Assembly (NCBI RefSeq): GCF_000826645.1
Contig: NZ_JXJP01000003.1
Location: 310,001 to 374,000 of the forward strand
DNA from: Psychroserpens mesophilus
GTDB taxonomy: Bacteria > Bacteroidota > Bacteroidia > Flavobacteriales > Flavobacteriaceae
Direction: 5' to 3'
DNA length: 64,000 nt
Shown: piece after piece, positions 1-64,000 of the stretch
Layout of the letters: every line of letters begins with the position of its first letter
How positions within the stretch are numbered: the stretch's first letter is position 1
Translations under genes and position numbers: made by a program
Notes under the pieces: model-generated
Told to the model about the DNA's origin: nothing
The model's database searches: none
Seen by the model: the letters and a program-made list of their open reading frames with translations, nothing else

Positions 1-238
1 CGATTTTGAAGCTGTTAAACATCAAATCAGAGCCTTTGAAGGTTGTCAATTTTTAGAGCTTTATCGTGATAAACACAATACGAACCAATTTTTCACGTAT
101 AGTTACTGGAACTCTGAAGCCGATTTAGAACAGTATAGACATTCCGATTTGTTTAAAAGCGTTTGGGCAAAAACCAAACCCTTGTTTAATACAAAACCTG
201 AAGCTTGGAGTGTGGATAAGGTGGTTACCTTAAAATAA
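1..238 (+). CDS. Antibiotic biosynthesis monooxygenase-domain protein, 3' fragment
   Basis: The gene is cut by the left window edge; 78 codons are readable in frame from base 2 to the TAA at 236-238. The fragment resembles the ABM (dimeric alpha-beta barrel) family: a strand-like FEGCQFLELYRD, then FFTYSYWNSEADLEQYRHS and a helix ending in SVWAKTKPLF. Members are small cytoplasmic homodimers, some of them quinol monooxygenases, most with unknown substrate. It is followed after 8 bp by a small membrane protein and then gldF, so it may be the first visible gene of that transcript. Function beyond family level cannot be inferred. Confidence 0.7.
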   Translation, partial: DFEAVKHQIRAFEGCQFLELYRDKHNTNQFFTYSYWNSEADLEQYRHSDLFKSVWAKTKPLFNTKPEAWSVDKVVTLK

Positions 239-246
239 CTGAATTT

Positions 247-474
247 ATGACTGAAACCGAACTTAAAAAAGCGTGGAAAAAAACAATGACACCATTTGTT
301 GTTTTTGTTATTTTATTGATAGTTTCTGTTCTTTTTAATCGGCTTGGAAGTAAAAAACCTACACCTCAAACGGTTAGCCTCTTTGCGTCGGTATATAGTT
401 TAACATTTACTATCTTTTACGGCATTAAAATCGTGTTATTCAGAAAAAAATTGAAACAGCTAAACAACAATTAA
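247..474 (+). CDS. Small two-helix membrane protein upstream of gldF
   Basis: This is a 75-residue protein of unknown function. Two hydrophobic segments are visible, about residues 16-32 (TPFVVFVILLIVSVLF) and 43-62 (VSLFASVYSLTFTIFYGIKI), separated by a basic loop and followed by a lysine-rich tail (FRKKLKQLNNN). The stop codon directly abuts the ATG of gldF at 475, so the two are almost certainly co-transcribed and probably translationally coupled. Both ends are charged, which suggests a helical hairpin in the inner membrane. I do not recognise a named family. Confidence 0.65.
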   Translation: MTETELKKAWKKTMTPFVVFVILLIVSVLFNRLGSKKPTPQTVSLFASVYSLTFTIFYGIKIVLFRKKLKQLNNN

Positions 475-1203
475 ATGATTGCCATACTTAAAAAAGAAAT
501 CAATTCGTTCTTCGCTTCACCCATTGGCTATTTAGTCATTGCTGTGTTCTTATCGATAAATGGCTTATTTCTATGGCTTTTTAAAGGTGAATTTAATATT
601 CTAGATAATGGCTTTGCAGACTTATCAAGCTTTTTTTTACTGGCTCCATGGATTTTGATTTTCCTTGTACCAGCAGTGACTATGCGAAGTTTTGCTGATG
701 AAAAAAAACAAGGCACATTAGAATTATTACTCACCAAACCTATCAGTCATTTACATATCGTTTTTGGAAAATATCTTGGAGCTTTTATTTTAATACTAAT
801 GGCTTTAATTCCGACCTTACTGTATGTTTATACCATTTCAAAATTAGGAAATCCTGAAGGCAATTTAGATATAGGCAGCGTTATGGGTTCGTATTTTGGA
901 TTGCTGTTTTTGGTTGCTGCTTACACTGCTATTGGTGTCTTTGCTTCAAGCCTGACAGATAATCAGATTGTCGCCTTTATTACTGCTGTGTTTATTAGTT
1001 TCTTCTTTTATTTTGGATTTGAAGGGCTTTCAAATTACAATCTGTTTGGAGATGCATTTTTTATAGAAAAACTAGGCATGGAATCTCATTTTAAAAGCAT
1101 GAGTCGAGGAATATTAGATACCAGAGACATCATTTACTTTTTGAGTGTAACTGCCTTATTTTTAACGTTTACAACGTTAAACATTAAACGTGCTAATCAA
1201 TGA
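475..1203 (+). CDS. gldF: Gliding motility ABC transporter permease GldF
   Basis: This is a 242-residue inner-membrane protein of the ABC-2 permease type. It has about six hydrophobic segments and the family signature RSFADEKKQGTLELLLTKPI near residues 71-90. GldF forms an ABC-type complex with GldG and the ATPase GldA (not in this window) and is required for gliding in Flavobacterium johnsoniae; its transported substrate is unknown. Identification rests on the signature, the length and the gldG gene downstream. Its TGA stop overlaps the ATG of the next gene (ATGA, 1200-1203). In most relatives gldG follows gldF directly; here a 162-residue gene lies between them. Confidence 0.9.
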   Translation: MIAILKKEINSFFASPIGYLVIAVFLSINGLFLWLFKGEFNILDNGFADLSSFFLLAPWILIFLVPAVTMRSFADEKKQGTLELLLTKPISHLHIVFGKYLGAFILILMALIPTLLYVYTISKLGNPEGNLDIGSVMGSYFGLLFLVAAYTAIGVFASSLTDNQIVAFITAVFISFFFYFGFEGLSNYNLFGDAFFIEKLGMESHFKSMSRGILDTRDIIYFLSVTALFLTFTTLNIKRANQ

Positions 1204-1688
1204 TAATTACAATTCCATTAGTCATATTGATGTGTGTTGTATTTGTACTTGTCTTTTTGTTTGTAAAAACAATTGATAAACGTAAATGGCTCACGTTATT
1301 TGTGAGTATAATGATAACCCCTTTTATCTATTTTTATGGCGTGTATCCTATGATTAATATTTTTAGCAATTACCATCATCAGAAGTATTTTTCTTCGGAA
1401 TTATGGATTGACAAGCCATCACTTCGTTATGAACTATCTGATGATTTGATGGCATCAGAAGTATTAATTGGAAAAACAAAAACTGAAGTCGAATCGCTTT
1501 TGGGAACTTATGAATGGTTAAGTTGGAATGACTTCAACAAAGATCACGATACTAATAAATGGAATTATAGTTTAGGAATTGAGCCTGGTGCATTTAATAC
1601 TGAAAAAGAATGCGTTGAGATTGTATTTAGCAATGATAAAGTCATTTCTATTAATCCCTTTAAAGAACCTATAAAATTTGATGATTAA
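1200..1688 (+). CDS. Membrane-anchored protein with SmpA/BamE-like domain, inserted between gldF and gldG
   Basis: This is a 162-residue protein. Two N-terminal hydrophobic segments (about residues 3-23 and 31-54) are followed by a soluble domain with SDDLMASEVLIGKTKTEVESL, then a WNYSLG strand and KECVEIVFSNDKVISI. This resembles the small alpha/beta SmpA/OmlA (BamE-like) fold, in which a helix with a GKTKxEVxxLLG motif precedes strands; that assignment is by eye and uncertain. The start overlaps the gldF stop (ATGA) and the end overlaps the start of gldG, so it is translationally embedded in the gldFG operon. A role in GldFG assembly or regulation would be speculation. Confidence 0.6.
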   Translation: MIITIPLVILMCVVFVLVFLFVKTIDKRKWLTLFVSIMITPFIYFYGVYPMINIFSNYHHQKYFSSELWIDKPSLRYELSDDLMASEVLIGKTKTEVESLLGTYEWLSWNDFNKDHDTNKWNYSLGIEPGAFNTEKECVEIVFSNDKVISINPFKEPIKFDD

Positions 1689-3351
1689 AACTAAAAAACA
1701 TATCCTAATTGTATGCATCACATTGATAATTATCATTGTAATCAACTTGATTTCCAAACAAGTATACAAGCGGTTTGATTTAACAAAAGACAAACGTTAC
1801 ACCTTATCTGAAGCAGCCAAGCATACTATTGCAACTGTTGAAGCACCTTTAATAATTGATGTGTTTTTAGAAGGTGATTTCCCTTCAGAATTCAGACGAC
1901 TACGAAATGAAACGCAACAGATTCTTGAAGAATTTTCGGTAGTAAACAGTAACTTGATATTCAATTTTATTAATCCTTTAGAGGATAAATCTACACGAGA
2001 ACAAAACATTCAACAGCTGGCGCAGCGTGGCATGCAACCGTTTCAAATCACAGTTCAGGAAAATGGAAAAACATCACAAGAAGTTGTTATTCCGTGGGCA
2101 TTGGCAAGTTATAATGAACAAACGGTAATTGTTCCGTTAATCAAAAATAAAATTGGCGCTTCGGATCAAGAGTTAGTTAATGGCTCCATTCAAAATTTAG
2201 AATATGTCTTTGCTGAAGCTTTTAAAAAATTAGTGAATCCAAAATCAAAAAAAATAGCCGTATTGAGAGGAAATGCACAACTTAGAGATGCATACATGGC
2301 TGATTTTCTTCAAAAACTAGGTGAGCACTATTTTTTAGCACCTTTTACATTAGATAGCGTTGCTGTTAATCCTCAGAAAACCTTAAATGATCTTAAATCA
2401 TACGATTTAATAATTTCGGCAAAGCCAATGGAACCTTTTTCCGAAGAAGAAAAATACGTCTTAGATCAATACACAATGCATGGCGGAAAAAGTCTTTGGT
2501 TAACAGAAGCTATTGTAATGGATAAAGATAGTCTGTACAGCAATTCAGGTAAAGCTGTAGCCGTAAATAATGATTTAAATCTCAATGATTTTTTCTTTAA
2601 ATATGGTGTGCGAATCAATCCAGTAATGGTTAACGACCTCTACTCGGCTCCAATTACTTTAGCCATAGGAGAAGGCAGTAATGCGCAATTTCAACCTGTA
2701 CAGTGGCCATATTCACCTTTAGCAGCTAATAATCCGAATCATCCTATTACGACTAATATTAATCCGGTACGTTTTGATTTTGCCAGTCAGATCGATACGT
2801 TAAAAAATTCAGTAGATAAAACCATTTTATTAAGAAGCTCTCAATTGACGAAATTGGTCGGAGTTCCTAGTGAAGTGGATTTAGAAATTGTAACTAAAGA
2901 ACCAGATCCAAAAACGTATGTAGATCCGTACCAATCACTCGCTGTTTTGTTAGAAGGTGAATTTACTTCTGTTTACGAAAATAGAGTTAAACCATTTCAA
3001 TTAACTGATGATAAAACGAAGAGTACCTCAACAAAAATGATTGTAATTGCCGATGGTGATGTGATTAAAAATGATGTTATTAAAAATAAGCCTCAGGAAC
3101 TCGGTTTTGATCGTATGACTGGTCGCAGGTTTGGCAATTCAGAATTTCTAGAGAATGCGGTTAATTATTTGTTGAATGACGACGGATTGATGGACATCAG
3201 AACAAAAGATATTGCGCTTCAATTTTTAGATCCACAGAAAATTGAAAAGGAGAAAACCCAATGGCAAATTATCAACATTGCTTTACCTCTTGTAATCTTA
3301 GCCATTTTTGGTTTTAGTTTTAATTATCTACGAAGAAAAAAGTATCAATAG
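1681..3351 (+). CDS. gldG: Gliding motility ABC transporter substrate-binding-like subunit GldG
   Basis: This is a 556-residue protein with a transmembrane helix near residues 6-24, a large periplasmic region, and a second helix near the C-terminus (WQIINIALPLVILAIFGFSF) followed by a basic end. The DLTKDKRYTLSEAAKHTI motif just after the first helix is typical of GldG and related ABC-type auxiliary transport proteins. I place the start at the ATG at 1681; a TTG one codon earlier (1678) is also in frame. The start overlaps the end of the upstream insert gene by 8 bp. A strong bidirectional hairpin follows the stop. Confidence 0.9.
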   Translation: MIKTKKHILIVCITLIIIIVINLISKQVYKRFDLTKDKRYTLSEAAKHTIATVEAPLIIDVFLEGDFPSEFRRLRNETQQILEEFSVVNSNLIFNFINPLEDKSTREQNIQQLAQRGMQPFQITVQENGKTSQEVVIPWALASYNEQTVIVPLIKNKIGASDQELVNGSIQNLEYVFAEAFKKLVNPKSKKIAVLRGNAQLRDAYMADFLQKLGEHYFLAPFTLDSVAVNPQKTLNDLKSYDLIISAKPMEPFSEEEKYVLDQYTMHGGKSLWLTEAIVMDKDSLYSNSGKAVAVNNDLNLNDFFFKYGVRINPVMVNDLYSAPITLAIGEGSNAQFQPVQWPYSPLAANNPNHPITTNINPVRFDFASQIDTLKNSVDKTILLRSSQLTKLVGVPSEVDLEIVTKEPDPKTYVDPYQSLAVLLEGEFTSVYENRVKPFQLTDDKTKSTSTKMIVIADGDVIKNDVIKNKPQELGFDRMTGRRFGNSEFLENAVNYLLNDDGLMDIRTKDIALQFLDPQKIEKEKTQWQIINIALPLVILAIFGFSFNYLRRKKYQ

Positions 3352-3360
3352 GCATATAAA

Positions 3361-3389
3361 AAAAGACCACAAACTAGTTGTGGTCTTTT
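3361..3389. terminator. Bidirectional intrinsic terminator between gldG and the subtilase gene
   Basis: A perfect 12-bp stem (3361-3372 pairing with 3378-3389) has a 5-nt loop, with an A-run on one side and a T-run on the other. It lies between two convergent genes and can serve both strands. Confidence 0.85.
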
Positions 3390-3411
3390 ATTTACTATGA
3401 AACGCAAGCTA

Positions 3412-6327
3412 TTATTTTACAATAAGCTTTTTCACGCCTTTTTTATTTCCACTATTGATTTCTACAAAGTAAATACCTGCTGATAAGCTGGTCGTATTTA
3501 CAATCTTTCTATCCTGTGAGTTAAATGCTTTAGAGATTAAAGCTCTACCATTAAGATCATAAACTGCAAGTTTAACGTTACTACTTTGATTTTGCAGTGA
3601 AAACTCGAAGTAATCTTTTGCAGGATTAGGGAATAACTCGAAACCTTCCAACGTATTCTCAGTGATACTTAGTGGTCCTGCTGTTTCACAGAACTCTATC
3701 GCAAAGTTAGCTAAAGCGCCACCATCATTATCAAATCCGTCAATAACTCTTAACGTCCAATCTCCAGCAGAATTTTCAGTAATAAAAGGAGACATTAAAT
3801 TTTGTGCTCTTAAAACACCTGTAACAGCTGGTGTTGCATCTGCGCATTCAAAAGCAGCTCCACTATCGTCAAATATCACATTGATGTTATTAGAATCGCC
3901 ACATGCACCATTCATTAAAACAACTTCAGTTCCTGAAGGACTAATTAAACTTATTGTTAAATCTGCCAACCACGTATGGGTTAAAGCCACTGTAACATTG
4001 ATATCACCAATCAGAACATTATCTGCTGGTGGAATCGTTATAACCGATTGAATTTCATTTGGTACAAGACTGATACCTATTGGAGTATCTTGAGCTGTAG
4101 CAATACTAGAGCAATTAATACTTTCTGTGGTAAAAGATGCATCAGAGAAATTCCCTTCTACACATTCTGAAACTGGCTTAACTCTCCAATAGTATTGTGA
4201 ATTATCGTTTAATCCTGGAACAGATACATTGGTTTCAGAAGTTGTTGTTGAAAAAATAATTTCTGAAAAATCAGAGGCAGATGATACCTCAACTTCATAT
4301 TGCGTTGCATTAGCTTCCGCATCCCAAGTCAAATTAGGATAAATAAACACATCTGTTTCTCCATTATTAGGATAGTTTAAAGTTGTAGTATTTATAGGAG
4401 CAGCACTTAAAACTTCTAACTCCATATCTGTTTGCTTTGTGAATGAACCTCCAGAACCAACTACTGTAAAAGGATAAATTCCAGCCGCAACAGTACTTAA
4501 TCCTGAAATTTCAAGAATAAAGTCTTCATCTGCAGTGATTACTGATGGTGTAAAAGTAGCAACAGCACCTGCAGGCAAACCTGTCGCAGATAATGTTGTT
4601 GGCCCATTATAAGATGCATTAGATTCATAATTAAACTCAAATTCTGCAACTTGATCAGCACAAGAAACTTTACTAATGTTATCTGGTGTAAATGTGAAAT
4701 CAGATTCAGTAATTCCTGTAGCAATTAAAGAAAAATCTTGTGATCCATCTAGTAAAGTCCCCATATGAGTGACTCTTATAATATAATCACCAGCAGGAAC
4801 ATCAATCTCAACTTTTTCAACATTATCAACATCGTTTACTTGTTTAAAAGGCGCTGATGATGTAAATCCAGGAATGAATCTCCATGGATAATGTAACGTA
4901 CCATTAGTATCTTCTAAAACGACATTTAAATCGTTAACTAATCGCGGTGTAGTATCATCTTCAATAGAAGAAATATTCCCTGCAGGATCAGTCCAAGCGA
5001 TTGTTACTACAAGAGGATCCACTCCATTTGAAGTTACCGTTCTTGTATATGTTCCAGAATTATTAAGGGTAAGCTCTTCTATAAGAGATTCATAGCCCTC
5101 ATGTAATATGGCCTCAGCAGCAGCTTCAGCATTTAGCAAACCCCAACCAAATCTATAATCCGGACCTGGCGCAGAGCCAGCTTCAGAAGCAGTTTGAATA
5201 ATTAGTGCTCTAATCGTAGCAGACTTCATGAAATTACCATGGATATCGCCATATAACTCTTGCAATAGCGCCAAAGTTCCAGTAACACTTGGAGCTGCCA
5301 TTGAAGTTCCATTATAAAATGCATAGGAATCATTACCATTGGCATCTGATGAGTATGTATTTACACCTTTTGCAGATATATCTGGTTTAACTCTACCGTC
5401 ATCAGTTGGTCCCCAACTACTAAAATTCGACATTACAACGCTACTTGGGCCAGTGTAATTATTTACTTGGTTTACTGCTGCAACAACAATATTATTTTTT
5501 GCGCATTTATTTCCAGTTAAAAGATCATATCCATTATCTGAAGAATTAACACCTGTATTTCTATCATTTCCGGCGGAATACACAGGCATGTAATACGGTG
5601 TATTGTATAATAATTGGTCTAATGATCTCGCTGCATTAGAATACGTCCCTAAAAAAGATGTTGTCACGTTTCCAGCTGGCACACCATAAGAATGATTTGA
5701 AAGCAGAAGTCCTGCCGCAGCTTGTGGAGTCATTTCACCTAAGTCATTATCAAAATCGTTTGCATGCAATGTTGCTTTTGGAGCCATACCCTTGGCAGAA
5801 ATTTCTGGATCACCAGATCCAGCTATTGTTCCCGAAACGTGTGTTGCATGGCTACTAAGAGCATTTGCATCATCAACTTGCTGAACTCTCCCCTGTAACA
5901 ACTCATGTGACTGTAAAACTATACCTCCATCCCATACGCCAACAATCATGCCTTCGCCTTCAATTTCTAGATCCAACGGACTTGGCCCAGGATATAACCT
6001 GTGTGCTCTAACCGTTCGTCCAGCGCCTTGGTTGGTTGTTGATGTATAAAGTAATGATCCGTCTTCCAATACTTTATGAAGTACCGCTATTCCACCATTT
6101 TCTTTTTCAACATATACTGGAATATTATTAGCAGCAGCATAAGCCTTTGCAGCTTCGAAGTCTTCTTCAAAAGTTCTTGTGTATTCAAGAGCAAGCTGTG
6201 CTAATAACTCTTGATCATAAGTGTCAGCTATAGCTTTCTTTTGGGCAGGTGTTTGTGCAAACAAATTAAAAGATAGACACAAGCATAAGATAAGTACAAC
6301 ATGTACTTGGCAAGTAAGTTTTTTCAT
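3412..6327 (-). CDS. Secreted S8 family serine peptidase (subtilase) with T9SS sorting domain
   Basis: This is a 971-residue exported protease. A signal peptide (residues 1-24, ending FNLFAQ) precedes the subtilase domain: Asp133 in VGVWDGGI, His163 in HATHVSGTIAG, oxyanion Asn254 in SAGND and nucleophile Ser342 in NGTSMAAPS. Downstream are a pre-peptidase/P-like segment, an immunoglobulin-like region, a fibronectin type III module (NYPNNGETDVFIYPNLTWDA), a proprotein-convertase P domain (LADLTISLISPSGTEVVLM, FDDSGA) and a C-terminal T9SS type A sorting domain (FELFPNPAKDYF ending GVKKLIVK). It is expected to cross the outer membrane through the gliding-linked T9SS and degrade extracellular protein. 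All three catalytic residues are intact. Confidence 0.92.
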   Translation of the reverse strand: MKKLTCQVHVVLILCLCLSFNLFAQTPAQKKAIADTYDQELLAQLALEYTRTFEEDFEAAKAYAAANNIPVYVEKENGGIAVLHKVLEDGSLLYTSTTNQGAGRTVRAHRLYPGPSPLDLEIEGEGMIVGVWDGGIVLQSHELLQGRVQQVDDANALSSHATHVSGTIAGSGDPEISAKGMAPKATLHANDFDNDLGEMTPQAAAGLLLSNHSYGVPAGNVTTSFLGTYSNAARSLDQLLYNTPYYMPVYSAGNDRNTGVNSSDNGYDLLTGNKCAKNNIVVAAVNQVNNYTGPSSVVMSNFSSWGPTDDGRVKPDISAKGVNTYSSDANGNDSYAFYNGTSMAAPSVTGTLALLQELYGDIHGNFMKSATIRALIIQTASEAGSAPGPDYRFGWGLLNAEAAAEAILHEGYESLIEELTLNNSGTYTRTVTSNGVDPLVVTIAWTDPAGNISSIEDDTTPRLVNDLNVVLEDTNGTLHYPWRFIPGFTSSAPFKQVNDVDNVEKVEIDVPAGDYIIRVTHMGTLLDGSQDFSLIATGITESDFTFTPDNISKVSCADQVAEFEFNYESNASYNGPTTLSATGLPAGAVATFTPSVITADEDFILEISGLSTVAAGIYPFTVVGSGGSFTKQTDMELEVLSAAPINTTTLNYPNNGETDVFIYPNLTWDAEANATQYEVEVSSASDFSEIIFSTTTSETNVSVPGLNDNSQYYWRVKPVSECVEGNFSDASFTTESINCSSIATAQDTPIGISLVPNEIQSVITIPPADNVLIGDINVTVALTHTWLADLTISLISPSGTEVVLMNGACGDSNNINVIFDDSGAAFECADATPAVTGVLRAQNLMSPFITENSAGDWTLRVIDGFDNDGGALANFAIEFCETAGPLSITENTLEGFELFPNPAKDYFEFSLQNQSSNVKLAVYDLNGRALISKAFNSQDRKIVNTTSLSAGIYFVEINSGNKKGVKKLIVK

Positions 6328-6499
6328 AATAAGTTATTTTTTTTTATAAAATTAATTCATTTTCAACAATAAAACTAACAAGTGTTAATTAAAAGGATTT
6401 TTTTTAACGAAATCAATATTTTTTTACAAGAATAAAATATAATAGTCAAGTGTTAATAAAATTGTATAAATAAGGTTTACGTTTATCACTTTATTAAAA

Positions 6500-6507
6500 T
6501 ATATTTG
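6500..6507 (+). promoter_or_regulatory. dnaN promoter -7 element (TATATTTG)
   Basis: The octamer is a perfect match to the Bacteroidota -7 consensus TAnnTTTG. A TTTA (6476-6479) lies about 20 bp upstream as a -33-like element, and the dnaN ATG is 26 bp downstream. Confidence 0.6.
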
Positions 6508-6533
6508 TTGTTCAATTTTTTTATATAAAACAC

Positions 6534-7652
6534 ATGAAATTTATAGTATCCAGTACATATTTACTCAAGCAATTACAGGTTTTAGGTGGTGTTATTAATA
6601 ATTCTAACACATTACCTATTTTAGATAACTTTCTTTTTGAATTAAAAGATTCAAAACTTACAGTATCGGCAAGTGATCTTGAAACGACAATGTCATCTAC
6701 TTTAGATGTTGAAAGTGATGAAGATGGAAGTATTGCTTTACCAGCGCGTTTGCTTTTAGATACCTTAAAAACATTTCCTGAGCAACCGTTAACCTTTGTT
6801 GTAGAAGATAATAATACTGTTGAAATCAGTTCTAATCATGGAAAATATGCATTAGCTTATGCTAATGGAAATGAATTCCCTAAAGCTGTCGTACTCGATA
6901 ATCCTAGTACAACTACAATTGCAGGTGATATTTTAGCGACTGCGATTAGTAAAACGATTTTTGCAGCAGGAAATGACGATTTGCGTCCAGTGATGAGTGG
7001 TGTGTTTTTTCAATTTTCAACAGAAGGTTTGACATTTGTTGCTACTGATGCGCACAAACTGGTAAAATATACACGTGAAGATGTGACTGCAGATCAAGTG
7101 GCAGAATTTATAATGCCAAAAAAACCTTTAAATCTTTTAAAAGGAATTTTAGCAACAAGTGATGATGTCATTACAATTGAATACAATGATTCTAATGCGA
7201 AATTTACTTTTGAGAACTCTGTATTGGTATGTCGTCTAATTGATGGAAAGTATCCTAATTACGAAGCTGTTATTCCAAAGGAAAATCCTAATAAATTAAC
7301 TATTGACAGAACACAATTTTTAAATTCTGTTCGTCGTGTAAGTATCTTTTCGAATAAAACAACGCATCAAATCCGTTTAAAAATTGCAGGAGCTGAATTA
7401 AATATTTCTGCGGAAGATATTGATTACTCAAACAAAGCAGAAGAACGATTAACTTGTGACTACCAAGGCGATGATATGCAAATTGGTTTTAACTCTCGTT
7501 TCTTAACTGAAATGCTTAATAACCTTAATGCTGATCAGGTACAGTTGGAAATGAGTTTACCTAACAGAGCAGGAATCTTAACACCTATTGATGGTTTAGA
7601 TGAAGGTGAGCAAGTGACCATGTTGGTTATGCCTGTAATGCTGAATAGTTAA
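6534..7652 (+). CDS. dnaN: DNA polymerase III beta subunit (sliding clamp)
   Basis: This is a 372-residue protein, the usual length for the beta clamp. The N-terminus MKFIVSSTYLLKQLQVLGGVI and the internal FVATDAHKLVKY, FPNYEAVIPKENPNKL-like (KYPNYEAVIPKENPN) and C-terminal LVMPVMLNS segments are characteristic of DnaN. The clamp is a ring-shaped homodimer that tethers the replicative polymerase to DNA and recruits MutS, Hda-type and other partners. A consensus -7 promoter lies just upstream and a strong terminator just downstream, so it is probably monocistronic. There is no dnaA or recF neighbour, which is common in this phylum. Confidence 0.97.
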   Translation: MKFIVSSTYLLKQLQVLGGVINNSNTLPILDNFLFELKDSKLTVSASDLETTMSSTLDVESDEDGSIALPARLLLDTLKTFPEQPLTFVVEDNNTVEISSNHGKYALAYANGNEFPKAVVLDNPSTTTIAGDILATAISKTIFAAGNDDLRPVMSGVFFQFSTEGLTFVATDAHKLVKYTREDVTADQVAEFIMPKKPLNLLKGILATSDDVITIEYNDSNAKFTFENSVLVCRLIDGKYPNYEAVIPKENPNKLTIDRTQFLNSVRRVSIFSNKTTHQIRLKIAGAELNISAEDIDYSNKAEERLTCDYQGDDMQIGFNSRFLTEMLNNLNADQVQLEMSLPNRAGILTPIDGLDEGEQVTMLVMPVMLNS

Positions 7653-7683
7653 TTATAAAGCAAAACATTATATAAAAGTTTAA

Positions 7684-7710
7684 AAACGCACACTTACATA
7701 GTGTGCGTTT
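7684..7710. terminator. Intrinsic terminator after dnaN
   Basis: A perfect 10-bp stem (7684-7693 with 7701-7710), GC-rich at its core, has a 7-nt loop and is followed by a T-rich tract. Confidence 0.85.
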
Positions 7711-7778
7711 ATTATTTGTAATACTTAAAAAAGTATCATTAATAGTTTTAATTACATGACTTACTTTTATTAAATACT

Positions 7779-8777
7779 ATGGATTCGTTTACTCAAATTG
7801 TATTAGGGGCAGCTGTTGGTGAAGCTGTTTTAGGAAAAAAAATAGGAAATAGAGCACTTTTTTATGGTGCTCTAGCTGGAACAATCCCTGATTTAGATGT
7901 ACTTGCTTCTTATTTTACGGATACGGTTTCTGCGCTTTCTATACATCGTGGATTTACACATTCCATTGTCTTTTCGATACTTTTTGCACCTCTTTTTGGC
8001 TGGATAGTTTCCCGCTATGAAAAGTTTAAAAGTTTTAAAGGTTGGTCTTGGTTATTTTTCTGGGCATTTGTAACACATCCCATTTTAGATGCTCATACGA
8101 CTTGGGGAACTCAATTGTTTTGGCCTTTTAAGATACGATTGGCCTTCAAAACAATTTTTGTTATTGATCCCCTCTACACCATACCCTTTTTAGTATTTCT
8201 AATTCTTGCTATAAGACAAAATAGATCCTCTAAAAAGCGTCAATTTTATAATAAAACAGGTATAATCGTCAGTTCGACATATTTAGTATTAACGTTTTTT
8301 TTAAAATGGTTGGCGTTTACTCAATTTCAAGATGCTTTGAAAGAGCAACAAATAGATTATAGACAATTAGATACTAGGCCTTCTCCTTTAAATACTGTTC
8401 TTTGGAGTGCTAATGTGGAAACTAAAAATTCTTATTTACTCGGAAATTATTCTTTTTTTGATTCAAAACCCATCACTTTTGAAACCTATCCTAAAAATCA
8501 TGGGTTTTTAGGAAGTCTAATTGAAGACAAAAACGTAAAACGAATGATTACAATTTCTGAAGGATGGTATACAATTACTAAAAAAAATGACAACCTATAT
8601 TTTAACGATTTACGATTTGGGCTTTTAAGTATCGAACCAAATTCTGAAAAATTTGTATTTCAATATAAGTTAGATGTTGATGAATTTGGTCACGTTTTGT
8701 TTACCGAAGAACCAAAAGAAAATCGCGATGCAAAAAAATTATTATCTGAATTATGGATGCGATTAAAAGGAAATTAA
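7779..8777 (+). CDS. YdjM/DUF457-like membrane-bound metal-dependent hydrolase
   Basis: This 332-residue inner-membrane protein belongs to the YdjM/YfhO-like family annotated as LexA-binding, membrane-bound metal-dependent hydrolase. The N-terminal DSFTQIVLGAAVGEAVLGKK is typical. Conserved polar motifs sit beside membrane helices: IPDLDVL, HRGFTHS and THPILDAHTTWG. These Asp and His residues are the likely metal ligands. Four or five hydrophobic segments span roughly residues 1-175, followed by a soluble C-terminal domain of about 150 residues. The substrate is unknown for the family. It is bracketed by terminators on both sides and so is probably monocistronic. Confidence 0.8.
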   Translation: MDSFTQIVLGAAVGEAVLGKKIGNRALFYGALAGTIPDLDVLASYFTDTVSALSIHRGFTHSIVFSILFAPLFGWIVSRYEKFKSFKGWSWLFFWAFVTHPILDAHTTWGTQLFWPFKIRLAFKTIFVIDPLYTIPFLVFLILAIRQNRSSKKRQFYNKTGIIVSSTYLVLTFFLKWLAFTQFQDALKEQQIDYRQLDTRPSPLNTVLWSANVETKNSYLLGNYSFFDSKPITFETYPKNHGFLGSLIEDKNVKRMITISEGWYTITKKNDNLYFNDLRFGLLSIEPNSEKFVFQYKLDVDEFGHVLFTEEPKENRDAKKLLSELWMRLKGN

Positions 8778-8818
8778 ATATTTCAACCAAATCAATAGAT
8801 ATCAATCTAAAACGAAAA

Positions 8819-8844
8819 AACGCGCACTTAATTAAGTGCGCGTT
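8819..8844. terminator. Bidirectional terminator (26-nt perfect palindrome)
   Basis: A perfect inverted repeat is centred on TTAATTAA with a GCGCGC-type stem, preceded by A-rich and followed by T-rich sequence. It lies between convergent genes ending at 8777 (+) and 8871 (-). Confidence 0.85.
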
Positions 8845-8870
8845 CTTATTTACCTCTTTATAAAATATAA

Positions 8871-9209
8871 CTAACTAATAAAATTAAGAGATAAAGGATA
8901 TCTTGGTGTTTCACCATGGCTAGCTTTTACAGCATTGATAATGGGATATATAAATGATAACAGACATAAGATGAGTAATCCTACAAACCCTAATCCAAAT
9001 GCCAATATTAAAGGAATACAGATTAAACTGTAAATTAACATACTAATCTGAAAATTTAAAATATGCTTTCCTTGTTGATCCATTTTATACACATTGTCTT
9101 TTTGAGTTAACCAAATAACTAATGGCACTATGAGTCCACCGAAGCCTGTTATAAAGGTTAGTAATTGACTCAAATGTGTTAAAACGATAAGTTGATTATC
9201 TTGTCTCAT
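8871..9209 (-). CDS. DUF4870 domain-containing membrane protein
   Basis: This protein has 112 residues from the ATG at 9209. The sequence DNQLIVLTHLSQLLTFITGF, then IVPLVIWLTQKD and HILNFQISMLIYSLI, followed by a last helix and NAVKASHGETPRYPLSL, matches the DUF4870 family. That family has three to four membrane helices, is usually about 110 residues long, and has no known biochemical function. A longer reading from a TTG at 9251 adds residues MRPIGVFNQNNHLI that do not resemble the family, so I reject it. The gene lies 68 bp beyond the stop of no other minus gene and ends at the shared terminator. Confidence 0.75.
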   Translation of the reverse strand: MRQDNQLIVLTHLSQLLTFITGFGGLIVPLVIWLTQKDNVYKMDQQGKHILNFQISMLIYSLICIPLILAFGLGFVGLLILCLLSFIYPIINAVKASHGETPRYPLSLNFIS

Positions 9210-9277
9210 GATTAAGTGATTATTTTGATTGAATACACCTATTGGACGCAAATCAATTAAAAATGTTACACTTAATG

Positions 9278-12200
9278 TTATCTAATTATTAGTTTCTTGA
9301 TGACAGATTTAATATCTGAACTAATTCTAACTAAATAAAGTCCTGACTCTAAATTGAATTCAATACGATTTCCATTACTCACCATTTTAGAAAACACGTT
9401 TTGTCCAGCGATATTATAGACTTCCATTTGACTTTCACCTACCAAGCCTTTTATATAAATATGCTTGTCTGTCGGATTCGGAAATATGACAATATCATTT
9501 TCAAAAACTTCCGATACATGTAAGGTTGATTCCACATTAAAAGTAGCTGTAGCAACATCTGTATTTCCACACACATCAGTCAGCTCAAATATAACTTCAA
9601 TAGCATCTGGACAAGATACAGTTGCTGGTGCATTATGGATAACGGCTGGTGTTCCACAATTGTCAGTTCCCGAAAAACTATTTAACCATGCTTCATAATC
9701 AGCTTGCATATTTGGTGAACACATGATGGTCATATCAGAAGGCATGACATTCCAAATCGGACTAACATTATCTTCAACCGTTATGGTTTGAATGTGAATT
9801 GTTTCATTATTACATTCGTCAGTGGCTGTCCAAGTTCTTGTGATGGTATAATCGCCTGAACATGATCCTGAAGCTGTACTTTCATTAAAGGACATCGTTG
9901 CAATTCCACAGGTATCTGAAGCAGTTAATGTTTCTGCCGTTGGAATATTATCACATTCAACTGTTGTACTTGCTGGTAAAGGTTCATTGAATGTTGGATC
10001 ACCATTATCTTCAACCGTTATCGTTTGAATGTGAATTGTTTCATTGTTACATTCGTCAGTGGCTGTCCAAGTTCTTGTGATGGTATAATCTCCTGAACAT
10101 GATCCTGAAGCTATACTTTCATTAAAGGACACCATTGCTGTGCCACAAGTATCTGAAGCTGTAAGCGTTTCTGCTGTTGGAATGGCATCACATTCAACTG
10201 CTGTACTTGCTGGTAAAGGTTCATTGAATGTTGGATCACCATTGTCTTCAACCGTTATGGTTTGAATGTGAATCGTTTCATTGTTACATTCGTCAGTGGC
10301 TGTCCAAGTTCTTGTGATGGTATAATCTCCAGCGCATGAACCTAATGCTGTACTTTCAGTAAAAGACACCGTTGCAATTCCACAGGTGTCTGAAGCGGTT
10401 AATGTTTCTGCTGTTGGAATATTATCACATTCAACTGTTGTACTTGCTGGTAAAGGTTCATTGAATGTTGGATCACCATTGTCTTCAACCGTTATCGTTT
10501 GAATGTGAATTGTTTCATTATTACATTCGTCAGTGGCTGTCCAAGTTCTTGTGATGGTATAATCTCCAGCGCATGAACCTAATGCTGTACTTTCAGTAAA
10601 AGACACCGTTGCAATTCCACAGGTGTCTGAAGCTGTAAGCGTTTCTGCTGTTGGAATGGCATCACATTCAACTGCTGTACTTGCTGGTAAAGGTTCATTG
10701 AATGTTGGATCACCATTGTCTTCAACCGTTATGGTTTGAATGTGAACCGTTTCATTGTTACATTCGTCAGTGGCTGTCCAAGTTCTTGTGATGGTATAAT
10801 CTCCAGCGCATGAACCTAATGCTGTACTTTCAGTAAAAGACACCGTTGCCATTCCACAGGTGTCTGAAGCTGTTAATGTTTCTGCTGTTGGAATATTATC
10901 ACATTCAACTGTTGTACTTGCTGGTAAAGGTTCATTGAATGTTGGATCACCATTGTCTTCAACCGTTATGGTTTGAATGTGAATTGTTTCATTATTACAT
11001 TCGTCAGTGGCTGTCCAAGTTCTTATGATGGTATAATCGCCTGAACATGATCCTGAAGCTGTACTTTCAGTAAAAGAAACCGTTGCAATTCCACAGGTGT
11101 CTGAAGCTGTAAGTGTTTCTGCTGTTGGAATGGCATCACATTCAACTGTTGTACTTGCTGGTAATGTTTCATTGAATGTTGGATCACCATTGTCTTCAAC
11201 CGTTATGGTTTGAATGTGAATTGTTTCATTATTACATTCGTCAGTGGCTGTCCAAGTTCTTGTGATGGTATAATCTCCTGAACATGATCCTGAAGTTGTA
11301 CTTTCATTAAAGGACACCGTTGCAATTCCACAGGTGTCTGAAGCTGTTAATGTTTCTGCTGTTGGAATGTTATCACATTCAACTGTTGTACTTGCTGGTA
11401 AAGGTTCATTGAATGTTGGATCACCATTATCTTCAACCGTTATCGTTTGAATGTGAATTGTTTCATTGTTACATTCGTCAGTGGCTGTCCAAGTTCTTGT
11501 GATGGTATAATCGCCTGAACATGATCCTGAAGCTGTACTTTCAGTAAAAGAAACCGTTGGAATTCCACAGGTATCTGAAGCTGTAAGCGTTTCTGCTGTT
11601 GGAATATTATCACATTCAACTGTCGTACTTGCTGGTAAAGGTTCATTGAATGTTGGATCACCATTATCTTCAACCGTTATCGTTTGAATGTGAATTGTTT
11701 CATTGTTACATTCGTCAGTGGCTGTCCAAGTTCTTGTGATGGTATAATCGCCTGAACATGATCCTGAAGCTGTACTTTCAGTAAAAGAAACCGTTGCAAT
11801 TCCACAGGTGTCTGAAGCAGTTAATGTTTCTGCCGTTGGAATATTATCACATTCAACTGTTGTACTTGCTGGTAAAGGTTCATTGAATGTTGGATCACCA
11901 TTGTCTTCAACCGTTATGGTTTGAATGTGAATTGTTTCATTATTACATTCGTCAGTGGCTGTCCAAGTTCTTGTGATGGTATAATCGCCTGAACATGATC
12001 CTGAAGCTGTACTTTCAGTAAAAGAAACCGTTGCAATTCCACAGGTGTCTGAAGCTGTTAATGTTTCTGCTGTTGGAATGTTATCACATTCAACTGTCGT
12101 ACTTGCTGGTAATGTTTCATTGAATGTTGGATCACCATTGTCTTCAATGGTAAATGTAGCTTGCTTGGTAATTTCGTTTCCGCAGTCATCCGCTAAAGTA

Positions 12201-13945
12201 AACGTGACTGTCTCAGAAACTGAAGCACCACAGCTTATACTTAACCCAGAATTATCATTTGTAAGTGTAACATTTCCACATAAAACAGTTCCAGTAACAC
12301 TAGCTAACCAATTATTGAACTCAACAGTAGGATCTGTAATCTGATCACACTGTAACGTAACATCAGTTGGCTGGTTCGTCCAGGTTGGACCTTCAAATGA
12401 TATTTTAAAAAGTGTTCCATTATATATATTCACATAGTAAATAAAACCATCTAACGGATTTTGCATCATATGTACTATGCCATCACCAAAATTTATAGGT
12501 GCCAATTCTGATATATCACTTATCCAGTTTAACGTTCCATCAGTAAGCGTTGCTATGTTTATCCAGTTTCTTACGTAATCTGTAAACAGATATTTACCAG
12601 TCATACTACTGCCCATTGCATCACCAGTAATGTACACTCCAGCAATTGCAGTATTTCCTCTAAACTGAATTCCCGTTGTAGGAGAACCTGAAGTACCCAC
12701 TCTAGGATTTGTAGGTGTTGTTCCGTTAAACCAAGGCACACGAGCTTCGTTACTACCTCCATGACGCCAAGCAACTTCTGGTCTGTCGTGCACAAAACGT
12801 CTTAAAGCTGGATTTGAATCATCTACGAAATTTGTTGGTTGTGGACAATTATTTACAAAAGGTACATTTCCTTCATCAGGATTTGTAGTTCCACTATTAT
12901 AATAACCATTATGTTGTGTTAAGCCTTCATATAAAGGCCAACCACCATTCAAACCGGCTTTATCAAAAATATGCAAATCTTCCCAAGTTCCCCAACCTAC
13001 ATCTGCAACCTGAATGATTCCAGGATTTCCATCAGCAGGATTAGTACTACCACTATTGGGTTGAATTGACATTCTGAATGGATGACGTAAACCCATAGCC
13101 CACATTCTAGATTCTGGAGCTCTCGGATTTGAAGCATTATAGTGCGGATTTGAAGGGATTCCATCTCCTGTTGCTGGATCAAGACGCAATACTTTTCCAC
13201 AAAGCGATGTAATCATCTGACTTCTGAATGCGCCTACATTTTCCTCAGGACGCATGATGCCATCGTTGATTGCTTGTTGCCAATACGTTTCACTTGCGCT
13301 TCCTGTGTCTGTTGAAGAATAACTTGCATTATCTCCAGTCGACACCAATAAGGTCCCATCATTTGCAAAAATAACCGTTCCTCCTGCGTGTGACTCATGT
13401 GTTAATGGCACTCCAGTTGATACAGATTCTCCAAGAAGTACAGTTCTGGTATTATAATTTGTCGTTAACGGATTACTTCCAATATTTAATTGATAACGTG
13501 TTAAACGACTTATGGTCGCCTCATAATAATCATTATCATTTGGATCATAACTGGGTGTTCCATAATTCATAAGATGCTCTCGATCAACCATGTAATACAT
13601 GTAAACTAAACCGTTAGTGTCGAAGTTAGGATCTAAGCAAAAACTAGCAAAACCAAAATCTCGCCAATCTCCAACTTCATCAGAAATATCGAGAACAGGC
13701 GTCGTTTGCTTGACATATTGTGTTCCATTCCAATTGGACACATATACATGTCCGCGTTTTTCCCAAACAAACATCTTAGTTCCATCTGAATTGAAAACAA
13801 CACCCATAATGGTATTATAACCATTCTGAACTTCGGAAGCTATATAACCCGTAGGTAATTGAGCGAAAGCATTTGAAATTAGTACTAGATAAAGACTAAC
13901 AGAAAAAAACAGCCTTATATTAAGAATACGATTATAGCAAACCAT
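9278..13945 (-). CDS. Secreted glucose/sorbosone dehydrogenase-like protein with ten 79-residue repeats and T9SS sorting domain
   Basis: From the ATG at 13945 this is a 1555-residue secreted protein. A signal peptide (LFFSVSLYLVLISNAFA-Q) precedes a six-bladed PQQ/sugar-dehydrogenase-type propeller of about 480 residues (LLVSTGDN, GLRHPFRMS, DVGWGTWEDL, GGWPLYEG). These are motifs of the glucose/sorbosone dehydrogenase family, whose known members oxidise sugars with PQQ. One divergent HYR-like module follows, then ten near-identical 79-residue modules, each with four cysteines (ECD, DTCG, GSC, DECNN), one more divergent module and a T9SS type A domain (NDIVIFPNPTDKHIYI ending IKKLIIR). In-frame ATGs at 13993 and 14032 give longer N-termini but a worse signal peptide. 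The repeats probably form a stalk that displays the propeller. Confidence 0.85.
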   Translation of the reverse strand: MVCYNRILNIRLFFSVSLYLVLISNAFAQLPTGYIASEVQNGYNTIMGVVFNSDGTKMFVWEKRGHVYVSNWNGTQYVKQTTPVLDISDEVGDWRDFGFASFCLDPNFDTNGLVYMYYMVDREHLMNYGTPSYDPNDNDYYEATISRLTRYQLNIGSNPLTTNYNTRTVLLGESVSTGVPLTHESHAGGTVIFANDGTLLVSTGDNASYSSTDTGSASETYWQQAINDGIMRPEENVGAFRSQMITSLCGKVLRLDPATGDGIPSNPHYNASNPRAPESRMWAMGLRHPFRMSIQPNSGSTNPADGNPGIIQVADVGWGTWEDLHIFDKAGLNGGWPLYEGLTQHNGYYNSGTTNPDEGNVPFVNNCPQPTNFVDDSNPALRRFVHDRPEVAWRHGGSNEARVPWFNGTTPTNPRVGTSGSPTTGIQFRGNTAIAGVYITGDAMGSSMTGKYLFTDYVRNWINIATLTDGTLNWISDISELAPINFGDGIVHMMQNPLDGFIYYVNIYNGTLFKISFEGPTWTNQPTDVTLQCDQITDPTVEFNNWLASVTGTVLCGNVTLTNDNSGLSISCGASVSETVTFTLADDCGNEITKQATFTIEDNGDPTFNETLPASTTVECDNIPTAETLTASDTCGIATVSFTESTASGSCSGDYTITRTWTATDECNNETIHIQTITVEDNGDPTFNEPLPASTTVECDNIPTAETLTASDTCGIATVSFTESTASGSCSGDYTITRTWTATDECNNETIHIQTITVEDNGDPTFNEPLPASTTVECDNIPTAETLTASDTCGIPTVSFTESTASGSCSGDYTITRTWTATDECNNETIHIQTITVEDNGDPTFNEPLPASTTVECDNIPTAETLTASDTCGIATVSFNESTTSGSCSGDYTITRTWTATDECNNETIHIQTITVEDNGDPTFNETLPASTTVECDAIPTAETLTASDTCGIATVSFTESTASGSCSGDYTIIRTWTATDECNNETIHIQTITVEDNGDPTFNEPLPASTTVECDNIPTAETLTASDTCGMATVSFTESTALGSCAGDYTITRTWTATDECNNETVHIQTITVEDNGDPTFNEPLPASTAVECDAIPTAETLTASDTCGIATVSFTESTALGSCAGDYTITRTWTATDECNNETIHIQTITVEDNGDPTFNEPLPASTTVECDNIPTAETLTASDTCGIATVSFTESTALGSCAGDYTITRTWTATDECNNETIHIQTITVEDNGDPTFNEPLPASTAVECDAIPTAETLTASDTCGTAMVSFNESIASGSCSGDYTITRTWTATDECNNETIHIQTITVEDNGDPTFNEPLPASTTVECDNIPTAETLTASDTCGIATMSFNESTASGSCSGDYTITRTWTATDECNNETIHIQTITVEDNVSPIWNVMPSDMTIMCSPNMQADYEAWLNSFSGTDNCGTPAVIHNAPATVSCPDAIEVIFELTDVCGNTDVATATFNVESTLHVSEVFENDIVIFPNPTDKHIYIKGLVGESQMEVYNIAGQNVFSKMVSNGNRIEFNLESGLYLVRISSDIKSVIKKLIIR
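9758..12127 (-). repeat. Ten tandem 237-bp coding repeats
   Basis: The segment is exactly 10 x 237 bp, in frame within the sugar-dehydrogenase-like gene. Units differ by few substitutions, for example NIPT/AIPT after ECD, ASGSCSG/ALGSCAG, and TES/NES. Units 6, 7 and 8 from the protein N-terminus share the ALGSCAG variant, which suggests recent local duplication. A repeat this regular is prone to assembly collapse. Confidence 0.95.
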
Positions 13946-14116
13946 TAGAAATAGTTTAGATGGGTTGAAACTAATTTTGCTATTAATCAACATAAAGGTA
14001 GCTTGATTATAGGTTGAAAAAAAATAAACCATTCAATAAGGAAAAAAAATCGATGATAGGATTAAAATTGATACTATGCGTAGAGTTTTCTTACAGTAAA
14101 ATCCATGTATAAAAAA

Positions 14117-14136
14117 AGAGCGTTACTAAACGCTCT
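14117..14136 (-). terminator. Intrinsic terminator downstream of the SQR-like gene and small ORF
   Basis: An 8-bp GC-rich stem (14117-14124 with 14129-14136) has a 4-nt loop and, on the minus strand, a run of seven T. It closes the transcript that holds the SQR-like gene and the 33-codon ORF. Confidence 0.75.
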
Positions 14137-14201
14137 CTTTTTAAAGATATAAACGTTAATCTATATCCTCAAACCAACCAATCAAAAAACTGACAACCAC
14201 A

Positions 14202-14303
14202 TCAGTTTACTTTTCGAGTCCCTCCATGTCCTCCAGCTACAACAATCATTATTTTTATACTTAAATAAATAAATTTGAAAAACTGAAGAATAGGATTCAT
14301 CAT
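14202..14303 (-). CDS. Candidate 33-residue small membrane peptide
   Basis: This short ORF lies 49 bp downstream of the SQR-like gene stop and upstream of that transcript's terminator. It reads MMNPILQFFKF, then a hydrophobic stretch IYLSIKIMIVVA, and ends GGHGGTRKVN. It could be a one-helix inner-membrane peptide with a short charged tail carrying a glycine-histidine motif. Its position between a gene and its terminator and the clean helix-tail layout support it being real, but at this length an ORF can occur by chance. Conservation of the GGHGGTRK tail in relatives would decide. Confidence 0.4.
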   Translation of the reverse strand: MMNPILQFFKFIYLSIKIMIVVAGGHGGTRKVN

Positions 14304-14352
14304 TTTAAATCTTTGATATTTTGATATTCTTTGTGTCATACTTAATACATTT

Positions 14353-15810
14353 TTATTCCGGAATTAACCACCAAAAAGGTCGCATTTTCGCTTTGTAAAT
14401 AAAGGCATAGTGTAAAGCCAGTTTTAACCAGTGGCCTGCTAAACCTATTTCTCCAAAGGTTTTTCCCAATTGTCTTCCCTGTGTTTTTGGGTACTTTTCA
14501 TAATCTGGCACAATGGGATATGTGGTTATACTTACACCACTACCTTTAGTCATTCCATAGCCAGCGGAAGCGATACATGCAGCTCCCATATTTCCTAAAC
14601 TACCTTTATGATGAAGTGACTCCTTACCCTTTTTAATTGAATCAATGATATTATCGGCTACCAATTTTGCTGTGATCCCTGAAGGCATTCCTGTACGAGG
14701 TGGTGATGGAGAAATATCAGTTCCATTTTTACTTTTTCTTGGTTTTGAAATCGCATGTGGAGGAGCAAAAGCAATACCTGGAGCAAAAATGTTTTTATAA
14801 CTTGGATTTTGATAAGTTTCAGGCCAATCTTGAACAGACCATTTATCATAAGATTTTGTTGTATAATCTGCATCAACAATCATAAATCCTTTAAAAAGCT
14901 TTTCAGTGATATCATTTTCATTTTTATCATAAGCTTTAAAGCCATGACCTGAAAATGCTGGAATGAGCATAGCAAAATCGTAAGTTTCAGTTTTAAACTC
15001 TCCTTCTAAATTTTCATAATGCGCAACTCCATTTTCAATTTTATTGACTCCTGCGCCAAGAATCCAATTAATATCTCTGTCCTCAAAGATCATCTCTACC
15101 ATTTCACTAGACTTCATAGTCAAACTACCATAACTCAATAACATTCCATCCATTCCAAAATCACCTAGTTGATATTCATTAGAAATCCATGTAACTTCAG
15201 CCATATCTCTTACATTATGACGTCGTAATTCTTGCTCAACATTTAGTATGTATTCGAAAGCTGCACCTTGACAAGTCGATTTTGCATGTCCTGTACCAAT
15301 GAGTATTTTAGTCTTTTTACCTTTTTTCATTTCCTGAATTAAGGTATTTAATGCTTCCCAAGCATGATCTGCGTGTGTATAAGTACAAACCGAATAGGTT
15401 TTATTTTCTCCTGGAATTAAACCATCGGTTGCTTCAAAATTGAGTTTTGGACCTGTTGCGTTAATTAAATAATCGTAGGTTATTTTTTCTTTTTGACCTT
15501 TGTGAGCTCCTGCAACATATTCAGCTAAAACATAAGGCTTTTGTTCATCTTTATCTCCTTCTGGATAAAAAGAAACAGCTTTTGCCTGCTTGTAACCTAT
15601 GCCTTTCTTTTTATATAATGGTGCTAATGGAAATAAAATTTTTTCAGATTTCATTCTACCAATTCCAACCCAAATATTAGACGGAATCCATTGGTAGTTA
15701 CTGTTTGGAGAAACCACAACAACGTCATGGTCTTTAGAAAGCTTTCGTCTTAAATGTGACGCAGCTACATGTCCAGATATTCCTGCTCCTAGTATGACGA
15801 CTTTTGACAT
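14353..15810 (-). CDS. Sulfide:quinone oxidoreductase-like FAD flavoprotein
   Basis: This is a 485-residue flavoprotein of the disulfide oxidoreductase superfamily. The N-terminal VVILGAGISGHVAA is the FAD-binding Rossmann motif, and NATGPKLNFE and a second ATG-like segment follow. Three cysteines occupy SQR-like positions: Cys142 (SVCTYTHADH), Cys180 (GHAKSTCQGAAFEY) and Cys412 (GAACIASAGYG). SQR enzymes oxidise sulfide to sulfane sulfur through a cysteine pair and pass electrons to quinone. The C-terminal KMRPFWWLIP is amphipathic and could anchor it to the membrane. It differs clearly from the second SQR at 23995, so it may use another sulfur substrate. A Crp/Fnr-type dyad lies 118 bp upstream. 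Confidence 0.8.
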   Translation of the reverse strand: MSKVVILGAGISGHVAASHLRRKLSKDHDVVVVSPNSNYQWIPSNIWVGIGRMKSEKILFPLAPLYKKKGIGYKQAKAVSFYPEGDKDEQKPYVLAEYVAGAHKGQKEKITYDYLINATGPKLNFEATDGLIPGENKTYSVCTYTHADHAWEALNTLIQEMKKGKKTKILIGTGHAKSTCQGAAFEYILNVEQELRRHNVRDMAEVTWISNEYQLGDFGMDGMLLSYGSLTMKSSEMVEMIFEDRDINWILGAGVNKIENGVAHYENLEGEFKTETYDFAMLIPAFSGHGFKAYDKNENDITEKLFKGFMIVDADYTTKSYDKWSVQDWPETYQNPSYKNIFAPGIAFAPPHAISKPRKSKNGTDISPSPPRTGMPSGITAKLVADNIIDSIKKGKESLHHKGSLGNMGAACIASAGYGMTKGSGVSITTYPIVPDYEKYPKTQGRQLGKTFGEIGLAGHWLKLALHYAFIYKAKMRPFWWLIPE

Positions 15811-15897
15811 TTTTAATGCTTTATAGTTTTATAAAATGATTTAAAATGACTTTCATTGGTTTGAATATCTCCTAAAAAATCAACTTAAACTCCATAG

Positions 15898-15941
15898 TAA
15901 AGATCACTCTTTAATTATTACTACACAGTGACAATTGTTAC
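15898..15941 (-). promoter_or_regulatory. Crp/Fnr-type dyad and -7 element for the SQR-like gene
   Basis: Dyad GTGAC-AATT-GTTAC lies at 15928-15941. On the minus strand the octamer GATCTTTA (15905-15898) ends 36.5 nt from the dyad centre, the same spacing as at the other sites. The -7 match is the weakest of the set (A and TTT kept). Confidence 0.65.
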
Positions 15942-15957
15942 ATAGTAGAATTTCTTA

Positions 15958-17571
15958 TTAAAGTTTAATAATTTTCTTTTCAATGATATTTGAATTGTTC
16001 TTAAAAACTAAAAAATATTCTCCTGAAGCGATTTGATTTAAATCCATTGATATTTTTTGTAATCCTATAGTTGCATCTACATCTATTGACTTTATCTTTT
16101 TACCCAATACATCATAAACCTCCAAACTACTTTTTTCTGTATTAGGAATGAAGACTTCAACTAAATAGTCACCTTTAGAAGGGTTTGGAAATACTTTTAA
16201 ATTGTATATGTTATTCACATTAAGTTCCACATCGTCAATATTTAAGGATGCTTTATTAACAAACACTTTAAAAGCCAAATTACTAGCACTACTTTGAGTT
16301 CCTGTATTTATAAAGAAAATATTTTCCTGTGTACTTTCAATACCTCCAAAAATATAACCAATATGAGTAACACCTTCCTGTAAGCTATTAAGATCTAAGA
16401 TGTCATAAGATTGATAATTAGCAATATTATTTAATGGAATAAACTCGGCTCCTGAACCTAAAAGTGTAGGCATTTCAATATCTAAACTACTTTCTACCAT
16501 AGAACCATCATTAAATCTAGACACTTTGCTAATCGTTTTTACAAATGGTACGTTATTATCCTGAATAAGATTATTATTAGCATCGAGCTTATATTGACTC
16601 ATTCCGCCAAAAAACAGCGTGTGCATAACATTATTAAAACTATCATATATAGGAACTTTTGCACTGTGATACTGACTTAAATATTGATTAAATGTATTGT
16701 TAACTGTGTATCCGGAAGCTGTAACATCGACACTGTTTAACCATGGTAAATTTGCAGAATGCTGAAAAACACCACTAAACATGGTAAAACCTGGTGTTCC
16801 ATCTGGAAAAATTTGTGGCGTCATGTTATAATCTCTTCGATGCAAATTATTAGTATCATTTTGAGCTGAATAATTTAAGATTGATAGGTTTGAACCATCA
16901 TCACTTATTTCAAAAGTTCGTATTTCATCTGTATAGTTCTGAATAAATCCTGGTCCGTTGTTAGGACCCATCGGATTATATCGTCCCTCAAAATACTGTC
17001 CGCCACATAAATAAAACACATCATTTAATCTACCTAACTGACCTCCAGTTACGGCTAAATTACTGTTGGTTATTTGTCTAAAATAGGGTGTTATACTTGT
17101 ATTATTTATAACAGCATTTGCTAAACCATCAACATCAATTGCTGTTAGTTTATCATAAGTAATATGATCGTTTTGTGTAGCGCTAAAGCCATAACCACCA
17201 ATAATATACAAGGTATTTCCTCTTTGAATAAACTCCTGATTTGTAGATTGTAATTGTTCAAATAATGATGCTGATAATACATTTAACGATGTGCTCCATG
17301 TTTGATTAGAAGCAGGATCAACAACAAAAACATTTTTATTATTATCGTTTTCAAGAAATGAAGCAAAAGGCTGTCTTCTATGTAGACCATCTATTCTACC
17401 TCCTAGTATGATCCATTTTCCATCTGTAGTCTTACCAAAAGAAAAAGAATGAACGCTCGGAGCATTTGCAATCACTAGTGGTTCTATTTGTACTGTAAAC
17501 TGCTCTTGTGAGACACCTGGACTTGCTGCAATAATTGACAATAGAAAAATGAGTACTCTTTTAATTTTCAT
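15958..17571 (-). CDS. Secreted kelch-like beta-propeller protein with T9SS sorting domain
   Basis: This is a 537-residue exported protein. A signal peptide (VLIFLLSIIAASPGVSQ) is followed by kelch-like repeats with paired glycines: WIILGGRIDG, LYIIGGYGF, VFYLCGGQYF, TLFFGGMSQY and IGYIFGGIE. A T9SS type A sorting domain closes it (LKVFPNPSKGDYLVEV, ending IIEKKIIKL). Kelch propellers bind proteins or glycans; no catalytic residues are evident, so its function is unknown. The unexpected feature is its promoter: a Crp/Fnr-type dyad sits 54 bp upstream in the same geometry as the sulfide-oxidation genes, which implies co-regulation with them. Confidence 0.8.
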   Translation of the reverse strand: MKIKRVLIFLLSIIAASPGVSQEQFTVQIEPLVIANAPSVHSFSFGKTTDGKWIILGGRIDGLHRRQPFASFLENDNNKNVFVVDPASNQTWSTSLNVLSASLFEQLQSTNQEFIQRGNTLYIIGGYGFSATQNDHITYDKLTAIDVDGLANAVINNTSITPYFRQITNSNLAVTGGQLGRLNDVFYLCGGQYFEGRYNPMGPNNGPGFIQNYTDEIRTFEISDDGSNLSILNYSAQNDTNNLHRRDYNMTPQIFPDGTPGFTMFSGVFQHSANLPWLNSVDVTASGYTVNNTFNQYLSQYHSAKVPIYDSFNNVMHTLFFGGMSQYKLDANNNLIQDNNVPFVKTISKVSRFNDGSMVESSLDIEMPTLLGSGAEFIPLNNIANYQSYDILDLNSLQEGVTHIGYIFGGIESTQENIFFINTGTQSSASNLAFKVFVNKASLNIDDVELNVNNIYNLKVFPNPSKGDYLVEVFIPNTEKSSLEVYDVLGKKIKSIDVDATIGLQKISMDLNQIASGEYFLVFKNNSNIIEKKIIKL

Positions 17572-17594
17572 AATATTAAGGTATTTCGTTTTAT

Positions 17595-17638
17595 CAAATT
17601 TCTGAAAATTAAAAGTCTATATAAGTAACCTATGTTAC
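17595..17638 (-). promoter_or_regulatory. Crp/Fnr-type dyad and -7 element for the kelch-like gene
   Basis: Dyad GTAAC-CTAT-GTTAC lies at 17625-17638. Minus-strand octamer GAAATTTG (17602-17595) matches TAnnTTTG at five of six positions and ends 36.5 nt from the dyad centre. This implies a transcription start near 17590 and a dyad centred at about -41.5. Confidence 0.75.
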
Positions 17639-17646
17639 ATAAAAAA

Positions 17647-17666
17647 GAGCACCATATCTGGTGCTC
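17647..17666 (-). terminator. Intrinsic terminator after cydB
   Basis: A perfect 8-bp GC-rich stem (17647-17654 with 17659-17666) has a 4-nt loop, with six T following on the minus strand. Confidence 0.8.
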
Positions 17667-17696
17667 CTTTACATAATAAAAGTTATTGCTCATACC

Positions 17697-18734
17697 TTAA
17701 TAACTTGTATCATCTAATTTAACTTTACCATGGAATGTTTTATATAAAAACAAGAAATAACCGGCTAAAAGTGGTGCACCAATAAGAACAATCGTTAACA
17801 TAATACCCAGTGATTTCTGAGAAGATGCTGCGTTATAAATCGTAACACTATATTCTGGATCTATTGTTGAAGGCAAAAGCACAGGATACAACTGAAAAGC
17901 AACGAGCATTAGTAAAAATGCCATAGTTAAGGATGAAAACAATAAAGCATTTGAATATTTCTTCTTGGATACTAATCTTGGCACATTGGCAACTGCCAGA
18001 AATGCCAGTAAAGGCAACACGAAGAACAATGGGTTTTCCTTAAACTTATCAGTCACTCCGGGAATAAAAACTAAAGTATATAGAGATGTCACTGCAAAAC
18101 TTGTGATAAAAAAGACCATCCCTTTTTTCAATAGAAATGTTAATCTAGCATGCAATCGTCCTTCGGTTTTTAGCAATAAAAAAATAGCTCCTTGAGTCAT
18201 AAAAATTGAGAGTGTCGTTAACCCGACTATAATAGCATAAGGACTCAAAAATGAAAAGAAAATACCACCTTTATAAGAGAAGTTTTCATGAATTTCAAAA
18301 CCTTGTAAAATATTTCCTAAAACAACACCTAGCAAAAATGCTATTAAAACATTTGAAATAAAATAAATAATATCCCAGGATTTTCTCCACCATTTCATTT
18401 CTTCAGCACTTCTAAATTTTATGGCAGAAGAGCGCAAAACCAATAACACTAAAAATAACATAAATGGTATGTACATAGCAGACAACATAGTCGCGTACAT
18501 TACAGGAAATCCTGCAAATAGTGCTCCTCCTCCAATAATCAGCCAAACCTGATTAGCATCCCATAAAGGTCCAATGGCATTAATTGCAATACGTCTGCTC
18601 AAATCTTTCTTAAAAAACAGATGCCATGCTCCTGCTCCGTAATCAAATCCTTCCAGAATTGCATATCCTGAAAATAATAACCCAACTACTAAATACCAGA
18701 GGGTTGGATAATCGATACCTAAAAACGTTTCCAT
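17697..18734 (-). CDS. cydB: Cytochrome bd-type quinol oxidase subunit II
   Basis: This is a 345-residue polytopic membrane protein of the CydB family, with an N-terminal DYPTLWYLVVGLLFSGYAI-like helix (GIDYPTLWYLVVGLLFSGYA), LEGFDYGAGAWHLFF, and GPLWDANQVWLIIGGGALFAG. CydB pairs with CydA to form the copper-free bd oxidase, which reduces oxygen to water using quinol. It begins 9 bp after cydA and forms an operon with it. The bd oxidase is known in other bacteria to keep working in sulfide, which blocks haem-copper oxidases. That fits its position inside a sulfide-oxidation island. Confidence 0.95.
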   Translation of the reverse strand: METFLGIDYPTLWYLVVGLLFSGYAILEGFDYGAGAWHLFFKKDLSRRIAINAIGPLWDANQVWLIIGGGALFAGFPVMYATMLSAMYIPFMLFLVLLVLRSSAIKFRSAEEMKWWRKSWDIIYFISNVLIAFLLGVVLGNILQGFEIHENFSYKGGIFFSFLSPYAIIVGLTTLSIFMTQGAIFLLLKTEGRLHARLTFLLKKGMVFFITSFAVTSLYTLVFIPGVTDKFKENPLFFVLPLLAFLAVANVPRLVSKKKYSNALLFSSLTMAFLLMLVAFQLYPVLLPSTIDPEYSVTIYNAASSQKSLGIMLTIVLIGAPLLAGYFLFLYKTFHGKVKLDDTSY

Positions 18735-18743
18735 ATGCTACTA

Positions 18744-20099
18744 TTATGTGTATTTTAAAAATTCTTCAGGGTTTTCTGCTTCGTTATAGGGTCCATGTTT
18801 TATTTTCTTATTTAAAGAATATAAAAATAAAAGTAACAATATGGAATAGACCACTGTAAAAAGAACTAACGAAAAAACGATTTGATTGGCTGAGACTTCT
18901 TGAGAAAACCCTTGACTAGTTCTTAAGTGTCCGTAAACAATCCATGGTTGTCTCCCCATTTCGGCTGCAAACCATCCTACTTGGTTAGCTATTTGTGGTA
19001 ATATTACTGAAAAGGTAAAAATCTTTAATAACCATTTTTTATCGAATAGTGTACCTTTCCACCATAAAAAACTAGCATACAAGGTTAAAGCTATCAAAAA
19101 CATTCCTATAGAAATCATAATATGGTAAAACTGAAAAACAGCATTAACTTGTCCTGGTCTATCTTCTTCGGAAAAAGCATTCAAACCTGTAATCGGTGCT
19201 TGAAAATCTTGATGTACTAAAAAAGATAATCCACCAGGCACACTAATTCCTGTAACTTCTTGCGTCTCATCATCTACCCAACCGAATACGTATAAATCAG
19301 CTGGTGCGGACTTATCATAATGACCTTCCATCGCTGCCAGTTTTGCAGGTTGGTTTTCAGCAACACCATCAGCAGAACTGTGACCAGAGACCAATTGTAA
19401 TAATGATACAATGGTAGCAACAGACAAAGCGATTTTGAACGCTTTTTTAGAAATTTCAATATATCTGCCTTTTAATAAATAATAAGCATGCACACTTAAA
19501 ATCATGAATGCTCCTGCCAAAAAAGCACCTTGCCAAACATGAATAATTCTATCGACGCTTGATGGATTAAACACCATAGCCCAAAAATCGGTTACTTCTG
19601 CCCTTGCATTTACTCCTTCTCCAACAATATGGTAACCCGCTGGAGTTTGTTGCCAGCTATTCGCCACCACAATCCAAACTGCAGAAAACATAGATCCCAA
19701 AAACACTCCAATTGCAGATATAAAATGAACTCTAGGTGACACACGATTCCATCCAAAAATTAAAATTCCCAGAAATGTGCTTTCTAAACCAAATGCGAAT
19801 AACCCTTCGGCGGCTAATGCACTTCCAAAAATATCTCCAACGTATTTTGAATAAACTGCCCAATTGGTTCCGAATTCAAACTCCATGATAATTCCGGTAG
19901 CGACACCTATTCCAAATGTTATGGCAAATATTTTCAACCAAAAACGCGTAAGAATTTCATACTGTTTATTACCTGTTTTTAGGTATAAGCCTTCCATTAT
20001 CACCATAATCAATCCAATCCCGATGCTCAATGGTGGATAGATATAGTGAAAAGCTATCGTGAAAGCAAACTGTATTCTTGCTAAAATTTCAACATCCAT
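18744..20099 (-). CDS. cydA: Cytochrome bd-type quinol oxidase subunit I
   Basis: This is a 451-residue membrane protein of the CydA family. The N-terminal ARIQFAFTIAFHYIYPPLS contains the haem-ligand histidine, and the GRQPWIVYGHLRTSQG motif is the quinol-oxidase signature. The length indicates a short Q-loop. CydA carries haems b558, b595 and d and the quinol site. Only 54 bp separate it from the peroxiredoxin stop upstream, and that gap is mostly a terminator hairpin. cydAB therefore either reads through from the peroxiredoxin promoter or uses a weak promoter there. No Crp/Fnr-type dyad of its own is visible. Confidence 0.96.
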   Translation of the reverse strand: MDVEILARIQFAFTIAFHYIYPPLSIGIGLIMVIMEGLYLKTGNKQYEILTRFWLKIFAITFGIGVATGIIMEFEFGTNWAVYSKYVGDIFGSALAAEGLFAFGLESTFLGILIFGWNRVSPRVHFISAIGVFLGSMFSAVWIVVANSWQQTPAGYHIVGEGVNARAEVTDFWAMVFNPSSVDRIIHVWQGAFLAGAFMILSVHAYYLLKGRYIEISKKAFKIALSVATIVSLLQLVSGHSSADGVAENQPAKLAAMEGHYDKSAPADLYVFGWVDDETQEVTGISVPGGLSFLVHQDFQAPITGLNAFSEEDRPGQVNAVFQFYHIMISIGMFLIALTLYASFLWWKGTLFDKKWLLKIFTFSVILPQIANQVGWFAAEMGRQPWIVYGHLRTSQGFSQEVSANQIVFSLVLFTVVYSILLLLFLYSLNKKIKHGPYNEAENPEEFLKYT

Positions 20100-20116
20100 A
20101 ATTTCACATTCAAAAA

Positions 20117-20145
20117 AAATACGCTTTAGTAACTAAAGCGTATTT
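20117..20145 (-). terminator. Intrinsic terminator between peroxiredoxin gene and cydA
   Basis: A perfect 13-bp stem (20117-20129 with 20133-20145) has a 3-nt loop, followed on the minus strand by a run of eight T. It lies 9 bp beyond the peroxiredoxin stop and 18 bp before the cydA start. Confidence 0.8.
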
Positions 20146-20153
20146 AAAATAAT

Positions 20154-20879
20154 TTATTTTTTTAAAATTTCGTTTAAAACTAAATCTTTGTCTAAAGGTT
20201 TAGTACAAAAGAACCAGTCTTCACATTTTAAATCATCGGTTCCACTCATTCGTTCTTCAGCGACTCCACATGATCCAGCTGGCGACACAATAACATCGTC
20301 ACCAGGATTCCAATCTGCCGGAGTTGCAACGTTGAATTTATCTGAGGTTTGCATAGCTATTAAAGCTCTATATAACTCATCAAAATTTCGTCCTAAACTT
20401 AAAGGATAATAAATAAGTGCACGTACAATGCCTTCAGGATCAACAAAGAATACAGCTCTAACAGCTTGTGTTTTACTTTCTCCTGGCTGAATCATACCAT
20501 ATTTCTTAGCTACGTTCATCGAAATATCTTCAATTAAAGGAAACTTAACTTCTATGTTTTCCATACCATTAAACTTGATTTTATCCTTAATAGTTCTTAA
20601 CCAAGCTATATGGCTATACAAACCATCGATTGATAATCCGATGAGATTACAATTCGCTTTCTTAAATTTTTCTTCTAAATGTGCAAACGTCATAAACTCT
20701 GAGGTACACACAGGTGTAAAATCTGCTGGATGGCTAAATAGAATAGACCATTCGCCTTTATAATCTGAAGGGAAGTTAATTTCACCTTGTGTCGTTGTTG
20801 CCTTAAATTCTGGAGCCTTGTCACCAATTCGTGGCATTGTAAATACGTCTTGCTCTTGTGTTGTTTCTGTTGTGTTCAT
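20154..20879 (-). CDS. Peroxiredoxin of the Prx6/1-Cys type with extra C-terminal cysteines
   Basis: This is a 241-residue thiol peroxidase. The peroxidatic Cys58 lies in HPADFTPVCTSE, the PxxxTxxC motif of the family, and the chain is longer than 2-Cys AhpC, as in Prx6 proteins. Near the C-terminus are Cys203 (GSCGVAEERM), Cys218 (LKCEDW) and Cys224 (FFCTKP). This pattern resembles archaeal 1-Cys-fold peroxiredoxins that resolve with C-terminal cysteines. It reduces hydrogen peroxide and organic peroxides, and persulfides are plausible additional substrates. A Crp/Fnr-type dyad lies 55 bp upstream, placing it in the sulfur regulon. Confidence 0.9.
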   Translation of the reverse strand: MNTTETTQEQDVFTMPRIGDKAPEFKATTTQGEINFPSDYKGEWSILFSHPADFTPVCTSEFMTFAHLEEKFKKANCNLIGLSIDGLYSHIAWLRTIKDKIKFNGMENIEVKFPLIEDISMNVAKKYGMIQPGESKTQAVRAVFFVDPEGIVRALIYYPLSLGRNFDELYRALIAMQTSDKFNVATPADWNPGDDVIVSPAGSCGVAEERMSGTDDLKCEDWFFCTKPLDKDLVLNEILKK

Positions 20880-20903
20880 CTTAATTGTAGTTTTAATTAG
20901 ATG

Positions 20904-20947
20904 TAAAATTAATCTTCATTGGTTTCAAACTCTGTAACAAAAGTCAC
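20904..20947 (-). promoter_or_regulatory. Crp/Fnr-type dyad and -7 element for the peroxiredoxin gene
   Basis: Dyad GTAAC-AAAA-GTCAC lies at 20934-20947. Minus-strand octamer TAATTTTA (20911-20904) matches the -7 consensus at five of six positions and ends 36.5 nt from the dyad centre. The predicted leader is about 20 nt. Confidence 0.75.
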
Positions 20948-20988
20948 CTTAGCAATTTAAAATCTTAATATCAAAATAGGTAGATTCA

Positions 20989-21006
20989 ATACGATTGTAA
21001 TCGTAT
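20989..21006. promoter_or_regulatory. Operator-like perfect palindrome (8-bp arms, 2-bp spacer)
   Basis: ATACGATT-GT-AATCGTAT lies in the divergent region between the peroxiredoxin and copper-receptor promoters, 39 bp upstream of the second dyad. It has no T-run and is in no transcript end, so an operator for a dimeric regulator other than the Crp/Fnr protein is more likely than a terminator. Confidence 0.45.
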
Positions 21007-21044
21007 AATTTTTCAAAATAATACTCTTGAATTCTGACAATAAT

Positions 21045-21088
21045 GTGACTAAAGTCACTTTTAAAATGAATAAAGACAAGTATATTTG
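21045..21088 (+). promoter_or_regulatory. Crp/Fnr-type dyad and perfect -7 element for the copper-uptake pair
   Basis: Dyad GTGAC-TAAA-GTCAC lies at 21045-21058, and with its flanks reads TGTGA-N6-TCAC, close to the enterobacterial Crp site. The octamer TATATTTG (21081-21088) is a perfect TAnnTTTG and ends 36.5 nt from the dyad centre. The ATG at 21094 is only 5 nt further, implying a nearly leaderless mRNA. Confidence 0.8.
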
Positions 21089-21093
21089 TAACC

Positions 21094-21471
21094 ATGAAAA
21101 TATGCACTTATATTTTTGCAATATCATTTATCGTACTTCTTTTTATAAACAGTACTAAAGTCACATTGTCCTATGTGTATTATGAGGTAGACCCTATTGG
21201 TTTTATCGAAGCTTTATGTGAGAATAAAGACAAGCCTGAGCTCCAATGTAATGGAAAATGTCACTTAAAAAAGGTAGCTCAGTCACAAGATAAAGAACAA
21301 AACACACCTGAAAGTATTATTGATTTCAAGGAACTTGTATTATATCTACATCCTGAAATTACCTTTAAATTACCTGATAATATCTATCAAAAAAGACCAC
21401 AATTTTTATCCTATCTTAACCTGTATTCTTTTAAAAATTCTAACGACTGTTTTCACCCTCCGAGGGTATAA
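21094..21471 (+). CDS. Small membrane-anchored CNGKC-motif protein upstream of a copper receptor
   Basis: This is a 125-residue protein with one N-terminal hydrophobic segment (residues 4-20, TYIFAISFIVLLFIN) and a periplasmic remainder. The conserved-looking core is FIEALCENKDKPELQCNGKC followed by HLKK: Cys42, Cys52, Cys56 and His57, a plausible metal site. Similar short proteins are common next to TonB-dependent receptors in Bacteroidota, but I know of no characterised function. Another Cys-His pair (DCFHPP) lies near the C-terminus. It is followed by an OprC-like receptor after 66 bp, so a role in copper binding or transfer is likely. No alternative start is in frame, so the ATG at 21094 is secure. 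Confidence 0.75.
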   Translation: MKICTYIFAISFIVLLFINSTKVTLSYVYYEVDPIGFIEALCENKDKPELQCNGKCHLKKVAQSQDKEQNTPESIIDFKELVLYLHPEITFKLPDNIYQKRPQFLSYLNLYSFKNSNDCFHPPRV

Positions 21472-21537
21472 TTTTTCTTTTGAAATTGGTAGAAATCACT
21501 ATCACAATGACATCAGTTAAATTAAAAATTACTATAA

Positions 21538-23637
21538 ATGAAAACATTATATGGTATGCTTCTATGCGTACTAATTACAAATGTGTCTTTTAGTCAAGAA
21601 ACGACTGAAACCAAAAAAGACACCCTGAAAACAGTAACAATACTCGACGAAGTGATTGTTACTGGAAACAAAAAAACGGATCCAGTAATGACTTCCGTAA
21701 AAAACAATTATGTTGAAAAAATTGTACAACCTAAAAATGTCGCAGACCTATTTAATTCGATTAATGGATTCTCGGTGATCAAACGAGGAAATTATGCCAT
21801 TGATCCATCATTTAGAGCGTCTCAATATGAGCAGCTGAATATTCAATATGATGGAGGCACCAAAGCTATGCATGCTTGTCCGAATAGAATGGACCCAATA
21901 ACTACGCATATAATTCCTGAAGACATTGCCAGAATTGAAATTATTAAAGGCCCTTATACGGTTAGATATGGTGCTACTTTTAGTGGCGTAATTAATATGG
22001 TTACTCAAAAACCTGATTACGAAGATTATGGCATTCATGGAAAGGTGTCTGCTGGATATGAAAGTAACGGAAATTCAATAGTAAACTTAGCACAACTACA
22101 GTATATAAAAGAGACGTTTGATATAGTAGCTATCGCTGGTTACAGAGATTTTGGAAATTATAAAGATGGTAATGAAGTTGAAATACCTTCATCATTTAGA
22201 AGTACAGATTATGGTATTAAAATAGGCTATAATTTATCTGAAGATCAACGAATTCAGGCACATTGGCGACAATCATTTGGTCGTGATGTTTTACATGCTG
22301 CCTTGCCAATGGATACTGAATATGATAATAGTAGTATCATTTCATTAGATTACAAATTAAATAACATTGGTAGAATTGTTAAATCATTCACTGCAAAAAC
22401 ATATTATAGTTATGTAGACCATTTAATGTCTAATAGCAATAGGCCTTCCTTTATGATGATGGAAGCCTCTTCTGCTGTAGATGCAACAACCATTGGAGGA
22501 AAACTAGAATTAAACTGGAAGCCATTTTCAAAACTAAATATGTTTACCGGACTGGACGCTATTCATATTTCACGAGACGGAAGTAGAACACGATTAGTTA
22601 AAGTTATGAATGGAAATGTTCTACCAACGCCAATGACATTTAATGATAAGGTTTGGCAAAATTCTTATATAACTGATTTAGGATTATTTACAGAAGCAAA
22701 ATACAATTTAAGCTCTAGTACCATATTTACTGCTGGAATTAGATATGATCAAGTGGTTTCAGACATTCAAGATCCTGAAGATGACTTTGCTGCTATGTAT
22801 GATTTAAAAAAACGTACTGAACATAATATTAGCGGAACTGTTTCTATTAAAAAATCAGTATCTGATAATTTTATTATTGAAGCTGCATATGGTCGAGGTG
22901 TTCGCTCAGCGAATATGATAGAACGCTTTATAAACCATTTTAATGCTGGTCAAGACCCATATGAATACATAGGAAATCCTAATTTAAAAGCTGAAGTTAA
23001 TAATCAGTTTGAAATTGGGTTTAATGGAAATAAAAATTTCAAAAATGGTATTAACGCCTTCAAATATGGAGCGTCCTTCTACTACTCATTGTTCGAAAAT
23101 TATATTGTTGGTATTATAGATCCTGCGATTAGCCGTAAATTTAATCCTATGGCACAACCAACCAATGTAAAGGTGTTTCAAAATTTAGATGAAGCTTATA
23201 AAACAGGCTTTGAGGCCATGTTTCAAGTCGATTTTTTGAAAGATTATTACTATAAAACAGAAGTCTCTTATGTGTACGCAAAAAACAAAGATTTAGCTGA
23301 GTCCTTACCGTTAACTCCTCCTTTAACGACAAGACTTACAATTGGATTTGACAAGAATAACTATTGGGCAAATTTACAATACAATGTCGTATCGAAACAA
23401 GATGATATATCAAGAAGTTTTGGAGAAATAGAAACGGATGGCTATCAAACCTTAGATTTCCGTTTAGGATTAACGCCTATCAAGAACATCACATTAGGAT
23501 TAGCTGTCATTAATATATTTGACGAAGCTTATAATAACCACTTAAACTTTTCTTTTACTAATCAAGAGAACTTTGATCGAACACCTATTACAGAACCAGG
23601 TCGAAATTTTTCTGTTTTTTTACACTATAAATTTTAA
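21538..23637 (+). CDS. TonB-dependent copper receptor (OprC/NosA-like)
   Basis: This is a 699-residue outer-membrane receptor. A signal peptide (residues 1-20) is followed by a plug domain and a 22-strand-type barrel ending in FSVFLHYKF. The plug carries MHACPNRMDP, so Cys114 and Met118 form CxxxM, and a barrel loop carries DHLM with His295 and Met297. In Pseudomonas aeruginosa OprC the copper site is CxxxM plus HxM about 180 residues apart; here the distance is 181. This supports copper binding rather than a siderophore or glycan receptor. No TonB box, SusC extension or SusD partner is visible. It shares the Crp/Fnr-type promoter at 21045-21088 with the preceding gene. Confidence 0.85.
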   Translation: MKTLYGMLLCVLITNVSFSQETTETKKDTLKTVTILDEVIVTGNKKTDPVMTSVKNNYVEKIVQPKNVADLFNSINGFSVIKRGNYAIDPSFRASQYEQLNIQYDGGTKAMHACPNRMDPITTHIIPEDIARIEIIKGPYTVRYGATFSGVINMVTQKPDYEDYGIHGKVSAGYESNGNSIVNLAQLQYIKETFDIVAIAGYRDFGNYKDGNEVEIPSSFRSTDYGIKIGYNLSEDQRIQAHWRQSFGRDVLHAALPMDTEYDNSSIISLDYKLNNIGRIVKSFTAKTYYSYVDHLMSNSNRPSFMMMEASSAVDATTIGGKLELNWKPFSKLNMFTGLDAIHISRDGSRTRLVKVMNGNVLPTPMTFNDKVWQNSYITDLGLFTEAKYNLSSSTIFTAGIRYDQVVSDIQDPEDDFAAMYDLKKRTEHNISGTVSIKKSVSDNFIIEAAYGRGVRSANMIERFINHFNAGQDPYEYIGNPNLKAEVNNQFEIGFNGNKNFKNGINAFKYGASFYYSLFENYIVGIIDPAISRKFNPMAQPTNVKVFQNLDEAYKTGFEAMFQVDFLKDYYYKTEVSYVYAKNKDLAESLPLTPPLTTRLTIGFDKNNYWANLQYNVVSKQDDISRSFGEIETDGYQTLDFRLGLTPIKNITLGLAVINIFDEAYNNHLNFSFTNQENFDRTPITEPGRNFSVFLHYKF

Positions 23638-23657
23638 AATTTAATTCTTAAAAATTA

Positions 23658-23689
23658 AAAAAGGAGTGCATGATCATGCACTCCTTTTT
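23658..23689. terminator. Bidirectional terminator (32-nt perfect palindrome)
   Basis: A perfect inverted repeat with GGAGTGCATGA arms is flanked by A5 and T5. It separates the copper receptor (+) from the 49-residue gene (-). Confidence 0.85.
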
Positions 23690-23709
23690 AATAGCAATAG
23701 ACATACAAA

Positions 23710-23859
23710 TCACCTTTCTTTAGGTTCCTCCTTATCTCTGTCACTGGATGTCATAAATTTCACCAAAAACCCAATTAATGTAAGACAAACCAGTCCAAAA
23801 ACTGCTATCATTATTACTCCGTTAGTCCAACTGTATAAAGCTATGTTTTGTGCAATCAT
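23710..23859 (-). CDS. 49-residue small membrane protein
   Basis: This gene lies in the otherwise empty 357-bp interval between the copper receptor and the SQR gene. The product starts MIAQNIALYSWTNGVIM, has one strongly hydrophobic helix (VIMIAVFGLVCLTLIGFLVKF, split by Val-Met) and ends in a charged tail (SSDRDKEEPKER). The layout is that of a single-helix inner-membrane protein. It has its own terminator and a TAATTTTA -7-like element at 23892-23899, with a degenerate dyad (ATGAT-ATTT-GTCAG, 23922-23935) at exactly the regulon spacing. Function is unknown. Confidence 0.6.
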   Translation of the reverse strand: MIAQNIALYSWTNGVIMIAVFGLVCLTLIGFLVKFMTSSDRDKEEPKER

Positions 23860-23891
23860 AGTATGATGTTTTAGTCGTTATTTTGAAATTA

Positions 23892-23935
23892 TAAAATTAC
23901 CATAGAGTATTGATTTTAAATATGATATTTGTCAG
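23892..23935 (-). promoter_or_regulatory. Degenerate Crp/Fnr-type dyad and -7 element for the 49-residue gene
   Basis: ATGAT-ATTT-GTCAG (23922-23935) keeps the TGA and TCA cores but only five of eight fixed positions. TAATTTTA (23899-23892) ends 36.5 nt from its centre. The spacing supports it; the sequence match alone would not. Confidence 0.35.
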
Positions 23936-23940
23936 TTAAA

Positions 23941-23971
23941 AAAAAGTATCTTAGAAAATAAGATACTTTTT
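23941..23971 (-). terminator. Intrinsic terminator after the type II SQR gene
   Basis: A 13-bp stem (23941-23953 with 23959-23971) has a 5-nt loop and a T-run on the minus strand. Confidence 0.75.
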
Positions 23972-23994
23972 GCTATTAATCATGCAGGTTAAGT

Positions 23995-25257
23995 TTAAAC
24001 TTCTTTCCCTTTCATCATTTTGTTCCAATACAGATAAGGCAGTCCGTATTTCTTTAGCATCCATAATCTCCAATGTTCTTTTTCACTGTTAAAAACAAGC
24101 ATTTGTTTCAATTTGGGGTCTGGTATAAAATTATTATCATAATCAAATTCTGCTAATATCATTTTTCCATAACCAGTAACTAAAGGGCATGAAGAATATC
24201 CGTTATAAGATTTATTTCCTTTTTTATTATGTGCTATTAATTGTCTAATATTATCTGAAACAATAGGAACTTGCTTACGTATTGCAGCTCCAGTTTTGGC
24301 GGTAGGCAAAGCCGCAACATCTCCCAAACCAAAAATATTAGAATACTTATTATGTTGCAGTGTATGCTTATCTACATCTAACCAACCAGCATCATTAACC
24401 AATGGTGATTCTTTAACAAATTTAGGAGCTGTTTGTGGAGGCGCTAAATGAAGCATATCAAATGGCATTTCAATAATTGATTCACCAGACATAATCTCCC
24501 TTAATTCATTATCTTCATTGATGACACATTTATTTTCACCAGTTCCAACTCCTTTAAACGTTACAATTTGATTCTCCCCATCAATTTTTATAGGTGCATA
24601 AAATGGTTTAAAGTGAATACCATAACGGCTAATTACTTTCATCAAGTTTTCACGAATCTCTTTAACACCAAAAATTACAGATCCAGGCGTTGCAAAAACG
24701 ACATTAGATTTATGTTTTAATCCGTTTTTCTTAAAATAATCGGCTGCTAAATAGGCTATTTTTTGAGGAGCTCCACCACATTTGATAGGCGTTGTAGGTT
24801 GTGTAAATACAGCATTTCCGCCTTTAAAATTTTTAAGAACTTCCCACGTATGTTTTGGGTCTGTGTAATTACTACAAACAACCCCTTTATCTAGCGCTTC
24901 TGTTAAACCCTCGATTAAGGACGTGTCCATAACTAATCCTGGAGAGACTATAAGATAGTCATAAGTGATTGCACCATTTTCTTTTGTTGAAACACTATTA
25001 TTTTCTGGATTAAAACTTATTGCGTAATCTTTAATCCAATCGACTCCTTTAGGCATAACGGAAGCCATGGATTTTTTTGTTTTATCGAAATCAAAAGTTC
25101 CTGCTCCTACAAGAGTCCATGCAGGCTGATAGTAATGCCAATCGGCTGGTTCAATCAAGCCAATATCAAGACTTGAATCTTTATTCAATAGATTGGCCGA
25201 GGTCATTATTCCTCCAGTACCTCCACCTATCACTAAAATTTGGTAATGTGATTTCAT
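23995..25257 (-). CDS. sqr: Type II sulfide:quinone oxidoreductase (SQOR-like)
   Basis: This is a 420-residue flavoprotein that closely resembles mitochondrial SQOR: YQILVIGGGTGGIMTSANLL (FAD site), NAVFTQPTTPIKCGGAPQKI (redox Cys160), MLHLAPPQTAP, GWLDVDKHTLQH, FGLGDVAALPTAKT and YSSCPLVTGYGKMILAEFDY (redox Cys357). The enzyme oxidises hydrogen sulfide at a Cys-Cys trisulfide, transfers sulfane sulfur to a thiol acceptor and reduces quinone at the inner membrane. The C-terminal WMLKKYGLPYLYWNKMMKG is an amphipathic membrane anchor. A Crp/Fnr-type dyad lies 77 bp upstream. Together with the CstB-like enzyme at 27999 it would form the first half of a sulfide-to-sulfite route. Confidence 0.93.
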   Translation of the reverse strand: MKSHYQILVIGGGTGGIMTSANLLNKDSSLDIGLIEPADWHYYQPAWTLVGAGTFDFDKTKKSMASVMPKGVDWIKDYAISFNPENNSVSTKENGAITYDYLIVSPGLVMDTSLIEGLTEALDKGVVCSNYTDPKHTWEVLKNFKGGNAVFTQPTTPIKCGGAPQKIAYLAADYFKKNGLKHKSNVVFATPGSVIFGVKEIRENLMKVISRYGIHFKPFYAPIKIDGENQIVTFKGVGTGENKCVINEDNELREIMSGESIIEMPFDMLHLAPPQTAPKFVKESPLVNDAGWLDVDKHTLQHNKYSNIFGLGDVAALPTAKTGAAIRKQVPIVSDNIRQLIAHNKKGNKSYNGYSSCPLVTGYGKMILAEFDYDNNFIPDPKLKQMLVFNSEKEHWRLWMLKKYGLPYLYWNKMMKGKEV

Positions 25258-25303
25258 ACTTTATACAATTATTAATTTTGAATTGGTTAATTTTCAATAT
25301 TGA

Positions 25304-25347
25304 TAAAAGTAAAAGCCTTTTATTGAATATAATGTAACTATTGTTAC
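25304..25347 (-). promoter_or_regulatory. Crp/Fnr-type dyad and -7 element for sqr
   Basis: Dyad GTAAC-TATT-GTTAC lies at 25334-25347 (extended TGTAAC/GTTACA). Minus-strand octamer TACTTTTA (25311-25304) ends 36.5 nt from its centre. Confidence 0.78.
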
Positions 25348-25387
25348 AAAACATGTACGAATCGAAATATCTCGATAGGTTTTATTG

Positions 25388-25591
25388 CTATTTTCTTTTG
25401 CAAGTATTAATTCCAAACAAAGTGTATAACGGACAAAAATTTATGAGACTAGTCAGTACGAAGATGACTGATAATGCGATTAGAATATAGGCTAGAGTCC
25501 CTTCAATTAATCCTTGCCAGTATAATATTCCAATAATAACTGCTATGACTATTCTAATAAGTCGGTCAGTATTTCCCATATTTGCTTTCAT
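25388..25591 (-). CDS. YgaP-like DUF2892 membrane protein
   Basis: This is a 67-residue protein with the DUF2892 pattern: MGNTDRLIRIVIAVIIGILY, then a second helix ending FVLTSLINFCPLYTLFGINT and CKRK. In Escherichia coli YgaP the same membrane domain is fused to a rhodanese that handles persulfide sulfur. Here the domain stands alone but is in one operon with a rhodanese four genes upstream. It starts 12 bp after the methyltransferase. Cysteines in NFCPLY and NTCKRK may be functional. It could anchor or assist the rhodanese at the membrane, which is inference from fusion in other species. Confidence 0.82.
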   Translation of the reverse strand: MKANMGNTDRLIRIVIAVIIGILYWQGLIEGTLAYILIALSVIFVLTSLINFCPLYTLFGINTCKRK

Positions 25592-25603
25592 AATGATTTG
25601 AAT

Positions 25604-26197
25604 TTAAGATTTCTTTTTTATTTTTTCTAAGATAAAAAATAGTTCTTTATTCTGCCTTGATTCGAATGAATTATATGCCGTATCTATAAGTTTGATATTA
25701 AATACATTATCAAAGCGGTTGATATACTCAGATTTAGAACCTCCAAATGGTGGTCTGTCGTTGTTAAGTGGAGCATCAAATAACAATCCTACCAGCTTTC
25801 CTTGATCAGAAAGCAAGTCGTTCATTTGAAACACATAGTCATTTCTTAAATTTGGATCAATAGCACAAAAGAAGGTTTGTTCGAGTATTAAATCGAAGCT
25901 CAAATCCAGATCGAAAAAGTTATTATGAAGTAATTGTTGCGAAGGAAAATACGGAACACGACTCTTAATGTTTTGCAATGCTGTGAGTGAAAGATCTACT
26001 ACAAATACGTTTTTAAACCCTTTATTAAACAGATATTCTGCTTCATATGAATTTCCTCCGCCAGGAATTAAAATCTGAATTGATGTATCGGTAAGTTGAT
26101 CTATATATGCTTTTAAAGGTGGTGAAATTTGACCCAAATCCCAACCAGTATCATCATTTTTGTAGCGATTATCCCAAAACTCTTCATTTAAATTCAT
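25604..26197 (-). CDS. TPMT-family SAM-dependent thiol methyltransferase-like protein
   Basis: The start is the ATG at 26197, which overlaps the trxA stop (TGATG); the product has 197 residues. NEEFWDNRYKNDDTGWDLG is the TPMT-family N-terminus, followed by the SAM-binding ILIPGGGNSYEAEYL, and a VVDLS acidic loop. The family includes thiopurine methyltransferases and plant thiol or halide methyltransferases that can methylate bisulfide. In an operon with rhodanese and thioredoxin, methylation of sulfide or small thiols to a volatile or less reactive product is a reasonable hypothesis. Substrate cannot be read from sequence. Confidence 0.8.
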   Translation of the reverse strand: MNLNEEFWDNRYKNDDTGWDLGQISPPLKAYIDQLTDTSIQILIPGGGNSYEAEYLFNKGFKNVFVVDLSLTALQNIKSRVPYFPSQQLLHNNFFDLDLSFDLILEQTFFCAIDPNLRNDYVFQMNDLLSDQGKLVGLLFDAPLNNDRPPFGGSKSEYINRFDNVFNIKLIDTAYNSFESRQNKELFFILEKIKKKS

Positions 26198-26493
26198 CAA
26201 TTAGCACTTGATATAACAGTTATTAATTCGTCTTTTTGAATCATACCTGATTGTCGCCAAACTTGTTTACCATTCTTGAATAATAAAAAAGTGGGAACAC
26301 CTCTCACCTGATATTGAGCTGCTAAAGATTGATTTTTATCGACATCAATTTTGATAATAGAAACTTTATCACCTAAATCTAACTTAACATCCTTTAAAAT
26401 AGGACTCATCATTTTACATGGTCCACACCATTCTGCAAAAAAATCGACAAGTACTGGTTTGTTTTGATTGATTATTTCTGAAAACTTGCTCAT
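26197..26493 (-). CDS. trxA: Thioredoxin
   Basis: This is a 98-residue cytoplasmic protein with the canonical active site FFAEWCGPCKMMSP (WCGPC) and the cis-proline motif VRGVPTFLLFKNGK. Thioredoxin reduces protein disulfides and can release sulfide from protein persulfides formed by rhodanese or SQR chemistry. It starts 12 bp after the cytochrome c fusion gene and its stop overlaps the next start by one base. It is slightly short compared with general thioredoxins (about 105), suggesting a dedicated partner rather than the housekeeping thioredoxin. Co-transcription from the dyad at 27923 is predicted. Confidence 0.93.
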   Translation of the reverse strand: MSKFSEIINQNKPVLVDFFAEWCGPCKMMSPILKDVKLDLGDKVSIIKIDVDKNQSLAAQYQVRGVPTFLLFKNGKQVWRQSGMIQKDELITVISSAN

Positions 26494-26505
26494 GATTAAT
26501 CGTAT

Positions 26506-27504
26506 TTATTTATCGAAAGTAATACTCCAAACGCCTCTAATTTCATTTATATTATAACCTAACGCTTTATCTTCGGGATATAATTGAGTTATCCTAGCTA
26601 ACGTTTCTTTGCTCATAGTTTGATTGGGTTTACCATGACATTGTAAACACATCTCATTTGTAATGATAGGATAATATACGTGAATTTTATCGTTTATTTC
26701 AGAAACGACTGGTTCTATTTCAACAGCATTACTCAATTGATTTTTAAAAAATTCCATGTGTTTTAATTCAATTGCATTCGCCTGATTATTTTGATTTCTT
26801 GGTTTGTCTGTTACACGTTTAATAGTTGCATTATTAACTTGAGCCATACTATCTGTTAGTGGATATGCTTTGACATTACAAAAATCTAAGGCCGCAATTG
26901 TTCCTTTTTTTTGAATAGTTCCCATTAAATTTTTACCTAAAACGGCCTTAGTACTTAAGGCATATTTTAAGCCACGTTCACTATTGGTCATTACAGCTTC
27001 CCCATCAGCTTTAGCCTGGTTTTTATGCATTCCTTTTCCTTTTCCCATACCTTTATGCTGACCTTTTTCAGAATTAAAATGTTCCTCAAACCATTCAGGT
27101 TCCTCTATGTCATTTTCAAATAGATATTCAGAGATTAATCGTATGGTTTCTTCGGGAAACATTTGCTTAGGCATGATCCCAAAACGTCTAATAGCTCCAG
27201 GCATTTTCGCATTATCTTCTGTAGGATTAGCAATCCAATTTTGAATGGCATCAGTAAATTCTTCTTTAGACATTCCTTCAATTAGATAATGTTTTTTAAC
27301 TGCAATCATTGGCGGACCTACTCGGTCTTCGTGATTAGCCGTTGGACTATGGCAAACATAACAATTGGTTTCCATTAACGTCTTACCAGGATGTGGACTT
27401 TCTGTATCAACTACTTTTTTAGATGCATAGGAAATTTCTTTTTTTGAGTTATTACAACTAAATAATAAAAAAGATAATGCAAAAACGGCTAATAAATGTT
27501 TCAT
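26506..27504 (-). CDS. Lipoprotein fusion of cytochrome c and DUF3365 haem domains
   Basis: This is a 332-residue exported lipoprotein (lipobox LLFSC, Cys17). Residues about 40-130 form a monohaem cytochrome c domain with CYVCH (Cys48, Cys51, His52) and Met ligand candidates in RFGIMPKQMF. A Lys/Gly/His-rich linker (GMGKGKGMHKNQ) leads to a DUF3365 domain (Tll0287-like) of residues 170-332 with a second haem motif CLQCH (Cys286-His290). DUF3365 domains usually occur alone or in sensors. The fusion could carry electrons from sulfur oxidation or sense redox state in the periplasm. It sits 3 bp after the rhodanese gene in the operon. Confidence 0.85.
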   Translation of the reverse strand: MKHLLAVFALSFLLFSCNNSKKEISYASKKVVDTESPHPGKTLMETNCYVCHSPTANHEDRVGPPMIAVKKHYLIEGMSKEEFTDAIQNWIANPTEDNAKMPGAIRRFGIMPKQMFPEETIRLISEYLFENDIEEPEWFEEHFNSEKGQHKGMGKGKGMHKNQAKADGEAVMTNSERGLKYALSTKAVLGKNLMGTIQKKGTIAALDFCNVKAYPLTDSMAQVNNATIKRVTDKPRNQNNQANAIELKHMEFFKNQLSNAVEIEPVVSEINDKIHVYYPIITNEMCLQCHGKPNQTMSKETLARITQLYPEDKALGYNINEIRGVWSITFDK

Positions 27505-27507
27505 AAT

Positions 27508-27846
27508 TTAATAATTTAATATGCCTCCTTTTAAATCATAGATTTCTTTAAAGTCCATGTTCGCTAACTTGTTAGCAGTTTGTCGGCTTCGACTTCCACT
27601 TCTACAGTAAACATAAACGGGCTTATCCTTTTTAAGCTTATTAAACTCAACATTAAATCTTCCAGAGAAAAAATCGATATTTTTAGCCCCTTTTATGTGA
27701 CCCGATTTAAATTCATTTGGTGTTCTCACATCAATTAATTGAACATTTTTACCTTCAACCTGACTTTGAAAATCATTAGGAGATAAAACTGTGATACAAT
27801 CATTTTGTGGAGATTTTGTACCGAAAATTGCTGATAAAAATGACAT
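27508..27846 (-). CDS. Single-domain rhodanese sulfurtransferase
   Basis: This is a 112-residue protein with one rhodanese domain: VQLIDVRTPNEFKSGHIKGA and the active-site loop VYVYCRSGSRSRQTA, Cys81 being the persulfide-forming residue. There is no strong signal peptide; the N-terminus MSFLSAIFGTK is short and amphipathic. It transfers sulfane sulfur between persulfide donors and thiol acceptors. It is the first gene of a five-gene operon (rhodanese, cytochrome c-DUF3365, trxA, methyltransferase, DUF2892), with a Crp/Fnr-type dyad 77 bp upstream. Confidence 0.92.
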   Translation of the reverse strand: MSFLSAIFGTKSPQNDCITVLSPNDFQSQVEGKNVQLIDVRTPNEFKSGHIKGAKNIDFFSGRFNVEFNKLKKDKPVYVYCRSGSRSRQTANKLANMDFKEIYDLKGGILNY

Positions 27847-27892
27847 AGTCTTCTAATTTGTTTTTAATAGTGTTCGCGTAAATTAACTTCTT

Positions 27893-27936
27893 TAAAAATA
27901 ATCGTTCTAAGAGTAAAATTTGGTAACCTTTGTTAC
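27893..27936 (-). promoter_or_regulatory. Crp/Fnr-type dyad and -7 element for the rhodanese operon
   Basis: Dyad GTAAC-CTTT-GTTAC lies at 27923-27936. Minus-strand octamer TATTTTTA (27900-27893) ends 36.5 nt from the centre. The dyad directly abuts the terminator of the upstream gene. Confidence 0.78.
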
Positions 27937-27939
27937 ACA

Positions 27940-27977
27940 AAAAAGCGCATCCTACTTCAATTCGGACACGCTTTTTA
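27940..27977 (-). terminator. Intrinsic terminator after the CstB-like gene
   Basis: An imperfect stem, AAAAGCG pairing with CGCTTTT plus an inner TCC/GGA pairing, has a six-T tail on the minus strand. It is weaker than the others because of a mismatch in the stem. Confidence 0.55.
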
Positions 27978-27998
27978 CCAACCAAAAAATCATGTAAG

Positions 27999-29414
27999 TT
28001 AATTAACTGTTGAAGGGCAAACATAGGCCGTTCTTGGTATATTTGTGTTTTTAATAGCTGAAAAACCACCAGCAATATCAATCAAATTATGAATCCCTCT
28101 ACTTTTCAATATGGATGCAGCAATTACAGACCGATAACCACCAGCACAATGAACATAAAATGTTTGGTCATCTGGGAATTCACTTAAATAATTATTAAGA
28201 TAATCTAAGGGTGTGTTTTTAGCACCTTCAATGTGTTCTGCTTTATATTCACCTTCTCTTCTAACATCAAAAACTACATCCTTATGCTCTGAATAGGTCT
28301 TAGCAAATTCTTCAGAAGCTATAGAAGTAAGTGTATCGTACTCCATTCCTGAAGTTTTCCAATTTTCAAATCCTCCTTCTAGATAGCCTAAAACATTGTC
28401 AAATCCAACTCGTGATAATCGAGTAATTGCTTCTTCTAACCTGTTTTCTGGAGATACTAATAAAATTGGCTGATTCACATCTACAATTAAAGCACCAACC
28501 CAAGGTGCAAAATCTCCATTGATTCCTATAAAAATAGATCTCGGAATATGTCCTTTGATATATTCAGATTGATGACGTATATCTAAAATTATGGCATCAG
28601 TTTCATTTGCTGCTGCTTCAAACGCTTTAGGGTTTAATGGTTTATGAGATTTTGACATTACTTTATCAAAACTTTCGTAGCCTTTAATATTCATCATAAC
28701 GTTTTGAGGAAAATATCCAGGTGGTTCAGTTAAACCATCTAACAATTCTTCAATAAATTCTTCTTTAGTCATGTCTGCTCTCAACGCATAATTTACTTCT
28801 TTCTGATGGCCGAGAGTATCTGTAGTTTCCTTGCTCATGTTTTTTCCACATGCAGATCCAGCACCATGATTTGGATAGATGATTAAGTCGTCACTTAGAG
28901 GCATAATTTTATCTCTTAATGAGTGGTACAATAAAGCTGCTAATTTATCTTGGGTAAGTTCAGCTACAACTTTTTGGGCTAAATCAGGACGACCAACATC
29001 ACCAATAAAAAGTGTATCACCAGTTGCAATACCATGCTCTTTTCCGTTTTCATCTATCAACAAATACGTTGTACTTTCCATGGTATGACCAGGCGTATGA
29101 ATCACTTTAACCTTATAATTGCCTACTTCAAATACCTGACCGTCTTCAGCAACTATAGCTTCGTACCCAGGTTTTGCTGTAGGTCCATAAACAATATTAG
29201 CACCTGTTTTTTCTTTTAATTCTAAATGACCAGACACAAAATCGGCATGAAAATGAGTTTCAAAAACATATTTTATTTTGGCATCATCAAGTTTTGCTCT
29301 TTTGATATATGGTTCTACTTCTCGAAGCGGATCTATGATTGCTGCTTCTCCATTGTTTTCTATATAATATGCTGCGTGTGCTAAACAGCCTGTATAAATT
29401 TGTTCTACTTTCAT
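27999..29414 (-). CDS. CstB-like persulfide dioxygenase-sulfurtransferase (MBL + two rhodanese domains)
   Basis: This is a 471-residue protein. Residues 1-210 are an ETHE1-like metallo-beta-lactamase domain with iron-binding THFHADFVSGH (His54, His56, Asp58), TPGHTMES (His110), TGDTLF (Asp133) and PNHGAGSACGK (His183, Cys189). Residues 270-353 form a rhodanese fold without the active cysteine (ILLVSPENR). Residues 371-460 form an active rhodanese with VHCAGGYRS (Cys423). The same three-part order is known from Staphylococcus aureus CstB, which oxidises persulfides to sulfite and thiosulfate. With the SQR enzymes it completes sulfide oxidation. A dyad lies 67 bp upstream and TauE-like export follows on the other side. 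Confidence 0.9.
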   Translation of the reverse strand: MKVEQIYTGCLAHAAYYIENNGEAAIIDPLREVEPYIKRAKLDDAKIKYVFETHFHADFVSGHLELKEKTGANIVYGPTAKPGYEAIVAEDGQVFEVGNYKVKVIHTPGHTMESTTYLLIDENGKEHGIATGDTLFIGDVGRPDLAQKVVAELTQDKLAALLYHSLRDKIMPLSDDLIIYPNHGAGSACGKNMSKETTDTLGHQKEVNYALRADMTKEEFIEELLDGLTEPPGYFPQNVMMNIKGYESFDKVMSKSHKPLNPKAFEAAANETDAIILDIRHQSEYIKGHIPRSIFIGINGDFAPWVGALIVDVNQPILLVSPENRLEEAITRLSRVGFDNVLGYLEGGFENWKTSGMEYDTLTSIASEEFAKTYSEHKDVVFDVRREGEYKAEHIEGAKNTPLDYLNNYLSEFPDDQTFYVHCAGGYRSVIAASILKSRGIHNLIDIAGGFSAIKNTNIPRTAYVCPSTVN

Positions 29415-29450
29415 ATGTACTAATCTTTTTAAACTATTAATTAAACAGCT

Positions 29451-29494
29451 TAAAATTACTACAAAAAAACAGGTTGTGGTGTAACAAAGGTTAC
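29451..29494 (-). promoter_or_regulatory. Crp/Fnr-type dyad and -7 element for the CstB-like gene
   Basis: Dyad GTAAC-AAAG-GTTAC lies at 29481-29494 (extended TGTAAC/GTTACA). Minus-strand octamer TAATTTTA (29458-29451) ends 36.5 nt from the centre. Confidence 0.78.
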
Positions 29495-29497
29495 AGA

Positions 29498-30301
29498 CTA
29501 AGACTTAGATAATTCTTTAAAGATGATATATACACCCATAATTAGCACAAACCAACCAAAGCCTTTTTTAAGACTTTTCCCATTGACGAATTTCGACAAA
29601 TAAATGCCTAAGAAGATGCCAACTACAGATATTGTAGTGAATTTAATTAAAAATGCCCAATCGATATCTAAGTTTTCAATATCGCCAATGAAACCGATAA
29701 GTGATTTAATTGCAATAATTAAAAGCGACGTTGCAACAGCTTTTTTCATGGGTAGCTTAGCGAGTAAAACTAGTGCTGGAATTATTAAAAATCCACCGCC
29801 TGCTCCAACAATTCCTGTTAGTACACCAACAACTAAACCTTCAATTACAATTAAAGGATAATTATATGTAACACTAGATTCCTCATTAGATTCGTTTCGA
29901 TTATTTCTAATCATGGATATGGAAGCTACTAACATGATAACAGCAAAAAATAGCATAATGGCAATATTTTTTGTCATTATAAAAGCACCTAAACTAAATA
30001 GTTCTTCAGGTATTGCTGGGACCAAAAATTTTCGAGTAGAATACACAGCTATAAATGCTGGAATAGCAAAAACTATAGCCGTTTTAAAGTCAACCAAACC
30101 TTTTTGAATATTTCTAATTGCGCCTACCAATGCCGACACACCAACAATAAAAAGCGAATAAGCCGTTGCTGTAACAGGATTAACAAACATGAGATATACT
30201 AAAATCGGAACTGTTAAAATCGATCCACCACCACCAATAAGTCCTAAAACAACACCAATTAAAAGTGCTCCAATATATCCTAATATCAATTGTATATCCA
30301 T
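29498..30301 (-). CDS. TauE/SafE-family sulfite/organosulfonate exporter
   Basis: From the ATG at 30301 this is a 267-residue protein with about eight membrane helices and the duplicated TauE/SafE motifs LIGGGGSILTVPILVYL (near the N-terminus) and IVGAGGGFLIIPALVLL. Family members export sulfite, sulfoacetate or thiosulfate. Export of sulfite or thiosulfate made by the CstB-like enzyme is the obvious role here. An upstream in-frame start at 30355 is rejected because it lies inside the dyad and upstream of the predicted transcription start. The promoter octamer is perfect, and the predicted leader is about 13 nt. Confidence 0.9.
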   Translation of the reverse strand: MDIQLILGYIGALLIGVVLGLIGGGGSILTVPILVYLMFVNPVTATAYSLFIVGVSALVGAIRNIQKGLVDFKTAIVFAIPAFIAVYSTRKFLVPAIPEELFSLGAFIMTKNIAIMLFFAVIMLVASISMIRNNRNESNEESSVTYNYPLIVIEGLVVGVLTGIVGAGGGFLIIPALVLLAKLPMKKAVATSLLIIAIKSLIGFIGDIENLDIDWAFLIKFTTISVVGIFLGIYLSKFVNGKSLKKGFGWFVLIMGVYIIFKELSKS

Positions 30302-30318
30302 ATGCTTATAATTTCGTT

Positions 30319-30362
30319 CAAATCTAAATCGAAATTGAATGGTATTTGGTAACAAAAGTTAC
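30319..30362 (-). promoter_or_regulatory. Crp/Fnr-type dyad and perfect -7 element for the TauE-like gene
   Basis: Dyad GTAAC-AAAA-GTTAC lies at 30349-30362, starting 3 bp beyond the regulator gene stop. Minus-strand octamer TAGATTTG (30326-30319) is a perfect TAnnTTTG ending 36.5 nt from the centre. It fixes the start of the TauE-like gene at 30301. Confidence 0.8.
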
Positions 30363-30365
30363 CTT

Positions 30366-30998
30366 TTACAGATCTATAACCTTAATATTATTTCTGTGAA
30401 GTTCTATTTTACCATTGATGGACAACTTTTTTAGTAATCGTGAAATTACAACACGTGAGGTATGTAAATCTTGTGCTATTTCTTGATGAGTAACATGAAT
30501 AACTTCATTATGATTGACCATAGCTTTATCTTTCAGATATTTGAACAAACGCTCATCCATTTTTAAAAACGCAATGGTATCAATAGCATGAAGCAATTCC
30601 GACATACGATCATGATAACTTTGTAGAATAAATTTTTGCCAGCTTTTATACTTCCCTAGCCATTCTTCCATTTTTTGAACAGGAATCATTATCAGTTTTG
30701 TATCCGTTTCAGCAACAGCTCTTATTTCACTTTTTGATTGCCCCAAACAACACGATAGTGTCATTGCACAAGTATCCCCTCGTTCAATAAAATATAGTAT
30801 AAGTTCATCACCATTGGTGTCTTCACGAAGAATTTTAATAGCACCACTTATTAAAAGTGGCATAGATCTTATGTAATCACCTATTTCTATGAGATGATGA
30901 CCCTCTGGCACATCTTTATACGTACCAACACTATTAATTTCTTGAAGTAATTCTTCCTCAAATAAGTAACCGTAGTTTGTTTTTAATTCTTCTAACAT
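30366..30998 (-). CDS. Crp/Fnr-family transcriptional regulator of the sulfur island
   Basis: This is a 210-residue regulator with a cyclic-nucleotide-binding-like domain (about 20-125), a dimerisation helix (about 125-150) and a C-terminal winged HTH (HVTHQEIAQDLHTSRVVISRLLKKL). Three cysteines cluster in DTCAMTLSCCLGQSK: Cys77, Cys83 and Cys84. They do not match the N-terminal Fe-S ligands of Fnr, but could sense persulfide or redox state, or bind a cofactor. A conserved recognition helix in this family favours TGT(A/G)A-type half-sites, matching the eight dyads nearby. No clear dyad precedes its own gene, so it may be made constitutively. Control of the dyads is inferred from position and family. 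Confidence 0.88.
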   Translation of the reverse strand: MLEELKTNYGYLFEEELLQEINSVGTYKDVPEGHHLIEIGDYIRSMPLLISGAIKILREDTNGDELILYFIERGDTCAMTLSCCLGQSKSEIRAVAETDTKLIMIPVQKMEEWLGKYKSWQKFILQSYHDRMSELLHAIDTIAFLKMDERLFKYLKDKAMVNHNEVIHVTHQEIAQDLHTSRVVISRLLKKLSINGKIELHRNNIKVIDL

Positions 30999-31062
30999 AT
31001 TCTAATATTATGCATTAAATATACGCAATTGAAAAGTTTAGAAAGGTCTATTTAGTCCATTT

Positions 31063-31080
31063 AACAAAGAGTCTTTGTAA
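31063..31080 (-). terminator. Weak hairpin downstream of the lacI-type gene
   Basis: ACAAAG-AGT-CTTTGT lies 24 bp beyond the LacI-type stop. The stem is only 6 bp and AT-rich, with no strong T-run. It might equally be an operator of the Crp/Fnr gene. Confidence 0.35.
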
Positions 31081-31103
31081 AAGTGACTACTATACAGTGT
31101 TCT

Positions 31104-32111
31104 TTATTTCGTGGTTTCTCTTAAAATTAATTTTGTTTTTATGGTTTTAATAATAGGCTTTACCTGGTCTTTACTCTTTAAACGATCGACCAACAACTGA
31201 ACAGAGGATTTACCAATATCTAAAGTGTGCTGAGAAATCGTAGATAATTTTGGATCTGTAAACTGAAGTACGTTTTCATCTGAAAAACCAATAATAGATA
31301 AATCCTGAGGTATTTTATAATTTAGTTTAATGGCTTTTTGAAGCGCTACAACTCCTGAAGTATTATCAATAGAAATAATACCGTCAACAGTAGGATGATT
31401 TTTAAATAAATCCTCTATTGGTGCTTCAATTGCATCATTGGTTTTAATGATTATAACATTTGGTTTATTGTCATAATTTGCAGCCTCACTTAAAGCTTCC
31501 ATGTAACCGTTAGTTCTGAGTTTTCCAACACTTAGGTCATCTATATTACTAATTAAGACAATATGTTTTCTGCCTTCCGAAAGTAAATGTTTTGTAGCCT
31601 CGTAAGCTGCTCCGAAATCATCAATTATGACTTTATCACATGCAATAGATTCCGAAACTCGGTCGAAAATTACAACCGGAATATTTTGATGAAGTATGTC
31701 TTTAATATGATCTACATTATTTGCAATTTGTGATTCTTCAGCCATAGACATTATAAACCCGTCCACACTACCATTAGACAATAATTGTAGACTATTCATT
31801 TCTTTATCTTTTTTTTCATTAGAGAGACAAGTAATGATATTATATCCTTGCTTTGAAGCCTCTTTCTCAATAGCATAAAGTGCTTTAGCAAAAAAATGAT
31901 TAAGTATATTTGGAATTATAACGCCTATCGTATTTGTTTTACTGTTCTTTAGACTAATAGCCACTTTATTGGGCTTATAATTAAGATGCTTTGCAAGCGC
32001 TTTAACACGTTCTATAGTATCTGGACTTATTTCTTCACTATCATGTAATGCTTTTGAAACGGTTGAAATAGACACGTTTAATTGTTCTGCTAAGTGTTTT
32101 AGTGTTATCAT
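31104..32111 (-). CDS. LacI-family transcriptional regulator of the glucan locus
   Basis: This is a 335-residue protein with an N-terminal LacI HTH (ITLKHLAEQLNVSISTVSKAL), a hinge region (YKPNKVAISL) and a periplasmic-binding-protein-like sensor domain (NTIGVIIPNILNHFF, VDGFIMSMAEES, PVVIFDRV, DGIISIDNTSGVVAL, IIGFSDE). Members bind palindromic operators and release them when a sugar binds. Its position beside glucan-degradation genes suggests it senses glucose, laminaribiose or a phosphosugar. It is read separately from the upstream T9SS gene, which ends in a strong terminator 18 bp before its start. Confidence 0.93.
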   Translation of the reverse strand: MITLKHLAEQLNVSISTVSKALHDSEEISPDTIERVKALAKHLNYKPNKVAISLKNSKTNTIGVIIPNILNHFFAKALYAIEKEASKQGYNIITCLSNEKKDKEMNSLQLLSNGSVDGFIMSMAEESQIANNVDHIKDILHQNIPVVIFDRVSESIACDKVIIDDFGAAYEATKHLLSEGRKHIVLISNIDDLSVGKLRTNGYMEALSEAANYDNKPNVIIIKTNDAIEAPIEDLFKNHPTVDGIISIDNTSGVVALQKAIKLNYKIPQDLSIIGFSDENVLQFTDPKLSTISQHTLDIGKSSVQLLVDRLKSKDQVKPIIKTIKTKLILRETTK

Positions 32112-32128
32112 AATCTTGTCATCATAAA

Positions 32129-32161
32129 AAAAGAGTGTACTTTATAAAAATACACTCTTTT
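32129..32161 (-). terminator. Intrinsic terminator after the CBM-like T9SS gene
   Basis: A perfect 11-bp stem (32129-32139 with 32151-32161) has an 11-nt loop and a seven-T tail on the minus strand. Confidence 0.8.
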
Positions 32162-32182
32162 ATAATTATATTAAAAGATAAT

Positions 32183-33703
32183 TTAGTTTTTAATCAACTT
32201 AATAGTCTCAGAACCTAATTCAGTTGTTAAAGTTGCAAAATACATCCCTTTTGGAATTGATGCCGCATCGATAGTTGTTACTGCAGCATTTGGCTCAAGT
32301 GTTATAACTGCTTTACCTAATATGTCAAATAATTGGATTTTTGAAATCACTTGATTTGAAACTACATTCCACGTTGAATTTGTTGGATTAGGAAATACTT
32401 TTGTAGAAACCGTTGTAAACTGATCTATACCTAAGGTATTAGAATCACTAAAGAATATGTTATCTAAATAAACAGTCCCATTTCCAGTTACTAGCGTTTG
32501 GATAATATCTGTTCCATCCCATGTACCATTTACAAGTGCTGGAAAGTTAGCAAAATGTGATAATGGAATAAATACGCTTACCCATTGTCCTGTAACTAGA
32601 GGAGCATCTCCTCCACTACCAAATCTGTAGAATGGTTCTTCAGGGTTACCACAACAAATTGTCGCACTTAATGATTGATCTACTAATGAAAAATTAAATG
32701 CTGTAGAAGATGTTGCATAATAATTTAAATGCACAAAACTATACGTACTTGTAGCATTAAATACTTCACCTAAACCACTACCAAAGAAATCTAAATTATC
32801 AACTCTTAAAACAGTATCTCCAGATAAATCAGGTTGAGAAAGTTGTGTTCCTCCTGCAAAATCCACTAAATTAAACCCAGCAAAATCTGAAGAATTTGCA
32901 TTTCCACTTAATTCACTGTAGATATACATATCATTCCCTGTTGAACCAAAGTTAACTGGACCAACAGTCGGATCTGGAGCAGGACACTCAGGACAATCAG
33001 GTCCTCCACAGTCAACTCCTGTTTCGTTTCCGTTTTGAATACCATCAGTACATGAAGGCGGACAAGCAGGACAATCAGGTCCTCCACAGTCAACACCTGT
33101 TTCATTTCCATTTTGAATACCGTCTGTACATGTCGGCTCAGGAGCACCTACTTGAACGATATCATCAATGTAATACGTTCCTCCAACAGCAAGGGTTGGA
33201 CAACCTGGTCCTTCACATGCTGGGTCGTAATCAGGTTGTATAACTAGAGTTGAATATTGTTCAGTACCAGTAAGACCTGCTTGGTTTGAGAAATCAAAAG
33301 TAACTTCTGTCCATGTATTAGCATCAGAAACAATTACATCTCTATTATAGGTTGGTTCTCCACTTAATCCGATCTGGATTTGAAAACGTAGTTTGAGATT
33401 GGCTTTTGTTGACCAAATTTTCAGGGTAAAAGCCTCACCGTTGGCTAGATCGATAAATGCTGAACCTGGTGTTTCATAACCAAATCCACCAAACCATTCA
33501 GCGCCTGCAGGTTTAACAACTTCCAAAACTCTTGAAGAGGTATTAATTCCTGATGGATCAGGATTAGCAATATTGGCAAATCCTAAACCGCCAAATTCAA
33601 AAGAAGCAGTCGTAGTTCCGTTTTCGAAGTCAATTGGTAAGGACGATTGACCAAACATCACAAAAGATGTTAATAAAAAAGTTAGTAGCGTAATTTTTTT
33701 CAT
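32183..33703 (-). CDS. Secreted carbohydrate-binding T9SS protein of the glucan locus
   Basis: This is a 506-residue secreted protein. After a signal peptide (FLLTSFVMFG-QSS) comes a beta-sandwich, CBM-like domain of about residues 20-190 (GFGYETPGSAFIDLANGEAF, FTLKIWSTKANLKLRFQIQI, YYIDDIVQVG). Two tandem 23-25 residue cysteine-rich linkers follow (CTDGIQNGNETGVDCGGPDC twice), then a second CBM-like domain (about 250-420) and a T9SS type A domain (TKVFPNPTNSTWNVV ending IKLIKN). The first domain resembles the C-terminal domain of the lipoprotein at 43841. It probably binds laminarin at the cell surface or in the medium. It has its own promoter, with a 20-bp element shared with the operon at 48966. 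Confidence 0.75.
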   Translation of the reverse strand: MKKITLLTFLLTSFVMFGQSSLPIDFENGTTTASFEFGGLGFANIANPDPSGINTSSRVLEVVKPAGAEWFGGFGYETPGSAFIDLANGEAFTLKIWSTKANLKLRFQIQIGLSGEPTYNRDVIVSDANTWTEVTFDFSNQAGLTGTEQYSTLVIQPDYDPACEGPGCPTLAVGGTYYIDDIVQVGAPEPTCTDGIQNGNETGVDCGGPDCPACPPSCTDGIQNGNETGVDCGGPDCPECPAPDPTVGPVNFGSTGNDMYIYSELSGNANSSDFAGFNLVDFAGGTQLSQPDLSGDTVLRVDNLDFFGSGLGEVFNATSTYSFVHLNYYATSSTAFNFSLVDQSLSATICCGNPEEPFYRFGSGGDAPLVTGQWVSVFIPLSHFANFPALVNGTWDGTDIIQTLVTGNGTVYLDNIFFSDSNTLGIDQFTTVSTKVFPNPTNSTWNVVSNQVISKIQLFDILGKAVITLEPNAAVTTIDAASIPKGMYFATLTTELGSETIKLIKN

Positions 33704-34037
33704 AGTATTAAGTATTTAGATTTATTAATTATTCAAAAAACATATTATTAGATTTTCATATTCGTAAATTTAGATAGTAAAATTTGATTATTATGCAAAT
33801 ACCACCTAAACAAAAAACATACAAATACAAATTATTTTATATTTCAAAATAAAAATTGCACAAACCAATGTTTGTAATGCCTTAAGAGCCTTCATTTCTA
33901 TAAGTCATAATGAACAATCACGATGTTTTTGAACTACGTATTGGTAATGTTGTGTTCATTATTTCAACCGTATTGCTAATTAAACTTAATGTTGTAATAG
34001 ATTTATTATTAAAACTACAAGCCAGTCGATATTAAAT
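33704..34037 (-). other. Regulatory interval upstream of the CBM-like gene
   Basis: This 334-bp stretch has no convincing ORF. It contains a 20-bp element (33804-33823) identical to one at 49127-49146, a -7-like TAAATTTA at 33765-33772, a small ACAAAC/GTTTGT dyad at 33860-33875, and an 8-bp inverted repeat AATGAACA/TGTTCATT (33909-33916, 33953-33960) with a 36-nt spacer that may be a weak terminator for the GH17 operon. Confidence 0.5.
33804..33823 (-). promoter_or_regulatory. Shared 20-bp upstream element, copy 1
   Basis: On the plus strand it reads ACCTAAACAAAAAACATACA, identical over 20 bp to 49127-49146. Its centre lies 48.5 nt upstream of the 3' end of the -7-like TAAATTTA on the minus strand. 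It may be the site of the SusR-like regulator at 49305. Confidence 0.55.
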
Positions 34038-34952
34038 TCAAAATTTCAATTTTTCATGCTTATCCCAAAGTCCCCAAAACGCTCCAACATCACCTTCATC
34101 TCCTGTTTTCCAGGATTCATCAAAAGATGAGAAATAGAAGACTTCTATATTCGATTTTTTTGCCCAAAGTTGTGTATTTATAAAATATTTCATGGCATTT
34201 TCTTCAGAAGACAATGCGCCTCTTAAACTTCCACCTTCACTCGGCCAACCAGTTTCGGTAATTATTACTTTTTTTCCTTTAGCGGCATCTGTAGCTTGAC
34301 CAAACATTTGTTGCATATGACTTAAGGAGCCATCTATGTGACATCCTTCCCAATAAGGGTAACAATTGCTTAAAATAACATCACTAATTTCCACCAATTC
34401 AGGATGAACAGAAAACTCATAATAAGCGTCAACATATCCAACTGGTATATCTAAACCAGAAAGTGCTTCCTTGACACGTGTCATGTATTCTAATAATTCT
34501 TGAAGTGACAGGTCGTTTCTATAAAGTACTTCATTTCCTACAGCTGCAATATTTACACATCCTTCTTTGGCTAGAGCGATTAAGCCTTCTATTTCTCTTT
34601 CATTATCCTCTTTATTATCACTCAACCAAGCACCAACCATAGTTTTGATGCCATGTTTGTGTGAAATTCTAGCAATATGCTCATTCCCTTCAATACAAGA
34701 AAATGATCTTATCCATTTAGAATAAGGTTTCAAGATCTTAACACGTCTTTCGACCTGTTCCACAGTAATTATATCTCCAGGCTCTTGACCATCTTCATAC
34801 ATACTGAAACAAATACCATGCATTCCACTTTTTAAAGTTTTCCGCCATAGTTTTTTCAAGTCTTCTGAGGTATATTCTGAAAAATCAGTTCCAGAAAGTT
34901 CTGTAAAATTTACACCACTATATGCGTGATAATCTTCATCTCTATATGACAT
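34038..34952 (-). CDS. Cytoplasmic GH17 beta-1,3-glucanase-like enzyme
   Basis: This is a 304-residue GH17-like TIM-barrel protein. The acid/base Glu lies in AAVGNEVLYRND and the nucleophile in VIITETGWPSEGG, both typical of GH17. There is no signal peptide or lipobox; MSYRDEDYHAYSGVNFTELS leads straight into the barrel. It is therefore predicted to act in the cytoplasm on short beta-1,3-oligosaccharides imported by the neighbouring symporter. It is the last gene of the operon running down from 42858 and starts 23 bp after the symporter. A second GH17 in the same operon is a lipoprotein, so the two differ in location. Confidence 0.85.
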   Translation of the reverse strand: MSYRDEDYHAYSGVNFTELSGTDFSEYTSEDLKKLWRKTLKSGMHGICFSMYEDGQEPGDIITVEQVERRVKILKPYSKWIRSFSCIEGNEHIARISHKHGIKTMVGAWLSDNKEDNEREIEGLIALAKEGCVNIAAVGNEVLYRNDLSLQELLEYMTRVKEALSGLDIPVGYVDAYYEFSVHPELVEISDVILSNCYPYWEGCHIDGSLSHMQQMFGQATDAAKGKKVIITETGWPSEGGSLRGALSSEENAMKYFINTQLWAKKSNIEVFYFSSFDESWKTGDEGDVGAFWGLWDKHEKLKF

Positions 34953-34975
34953 TTATATTTGTATTTTTATTTAAG

Positions 34976-36541
34976 TTACAATTCTCCTCTGCGTTTCACC
35001 AATACTTCTTTGATCTCTCTAGCTCGAGATTCATTTAAGCTATACTTCCACATTACAAGCATCGCCAACGCGGCAGTGGTAGCAGGCACAACGATATCTG
35101 CAATTCTCAGAGACCTCATAGTTTCTGCTGCTTGCAGACTTACATTCTGATCAAATCCAACGATTTTTAATATTACACCACTCAAGATGATTGCTATGGC
35201 TTGCCCTAATTTTACCATCCACCAGTAAATAGCGCCAAACGTTCCTTCCTTTCTTGGCATACCATTTTTTAGTTCATCCAAATCGCATACATCTGCAGTC
35301 ATACTCATCATAAGAGTAAATAATCCTCCCATTCCAAAGGCGAATAACGGAATAGGCAAAAAGATTAGCCAAGGGATGCCATTACTTGCATCAATACTAA
35401 ACCATGACATTCCAGCGCTCTCTAAATATGGATTCAAGAAATCAAATATAGAAGCAACACCGTTATTCAGCGATTGTCCTAATGTCGTTTGATTAAAACG
35501 ATCATTTAGTTGAACATCAAAACCCCACCATTTCAATATATAACCAATAATAGATAAGAATGTAGAAATAAGAAAAGCATTTCTTTTACCCCATTTTGTT
35601 GCCATTTTAGAAATTATAGGTATAACTATAAAAGCTGTAATTATGGCGTTAAGTGTGTTAAACCAAGCAGGCCATGTTCCTGCATCTTCCCAGCTTCCTT
35701 TGTTCATATAAAAAACAATAATAAATACAGAAAATGCAGCTACTAATTGAAACCCATTAAACACTAAAAAGGTTGCGCCACAGAGTTTCATAAATGGCTT
35801 ATTTTTTGAAACTTGTTTGATTCCCCTGAATAATTCTTTCATATTAGAAGCCAAGGTTTTAAAATTAATAACCTGTCGGTTTTCCATATGTGACGCATCA
35901 ATACCTTTACAGAAAAAAGCGGGTAAAACGCCAAATGCTATGCAAACTGCGCCAACTATTACAGCCATAGTTCGTACTCCTTCAGCTGGGTTTTCAAAAG
36001 TATTTACGTCGGGAATTATAACATATAACCATGGCACAATCATCCAAGCGATTTGCCCCATACTATTAGCGAGACTCATTAGTCTAGTACGTTCATTATA
36101 ATCTGATGTCATTTCATATCCTAAACCGACTAATGGTGTTGCGAACATTGTATTACCAACCAAGAATAAGATTTGCAAAATCATTACATACCAAAAATTA
36201 AAGGTCTGTGATGCATTTTCATCAAGTTGCCACATCAAGATAAAGAGTATCCCACTAATTATAGCACCTGTAAAAATATAGGGCCTTCTTCGACCATAAC
36301 GAGACTTTGTATTGTCAGATATAAAGCCCATGACGGGATCAGTTAAAGCATCAAAAATCCTTGGCAAACCACCCAAAAGACCTGCCCAAACAGGATCCAT
36401 TCCAAAAGCGGTTAAAATAAATACTTGAAGATAAACTCCCAATACTCCTGGTAAAAGATTAAGTACAAAATGACCAGCACCAAAGGCTGCTTTTTGTCCA
36501 ACAGGAACTTTATCTTTAGCTGCGGTTTTAATTTTCGACAT
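34976..36541 (-). CDS. GPH-family sugar:cation symporter (MFS)
   Basis: This is a 521-residue inner-membrane transporter with about 12 helices. RIFDALTDPVMGFISDNTKS followed by RYGRRRPYI is the signature of the glycoside-pentoside-hexuronide:cation symporter family. It should import glucan oligosaccharides from periplasm to cytoplasm with protons or sodium. It starts 4 bp after the GH30 gene and lies between two GH genes, so is translationally close-coupled. Cytoplasmic partners that could use its substrate are the GH17 just downstream and the GH149-like phosphorylase upstream. Confidence 0.9.
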   Translation of the reverse strand: MSKIKTAAKDKVPVGQKAAFGAGHFVLNLLPGVLGVYLQVFILTAFGMDPVWAGLLGGLPRIFDALTDPVMGFISDNTKSRYGRRRPYIFTGAIISGILFILMWQLDENASQTFNFWYVMILQILFLVGNTMFATPLVGLGYEMTSDYNERTRLMSLANSMGQIAWMIVPWLYVIIPDVNTFENPAEGVRTMAVIVGAVCIAFGVLPAFFCKGIDASHMENRQVINFKTLASNMKELFRGIKQVSKNKPFMKLCGATFLVFNGFQLVAAFSVFIIVFYMNKGSWEDAGTWPAWFNTLNAIITAFIVIPIISKMATKWGKRNAFLISTFLSIIGYILKWWGFDVQLNDRFNQTTLGQSLNNGVASIFDFLNPYLESAGMSWFSIDASNGIPWLIFLPIPLFAFGMGGLFTLMMSMTADVCDLDELKNGMPRKEGTFGAIYWWMVKLGQAIAIILSGVILKIVGFDQNVSLQAAETMRSLRIADIVVPATTAALAMLVMWKYSLNESRAREIKEVLVKRRGEL

Positions 36542-36545
36542 AGTT

Positions 36546-38063
36546 TTAGTTTTTGTTAGTTTTAGGCTCTGGTACTATAATAGTTTGCAAGGCTTGTGCA
36601 CTTATTGTAATATCTATTGCATTTCCATTTAAATTAACAGTGAACCTTTTATGTGTTTGGCCTTCGTTGAAAACGACTACTGCTATTGAATCATCTGGAT
36701 TCATGGCAGCCGTTACCATAAGATCTTTATCAGGATTATCAACATCAATAATTACGGCTCCTGGTCGTATGTATTTACTAAAATGAACCATGGTGTAATA
36801 TAGCGGTGTAAAGTAAACTTCATCAGCTTCAGGGTCAACGATTACTGGTGCCACACACCAATTTTTAAACCAGTTTGGTCCTCCTTGCCGATCAAGAACC
36901 ATATTCCAATCTACCCAACCATCAACCCAATTATTTAGACATCCAATGATATCTCTGGCATAACGATTTACTGGAGCATACTTAGGATGCAAATATTTTT
37001 CTTCTTCTGAAGCCCAATCCCAACCCCAATCTGTTGCTTCTTTAGACCAATACCATAAATCATCTCTCCATTTCGGCACTTCCGAATCTACGCAACCTTC
37101 AGTTTCAATCAAGAGTTTGTTTGGTGCTTTTGAATGTGCATATTGGAGCGCTTCAGGAAAGTAATCGTAAGTACTTTCATACCAATGTATGGCAGTTCCA
37201 TCATAATATTTTGATGATTCTTCAGTGGCATACATGACATCAACCCATTCTTTTAAACCCGCTCTATTTTGATCATATCCTAGAATGATCACATCTCCTT
37301 TTCCATCCGCTTCAAGTTTTGGTCCCATATGGTTCATAACAAAATCAGTCATTTCTTCAGGAGTAAAATGCATACTCTCCCAGTTGTTTCCATTTCCATG
37401 AGGTTCATTTTCTACAGTAAAACCCCAGATATCAATTCCTTCATCTTTATAGGCATCAACATATTTAGAAAAAAACAATGCCCAAGTATCGTAGTACTTT
37501 GGAAGTAATTTACCTCCAACCCATTCTTTATTATCTTTCATCCAAGGTGGAGCTGTCCATGGCGAAGCAAAAATTTTAAATCCATCTTGAGATACAGCCA
37601 TCGCATCTTTAATCATAGGAATTAAGTCATTCATATCCTCTTCAATGGTAAAATGCTCCAGATTCATATCCTCCTCTATAGGGGCATAAGAATACTGACC
37701 TAATGAAAAATCGCACGAATTCATATGTGTTCTGGTTAACGAATAATTTGCCTGATCTTTAGCGAAATAAGCTTTTAATATTTTTTCCCGATTTTCTTTA
37801 CTCAGTTTATTCAATAAGTAAGCAGAAGATTCTGTAAATGCTCCTCCAAATCCGGTAATCGTTTGATATTTTTTTTCTGGATTTATTCTCAAAACCACAG
37901 TCGAATCTAACGATGGAAACTCGTTAATTTTAGTGAGCTTATTTCCACTAGCTGAAGTTTCGTAAACTTCTACTTTTAAAGATTTATCTGTATCGTGTTT
38001 GTCGTTACAGTTTGTCATAACTAGTATTAACAGAGAATAAATTACATAGTTTACTGTTTTCAT
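36546..38063 (-). CDS. GH30-family lipoprotein glucosidase/beta-1,6-glucanase
   Basis: This is a 505-residue lipoprotein (lipobox VMTNC, Cys19). The TIM barrel has the GH30 motifs TGFGGAFTESSAYLL, SPWTAPPWMKDN, acid/base Glu220 in FTVENEPHG and nucleophile in LLIETEGCVD (Glu322), followed by a beta-sandwich (VFNEGQTHKRF). Known GH30_1 and GH30_3 enzymes in marine laminarin loci remove beta-1,6-linked glucose side chains, which fits the context. It starts 24 bp after the GH17 lipoprotein gene. Subfamily cannot be decided from reading alone. Confidence 0.9.
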   Translation of the reverse strand: MKTVNYVIYSLLILVMTNCNDKHDTDKSLKVEVYETSASGNKLTKINEFPSLDSTVVLRINPEKKYQTITGFGGAFTESSAYLLNKLSKENREKILKAYFAKDQANYSLTRTHMNSCDFSLGQYSYAPIEEDMNLEHFTIEEDMNDLIPMIKDAMAVSQDGFKIFASPWTAPPWMKDNKEWVGGKLLPKYYDTWALFFSKYVDAYKDEGIDIWGFTVENEPHGNGNNWESMHFTPEEMTDFVMNHMGPKLEADGKGDVIILGYDQNRAGLKEWVDVMYATEESSKYYDGTAIHWYESTYDYFPEALQYAHSKAPNKLLIETEGCVDSEVPKWRDDLWYWSKEATDWGWDWASEEEKYLHPKYAPVNRYARDIIGCLNNWVDGWVDWNMVLDRQGGPNWFKNWCVAPVIVDPEADEVYFTPLYYTMVHFSKYIRPGAVIIDVDNPDKDLMVTAAMNPDDSIAVVVFNEGQTHKRFTVNLNGNAIDITISAQALQTIIVPEPKTNKN

Positions 38064-38087
38064 ATTGAACTAATTTTACTAACATAC

Positions 38088-39380
38088 CTAGCGATTAACC
38101 ATAATTTCACTTAAAGCTGGTGGTACTAAAACATCTTTCATTAGTGCATTAATATCACCCTCGTAAGTTTTCGTTATTGGTTGGCCGTTTCTTGATAATC
38201 CTATAAACACATTTTTATCGACCAAATCCCAAATAGGATATTTTGCTTTTCCATCTATTGTAAATAAACCAAAATGATTTTCTGAACCATTGGGATGTTC
38301 AGCATCTTTCCATTTTTCATTGAATGCTTCAAAGTAAAAACATGAAATTCTCTCACTATTAGTCCACTCACGCATTAAATTATAGTAGAGACCTTGTTTG
38401 TATTCATCTGTAGCCTTAGACCCATTAGATCCATAAAACCCTGAGGACACAGTTGCCCAACCGGTTTCACCTATATGTATTGGTTTATGTACGCCAATGC
38501 TTTTCATATACTTGTATACACTATCATATTGTCGTTTAGAGAATTCAATGGCACGCTTCATTGCCGCATCAATTTTTTGTTTGCTGGACAGATTTTCTTC
38601 GCTTTGTGGAACTCCCCAAAATTCAGGATTATAATGTGTGTTATGATAAGGATAGGTATGCATTGAGATATAATCAACAGATTTAATTAAGTCTTCTAAA
38701 TCTTTTACATGGTATAAATTATCTCCTCCACCCCAAGAAGCAAAGTCATCAGAACTTGTAATCCATAATTCTTTTGAAAGTTTACCTTCTTTTTTTAATG
38801 ATTGTAAATATTTAACCCATTTTAAAATGACATTGGGTTGCACATAATAACTTGTTGCCCATTTTACCATGGCCTCATTGCCAACAGCTATTACTTTTAC
38901 AATGTCAGGATATTGATTTGCTAAAGCAACTGCTCTTTCAATTTCTCCTGCATTATTCGGACTTTCGATATCATGATTTACAGGTTGATCTGTCCAAGCA
39001 TTAAGGCAATCTATCCAAGCGCCCAGCATGACATACATTTCAAAATTTGAATCCTCTTTTTTAAGTTCATCTATAGCTTTTAGAACATTTGATGCGTGAG
39101 GAAGGTTAGGTTGTACATTATAGGTTCTCAATATTTTAATACCCATTGCAGACAATAACTTCAAATCGTCTTTTAGCTCTTTAACAGTAGGTTGACTATC
39201 TCTTGACTTTTCACGATAACCTCCGTAAGAAATTGCTAAATAATGTGGATTACCTAATATATCTTTAGCTGTCACTTTTTGTCGTGTCTGCATTTCTTTT
39301 TCTTCTTTTGAAATTTGATTACAAGACCATATGAATATTGAAACAATAGTAATTACTAAAAGGTTCACCTTAGATTTCAT
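38088..39380 (-). CDS. GH17-family lipoprotein beta-1,3-glucanase
   Basis: This is a 430-residue lipoprotein (lipobox IFIWSC, Cys20). GH17-like motifs include acid/base Glu in VIAVGNEAMVKW, then YISMHTYPYHNTHYNPEFWG and nucleophile Glu in IHIGETGWATVSSG. The domain is longer than the cytoplasmic GH17 at 34038 and only distantly similar to it. It is predicted to sit on the outer membrane or in the periplasm and cut or transglycosylate beta-1,3-glucan oligosaccharides. It starts 13 bp after the phosphorylase gene and is followed by GH30. Confidence 0.85.
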   Translation of the reverse strand: MKSKVNLLVITIVSIFIWSCNQISKEEKEMQTRQKVTAKDILGNPHYLAISYGGYREKSRDSQPTVKELKDDLKLLSAMGIKILRTYNVQPNLPHASNVLKAIDELKKEDSNFEMYVMLGAWIDCLNAWTDQPVNHDIESPNNAGEIERAVALANQYPDIVKVIAVGNEAMVKWATSYYVQPNVILKWVKYLQSLKKEGKLSKELWITSSDDFASWGGGDNLYHVKDLEDLIKSVDYISMHTYPYHNTHYNPEFWGVPQSEENLSSKQKIDAAMKRAIEFSKRQYDSVYKYMKSIGVHKPIHIGETGWATVSSGFYGSNGSKATDEYKQGLYYNLMREWTNSERISCFYFEAFNEKWKDAEHPNGSENHFGLFTIDGKAKYPIWDLVDKNVFIGLSRNGQPITKTYEGDINALMKDVLVPPALSEIMVNR

Positions 39381-39393
39381 AATGGCTTATAGT

Positions 39394-42300
39394 TTATTTG
39401 ATGATTGATTTATGAACTGAAATAATTAATTTTTCAATTAAGCCAGAACGGTTAAATAGTTTAGTACTCGTCTTATTGTCAAGAGTCAGGTTATTAAAAT
39501 TTGTAACCGAGTTATCTTTAAAAACAACTTCAATTGCATTGTCATTTCCTAGCTTATAAACAATAGGAACTTGACAATATGTAAAGGCTAATGAACCCAC
39601 TTCCAAGTCAATTTGCTTCCAGTTTTTATCGACATCGACATAATTGAAGCTTTTTTTATGTTTCAGAAACTCATCCTGTCGTAACAAACTTGGTTTGAAG
39701 GTTAATTGCCCTTTTTTCACAAATACACCTAACTCACCAATTCGAGATAAAATATCCTCTTTAACTTGTCCTGTCATACCAGGCTGTTGAGCTCCTTTAC
39801 CTTCAGGAGTATGAGAATACGGATCGGTTGGAAACGCACCATATAATTTAGGTGGTTTATGGGTTCCAATACCTTCATTTATTTCATAGTAATGCTCTAA
39901 TAACCTTCCGATGACTTCATCATTTTCATGATTATTAATAGCTTTTAAACAACATTCCTGAACAGCTAATTGTAACTTAGATACCATATGCCAATAGATA
40001 GAACCCAAACCTTCATAGCCATAAAAAGTTCCTGAACGTCCTGTAAAAGCTTTATGATTAAAAACCGTTTCATAAGTTTGAAGTAATTGCAATTCCTCCT
40101 CCTCTACAAGCGATTTATAGGTTGTATTTTTAAGAGCTGATAAAGCTTCTGATAGGCTATTGGCATTATTAAAATTGCCGTTGAAATGGTAAACACCATT
40201 AATATCTTTAGAAATGATTTGAGTATTACCATCACGAAGCAGTTGCTTCAATAATTTAGAATTTTCTACAGCTCTATTAGGAATGGTATTTTTAGCAATA
40301 AAACGTGGAAGTTTTTTATTAGGATATAATAAATAACTGTATTGATCTTCTCTAAACAATGCACTTTTCTTCATAGCATCAAGCACATCAAGCACTTCTG
40401 AAGATGATAAATATCCTGAGCTTAATGCGGCAACTTGGCCTTCAAGCATTTCATCTAGATGTGATATTGAAATTTCAGAATTATCTACAAGAGTTACTAA
40501 GTTGTATGCGTGATGTAAATCGTCATTTCGTTTATTTGCATCTATAGTATGCTCCAAATACTTCTGCGTAATTTCAATAAATTGTTTTAATCGTTCTAAT
40601 GAGATACTTTCTTTTTTACCCGTAAACGAATTTTTATATATCGTAGTTCTATAAGCACTTCCAGGCTCTCCCAAACCGTCTAGTATGGTTTTTCTATCGC
40701 TATCAGAAATAGTATCCGATAAAAGATGTTGGTGAGCGTAAAGCGTATCGCCAACTTGATTGAAAAACACGGCTAATTCTTCAGAAACATCTATAGATTG
40801 AACATGAGTATCTGAAACTATCTTGTCAAAGAAATTTAAGAATCGTCTGAGGTAATTTAATGTCACCATAGACACACCATTACCTACCAAAGCATTATTT
40901 GCATCATTCCATTCTGGGCGTTGTGTGTTTAACCAAATACCTGCTTCAGGAATAAAATTAGATACTTTTGCTAGCACAGTTGCTAGTATTTTCTCTATGA
41001 AATTTACATGGCATATACTTTGTTTTTGGTTCTTTAGCAAAGCACCATCAGCACCTAAATCTGAGCGCATTAGTCGAATTTTATCATCTAATTCTTCATC
41101 AAAATCAATGGTATCTTTCGGGTTTTTAAGTATGTCTTGATAGCTTTTAATTTTGTAAGGCACATTGGCATAGACAAATACATCTTCTGTAAAATAGCTT
41201 GCCAATTTTCCAGGGTTGTGATCTTCAATAAACTCTAAGAACTTAAGTAAATATATTATCTGGTGATCGCCCCAATACCCAATATATGACCACGGATCAT
41301 CAGGCTCAATAGTTTCCCAATCGAAACCTCCTTTAGTTACACGGTAAGGATTATAACCATCAAAAGTTGTAGCGTTTAAAAATTTATGAATCATATTTTC
41401 AATAAACATAGGATACGCATGAGCTAGAGCTTCCCAATTTTGGAAAATATCTCTCCAATTTCCTTCGTAATCTAAAATTTTTGATCCATCCACTTCACTT
41501 CTGGTGTTAATAGAAAATTTATTCCATGGTCGACTTGGGTCTCCATGTCTTCTGCTAAATTTAAGAGGCATATATTCTAGACAAAGTCTTCGGAAATTTT
41601 TATCCTCACTTTGATATGCTTTCTTTTTTATTTGAGACACCGAAAACGTATCTGGTAATGTATCAAGAACTGAAGCGTTATTAAGAAATACATTTTTATT
41701 AGCATGAGAGAGATATTTACAAAAATCCCATTTCTCAATATTATAATTATTATCAAAGATTCCACCTCGCATAATATTAAACAAAGTGTTTGCAAAATGT
41801 CTTGTATCTCTTTGTTTATCTGCAGTAAGTTGCAGCGCATCAGCGGATGCATTAAGTTCTATTAATCGCTTTGTTCCATTATCTATATCAGACTGAACAG
41901 CTGCTTCAAGATTCTTATCACTTTTTATCCGATTAATGATTTGAGCGACAGACGAATGATCTTGATTCACATTACCAATCAACATCCAGTTCTTCTCCTC
42001 CTTATGATCTAATATAATTTCGGCATTCACAAAATAAGCACCTTTTTCAGCTCTTACATCAATTTCCTCAGTGAGAGACTTTTTATTCCTAAAATCTTTA
42101 AGCTGAAGTGATGACAATAAATATTTTACATTATCTAAACCTAAAGACCAGGCAATATTTGCTTTTAAAGCCTCACTAGGTTCGGCTTTATCAACAATTA
42201 TAGCACTCAAGGCATAAATTCCCAATCCAGCATCTTTTTCAAGCTCACTCTTTTTGTAAGCATCTACAAGATTACTTACTCTAGTTTGCGTGTCTGATGG

Positions 42301-42858
42301 GACACCAAAGGGTAAAATGTTTTGAAATCCATCTAACAATGAAATAGTTACACTTCTTTCAGAATGATTAATTAAACTTGATTTTTTAACAAAGCCGAAC
42401 TCATTACTAGAATTCCATTGATATCTAAATGTTAGATTTAAATCGTGATTAACTTCTTCAAAAATGACTTTATTTCCATAAATATTTTTATACAGATTTC
42501 TACTCGTTTCATAACGATCTTCTTGACGAATTGAAAAAGGTTCCCAAAGCTTTTTATGGTCAACTAAAAAAATAGATTTACTGCCTGTGATTTCTGAAGA
42601 TTCGGTAATTTTATCATCCGTATAATAAGGAAAAAATGAATATTCACTATTCTTTCTACCAGCAGTTAAACCACCATTGCTTGAAATAAACATCCAGTGA
42701 TTGGAATCACTTACAATACTCATAAAAAATGGTCGCATTGCATTACTATTGGCAATTTTGAAATACATCTCATTGTCAATGAGAACATGTTCCATTAACG
42801 TGCTGGTTTTATTATTTTCGATAGTACTGTTTTTCATTGGTAATGATTGGTCTGTCAT
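39394..42858 (-). CDS. Large GH149-like beta-1,3-glucan phosphorylase
   Basis: This is a 1154-residue protein with no signal peptide, so cytoplasmic. It has an N-terminal beta-sandwich region (about 30-300: MSIVSDSNHWMFISSNGGLT, TFRYQWNSSNEFGFVKKSSL, GFQNILPFGV), a helical (alpha/alpha)6-type barrel (GNWRDIFQNWEALAHAYP, GGFDWETIEPDDPWSYIGYW) and a candidate catalytic Asp in RPEWNDANNAL near residue 650. The size and layout match GH149, and less closely GH161 or GH94, phosphorylases. These cleave beta-1,3-glucan with phosphate to release glucose 1-phosphate. It heads an operon with a GH17, GH30, symporter and second GH17. Family assignment is by recognition, not alignment. Confidence 0.7.
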   Translation of the reverse strand: MTDQSLPMKNSTIENNKTSTLMEHVLIDNEMYFKIANSNAMRPFFMSIVSDSNHWMFISSNGGLTAGRKNSEYSFFPYYTDDKITESSEITGSKSIFLVDHKKLWEPFSIRQEDRYETSRNLYKNIYGNKVIFEEVNHDLNLTFRYQWNSSNEFGFVKKSSLINHSERSVTISLLDGFQNILPFGVPSDTQTRVSNLVDAYKKSELEKDAGLGIYALSAIIVDKAEPSEALKANIAWSLGLDNVKYLLSSLQLKDFRNKKSLTEEIDVRAEKGAYFVNAEIILDHKEEKNWMLIGNVNQDHSSVAQIINRIKSDKNLEAAVQSDIDNGTKRLIELNASADALQLTADKQRDTRHFANTLFNIMRGGIFDNNYNIEKWDFCKYLSHANKNVFLNNASVLDTLPDTFSVSQIKKKAYQSEDKNFRRLCLEYMPLKFSRRHGDPSRPWNKFSINTRSEVDGSKILDYEGNWRDIFQNWEALAHAYPMFIENMIHKFLNATTFDGYNPYRVTKGGFDWETIEPDDPWSYIGYWGDHQIIYLLKFLEFIEDHNPGKLASYFTEDVFVYANVPYKIKSYQDILKNPKDTIDFDEELDDKIRLMRSDLGADGALLKNQKQSICHVNFIEKILATVLAKVSNFIPEAGIWLNTQRPEWNDANNALVGNGVSMVTLNYLRRFLNFFDKIVSDTHVQSIDVSEELAVFFNQVGDTLYAHQHLLSDTISDSDRKTILDGLGEPGSAYRTTIYKNSFTGKKESISLERLKQFIEITQKYLEHTIDANKRNDDLHHAYNLVTLVDNSEISISHLDEMLEGQVAALSSGYLSSSEVLDVLDAMKKSALFREDQYSYLLYPNKKLPRFIAKNTIPNRAVENSKLLKQLLRDGNTQIISKDINGVYHFNGNFNNANSLSEALSALKNTTYKSLVEEEELQLLQTYETVFNHKAFTGRSGTFYGYEGLGSIYWHMVSKLQLAVQECCLKAINNHENDEVIGRLLEHYYEINEGIGTHKPPKLYGAFPTDPYSHTPEGKGAQQPGMTGQVKEDILSRIGELGVFVKKGQLTFKPSLLRQDEFLKHKKSFNYVDVDKNWKQIDLEVGSLAFTYCQVPIVYKLGNDNAIEVVFKDNSVTNFNNLTLDNKTSTKLFNRSGLIEKLIISVHKSIIK

Positions 42859-42925
42859 TATTAACCAAACTATTTTATTAATAATTTGGACTGATTAAGA
42901 TTTAATAATAGAGATGGATTTTTAA

Positions 42926-42951
42926 AAAGGTCGAGTTATTGCTCGACCTTT
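42926..42951 (-). terminator. Intrinsic terminator after the GH16 gene
   Basis: A perfect 10-bp GC-rich stem (42926-42935 with 42942-42951) has a 6-nt loop and a five-T tail on the minus strand. It separates the upstream operon (48966-42971) from the one starting at 42858. Confidence 0.82.
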
Positions 42952-42970
42952 AAAACCATGAGTAATTGTT

Positions 42971-43798
42971 CTATTCGTAAATTCTAACGTAATCCACATA
43001 CATTGTTTGTGGAAATACAGAATTTTCATTTGGAGAGCCAACATAATTACCTCCAACGGCTACATTTAATATGATATAGAATGGTTGATCAAATACCCAT
43101 TCGCCTGAAACATCATCAGGTGTAATTTGATTGTACAGCACGTCATCAACATAATAATTGATATAATTCTCGCCCCATTCAATACCAAATACATGAAAAC
43201 CAGTATCAAAACGATCACCAGTTAATTCATATGCTTTGGTAACGGCTTCTCCTGCAGAATAACCTGGTCCGTGTGCTGATCCATTTATTATGGTCGGCTC
43301 TTGTCCTCTATTTTCCATAATATCAATCTCTCCACATTGAGGCCAGATGACGTCATCAGAATTTTGTCCTAACATCCAAAAAGCTGGCCATAATCCTTGA
43401 CTCCAAGGTAGTTTTATTCGCGCTTCGAAACGACCATATTTTTTTTCGAATTTATCTTTAGTTTGTAATCTAGCTGAAGTATAACCAGAACCCATAAATG
43501 ATTCTTGAATGGCAGTTATTTTGAGCATGCCATCCTCAACAATCACATTCTCCGGACGATCGGTGTAATACTGTAACTCGTTGTTTCCCCATCCAGGAAT
43601 ACCTTGTTCAGCACCATTTCCAATATCAAAGTTCCACATATTTGAATCAGGAACTTCAGCCGAAACTGAATTAAACTCATCTGATTTTACAAGATTGTCA
43701 AAGGTTGTCACTGTTTGATTTTCATCGGTTGAGCAACTCGTAAAAAGAAAAACAGATCCTAATATGATTGAACAAGTAATAATTGATACCTTTTTCAT
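42971..43798 (-). CDS. GH16 family endo-beta-1,3-glucanase (laminarinase) lipoprotein
   Basis: This is a 275-residue lipoprotein (lipobox LFTSC, Cys22) with a single GH16 jelly-roll. The catalytic motif CGEIDIMENRG gives nucleophile Glu157, assisting Asp159 and acid/base Glu162, and the insertion pattern is that of beta-1,3-glucanases. Supporting motifs are PGWGNNELQYYTDRPENV, GRFEARIKLPWSQGLWPAFW and HVFGIEW. It would cut laminarin at the outer surface. It ends the operon that begins with the barrel-fused glycosidase and the glycan-binding lipoprotein. Confidence 0.94.
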   Translation of the reverse strand: MKKVSIITCSIILGSVFLFTSCSTDENQTVTTFDNLVKSDEFNSVSAEVPDSNMWNFDIGNGAEQGIPGWGNNELQYYTDRPENVIVEDGMLKITAIQESFMGSGYTSARLQTKDKFEKKYGRFEARIKLPWSQGLWPAFWMLGQNSDDVIWPQCGEIDIMENRGQEPTIINGSAHGPGYSAGEAVTKAYELTGDRFDTGFHVFGIEWGENYINYYVDDVLYNQITPDDVSGEWVFDQPFYIILNVAVGGNYVGSPNENSVFPQTMYVDYVRIYE

Positions 43799-43840
43799 AT
43801 TTATTTTTTTTAATTAATTTTCAAATTCGCAATAACACTA

Positions 43841-45799
43841 CTATTCTAATATTTTTAAGTCATCAAAATAATACGTGCTTCCATCTCCAGGTGTGCCAGG
43901 TATAAACTCAAAAAAGACTACGACTCTAACAAAACTTGCTGATGTATTTAAATCACTAAAATCCCATTCCAATTCCTCCCATTCATTCATGGTAGTTGTA
44001 TTAGAATCTAATTCTATTCCAACTGTATTTCCAGCATTCTCAAATCTGACTTTTATAGGTATACCCGATTTTGGTGACCAAACTTTCATTCTAAATTTTT
44101 GGGAAGTCGAAAAATCCACCTGAGCATCTAACTCTAAAGCTGTACCTGCAAAAAATTGTGCTCCAACAGTTTTTGTAGACCTCATAACAGTAGCAGTCGG
44201 ATTGATGCCACTTTGATCTGGATTAGACTCAACAGCTGTATCAGCACCTTCAAATCCAACAAAATTATAGGTTAAACTTGACTCAAAACCAATTGGTAAT
44301 TCTACTTGCGTAGCAGCGGAGTCATCAACATTTGGAGAAGGATCAACAACTTCTTTATAATAGTAGATATTATCCACATAAATATTCGAGATAGTTGAAT
44401 CTGATATAAAGAACAAAAGCCCTAAAGCATCTCTAGTTGATAGTCCTGAAAATTCTCCTAAGGGAATATCAAAACTTCTCCATTCATTTTGTGCCAATTC
44501 GGTACCTGGAATTGTTCTAGATCCAGAGATTTCGTTACTCGTTTGAACCCCATTAAGAAGTTGTAATCGTATAAAATCTCCTGAATCAATAGCTTCTTGC
44601 ACATTAATATCAACATGTAAGTGCGTCATTTGAGTAGCATCAATTGGTTGCACATTTAAAAATGTTCCAATACCAACAAAATTTAAATTGGTATAATTAA
44701 TCACTTCACCACCACCAACATTTGTTGGAGGTGCACCTCCTTGAGTCGTTTGACCATCACCATTAAAGAAACCGTTATAATAATCAACAGGCACGTTGGT
44801 ATAAGCATCACTAAATAGTGAGATAACGTTTTCAGGAGATTGTGTTGGAACCGGAGCTTCTGTAAAAGGTCCTAAAGACACTAAGCTCAATGACCCTTCT
44901 GCTACGACGCCATCTAACGTGGCAGTAATAACTGTTGGAATAAACTCTCCGGTATCTGGATCTGTTGCACTCGGTCCCACAACAGTGACCACACCTAAGT
45001 CATTAACTGTTGCGACACTAGTATTTGAAGATGTAAACTGAAAATAGCCAGGCGCAGCGGCAACAACTTGGTCTAAACCAGAAGCTAAGTTAAATGTTTG
45101 AGTTAAACCGCCAATGGGTAATACAGATCCGTTAAATGTCTCTAAAAACTGATCTTGTCCATTTAAAATCTTAGGTCTTGGCTGAGCAACAGTTCCCAAT
45201 TTTTCAAATTTCATTTCGTCAAACCAAACTGTGTAACCAGAGCCACCTGTGTTTTGCGTTCCAGTTGAATACCAAAACACACCTCTCTCTTCTGATAACA
45301 ATGAGGCGTCAGGTATAGGAATTGTATATTTTGTCCAATTCGTACCGATACTTAAATTACTTGCCGTAACCTGGTATTTATTCTCTAAGAAATCTAACCC
45401 AAATCCAACTTCTCCCAAATTAACACCTTGAGACGCTTTAGCATAAAAAGTTAAAGCATCATATCCTGATAAATCTCTTCCTGCACCATCAACTCTTAAG
45501 ATTGCTCCAGCATAGTTTCCATTCGGGTTATCGGCGTTTGGCACATCTACACGATATGAAGCTGAACTTTCAAAACCTTCCTCATCATCTACAGAAAAGG
45601 CATCTAATTTAGAATCGGCAAAAGGCAAATAAAAATCTGTTCCCATTGCGACAAAATTATCTGTAAAAATATCACCAATTGTAGAGAATGTAGCTGGAAC
45701 AGCATCATCTGATAAATCTCGTTCACATCCTACTAAAGCCAGCATAATAAAGCTTAACAGAAATAAGACTTTTGAATTATAAATTTTTATATTTTTCAT
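43841..45799 (-). CDS. Surface glycan-binding lipoprotein with CBM-like domains
   Basis: This is a 652-residue lipoprotein (lipobox LALVGC). It has at least three beta-rich domains: residues 50-200 (DLSGYDALTFYAKASQGVNL), an Ig/BIG2-like segment at 215-310 (YFQFTSSNTSVATVNDLGVV), a second CBM-like domain with Tyr/Trp-rich loops at 330-490, and a third at 500-652 (GINPTATVMRSTKTVGAQFF). The third resembles the first domain of the T9SS protein at 32183. There is no catalytic signature. In canonical loci this place is held by SusD/SusE-type binding proteins; here it probably captures laminarin for the enzymes. Confidence 0.72.
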   Translation of the reverse strand: MKNIKIYNSKVLFLLSFIMLALVGCERDLSDDAVPATFSTIGDIFTDNFVAMGTDFYLPFADSKLDAFSVDDEEGFESSASYRVDVPNADNPNGNYAGAILRVDGAGRDLSGYDALTFYAKASQGVNLGEVGFGLDFLENKYQVTASNLSIGTNWTKYTIPIPDASLLSEERGVFWYSTGTQNTGGSGYTVWFDEMKFEKLGTVAQPRPKILNGQDQFLETFNGSVLPIGGLTQTFNLASGLDQVVAAAPGYFQFTSSNTSVATVNDLGVVTVVGPSATDPDTGEFIPTVITATLDGVVAEGSLSLVSLGPFTEAPVPTQSPENVISLFSDAYTNVPVDYYNGFFNGDGQTTQGGAPPTNVGGGEVINYTNLNFVGIGTFLNVQPIDATQMTHLHVDINVQEAIDSGDFIRLQLLNGVQTSNEISGSRTIPGTELAQNEWRSFDIPLGEFSGLSTRDALGLLFFISDSTISNIYVDNIYYYKEVVDPSPNVDDSAATQVELPIGFESSLTYNFVGFEGADTAVESNPDQSGINPTATVMRSTKTVGAQFFAGTALELDAQVDFSTSQKFRMKVWSPKSGIPIKVRFENAGNTVGIELDSNTTTMNEWEELEWDFSDLNTSASFVRVVVFFEFIPGTPGDGSTYYFDDLKILE

Positions 45800-45810
45800 T
45801 TTTCTGATTT

Positions 45811-48800
45811 TTATTTTCCAATATTAATATGTACATATGTTCTTATTTCCCATTCAGAGCCATTAGGAAATCCTACAGGACTTAGAGGTGGTACTCCAAA
45901 TTCTGGAGCTTGTAATGGAGAATATCTCGGTGAGAATTCATTTAATGATCTCCAAGTTCCTCTAATTCCAATTTGAGTGTTTGGCAAAATAAACCAATCT
46001 GGTTTTCCTAATGATGTAGACACATCTAGCATGATTTGCATTGGAAACGTAAGGTTGAAATCTCTGTGATAATCGAAAGGTCCCCAATCATTAATTTTTT
46101 GTGTATACTGAAATTTCCATTTCTTATAAATCATTCTAATGTCGCCACCAAAACGTTTGATCAATCGATCACTATCGCCATTACCTTGGCCATTGCCGTA
46201 ATAGAAATTTCCAATAATGCCTAATTCTGGGGATACTTTTGAAACCATTCTTGAATGAACCTCCCATAAATCCTCAGCAGGTGCTGAAGTTGGAAAGGCA
46301 AAAAATGTACGATCGGCCTGAAAACCAATATGAGCATCCATTGCTGTTGAAAGATGGCGATATACAAACCCCAAATTCATTGCAAATTTTGCATCTTCAG
46401 ATCTATCATTATCCCATTCATACATCCATGTACCTGGAGTAGGATCAAATGTTAATAACAGTTCTCCTGCTGTTGTTTTTCGATTACCGTTTCTAACAGC
46501 AAAGGGATCATCAATCACATTCCTCAATCTTCCTGGTGCTGCTACACCATTTGGCATTGGATCCACAAGAGGCATTTGCCACATAAAGTTTGGTGCTATT
46601 TGAAAATCACCAATGGAATAAGTTAATCCAGTTAAAAAGTTTGATTGATTTCCACTTCCAGAATCTTTTAATCTCCAACCTGTGAATGTCTGGGTAGCAT
46701 CAGCTCCTCCTCCTGCTACAAGGCCCATAATTGCGCCTTGAGCATACCAGTTAACTTTTCCTTCTTGATAAGTTATTTTTGCTTTTCCTCCCCAATTATC
46801 TTTTCCTTGAATCTTATCAACAAAAACTTGTCCGTCCTTAAAATCTTGATATGAGCTACCATTTAATGGACTTCCTCCCCAAATACCACCTAACATTACT
46901 CCAAACTTACCAAAATCTCTTTCTACAACAAGTGTTGCTCTTTCTGTAGGCCATGCTGGAATAATACCACTTCTAACCTGGTTTTGATTCAGAATACGTT
47001 GACCATTTTCATCAAATTCTAATTCAGTTTGCACATCTCTATGGTAGATTCCTGTAACTTGATAATTCCCTAATTCTTTTCTGTATTTAAAAAGCATGGT
47101 TGGGTTAGCTCCCCACCAAAGTTGTGGTCCAAATGCAGCTTTTAAACCATCTAATGAACCTTTACCGTCAAACTCCATTCCTAAAATTTCACCACCATAG
47201 ATATCTAAGTTAGGACCATAATTTGCTTCTGGATATAACCCAAAAAAATCACCTTCATATTGCCAGTGATAGTGACCAGTTCTGTAAAAACCTCTAACGT
47301 CAAAGTCTTTACCATTCCATTCAAATTCGGCATTGTAAACATTTACTCTGTTAATATCACTCTCAATCACTTGTTGGTTATTGTTATCCAGTGACGTTAC
47401 TGGTCGTGCTCTATTTTCATAAAAAATCTCATCGATTGGATTTTCAGCAACTTTACCAATAATATTAAAGTTTACATTGGCTCTCATGTTAGGCGCAGGA
47501 TTACCTTCAACGCCAACAAAATAAGATTGCATATGATCAAATCCTAATTGATTCGGGTAAGCACTCGAATCCGGATCAGCCGTTTCAGGAGTTGTGATTA
47601 GTGAACCTCCTGTATTGAAGGTTGTGAATTCTGCACGTAGTTGACTAAGTCTGATTTTTTCATTTCCTCCCATTGCGGCTTTATCACCTCTAGCTCTTAA
47701 AACACCATCCATTAAATTAATATTTGAGAAGTAATTGTTAACAAAGTCTAAGGTGACCCCTTCATCATATGGGTTTAAACCATGTGCTTCTTTTAATGAA
47801 TAATATGCTGCCCTTGGATACAATGTGTACAGTCCTCTTGCATTGTTTGGTCCCTTAGCACAGATACCAAACCACTCTTCATTCATATTATTACTTCCAT
47901 TTTCAGTATCTAAATAATAACCTCCATTAGACCAAGAAGCGCCATTATCATGAATATCTAAGTTTTTGGTTTGACCTAACTTCCACCAACCATCACTAAA
48001 CTGAAAAGTAAAACCTCCAATTGAATTTCCAGATTTACCTAATCCAGCAGCATTTTGGTATATTTCTTTCCAATTTTCAACCATAAAAAATGCTTGCATC
48101 TTTTGGTCTTCTTGGTTTGATAGTGCATTAAAAGCATCAGCTCCAAACTCTGTAAACATAATAGGTTTGTCAAGTTCATTTTTCACACGTTCAAACGCGT
48201 CACCGAATGACTTGCCTCGGTACATATTAGTTCCATAAATGTCTACATCTTTACATTCTTCAGCAATGATCTCTGCGAATAATAAATCACCATTACAAAT
48301 TGCAACTGGATGTGATGAATCAATAGATTTCATTTTCACAGCGGCATCATTCATAAGTTTATACATAGGACGTCCTCGCTTTTCACCAACTTCCCGTTTT
48401 TTATCTTCTTCATCAGGAAAATCTTCAGTTTCTGCTCCAGCCCAAAAGAGTCCATAATTATTTTCATTACCTAATAAGAACAGTAACAATCCTGGAGTGT
48501 CTTTATAAGTTTCAGCCATCTCAGTTATTTCTCCCATCAACAATTCTTTAGTTGCAGGATCTCTATAATCTGTTACTGGCGTCCATACACCATTTATGGT
48601 CAGACCATAACGACCAAAAGAATTATTAAGCATTGTATATATGCCGTAATTCTCATAGATGTATTGAATCCAACGTGGTTGAATACCAACGTAAACTCGA
48701 ATTGCGTTAACACCCATGTTTTTAAGCAAACTCATTTCGTCATCAAGAGCCGCTTTAATTATATCATCTGGTTGATCCCATAAACTGTATGAGTAATTTG

Positions 48801-48966
48801 TGCCAATAGGAACATAATCCCAATTCATTCCATTAATCATGAAATCCTCACCATTTACAACAAGTTTCATCCCATCAGTGTCCTTGTGGACTGAAACTTT
48901 CGCTGCCTGAGAATAAATTGAAGTTGTAATTAACAGAAGAATTAATCTTAAAATAGTTCTCTTCAT
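45811..48966 (-). CDS. Clan GH-A glycoside hydrolase fused to an outer-membrane beta-barrel
   Basis: This is a 1051-residue exported protein (signal peptide ending TSIYSQ). Residues 30-400 form a GH2_C/GH5-like TIM barrel with acid/base Glu168 in LLGNENNYGLF and nucleophile Glu273 in IMFTEFGADAF. From about residue 420 to the end, the sequence consists of alternating aromatic/polar strands (FLTGLTYSIGDFQIAPNFMW, WKFQYTQKINDWGPFDY, NTQIGIRGTWRSLNEF) of an outer-membrane barrel ending YVHINIGK. Such a catalytic-barrel fusion is unusual. It heads the operon with the glycan-binding lipoprotein and GH16. The barrel could be a porin for the oligosaccharides released by the attached enzyme. No SusC/SusD is nearby. 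Confidence 0.7.
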   Translation of the reverse strand: MKRTILRLILLLITTSIYSQAAKVSVHKDTDGMKLVVNGEDFMINGMNWDYVPIGTNYSYSLWDQPDDIIKAALDDEMSLLKNMGVNAIRVYVGIQPRWIQYIYENYGIYTMLNNSFGRYGLTINGVWTPVTDYRDPATKELLMGEITEMAETYKDTPGLLLFLLGNENNYGLFWAGAETEDFPDEEDKKREVGEKRGRPMYKLMNDAAVKMKSIDSSHPVAICNGDLLFAEIIAEECKDVDIYGTNMYRGKSFGDAFERVKNELDKPIMFTEFGADAFNALSNQEDQKMQAFFMVENWKEIYQNAAGLGKSGNSIGGFTFQFSDGWWKLGQTKNLDIHDNGASWSNGGYYLDTENGSNNMNEEWFGICAKGPNNARGLYTLYPRAAYYSLKEAHGLNPYDEGVTLDFVNNYFSNINLMDGVLRARGDKAAMGGNEKIRLSQLRAEFTTFNTGGSLITTPETADPDSSAYPNQLGFDHMQSYFVGVEGNPAPNMRANVNFNIIGKVAENPIDEIFYENRARPVTSLDNNNQQVIESDINRVNVYNAEFEWNGKDFDVRGFYRTGHYHWQYEGDFFGLYPEANYGPNLDIYGGEILGMEFDGKGSLDGLKAAFGPQLWWGANPTMLFKYRKELGNYQVTGIYHRDVQTELEFDENGQRILNQNQVRSGIIPAWPTERATLVVERDFGKFGVMLGGIWGGSPLNGSSYQDFKDGQVFVDKIQGKDNWGGKAKITYQEGKVNWYAQGAIMGLVAGGGADATQTFTGWRLKDSGSGNQSNFLTGLTYSIGDFQIAPNFMWQMPLVDPMPNGVAAPGRLRNVIDDPFAVRNGNRKTTAGELLLTFDPTPGTWMYEWDNDRSEDAKFAMNLGFVYRHLSTAMDAHIGFQADRTFFAFPTSAPAEDLWEVHSRMVSKVSPELGIIGNFYYGNGQGNGDSDRLIKRFGGDIRMIYKKWKFQYTQKINDWGPFDYHRDFNLTFPMQIMLDVSTSLGKPDWFILPNTQIGIRGTWRSLNEFSPRYSPLQAPEFGVPPLSPVGFPNGSEWEIRTYVHINIGK

Positions 48967-49126
48967 TGTATTGTTTTTTTAGTTGATTAATAGATTTTAT
49001 CCAATTGTAAATCTAATTATTTGGTCATGTGCAGATTTGAAATAGTTCTCTTGGACAAGACAAGAATTGAATTCAAGTTACACAAACCTAAATTTAAAGC
49101 TAAGAGTTATTAAATCAATAAAAAAG

Positions 49127-49146
49127 ACCTAAACAAAAAACATACA
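49127..49146 (-). promoter_or_regulatory. Shared 20-bp upstream element, copy 2
   Basis: It is identical over 20 bp to 33804-33823. Its centre lies 47.5 nt upstream of the 3' end of a TAAATTTA -7-like octamer on the minus strand (49096-49089), almost the same arrangement as copy 1, and serves the operon beginning at 48966. Confidence 0.55.
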
Positions 49147-49231
49147 TCATAAAAAAACAACGTTTTTTTTATTAAATCTTTAAATTTTCATATTAAATAC
49201 TTAGCAGGTAAGCTAATCGCAAGTGACCAAC

Positions 49232-49243
49232 TACAACGTTGTA
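49232..49243. promoter_or_regulatory. 12-bp perfect palindrome, LacI-operator-like
   Basis: TACAACGTTGTA has the central CG and even symmetry common in LacI-family operators. It lies about 265 bp upstream of the operon start at 48966. Confidence 0.3.
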
Positions 49244-49304
49244 AACTCTAAAATAAGTGTTTTGTATAGGTAATGTATAGTAAAGAATGTGCTATGTATA
49301 GCCT

Positions 49305-52109
49305 CTATATTTCTAAAATATAATTTGTTAAGCTGGATTCGTGTGGTAAATCCATTTTTTTTCTGAGTCTGTATCGTTTTACTTCAACACTTCTCGGTGA
49401 GATGTTAAGTAGAGGAGCTATTTCTTTTGAAGATAGATTCAGTCTTAAATATGCACATAATTTAAGATCATTTGGTGTTAAATTTGGATGTTTCGATTTT
49501 ACTTTCTTTAAAAAGTCTTTATCTGCATTATTGAATGCTTCTTGAAAAAATTTCCAATCATCTGTATTATTGAGATTTTTATCAATGATCTTAATTACTG
49601 GCTTTAACTGAGTGTCTTCAGCTTCATTTGCTTTTTTAAGTTCGTCTTTAATACTATTTAAAAATTCGTTTTTCTTTATCAAACTCATTGTAGATATAGC
49701 TAATTCTCTATTTTTATTCTCAATATCCTGTTTTAGCTTTTCGTTATTTAACTGCATTAATTGTTGTTCATTCTCAAGTTGTTTCAACTCCAAATCACGT
49801 TTATTTTTTAATACTAATTCTTTCTTTTGTTTCTTGTAGTAAGCCTTGTAAACATTGTGAATCACCACAGATAAGAGAATTAATCCAATGGTATAAAATA
49901 ACAACATGACATTAGTGATATACCAAGGTTTTTTTATAATGAACGAATAACTGGATATACTCTTAGAGGTCATACCACCTACTCTTACATTAACATTGAA
50001 TGTATAATTGCCATGTGGCAGATTTTTAAACAGTACTGATGCTTCATCAGACCACTCACTCCATTGATCGTATAAACCTTCTAATTGATAAGTGTATTCC
50101 GGTTTATTTAACTTATAGTATGCCGGAACACTAAATGTAAATTCTATATTATTAAATGCGTTTCCAAATTCTTCAGCCTTTGATAAATTAATTGATTTCT
50201 TTTCAGAATTTAAATCATAGTTCTTAATAGAATTAATATAAACATCAAAAACTTTATCATGCACCTTATCTAAGTCTATTATAATATATCCTACAGATGT
50301 TCCTACCAAATATTTTTCATCTTGAATGCTCAGAATATTTTCATACCCAATCATCATTTTAGCTATTTTATGTGGTAGTGAAATGCTACTAATTTTCTTA
50401 GTATTACTCAATTGCCCTTGGGATACATAACTTAAATTATTTTCAGAAATACCCCAAAGTCTGTTGTGTTTCTTATCTAGTATTAATTTACCAGATATGT
50501 AAGATTCTTTATCATAGAGCAAGCTCAATATGGAATCCCTTTTAAACCTATTGTCGAATTTATCATATTTAAAGACACCATCTTTATAGGCATAGAGAAT
50601 ATCATTTTCGTATTTGACTAATGAAGAATTTAGACCTTTTTGAATGGTTTTATCATTACTCACTTTTACAACTTCGGTTAAATCATCATTTAGCTTTAAT
50701 TTGTAAACGCCCTTATATTCATGATTGACAAATAATTCTGTATCATTCAAGAAATCAAAATATTTTGAAGAAATATCAAATCCTTTAACCTTATGTTTAA
50801 ATTGCCATGTATCATTTTGTTTCTCTAATACATTTAACCCATTGTAATTTCCTTGAACTAGTAAGTTTCTAATTGGTTTGATTGTCCAAGTACCTGGTGT
50901 ATTTGCTATTAATGTTGCTTTACCATTACGGACTTGAAAAGTACCATCATCATGCCCACAAAATAAAGTACCTTCATGAATGACTAAACACCAAACCTGA
51001 CCTTTTGTACCTTCAATGAATTTGAAATCCTGAATGGAATCATACGGTTTATAAAATAACCCTTGATTTGTGCCGAGATATAAAATATTGTCATGAATTG
51101 CTGACGTGTAAATGGTGCCTAAAGTTCCTTTCGCATCATCGAAAAACTTAAACGGTGAATTTGTGTTTATGCAGTTGATTCCATTGTCTAAACCTAGCCA
51201 AATATTACGATCAATATCTTCAAAAATAGATAACACAGTATTGTTGCTAATTCCTTTAGATTTGTTGATAGTATAATCTATTTCTCCATTTTCTTTTAGA
51301 AAAACAATACCATTGGAAATAGTCCCTAATGCTAATCGATTATCTCTAAGTTTCAGACTGTAGTACACACTTATAGTTGATAAATATTCTTTTGCAGGAG
51401 TATTCCACGGTGTCAGTTCGTTATTGTTCAATACAAAAAAACCTTTTTTTTGTGTTTGAATTAAAAACAAATTATTGTGATCAAAAATATTTACAACGGT
51501 ATTTTCTTTAAGTATGTTGCTGTTGTTGACGAGTTGACCTGTTCCATTTTCAATTTTATAAATCCCGTCGTTAAGTTTTTGAAAATAGATAGCATTTTCG
51601 ACTTTAATCATTTTGGTTAATCGTGTCTTAGAATCAATGATTCGGAAGGATTTGTCGATTTTATTGAAGCTATATATCCTATTTAAGGACTGAAATAATA
51701 TCCAGTCATCTAGGGCTATAATATTCCAAAACTGTTCATCTTCAATCAAATCGTCTTGTATGGACTTTGATAAAGATGTGTAAGTCAAATGTCCGTATTC
51801 ATCATGCTCCCAGAAACCAAACTCCATGTAACAACCTGTATAAATTTGATTATCAATAACATTTACAGATCTTATAATTGTATTGTTTGGAGAAGGATAC
51901 AATTGCCAGCGAGCTCCATTGTATTCTAATAATCCATTATTATTAGCAACATAAATAAACTTATTAGCGCTTTGAGATATCGACCAATTTTGGTTTTCAG
52001 CATCGTAAGCCGAATTTGAGAATACTTCAATAGGAGGTATTTCTTGAGCTGTTGCCATATTTATGACTACACAAAAAAGAAGACCACAAATGTGCTTGAA
52101 TAGTTTCAT
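49305..52109 (-). CDS. SusR/HTCS-like sensor regulator (propeller + Y_Y_Y + TM + LuxR-type HTH)
   Basis: From the ATG at 52109 this is a 934-residue membrane regulator (an upstream ATG at 52133 adds eight residues before the signal peptide). A periplasmic two-component-type propeller (FEDIDRNIWLGLDNGINCIN and similar blades) is followed by a Y_Y_Y domain (YTYQLEGLYDQWSEWSDEAS, LPHGNYTFNVNVRV), a membrane helix (VMLLFYTIGLILLSVVIH), a charged coiled coil and a C-terminal HTH (LNLSSKEIAPLLNISPRSVE, VKRYRLRKKMDL). There is no kinase or receiver domain. It probably senses a glucan oligosaccharide in the periplasm and activates the glucan operons. A TTTGTATAGG repeat occurs on both sides of the gene. 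Confidence 0.85.
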   Translation of the reverse strand: MKLFKHICGLLFCVVINMATAQEIPPIEVFSNSAYDAENQNWSISQSANKFIYVANNNGLLEYNGARWQLYPSPNNTIIRSVNVIDNQIYTGCYMEFGFWEHDEYGHLTYTSLSKSIQDDLIEDEQFWNIIALDDWILFQSLNRIYSFNKIDKSFRIIDSKTRLTKMIKVENAIYFQKLNDGIYKIENGTGQLVNNSNILKENTVVNIFDHNNLFLIQTQKKGFFVLNNNELTPWNTPAKEYLSTISVYYSLKLRDNRLALGTISNGIVFLKENGEIDYTINKSKGISNNTVLSIFEDIDRNIWLGLDNGINCINTNSPFKFFDDAKGTLGTIYTSAIHDNILYLGTNQGLFYKPYDSIQDFKFIEGTKGQVWCLVIHEGTLFCGHDDGTFQVRNGKATLIANTPGTWTIKPIRNLLVQGNYNGLNVLEKQNDTWQFKHKVKGFDISSKYFDFLNDTELFVNHEYKGVYKLKLNDDLTEVVKVSNDKTIQKGLNSSLVKYENDILYAYKDGVFKYDKFDNRFKRDSILSLLYDKESYISGKLILDKKHNRLWGISENNLSYVSQGQLSNTKKISSISLPHKIAKMMIGYENILSIQDEKYLVGTSVGYIIIDLDKVHDKVFDVYINSIKNYDLNSEKKSINLSKAEEFGNAFNNIEFTFSVPAYYKLNKPEYTYQLEGLYDQWSEWSDEASVLFKNLPHGNYTFNVNVRVGGMTSKSISSYSFIIKKPWYITNVMLLFYTIGLILLSVVIHNVYKAYYKKQKKELVLKNKRDLELKQLENEQQLMQLNNEKLKQDIENKNRELAISTMSLIKKNEFLNSIKDELKKANEAEDTQLKPVIKIIDKNLNNTDDWKFFQEAFNNADKDFLKKVKSKHPNLTPNDLKLCAYLRLNLSSKEIAPLLNISPRSVEVKRYRLRKKMDLPHESSLTNYILEI

Positions 52110-52149
52110 AAGTCGACTGTCATTATTAATCAATAGCCAATATACGCAA

Positions 52150-52190
52150 TTTGTATAGGAAAAATAAATGTAGCCTTTGAACTATACAAA
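52150..52190. promoter_or_regulatory. Inverted repeat upstream of the SusR-like regulator
   Basis: TTTGTATAG (52150-52158) and CTATACAAA (52182-52190) are perfect 9-bp arms around 23 bp. The decamer TTTGTATAGG recurs at 49261-49270, beyond the other end of the gene. It is a candidate autoregulatory site. Confidence 0.4.
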
Positions 52191-52364
52191 ATTAAATAAC
52201 AGCCATACATAAATACTAAACACATTGGATTTTTAAACAACCCAAACCAAAATGATCACAAATAAAATGTACTAAAACTTAGTGATTTCTTCTTAGATCA
52301 TGATTGCAAATCGCAAATGACTTGTCGACTTTTTGAATTTTTAAACTCTCTATTGATCAATTAG

Positions 52365-53756
52365 CTATTTACCAATACAGAAATTAGCAAAAATATTACC
52401 CAACAAATCGTCATTAGTGATTTCACCTGTAATCTCGCCAAAGTGATACAACGCTTGTCGTATATCAATCGCTAATAAATCGCCTGAAAGCCCACTTTCT
52501 AGTCCGTGTTTAACTTTCTGAATTTCCTCAAAAGCCTTCAACAAGGCATCAAAGTGTCGTGAGTTTGTTACGATGGTTTCATTATTTCTAAGCGAACCTG
52601 TGTTGATTAAGTCTAAAAGTGAATTCGTCAACTGCTCTACTCCAAAACCCGTTTTAGCAGATAGTAATTTTATTTCTGAAATTTCAGATTGTATTTTAGA
52701 GATTAAAATATCATCAACCTTATCTATCTTATTCGCAATTACAAGAAGTGGCTTTTGCGGATACTTATTCTTGATTTTCTCCAATTCTACTTTTAAAACC
52801 GATCTCTGATCTTTAAAATCACGTGCATCAAATAAGTAAATAACAACTTGGGCTTGATCTATTTTTTCAAAGGTTTTTTTAATACCAATCGATTCAACGA
52901 CGTCATCAGTGTCTCTGATTCCTGCTGTGTCAATAAATCGGAAGCCTATTCCTCCTATCGAAATTTCGTCTTCAATGGTATCTCTGGTTGTTCCTGCAAT
53001 TTCAGAAACGATAGCACGTTCTTCATTTAATAAAGCATTAAGTAAAGTCGATTTCCCAACATTGGGTTCACCAACAATGGCAACAGGAATCCCATTTTTT
53101 ATCACATTACCAACAGCAAACGAATCTATCAAACGTTTAAGAACAAAGGTGATTCTTTCAACAAGTGCTTTAAACTGAGAGCGATCTGCAAACTCTACAT
53201 CTTCTTCTGCGAAATCCAATTCCAGTTCAATTAACGATGCAAAGTTTAGTAATTGTTCCCTTAGCTTAGCAATTTCCGAAGAAAAGCCACCACGCATTTG
53301 TTGCATAGCAATTTGATGAGACGCCTCATTATCACTAGCAATCAAATCGGCTACAGCTTCAGCTTGCGACAAATCTAATTTTCCATTTAAAAATGCGCGC
53401 AAGGTAAACTCTCCAGCATTCGCCATTCGGCATCCATTCCGGAGAAACAACTGAATAATTTCCTGTTGGATATAATTCGAGCCATGACAGGAAATCTCAA
53501 TAACATTTTCTCCTGTGTAAGAATTCGGGTTTTTAAATACTGAGACTAAAACTTCATCCAGAACTCTTTCATCTTCGACAATATGACCTAAATGTATGGT
53601 ATGCGTAGCTTGGTCGATAAGCGATTTGTGATTAACGACCGATTTAAAATGCGCATCAACGATAGAAATCGCCTCAGTTCCTGAAAGACGTATCACAGCA
53701 ATAGCTCCACTTCCAGCTGCTGTAGCCAACGCAATAATAGTATCATGATGAGTCAT
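52365..53756 (-). CDS. mnmE: tRNA modification GTPase MnmE (TrmE)
   Basis: This is a 463-residue protein of usual length. The N-terminal TIIALATAAGSGAIAVIRLS forms the folate-binding domain. The G domain has GEPNVGKSTLLNAL (P-loop), AGTTRDTIEDE (switch I), DTAGIRDTDD (G3) and NKID (G4). The C-terminus ends in the family motif FCIGK, whose cysteine is needed for modification. With MnmG it adds the aminomethyl or carboxymethylaminomethyl group to wobble uridine 34 of certain tRNAs. It is monocistronic in this window, facing away from the TlpA-like pair. Confidence 0.97.
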   Translation of the reverse strand: MTHHDTIIALATAAGSGAIAVIRLSGTEAISIVDAHFKSVVNHKSLIDQATHTIHLGHIVEDERVLDEVLVSVFKNPNSYTGENVIEISCHGSNYIQQEIIQLFLRNGCRMANAGEFTLRAFLNGKLDLSQAEAVADLIASDNEASHQIAMQQMRGGFSSEIAKLREQLLNFASLIELELDFAEEDVEFADRSQFKALVERITFVLKRLIDSFAVGNVIKNGIPVAIVGEPNVGKSTLLNALLNEERAIVSEIAGTTRDTIEDEISIGGIGFRFIDTAGIRDTDDVVESIGIKKTFEKIDQAQVVIYLFDARDFKDQRSVLKVELEKIKNKYPQKPLLVIANKIDKVDDILISKIQSEISEIKLLSAKTGFGVEQLTNSLLDLINTGSLRNNETIVTNSRHFDALLKAFEEIQKVKHGLESGLSGDLLAIDIRQALYHFGEITGEITNDDLLGNIFANFCIGK

Positions 53757-53847
53757 TATAAAGGCATTTTTTACAAAAGTATTGCAATTTTAACTTTCTA
53801 AAGCATTTTATAAAAGTTCTTTAAGTTTTTATTATCAATTGACTTGT

Positions 53848-53855
53848 TATATTTG
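53848..53855 (+). promoter_or_regulatory. Promoter -7 element (TATATTTG) for the TlpA-like pair
   Basis: The octamer is a perfect TAnnTTTG, 21 bp before the ATG at 53877, with a T-rich -33 region (about 53826-53830). Confidence 0.6.
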
Positions 53856-53876
53856 TAGTAGTAAAAATTATAAATT

Positions 53877-55040
53877 ATGAAACGTATTATTTCTATTTTG
53901 GTATTGTGTTTACTTGTGTCGTCTTGTAAAACCGAAGAAAAACAAACTGTTAAAAGAGATGGATATTATATTTCAGGAACTGCGCCTGGTGTTTACAATG
54001 GGATTAGAGCCTATTTAGAAACCACAGATGATCGCGGAAGAAAAATTGCAAAGGATACCGCCATTGTCATGAACGAAAAATTTGTATTTGAAGGTAAAGT
54101 CGATTATCCAGAAATGCTCTATCTAAAAATTAATAGCGTTAAAGGATCTAAACCTTTAATCTTAGAGAATGAAGAAATTAAGGTCACTATCAATAAGGAT
54201 GACATAAATAATTCTACAATTGAAGGCTCAGCGGCTAATGCTGCCTTAAATTCATATAATGAAAAAGCAAATGAATTAAGTTCAAAACGTTTTGAAATGG
54301 GAAAACAGTTACGTTCTGCAAGACCAAAAGACAATAACCCAAATGCTGTTGGACAGAATTCTGAAATGACCGAAATAAATCAAAAAATGAAAGATTTTCC
54401 TTTTGAATTTATTAAGGAAAACAGTGACAATCCCTTCTCTATTATATTACTGAAGCAATTGGCTGATTCAAAAGAAGCCGATTATGACAGAATTGAATCG
54501 GCTTTAAATTCTTTAAGTGATGAACAGCAAACATCTATTGCAGCAACGATGCTTAAAACTCAATTACATATAAAGAAAGTTGAACAGGCAGCTGTTGGAG
54601 CTACTGAAATTGGTCAGGTTGCACCTCCTTTTTCTGCACCAACTCCAGATGGAAAAATGTTATCTTTAAACGATGTTAAAGGGAAATTAACACTCATCGA
54701 TTTTTGGGCATCTTGGTGTAAACCTTGTAGAAGGGAAAATCCAAATGTTGTGAAAGTTTACAACAAATATCATAATAAAGGACTAGAGATTATTAGTGTT
54801 TCTCTGGATGGAAGTCGTACTCAAAAAGATCCAAAAGCTGCCTGGATTAAGGCAATTGAAGACGATAAACTTACTTGGAGTCATGTATCAAATTTGGGCT
54901 ATTTTAATGATCCTGTTGCTAAAGCTTATAATATTCGTTCTATTCCTGCTACGTTTTTATTAGATCAGGATGGTAAGATTGTTGCCAAAAACCTCAGAGG
55001 TGATGCACTAGAAAAGAAAGTCGCCGAATACCTTAATTAA
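53877..55040 (+). CDS. TlpA-type thioredoxin-fold lipoprotein with DUF4369
   Basis: This is a 387-residue lipoprotein (lipobox LLVSSC, Cys17). Residues 25-120 match the DUF4369 N-terminal domain (YYISGTAPGVYNGIRAYLET), a helical linker follows, and residues about 250-387 form a TlpA/ResA-like thioredoxin fold with WASWCKPCRREN (Cys281, Cys284) and cis-proline RSIPATFLLD. In Bacteroidota such proteins act as periplasmic or surface disulfide reductases, often in metal or haem-protein maturation. The active site is intact. The downstream gene is a tandem paralogue in which both active cysteines are lost. Confidence 0.9.
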   Translation: MKRIISILVLCLLVSSCKTEEKQTVKRDGYYISGTAPGVYNGIRAYLETTDDRGRKIAKDTAIVMNEKFVFEGKVDYPEMLYLKINSVKGSKPLILENEEIKVTINKDDINNSTIEGSAANAALNSYNEKANELSSKRFEMGKQLRSARPKDNNPNAVGQNSEMTEINQKMKDFPFEFIKENSDNPFSIILLKQLADSKEADYDRIESALNSLSDEQQTSIAATMLKTQLHIKKVEQAAVGATEIGQVAPPFSAPTPDGKMLSLNDVKGKLTLIDFWASWCKPCRRENPNVVKVYNKYHNKGLEIISVSLDGSRTQKDPKAAWIKAIEDDKLTWSHVSNLGYFNDPVAKAYNIRSIPATFLLDQDGKIVAKNLRGDALEKKVAEYLN

Positions 55041-55045
55041 ACATA

Positions 55046-56212
55046 ATGAAACTAACCTGTTACAGTATCATCATCTTTGTTCTTCTTATTTCTTGTAAAG
55101 AAGACAAAAAAACAGAATTCATTGAAGTAAACCAAGACCACTATACCATTCAAGGTTCTGCTCCTGGCCTTTTTAATGGTTTAAGAGCATATCTTAAATC
55201 TACTGACGAAAAAGGGTTTTTAAAGTCTCAAGATACTGCTATCATAATGAATGAAGCGTTTACCTTTGAAGGTAACGTTGATCATTCTGAAGTTTGGTTC
55301 TTAGAAATTAATAGTTTAGATGGTTCTCTACCTTTTGTAATTGATAATGTCAACTTGAGTTTTGAAATTAATAAAGATGATATTAAACAGTCGGTAATTA
55401 AGGGTAATCAAGTCAATAACACTATCAATGAATTTAATATTCAATTAAAAAAATTAGAAGATTCCCTAAGTCATACGAGCGAGCGCTACAGACAAATGAT
55501 TCTGAATAAAGAGAATGTTACAGGTATGTCTGATAAAGTAGAACACCTGAAAGAAGTGATTTTAAAGTTTCCTCACGAGTTTATTCAAAACAACACAGAT
55601 AGTCCTTATGGTTTGGTATTGTTGAATAATATGATAAGAAGAAGTGCTTCAGACAAAGGTTTTATTGTCGAATCTTATGATGCTATTAATGAAGACCTAA
55701 AGACATCTAACTTAGGAAAACGTGTTGCGAAAAGCATTCCGAATATTAGAATTCAATATGCCATTATTGCGGCAACTGATATTGGTAGAGTTGCTCCAAA
55801 TTTCTCTGCTCCTGATCCAAATGGTAATATTATTGAATTAAATAAAATTAGAGGAAAAGCCACACTGGTTCATTTTTGGTCATCATGGTATAAAGCGTCC
55901 CGAAGAGATAATGCACGATTAGTTAAATTGTATGACAAGTATCACGATCAAGGATTGGAAATGATTGGTGTGTCTCTAGATGGAAATACAAATCAAACAC
56001 ATCCAAAATCAGATTGGAAACAAGCTATAAAAGAAGATAAATTAATTTGGAGTCAGATTTCTAACCTTAAATATTTTAATGATTCAATCTCAAATGCTTA
56101 TAATGTAAGATCCTTACCTGCTTCTTTCTTATTAGACAGTGATGGTGTTATCGTAGGTAAAAATCTCCAAGGAAACTCATTAGAGGATAAATTAAAAGCG
56201 TTATTAAAATAA
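55046..56212 (+). CDS. TlpA-like lipoprotein paralogue lacking the redox CxxC
   Basis: This 388-residue lipoprotein (lipobox VLLISC) is collinear with the gene 5 bp upstream across its whole length: DUF4369 (YTIQGSAPGLFNGLRAYLKS), linker, and thioredoxin fold (VAPNFSAPDPNGNIIELNKI). The active site reads HFWSSWYKASRRDN, with Tyr282 and Ser285 in place of the two cysteines; the cis-proline remains (RSLPASFLLD). The reading frame is intact and codon use is ordinary, so this is not a decaying pseudogene. The product cannot do disulfide exchange at this site and probably keeps a binding or chaperone role. Confidence 0.88.
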   Translation: MKLTCYSIIIFVLLISCKEDKKTEFIEVNQDHYTIQGSAPGLFNGLRAYLKSTDEKGFLKSQDTAIIMNEAFTFEGNVDHSEVWFLEINSLDGSLPFVIDNVNLSFEINKDDIKQSVIKGNQVNNTINEFNIQLKKLEDSLSHTSERYRQMILNKENVTGMSDKVEHLKEVILKFPHEFIQNNTDSPYGLVLLNNMIRRSASDKGFIVESYDAINEDLKTSNLGKRVAKSIPNIRIQYAIIAATDIGRVAPNFSAPDPNGNIIELNKIRGKATLVHFWSSWYKASRRDNARLVKLYDKYHDQGLEMIGVSLDGNTNQTHPKSDWKQAIKEDKLIWSQISNLKYFNDSISNAYNVRSLPASFLLDSDGVIVGKNLQGNSLEDKLKALLK

Positions 56213-56224
56213 AACTCAGTGGCA

Positions 56225-56875
56225 CTATATCTTACCCATTTTATGCATCACAAATAAAATAATGATAGGAATAATTAAGAGGCCAATCATTAATACATCG
56301 GTTTGAAAAAGTGTTGGCACTAGAATTAGAGTTACTACCAGACCTCCTATTGCGCCACCAAAATGAGCATCATGACCAATATTTCCTACTCTGTTTTTCA
56401 TGCCATAAATAGAATACAGTAAATATCCTATTCCGAAAATATACGCAGGAATTGGTATGGGAATAAAAAACAAATACAAACTCATACCAGGATTTAATAA
56501 TATGGCTGCATACAAAATTCCAGTTACAGCACCACTTGCTCCAACAGCACTATAATGGAATTCATTTTGATGAAAATATAAGGAGAGTAAACTGCCTAAA
56601 AGTAAACTAACGATATAAATTACAATAAAATTCAACTCACCAACGCCATAGATTACGACATCTGCGAAGAAGTACAAGGTGAGCATGTTCATGAATAAAT
56701 GAGACATATCTGCATGTAAAAACCCAGAACTAAACATTCTAAATTGTTCACCTCGTCTAACGCTTCCAACATTAAACTTATAGCGCTCAAAAAAACTGTA
56801 ATCATTAAAACCTTTGTAAGATATTAATACATTAGCAGCAATTATCACAATGGTAACTAAACTTAAGTTGCCCAT
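56225..56875 (-). CDS. Rhomboid-family intramembrane serine protease
   Basis: This is a 216-residue protein with about six membrane helices. The rhomboid signature is clear: FSSGFLHADMSHLFMNMLTL (HxxxN), nucleophile Ser in AVGASGAVTG (GxSG) and catalytic His in GHDAHFGGAIGG. It cleaves substrates within or near the inner membrane; the substrates are unknown. It is convergent with the TlpA-like pair and divergent from the acyltransferase, sharing a 56-bp promoter region with it. Confidence 0.93.
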   Translation of the reverse strand: MGNLSLVTIVIIAANVLISYKGFNDYSFFERYKFNVGSVRRGEQFRMFSSGFLHADMSHLFMNMLTLYFFADVVIYGVGELNFIVIYIVSLLLGSLLSLYFHQNEFHYSAVGASGAVTGILYAAILLNPGMSLYLFFIPIPIPAYIFGIGYLLYSIYGMKNRVGNIGHDAHFGGAIGGLVVTLILVPTLFQTDVLMIGLLIIPIIILFVMHKMGKI

Positions 56876-56899
56876 AGACTTTAAACATTAAATTATACA

Positions 56900-56907
56900 T
56901 ATATTTG
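56900..56907 (+). promoter_or_regulatory. Promoter -7 element (TATATTTG) for the acyltransferase
   Basis: The octamer is a perfect TAnnTTTG, 24 bp before the ATG at 56932. Confidence 0.6.
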
Positions 56908-56931
56908 CTCTTGCAAATTTAAGGTTAATAA

Positions 56932-57822
56932 ATGCAATTTCTAGCTTACATTCTTATTTATCCCATTTTGTGGTTGGTATCGATTTTACCGTTCAGACTT
57001 TTATATGCTGTTTCTGATGGACTATTCGTTCTACTCTACTATATCGTTGGCTACCGAAAAAAAGTTGTAAAAAGTAATCTTAATCTAGTCTTTCCTGAAA
57101 AACCTGAAAAGGAAATTAAAGCGATTACAAAAAAGTTTTACCACCATTTATGTGATATGATTGTGGAGTCTATTAAATCACTCAGCATCTCAGAATCTGA
57201 AATGAAAAAGCGTTTTACATTTACGAATATTGAAGAAATTCATGCCATTGAGAATACCAATAAAAGTATCGTTTTGATGTGCGCTCATTATGGGAGTTGG
57301 GAATGGATTTTCATTTTACAAACTCATATTAAAGCTAAAGGGTATGCTATATATAAACGTTTAGCAAACAAATATTTTGATGGTCTTGTAAAACGAATTA
57401 GAGCCAAATACAATAGCTATTTAATTACTACGAAAGAAACAATTCCAATTCTAATTGAAGCGAAACAAAAAGGTGAATTAACTATTAACGGATTTGCTTC
57501 AGATCAATCGCCAAGACGTGATAAGGCTTTTCATTGGACCGAATTTATGAATATTAAAGTCCCTGTTCATACTGGTGCCGAAATGTTAGCTAAAAAATTA
57601 GATATGGCAGTCGTTTTCTTCAGAGTGAAAAAATTAAAAAGAGGGTATTACGAAACAACGTTTGAAACCATTACGACATCGCCAAATGATTTTAAAGATT
57701 ATGAAATTACTGATATTTTTCTGAAACTGGTTGAAAAACAGATTCATGAGGCGCCTGAATATTATTTATGGACGCACAAACGCTGGAAACACAGAAATCA
57801 TGTCCCGAAAGAATTTCAATAA
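56932..57822 (+). CDS. LpxL/HtrB-like lysophospholipid acyltransferase
   Basis: This is a 296-residue membrane-associated acyltransferase with a hydrophobic N-terminus (YILIYPILWLVSILPFRLLY). The catalytic HX4E motif is in MCAHYGSWEW, and a second conserved block, GFASDQSPRRDKAFHWTEFM, carries the substrate region of LpxL-type enzymes. It likely adds a secondary acyl chain to lipid A, or acylates another glycolipid. It ends 1 bp before the aminotransferase stop on the opposite strand, so the two are convergent with no room for a terminator. Confidence 0.88.
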   Translation: MQFLAYILIYPILWLVSILPFRLLYAVSDGLFVLLYYIVGYRKKVVKSNLNLVFPEKPEKEIKAITKKFYHHLCDMIVESIKSLSISESEMKKRFTFTNIEEIHAIENTNKSIVLMCAHYGSWEWIFILQTHIKAKGYAIYKRLANKYFDGLVKRIRAKYNSYLITTKETIPILIEAKQKGELTINGFASDQSPRRDKAFHWTEFMNIKVPVHTGAEMLAKKLDMAVVFFRVKKLKRGYYETTFETITTSPNDFKDYEITDIFLKLVEKQIHEAPEYYLWTHKRWKHRNHVPKEFQ

Positions 57823-57823
57823 A

Positions 57824-59329
57824 TTATAGGCTGAACCAAGATTTTACAGTAGTATCCTGTGTTACATCATTTTTTACTAAATGATGGACAAACTCATTAT
57901 TAGCGCCTATGTATTCATAATCAGAAGCCCATTCTTTGTGATGTTTCGCCAAGGCCTTAATACTCTCACATACAAAATTCATTTCTTCATTGGTAGTAGT
58001 TGGATGGATAGACATTCGAATCCAGCCTGGTTTTCTAACCAAATCACCTATTGAAATCTCATTGGTAAGCTCATGACTTGTTTTTTGATCTACATGTAGT
58101 AAAAAATGTCCGTAAGTTCCAGCACAACTGCAACCTCCACGTGTTTGAATTCCGAAGCGATCATTCAATAACTTCACACCTAAATTATAATGTAAATCAT
58201 CAATATAAAATGAAATCACTCCCAAACGATCCTGATGTTGACCAGCTAAAATATTGATATTTTCAATATCTGAAAGCGCTCTAAAAATGATTGAGGTCAA
58301 CTCATGTTCGCGTTTTAAAATAGGCTCAACTCCCATGGCTTCTTTTAGCTTAATGGCAAGTGCAGTTTTTATAGTTTGTAAAAAACCTGGAGTACCACCA
58401 TCTTCGCGATCCTCAATATTATCAATGTATTTATGTTCTCCCCAAGGGTTCGTCCAGCTCACAGTTCCTCCTCCTGGACAATCAGGAATCATATTATGAT
58501 ATAATTTCTTATTAAAAACTAAAACACCAGATGTTCCAGGACCTCCTAAAAATTTATGAGGGGAAAAGAAAATTGCATCCAAAGCCTGATCTTCATTTTC
58601 GGGATGCATATTGATATTTACATAAGGTGCTGAACATGCAAAATCCACAAAACAAACGCCACCATGTTTATGCATCAATTCGGCAACATCATGATATGGT
58701 GTTTGAATTCCAGTAACATTAGAACCTCCAACAATAGACGCAATTTTTAATGTACGATCCTTGTATTGTATTAATAGAGCTTCAAGATTTTTTAAACTGA
58801 ATAAACCTTCGTCATCTGGTGGAATTACTTCGACTTTGGCAATGGTTTCTAACCATGATGTTTGATTAGAGTGATGCTCCATATGCGATATAAAAACTAC
58901 AGGACGAATCTCGTCAGGTATTTCAGTAAACTTTCTTAAATTCTCAGGAACTTTAAGTCCGAGAATACGTTGAAACTTATTTACGACACCTGTCATACCA
59001 TTCCCTGAAACAATAAGTACATCATCGTCATTACAATTCACATGCTTCTTAATGATGTGTTTAGCTTCATGATACGCTTTCGTCATGGCAGTGCCAGAAA
59101 CTGTAGTTTCGGTATGTGTGTTTGCCACAAATGGTCCAAATTCATTACATAGTTTTTCTTCAATTGGTCTGTATAAACGACCTGAAGCTGTCCAATCTGT
59201 ATAAATTATTTTTTTCCTACCAAAAGGCGATTCAAACTCTTGATCTATACCTATAATGTGTTGTCTGAACGCCTGGAAATGCTGTTCAAGTTGTGAAGGT
59301 TTAGAGGTTGAAGTTTCTGTGGAAATCAT
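57824..59329 (-). CDS. Class V PLP-dependent aminotransferase (cysteine desulfurase-like)
   Basis: This is a 501-residue cytoplasmic enzyme. The class V fold is shown by SGNGMTGVVNKFQRILGL, HMEHHSNQTSWLE, VDFACSAPYVNINMH, PLP-lysine candidate in FFSPHKFLGGPGTSGVLVF and RGGCSCAGTYGHFLL. It is about 100 residues longer than SufS or IscS and its cysteine loop differs, so it is not a clear Fe-S desulfurase. Substrate is unknown. It lies far from the sulfur island and has no dyad upstream, so the sulfur link is not supported. Confidence 0.85.
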   Translation of the reverse strand: MISTETSTSKPSQLEQHFQAFRQHIIGIDQEFESPFGRKKIIYTDWTASGRLYRPIEEKLCNEFGPFVANTHTETTVSGTAMTKAYHEAKHIIKKHVNCNDDDVLIVSGNGMTGVVNKFQRILGLKVPENLRKFTEIPDEIRPVVFISHMEHHSNQTSWLETIAKVEVIPPDDEGLFSLKNLEALLIQYKDRTLKIASIVGGSNVTGIQTPYHDVAELMHKHGGVCFVDFACSAPYVNINMHPENEDQALDAIFFSPHKFLGGPGTSGVLVFNKKLYHNMIPDCPGGGTVSWTNPWGEHKYIDNIEDREDGGTPGFLQTIKTALAIKLKEAMGVEPILKREHELTSIIFRALSDIENINILAGQHQDRLGVISFYIDDLHYNLGVKLLNDRFGIQTRGGCSCAGTYGHFLLHVDQKTSHELTNEISIGDLVRKPGWIRMSIHPTTTNEEMNFVCESIKALAKHHKEWASDYEYIGANNEFVHHLVKNDVTQDTTVKSWFSL

Positions 59330-59472
59330 TATTATTCTTTTTAAATTCTAAAAAAGTATTATTCTGAATTTATTTTCAGAAGGTCATTAATTAATCTAGT
59401 TCTGATCGTCTGAAACGAAGCCAAATTGACAATACTATAAATTATTCAAACACATAGATTTATTTAAAGATA

Positions 59473-60861
59473 CTAAATATTTGCGATAGCTTTTATTTCA
59501 GAAATGATTCTATCTGCTAATGAATCTGCTTCGTGTTGCGAAGGCGCTTCGGTATAAATACGAATAATAGGTTCGGTATTACTTTTTCTTAGATGCACCC
59601 AAGAATCGGTAAAATCAATTTTAACACCATCTATCGTTGTTAAATTTTCATGCGAATAATTGCTTTCCATCGTGCTCAAAATTCCATCCACATCTAAATC
59701 AGGAGTTAACTGAATCTTCTTTTTACTCATAAAATAATTTGGATATGATGCTCTTAAATCACTCACATCCATTTTCTTTTCAGCCAAGAGACTTAAAAAC
59801 AAAGCCACGCCAACCAAAGCATCACGACCATAATGCAATTCAGGATAAATAATGCCTCCATTACCTTCTCCACCAATAACAGCATTGTTTTTCTTCATAA
59901 GTGCAACAACATTCACTTCACCAACAGCACTCGCTTCGTAAGTTCCACCATGCTTTTCAGTAATATCTCTTAAGGCTCTTGTTGAGCTCATATTGCTAAC
60001 TGTATTTCCTTTGGTTTTACTAAGTACATAATCTGCACAAGCAACCAAGGTATATTCTTCACCAAACATCTCTCCTTTTTCATCCATAAATGCTAAACGA
60101 TCTACATCTGGATCTACAACAATCCCGAAATCTGCATGCTCTTTAACCACTGCTTTCGACAAATCTGTTAAATGTTCTTTCAACGGTTCTGGATTATGAG
60201 GAAAATGTCCGTTAGGCTCACAAAATAATTTTACAGGATGCACTCCCAGACGTTCTAATAATAAAGGAATTGCAATACCACCTGTTGAATTTACGCCATC
60301 AACAACCACTTTAAATTTGGCTTTCTTAATGGCTTCAACATTAACCAGTTCCATATCTAATACTTCATCAATGTGTAAATCTATGTAGGCGTCATTAATA
60401 GTTATTTTTCCTAAACTATCAACATCAGCAAAACTCATATCAGTTCCTTCCGCTATTTCTAGAATCTTTGCACCTTCTTCTCCGTTTAAAAACTCACCTT
60501 TTGCATCAAGTAACTTTAAGGCGTTCCATTGTTTCGGGTTATGACTTGCCGTTAAAATAATTCCGCCATCAGCATGTTCCATAGGAACGGCAACTTCAAC
60601 GGTTGGAGTTGTTGACAATCCTAAGTCAACCACGTGAATTCCCAATCCAACCAAAGTATTCATAACTAAATTCTGAATCATTTCACCCGAAATTCGAGCA
60701 TCACGACCAACCACAACTCGGTAATGATCCTTCTCGCGTTGTTGTTTAATCCATGTGCCATAAGCAGAAGCAAATTTTACAGCATCAATAGGTGTTAAGT
60801 TTTCACCCACTTCGCCTCCAATGGTTCCTCTAATTCCTGAAATTGATTTTATAAGTGTCAT
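59473..60861 (-). CDS. glmM: Phosphoglucosamine mutase
   Basis: This is a 462-residue phosphohexomutase of the GlmM type. The phospho-serine loop is IILTASHNPKQWNALK (Ser106), the metal loop is VVDPDVDRLAF (DPDVDR), and a GEGNGGIIYPELHYGRDALV sugar-binding loop and RKSNTEPIIRIY phosphate-binding loop follow. It converts glucosamine 6-phosphate to 1-phosphate for UDP-GlcNAc, peptidoglycan and lipid A. A minus-strand TATATTTG (60888-60881) lies 20 bp before the start. Some relatives also act on glucose phosphates, which could link to glucose 1-phosphate made by the phosphorylase, but that is speculative. Confidence 0.92.
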   Translation of the reverse strand: MTLIKSISGIRGTIGGEVGENLTPIDAVKFASAYGTWIKQQREKDHYRVVVGRDARISGEMIQNLVMNTLVGLGIHVVDLGLSTTPTVEVAVPMEHADGGIILTASHNPKQWNALKLLDAKGEFLNGEEGAKILEIAEGTDMSFADVDSLGKITINDAYIDLHIDEVLDMELVNVEAIKKAKFKVVVDGVNSTGGIAIPLLLERLGVHPVKLFCEPNGHFPHNPEPLKEHLTDLSKAVVKEHADFGIVVDPDVDRLAFMDEKGEMFGEEYTLVACADYVLSKTKGNTVSNMSSTRALRDITEKHGGTYEASAVGEVNVVALMKKNNAVIGGEGNGGIIYPELHYGRDALVGVALFLSLLAEKKMDVSDLRASYPNYFMSKKKIQLTPDLDVDGILSTMESNYSHENLTTIDGVKIDFTDSWVHLRKSNTEPIIRIYTEAPSQHEADSLADRIISEIKAIANI

Positions 60862-60880
60862 ATCTTGTTAATATTTTCAG

Positions 60881-60888
60881 CAAATATA
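60881..60888 (-). promoter_or_regulatory. glmM promoter -7 element (TATATTTG)
   Basis: On the minus strand it is a perfect TAnnTTTG, 20 bp before the glmM ATG. No good -33 element was found at the usual distance. Confidence 0.5.
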
Positions 60889-60935
60889 CTATTTCAAAAC
60901 CGTAAATCTTAACTCACAATTCGTAAATTACACCT

Positions 60936-61538
60936 ATGAATTTTCTAGCCCATATTTATCTTTCAGGAGATAACGAACTCATTACGATTGGCAATTTTGT
61001 AGCTGATGCAATCCGAGGGAATAAATACAAAGTGCTTTCTCCAGAATTTCAGGTTGGCGTGAAATTACATCGCCACATAGACACGTTTACCGATGCACAT
61101 CCTGTTGTGAGGCAAAGTACGAAACGCTTACACAAGAACTACAGTCATTATAGTGGTGTTATTGTTGATATTTTATATGACCATTTCTTAGCTAAAAACT
61201 GGAGTAAGTATTCCAATATTCCTTTAGAATCCTATGTTGATAATTTTTATGAATCTTTAAAAGAACATTTTGACATCTTACCAGAGCGCTTTCAAAAACT
61301 TATGCCATTTATGATTGCCGACAATTGGTTATTGAGCTACGCTGAAGTTGAAGGCATTCAACGTGTTTTAAATGGTATGAATAAACGTACTAAGCACAAA
61401 TCTGGAATGAATTTAGCGACTAATGAATTAAAAGAGTTCTATTCTGAATTTGAAAATGAGTTTTCCCTTTTCTTTGAAGATCTTATAGAAACCTCTAATG
61501 CCAAACGCTTGACTCTTATTAAAGCTTATAATTTATGA
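60936..61538 (+). CDS. AcpH-like acyl carrier protein phosphodiesterase
   Basis: This is a 200-residue protein of the ACP phosphodiesterase (AcpH) family. MNFLAHIYLSGDNELITIGNF and VADAIRGNKY, then GVKLHRHIDTFTDAHPVVRQ and VDILYDHFLAKNW hold the conserved Asp and His metal-binding residues. AcpH removes 4'-phosphopantetheine from holo-ACP. The TGA stop overlaps the ATG of ggt by one base set (ATGA at 61535), so they are co-transcribed. Confidence 0.88.
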   Translation: MNFLAHIYLSGDNELITIGNFVADAIRGNKYKVLSPEFQVGVKLHRHIDTFTDAHPVVRQSTKRLHKNYSHYSGVIVDILYDHFLAKNWSKYSNIPLESYVDNFYESLKEHFDILPERFQKLMPFMIADNWLLSYAEVEGIQRVLNGMNKRTKHKSGMNLATNELKEFYSEFENEFSLFFEDLIETSNAKRLTLIKAYNL

Positions 61539-63238
61539 GAAAATTATTGCCGTTAGTACTCATATTACTATGCCTACATGCTTGTAAAAAGGAAATTAGT
61601 AATGGTATTCCTACCCTCCAAAAGCGTGGTGTAATTGCTCAACATGCCATGGTAGTTACTGCCAGAAAAGAAGCTTCACAAATAGGAATTGACATCTTAA
61701 AAAAAGGTGGAAATGCCTTCGATGCCATGTTTGCAACTGAAATGGCTTTGGCTGTAGTTTATCCGTATGCTGGGAATTTAGGAGGTGGCGGTTTTATGGT
61801 ATATCGGCTTTCAGACGGACAAACGGGTGCATTAGATTATCGAGAAAAAGCACCATTGGCCGCACACGAAACTATGTATTTAGATGACCACGGACAAGTT
61901 ATAAATAATATGAGTACAGTTGGTATTCATTCAGTTGGCGTACCTGGTACTATTGCTGGCATTTTTGCTGCACATGACAGATTTGGTACTCTTCCAATTA
62001 AAGACCTGATGCAGCCTGTAATTAAACTCGCTCAAAAAGGTTTTATCATCACTGAAAAACAACATGAAAAATTAAAGCATTACGACAGTATCATGAGAAT
62101 CGTAAACGGTAAAGACATTTTATTTACCCAAAATATTAAGGCTAAAGACAGCCTTAAAAATCTACAACTTGCTGAAACTTTAAAACGTATCGCTAACCAT
62201 GGAAAAGATGAGTTTTACAAAGGAGAAACAGCAAAAAAACTCATCTCTTTTTTAAAAGATAAAGGCACCATAATGACCATGGATGATTTAGAGCGTTATG
62301 AAGCTAAGTGGAGAGATCCTGTAATTTTTAAATATAAAGATTATAATGTCATTTCAATGTCGCCTCCTTCGAGTGGTGGCTTGTGTTTAGCTCAGATTAT
62401 GAAGATGATGGAACCTTTCGATTTAAAATCTTACGGACACAATTCTGTAAAGAGTATTCAGGTTATGGTTGAAGCTGAACGACGTGCCTATGCAGATCGA
62501 AGTTATTTTTTAGGCGATCCCGATTTTGTTGACATTCCAACTGAAGAGCTATTGAGTGATGCGTATTTAATCAAACGAATGGAAGATTTTTCATTTGACA
62601 AGCCTACGCCTTCTGATTCGATTTCCCATGGTGAAATTTTAGGCTATGAAAGTGAAGAAACCACACACTACTCCATTGTTGATGCCTTCGGAAATGCAGT
62701 TTCAGTAACCACAACCTTAAATAGTGGTTATGGATCTAAATTATATGTGGATGAACTCGGTTTCTTTTTGAATAATGAAATGGACGATTTTAGCAGCAAA
62801 CCTGGCGAGCCTAATATCTACGGATTGATAGGTGGAAAAGCAAATAGTATTGCACCTGAAAAACGAATGCTCAGTGCTATGACACCGACTATTGTTGAAA
62901 AAAACGGAACACTTTTCATGGTTCTGGGATCGCCTGGAGGTTCTACCATCATTACATCTGTTTTACAAACCATTTTAAATGTGGTTGAATTTGATATGAG
63001 CATGCAGGAAGCTGTCGATGCTCCTCGTCTACATCATCAATGGTTACCTGATAACATTAGAATGGAAGTGGATTTATTTTCTGAAGATCTCAAAGAACAA
63101 CTTGAAATTAAAGGCTATGATATCAATGAAGCATCTGCTCCTATTACTGCAAGAGTTGAAGCTATATTAGTCTTAGAAGATGGAACACTTGAAGGTGGAG
63201 CAGATTATAGAGGTGATGATACTGCAATTGGGTTTTAA
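61535..63238 (+). CDS. ggt: Gamma-glutamyltransferase lipoprotein
   Basis: This is a 567-residue precursor (lipobox LCLHAC) of the N-terminal nucleophile gamma-glutamyltransferase. The catalytic Thr of the small subunit is in EETTHYSIVDAFGNAVSVTT, where autocleavage gives two subunits. Other motifs are GGGGFMVYRL-like (NLGGGGFMVYRLSDG), ALDYREKAP, and VLGSPGGSTIITSVLQTILN. It hydrolyses or transfers gamma-glutamyl groups, including those of glutathione, outside the cytoplasm. It is predicted to be lipid-anchored, unlike soluble periplasmic Escherichia coli Ggt. Confidence 0.93.
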   Translation: MRKLLPLVLILLCLHACKKEISNGIPTLQKRGVIAQHAMVVTARKEASQIGIDILKKGGNAFDAMFATEMALAVVYPYAGNLGGGGFMVYRLSDGQTGALDYREKAPLAAHETMYLDDHGQVINNMSTVGIHSVGVPGTIAGIFAAHDRFGTLPIKDLMQPVIKLAQKGFIITEKQHEKLKHYDSIMRIVNGKDILFTQNIKAKDSLKNLQLAETLKRIANHGKDEFYKGETAKKLISFLKDKGTIMTMDDLERYEAKWRDPVIFKYKDYNVISMSPPSSGGLCLAQIMKMMEPFDLKSYGHNSVKSIQVMVEAERRAYADRSYFLGDPDFVDIPTEELLSDAYLIKRMEDFSFDKPTPSDSISHGEILGYESEETTHYSIVDAFGNAVSVTTTLNSGYGSKLYVDELGFFLNNEMDDFSSKPGEPNIYGLIGGKANSIAPEKRMLSAMTPTIVEKNGTLFMVLGSPGGSTIITSVLQTILNVVEFDMSMQEAVDAPRLHHQWLPDNIRMEVDLFSEDLKEQLEIKGYDINEASAPITARVEAILVLEDGTLEGGADYRGDDTAIGF

Positions 63239-63266
63239 TTTTAATTTTTAAACTACTAACGAACTA

Positions 63267-63992
63267 ATGGGACGAAATACAATAATACTATTATTCATTA
63301 CAATTTGTCTGTTTAATTGTAATTCTACGAAAAAAGAGCAGACTTCCGAAGGCGATTATTCTGATGTCAACATCGTTGGAGCTATGAAACATGTCATGTG
63401 GAAAGGCGAATTAGGAAGCAGTATTCAACTGGATACCCTTTCAAACAAAAACGGACTTTACGGACTTGGGCCTGAAAGTTTTCTTAAAGGCGAATTACTT
63501 ATAAATGATGGAAAAAGTTATGTATCAAAAGTCACTTCAGATTCGACAATGCACGTTGAACAAACATTTCATGCTTCTGCGCCATTCTTTGTATATGCTA
63601 ATGTTTACGAATGGGTACATCTAAAATTAAATCCAGACATTAAAAGCATAAAAGATTTAGAAAGCTATATTGATGAGAAAACAAAACAGTATAAACGTCC
63701 GTTTGCATTTAAACTTACAGGCACTGTTTCTAAAGCAAACATTCACATTCAAAATCTTCCTGAAGGAACACAAGTCTCTTCACCTGATGAAGCACATCAA
63801 GGACAAGTAAACTATAATCTAAAAAACGAAGTGGTAGACATTATCGGGTTTTTCTCAACTGAACATAAAGGAGTTTTTACACATCATGATTCGTTTCTTC
63901 ATATGCATTTAATAACTAAAAATGCAGATAAAATGGGCCATTTGGATGACATGATAATTGAGGACATGAAGTTATATTTACCAATTAAATAA
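63267..63992 (+). CDS. Acetolactate decarboxylase-like lipoprotein
   Basis: This is a 241-residue protein of the acetolactate decarboxylase (ALDC) family. GAMKHVMWKGELGSSIQLDT, GLYGLGPESFLKGELLINDG, and the zinc-binding HHDSFLHMHLITKNADKMGH with three histidines are present, so catalysis looks intact. ALDC converts acetolactate to acetoin. The N-terminus IILLFITICLFNC is a lipobox-like signal, which is unusual because most ALDCs are cytoplasmic or simply secreted. The gene starts 28 bp after ggt and probably belongs to the same transcript. Confidence 0.85.
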   Translation: MGRNTIILLFITICLFNCNSTKKEQTSEGDYSDVNIVGAMKHVMWKGELGSSIQLDTLSNKNGLYGLGPESFLKGELLINDGKSYVSKVTSDSTMHVEQTFHASAPFFVYANVYEWVHLKLNPDIKSIKDLESYIDEKTKQYKRPFAFKLTGTVSKANIHIQNLPEGTQVSSPDEAHQGQVNYNLKNEVVDIIGFFSTEHKGVFTHHDSFLHMHLITKNADKMGHLDDMIIEDMKLYLPIK

Positions 63993-64000
63993 TCTTTTAA

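Follow-up and report, generated by a model that had tools for sequence, protein, structure and literature searches.

Why should a TonB-dependent receptor resembling the copper receptor OprC lie among genes for sulfide oxidation, and does it answer to the same promoter signal as those genes? The window analyzed here is a 64,000-nucleotide stretch of the Psychroserpens mesophilus genome (contig NZ_JXJP01000003.1, positions 310,001 to 374,000), and coordinates below refer to it unless another contig is named. Our analysis favors, at somewhat better than even confidence, the reading that this receptor captures copper and is a direct member of a sulfide or reactive-sulfur regulon, in which it would offset the copper lost to sulfide. 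The receptor and the two halves of its predicted copper site are located as follows.

21538-23637, + strand: OprC-like TonB-dependent receptor, 699 aa, with Pfam plug and barrel
21877-21891, + strand: CPNRM codons, C114 to M118, plug half of the predicted copper site, aligned with OprC C143/M147
22420-22428, + strand: HLM codons, H295 to M297, barrel half of the predicted copper site, aligned with OprC H323/M325

An earlier note on this DNA had proposed an OprC-like receptor whose CxxxM and HxM motifs are spaced as in OprC, and both proposals held up. The whole protein contains a single CxxxM (C114/M118, in HACPNRMDP) and a single HxM (H295/M297, in DHLM), which lie 181 residues apart, against 180 for the copper ligands C143, M147, H323, and M325 seen in the OprC crystal structure (PMC8610252). 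Comparison with Pseudomonas aeruginosa OprC by phmmer (E 3.5e-40; about 23% identity) placed the four residues in register with these ligands, at an offset of +29 and then +28, and the ACPNRMD block is identical in the two proteins. All four residues are invariant across 49 homologues with identity down to 31%, which argues that the motif pair is not a product of chance; M258, which aligns with Met286 of the OprC methionine track, is likewise invariant. The AlphaFold2 model of the receptor was good (pLDDT 82, pTM 0.83), and the first 28 matches in a fold search with it were OprC chains (Z 39.7, rmsd 2.4 Å over 601 residues), making OprC the closest solved structure, with ZnuD and haem receptors lower in the fold lists. 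Homology and fold together suggest that the four ligand residues would converge on one metal. The best NCBIfam match was TIGR01778 (TonB-dependent copper receptor, an equivalog), whose score of 255.5 bits falls short of the curated cutoff of 472 and keeps the protein out of the proteobacterial equivalog; because of this shortfall, it is best named a divergent, Bacteroidota OprC-like receptor. These features argue strongly for an OprC-like identity that includes the copper-site residues.

The receptor is not the first gene behind its promoter, which comprises the following elements.

21045-21058, + strand: regulon dyad GTGACTAAAGTCAC of the receptor operon, centered at 21051.5; one of eight exact sites in the genome
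21081-21088, + strand: -7 element TATATTTG of the receptor operon, 36 nt from the dyad start
21094-21471, + strand: gene for a 125-aa partner protein (CNGKC), preceding the receptor in 79 of 80 related loci

The dyad and -7 element that the earlier note had assigned to the receptor are indeed present, in the order GTGACTAAAGTCAC, 22 nt, TATATTTG, but they stand before the 125-aa open reading frame and not directly before the receptor. The two genes are probably co-transcribed, given the 66-nt gap between them and their shared gene order across loci. The 36-nt spacing from the dyad start to the -7 element is common to the sulfide-gene promoters and the related loci, and the dyad is centered about 42 nt upstream of the expected transcription start, the position from which Crp/Fnr proteins act as class II activators. 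Assignment of the 21045 dyad solely to the divergent prx-cydAB genes was rejected, both because those genes have their own dyad and -7 element (20904-20947) and because the 21045 dyad is followed, toward the receptor, by a -7 element at the usual spacing. Only 4-5 nt separate that -7 element from the start codon of the CNGKC gene (21081-21096), and most related loci that have a good site show the same arrangement; this proximity suggests that the transcript is probably leaderless, a feature conserved between genera. The 125-aa protein itself carries a hydrophobic helix at its N terminus, invariant cysteines at C42 and in C52-x-G-K-C56 (CNGKC), and a C-terminal PP motif. It had no match in Pfam even at an E value of 10 and none in NCBIfam, and its predicted model was poor (pTM 0.36).

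The signal before the receptor operon recurs across a sulfide island. Within the window, GTNAC-N4-GTNAC was seen 8 times against 0.6 expected, and all eight sites lie within 15.9-30.4 kb, each upstream of a sulfide-island, prx-cydAB, or receptor-operon gene. The remaining promoters and the neighboring genes are listed here.

15898-15941, - strand: regulon promoter with one mismatch, second SQR-like gene (14353-15810)
17595-17638, - strand: regulon promoter with one mismatch, secreted Kelch-like protein (15958-17571)
17697-20879, - strand: peroxiredoxin and cytochrome bd (cydA, cydB) genes, regulon neighbors
20904-20947, - strand: prx-cydAB regulon promoter (GTGACTTTTGTTAC, N22, TAATTTTA), divergent from the receptor operon; exact genome site
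25304-25347, - strand: regulon promoter of the SQR-like gene 23995-25257, so called from an NCBIfam match below cutoff
27893-27936, - strand: regulon promoter of the rhodanese-like gene 27508-27846; exact genome site
29451-29494, - strand: regulon promoter of the persulfide dioxygenase-like gene 27999-29414 (metallo-beta-lactamase and rhodanese)
30319-30362, - strand: regulon promoter of the TauE-like gene; exact genome site

A search of the whole 3.68-Mb genome with the full pattern, GTRAC-N4-GTYAC-N22-TANNTTTR, returned 8 exact sites against 0.04 expected from base composition, a count that is partly circular because the pattern had been derived from the island promoters beforehand, so that other genomes provide the independent test. 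Six of the eight sites lie in the sulfide island, before the prx-cydAB, receptor-operon, SQR-like, rhodanese, persulfide dioxygenase-like, and TauE genes, and the other two precede a ferredoxin-NADP reductase-like gene and a TolC/RND operon. Allowing up to one mismatch added, in the island, the second SQR-like gene and the Kelch-like secreted protein gene, along with two sites elsewhere in the genome whose status as regulon promoters is not established; a reversed control pattern gave 1 match genome-wide at the same tolerance. Only the combination of dyad, N22, and TANNTTTR is specific: the 14-bp dyad alone produced no more genome-wide matches than its reversed control, and lone dyads outside the island therefore constitute no evidence. 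For the TauE-like frame, the listed TTG start (30355) overlaps the regulon dyad, and the true start is more likely the ATG at 30301 (MDIQLILGY).

Independent evidence came from 80 named loci, nearly all from Flavobacteriaceae, with flanks of up to 10 kb. In many of them, the neighbors of the receptor include SQR, persulfide dioxygenase, rhodanese, prx, or cydAB genes, an arrangement found in Psychroserpens, Algibacter, Winogradskyella, Maribacter, Nonlabens, Kordia, Dokdonia, and other genera. The receptor operon's own promoter carries a perfect site in 22 of 79 loci, a site with at most one mismatch in 38, and one with at most two in 49; loci whose only perfect dyad belongs to the divergent gene, as happens nearby in some relatives (Winogradskyella and others), were counted apart. 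At least three mismatches occur in about 30 of the 79, indicating that the wiring has been lost or altered in some lineages. A wider scan found sites with at most two mismatches in 56 of 78 loci, where dinucleotide shuffles gave 0.1; a few of these 56 are sites of the divergent gene. Allomuricauda/Flagellimonas and Zobellia keep the site though their receptor no longer lies beside most sulfide genes, which argues that it serves the receptor itself. The receptor-operon dyad in Allomuricauda/Flagellimonas is shared with a divergent small lipoprotein gene (about 145 aa, with the motif MAIHDEVMPKM), and in several strains a -7 element is present on both sides of it. Across 146 relatives, the receptor occurs in 20, SQR_b in 20, and both in 8, where 2.7 would be expected (hypergeometric p 0.001; 0.004 when our own genome is left out; shared ancestry ignored in both values); because only 8 of the 20 receptor-bearing relatives have SQR_b, the association is not obligatory. 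The membership in a sulfide regulon that the earlier note had claimed at the promoter level thus finds backing in the genome-wide site statistics and in promoter conservation in many genera, and we regard this part of the argument as strong.

The presumed activator is encoded on the same island.

30366-30998, - strand: Crp/Fnr-family protein, presumed activator; C77, C83, C84, and the recognition helix invariant in 21 orthologues

This conserved protein is the likely activator of the regulon and is expected to bind the dyad; that C77, C83, and C84 sense persulfide is a guess. No receptor-carrying genome was found to keep the site while lacking the regulator, a comparison that is uninformative because a Crp match was found in all 45 such genomes searched. 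It is unlikely, in our judgment, that the Crp-family protein senses a broader respiratory or redox state (low oxygen, nitric oxide, or blocked haem-copper oxidases) and not sulfide as such, with the sulfide genes, cytochrome bd, and the copper receptor as joint outputs of one response. The breadth of the regulon, which holds cydAB, prx, the TolC/RND operon, and the ferredoxin-NADP reductase-like gene, would suit such a response, as would the reaction of related copper receptors to respiratory poisons (PMC12914433) or anaerobiosis (PMC8610252). However, sulfur-oxidation genes lie behind most of the perfect island sites, relatives repeatedly have sites before SQR, persulfide dioxygenase, rhodanese, and TauE genes, and the three cysteines of the regulator are invariant.

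The half-sites themselves raise a further alternative. Receptor sites strongly favor GTGAC half-sites and sulfide-gene sites favor GTAAC, a bias that could mean that the receptor dyad is read by another Crp/Fnr protein and that the receptor is a neighbor, not a member, of the sulfide regulon. We consider this improbable, since the division is not strict. In our own genome, the promoters of prx and of one SQR-like gene combine the two half-sites; relatives have full GTGAC dyads in front of persulfide dioxygenase (Maribacter, Kriegella), SQR (an Allomuricauda-group strain), and prx (Flavobacterium petrolei) genes; and in two strains the receptor operon itself stands behind GTAAC dyads. The presence of GTGAC dyads before sulfide genes implies that one regulator can read both site types. 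Both types also share the identical 36-nt spacing, and the genome has one close homologue of the island Crp protein, its other Crp-like proteins being merely 25-27% identical. A single regulator probably reads both GTGAC and GTAAC sites.

Under the favored reading of a direct regulon member, the island Crp/Fnr-family protein would respond to sulfide or sulfane sulfur by activating the receptor operon from a site centered about 42 nt upstream of the transcription start. Genes for SQR, persulfide dioxygenase, rhodanese, TauE, and cytochrome bd, which contains no copper, would be activated along with it. The receptor would then capture ionic copper at the C114/M118-H295/M297 site and pass it to the periplasm, where the small, membrane-anchored, Cys-rich partner made from the same promoter may accept or chaperone the metal. 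The likeliest purpose would be to offset the soluble copper lost to sulfide, so that the haem-copper oxidases (aa3, cbb3) could still be supplied. Ligand residues, fold match, gene order, and the architecture and conservation of the promoter can be read from the sequence; we infer the binding of the dyad by the island Crp protein, sulfide as the signal, the transport of copper, and the physiological purpose.

Which enzymes would receive this copper is narrowed by a second receptor in the genome. Elsewhere, a nos cluster (NosZ-like, NosL-like, NosD, and ABC genes; within 70000-84500 and 84000-97000 of contig C13) ends in another OprC-like receptor with CTDKM and HIM motifs. It has its own CNGKC-like gene upstream, so that genes of this kind regularly accompany OprC-like receptors in these bacteria. 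No sulfide-regulon dyad was found in the stretch around this paralogue, and the island receptor (21538-23637) does not have the NosA-type placement with nos genes. The earlier note had named haem-copper oxidases or nitrous oxide reductase as beneficiaries; because the nos cluster carries its own OprC-like receptor, nitrous oxide reductase is probably not the client of the island receptor, which more likely serves oxidases or general copper supply. The genome contains two genes for haem-copper oxidases, which were read as aa3-type and cbb3-type, and the pattern search found no perfect regulon site beside them. The copper-free bd-type oxidase escapes the inhibition that sulfide exerts on haem-copper oxidases (PMC10968556), and the pairing of the receptor with cydAB fits this difference.

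Several known systems resemble the present one in part. P. aeruginosa OprC and its P. stutzeri orthologue NosA share the fold, the four ligands, and part of the methionine track, and are reported to be copper-repressed and expressed anaerobically (PMC8610252); the island receptor differs from them in its low identity, its score far below the TIGR01778 cutoff, the CNGKC gene in front, and the Crp-type sulfide-regulon site. Bizionia argentinensis BZARG_1494 (G2EC70) is an OprC-like receptor of the Flavobacteriaceae with CxxxM-HxM, so that the type is already reported in this family, but in the accessible part of that report it is listed with copper-homeostasis genes near CcoG and NosL, and sulfide is not mentioned (PMC11213822). 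The CrtA family likewise comprises copper TonB-dependent receptors tied to haem-copper oxidases, with HCN repressing crtA in P. aeruginosa; in contrast, it forms a separate sequence cluster, imports chelated Cu(II), and is reported to be distinct from OprC (PMC12914433). The suggestion that a link between copper uptake and sulfide sensing would be new did not survive, as sulfide transcriptionally induces oprC in Acinetobacter baumannii together with cydAB and sulfide-oxidation genes (PMC7315123). The persulfide sensors there are FisR and BigR, and the accessible portion of that paper describes no dedicated oprC site, whereas the receptor here shares the sulfide-gene site. That the imported copper serves sulfide chemistry and not oxidases, through periplasmic copper that binds or helps oxidize sulfide or through recovery of copper-thiol complexes, is highly improbable: the A. 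baumannii induction came with raised copper chaperones CusF and CopZ, which its authors took as a sign of more bioavailable copper (PMC7315123), but no copper-dependent sulfur enzyme occurs among the perfect-site genes, and OprC imports free ionic copper (PMC8610252).

Our literature search, mostly of open-access papers, returned no description of the present Crp-type sulfide regulon, and PMC7315123 was the only directly relevant paper. What appears new is the conserved and apparently direct membership of the receptor operon, at the promoter level, in a Crp-type sulfide regulon, together with two OprC-like receptors in separate settings within one genome and the Cys-rich partner. We tentatively extend this to the Flavobacteriaceae, in which a dedicated Crp-family reactive-sulfur sensor may directly drive copper uptake by way of an OprC-like receptor with its new Cys-rich partner, apart from the nos-located receptor, as a conserved program that treats sulfide as impending copper starvation. 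If so, sulfide-exposed bacteria would handle copper shortage within the sulfide program itself, which could explain the induction of oprC by sulfide in Acinetobacter. Sulfide, the supply of copper, and haem-copper respiration would also be connected, in common marine bacteria, in a way that is open to direct testing, and the results point to an uncharacterized family of Cys-rich proteins that travels with OprC-like receptors.

Further observations concern other genes of the genome. The ferredoxin-NADP reductase-like gene and a ferredoxin gene are preceded by the perfect regulon promoter GTGACTTTTGTCAC (contig C1:168479-168522). The TolC/RND efflux operon has tandem regulon dyads here (contig C6:115722-115756) and a perfect site in many related genera, and the pump seems to belong to the conserved part of the sulfide regulon. 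Dyads alone, with the -7 element unchecked, lie near a second persulfide dioxygenase-like gene with YeeE-like neighbors (contig C8:5524) and near a third SQR-like gene, which is accompanied by a DsrC/TusE-like gene (contig C71:489876). Within the window, positions 9278-14032 (- strand) encode a secreted protein of 1584 aa whose N-terminal part resembles a sugar dehydrogenase and is followed by many near-identical Cys-containing repeats and a C-terminal sorting-like tail.
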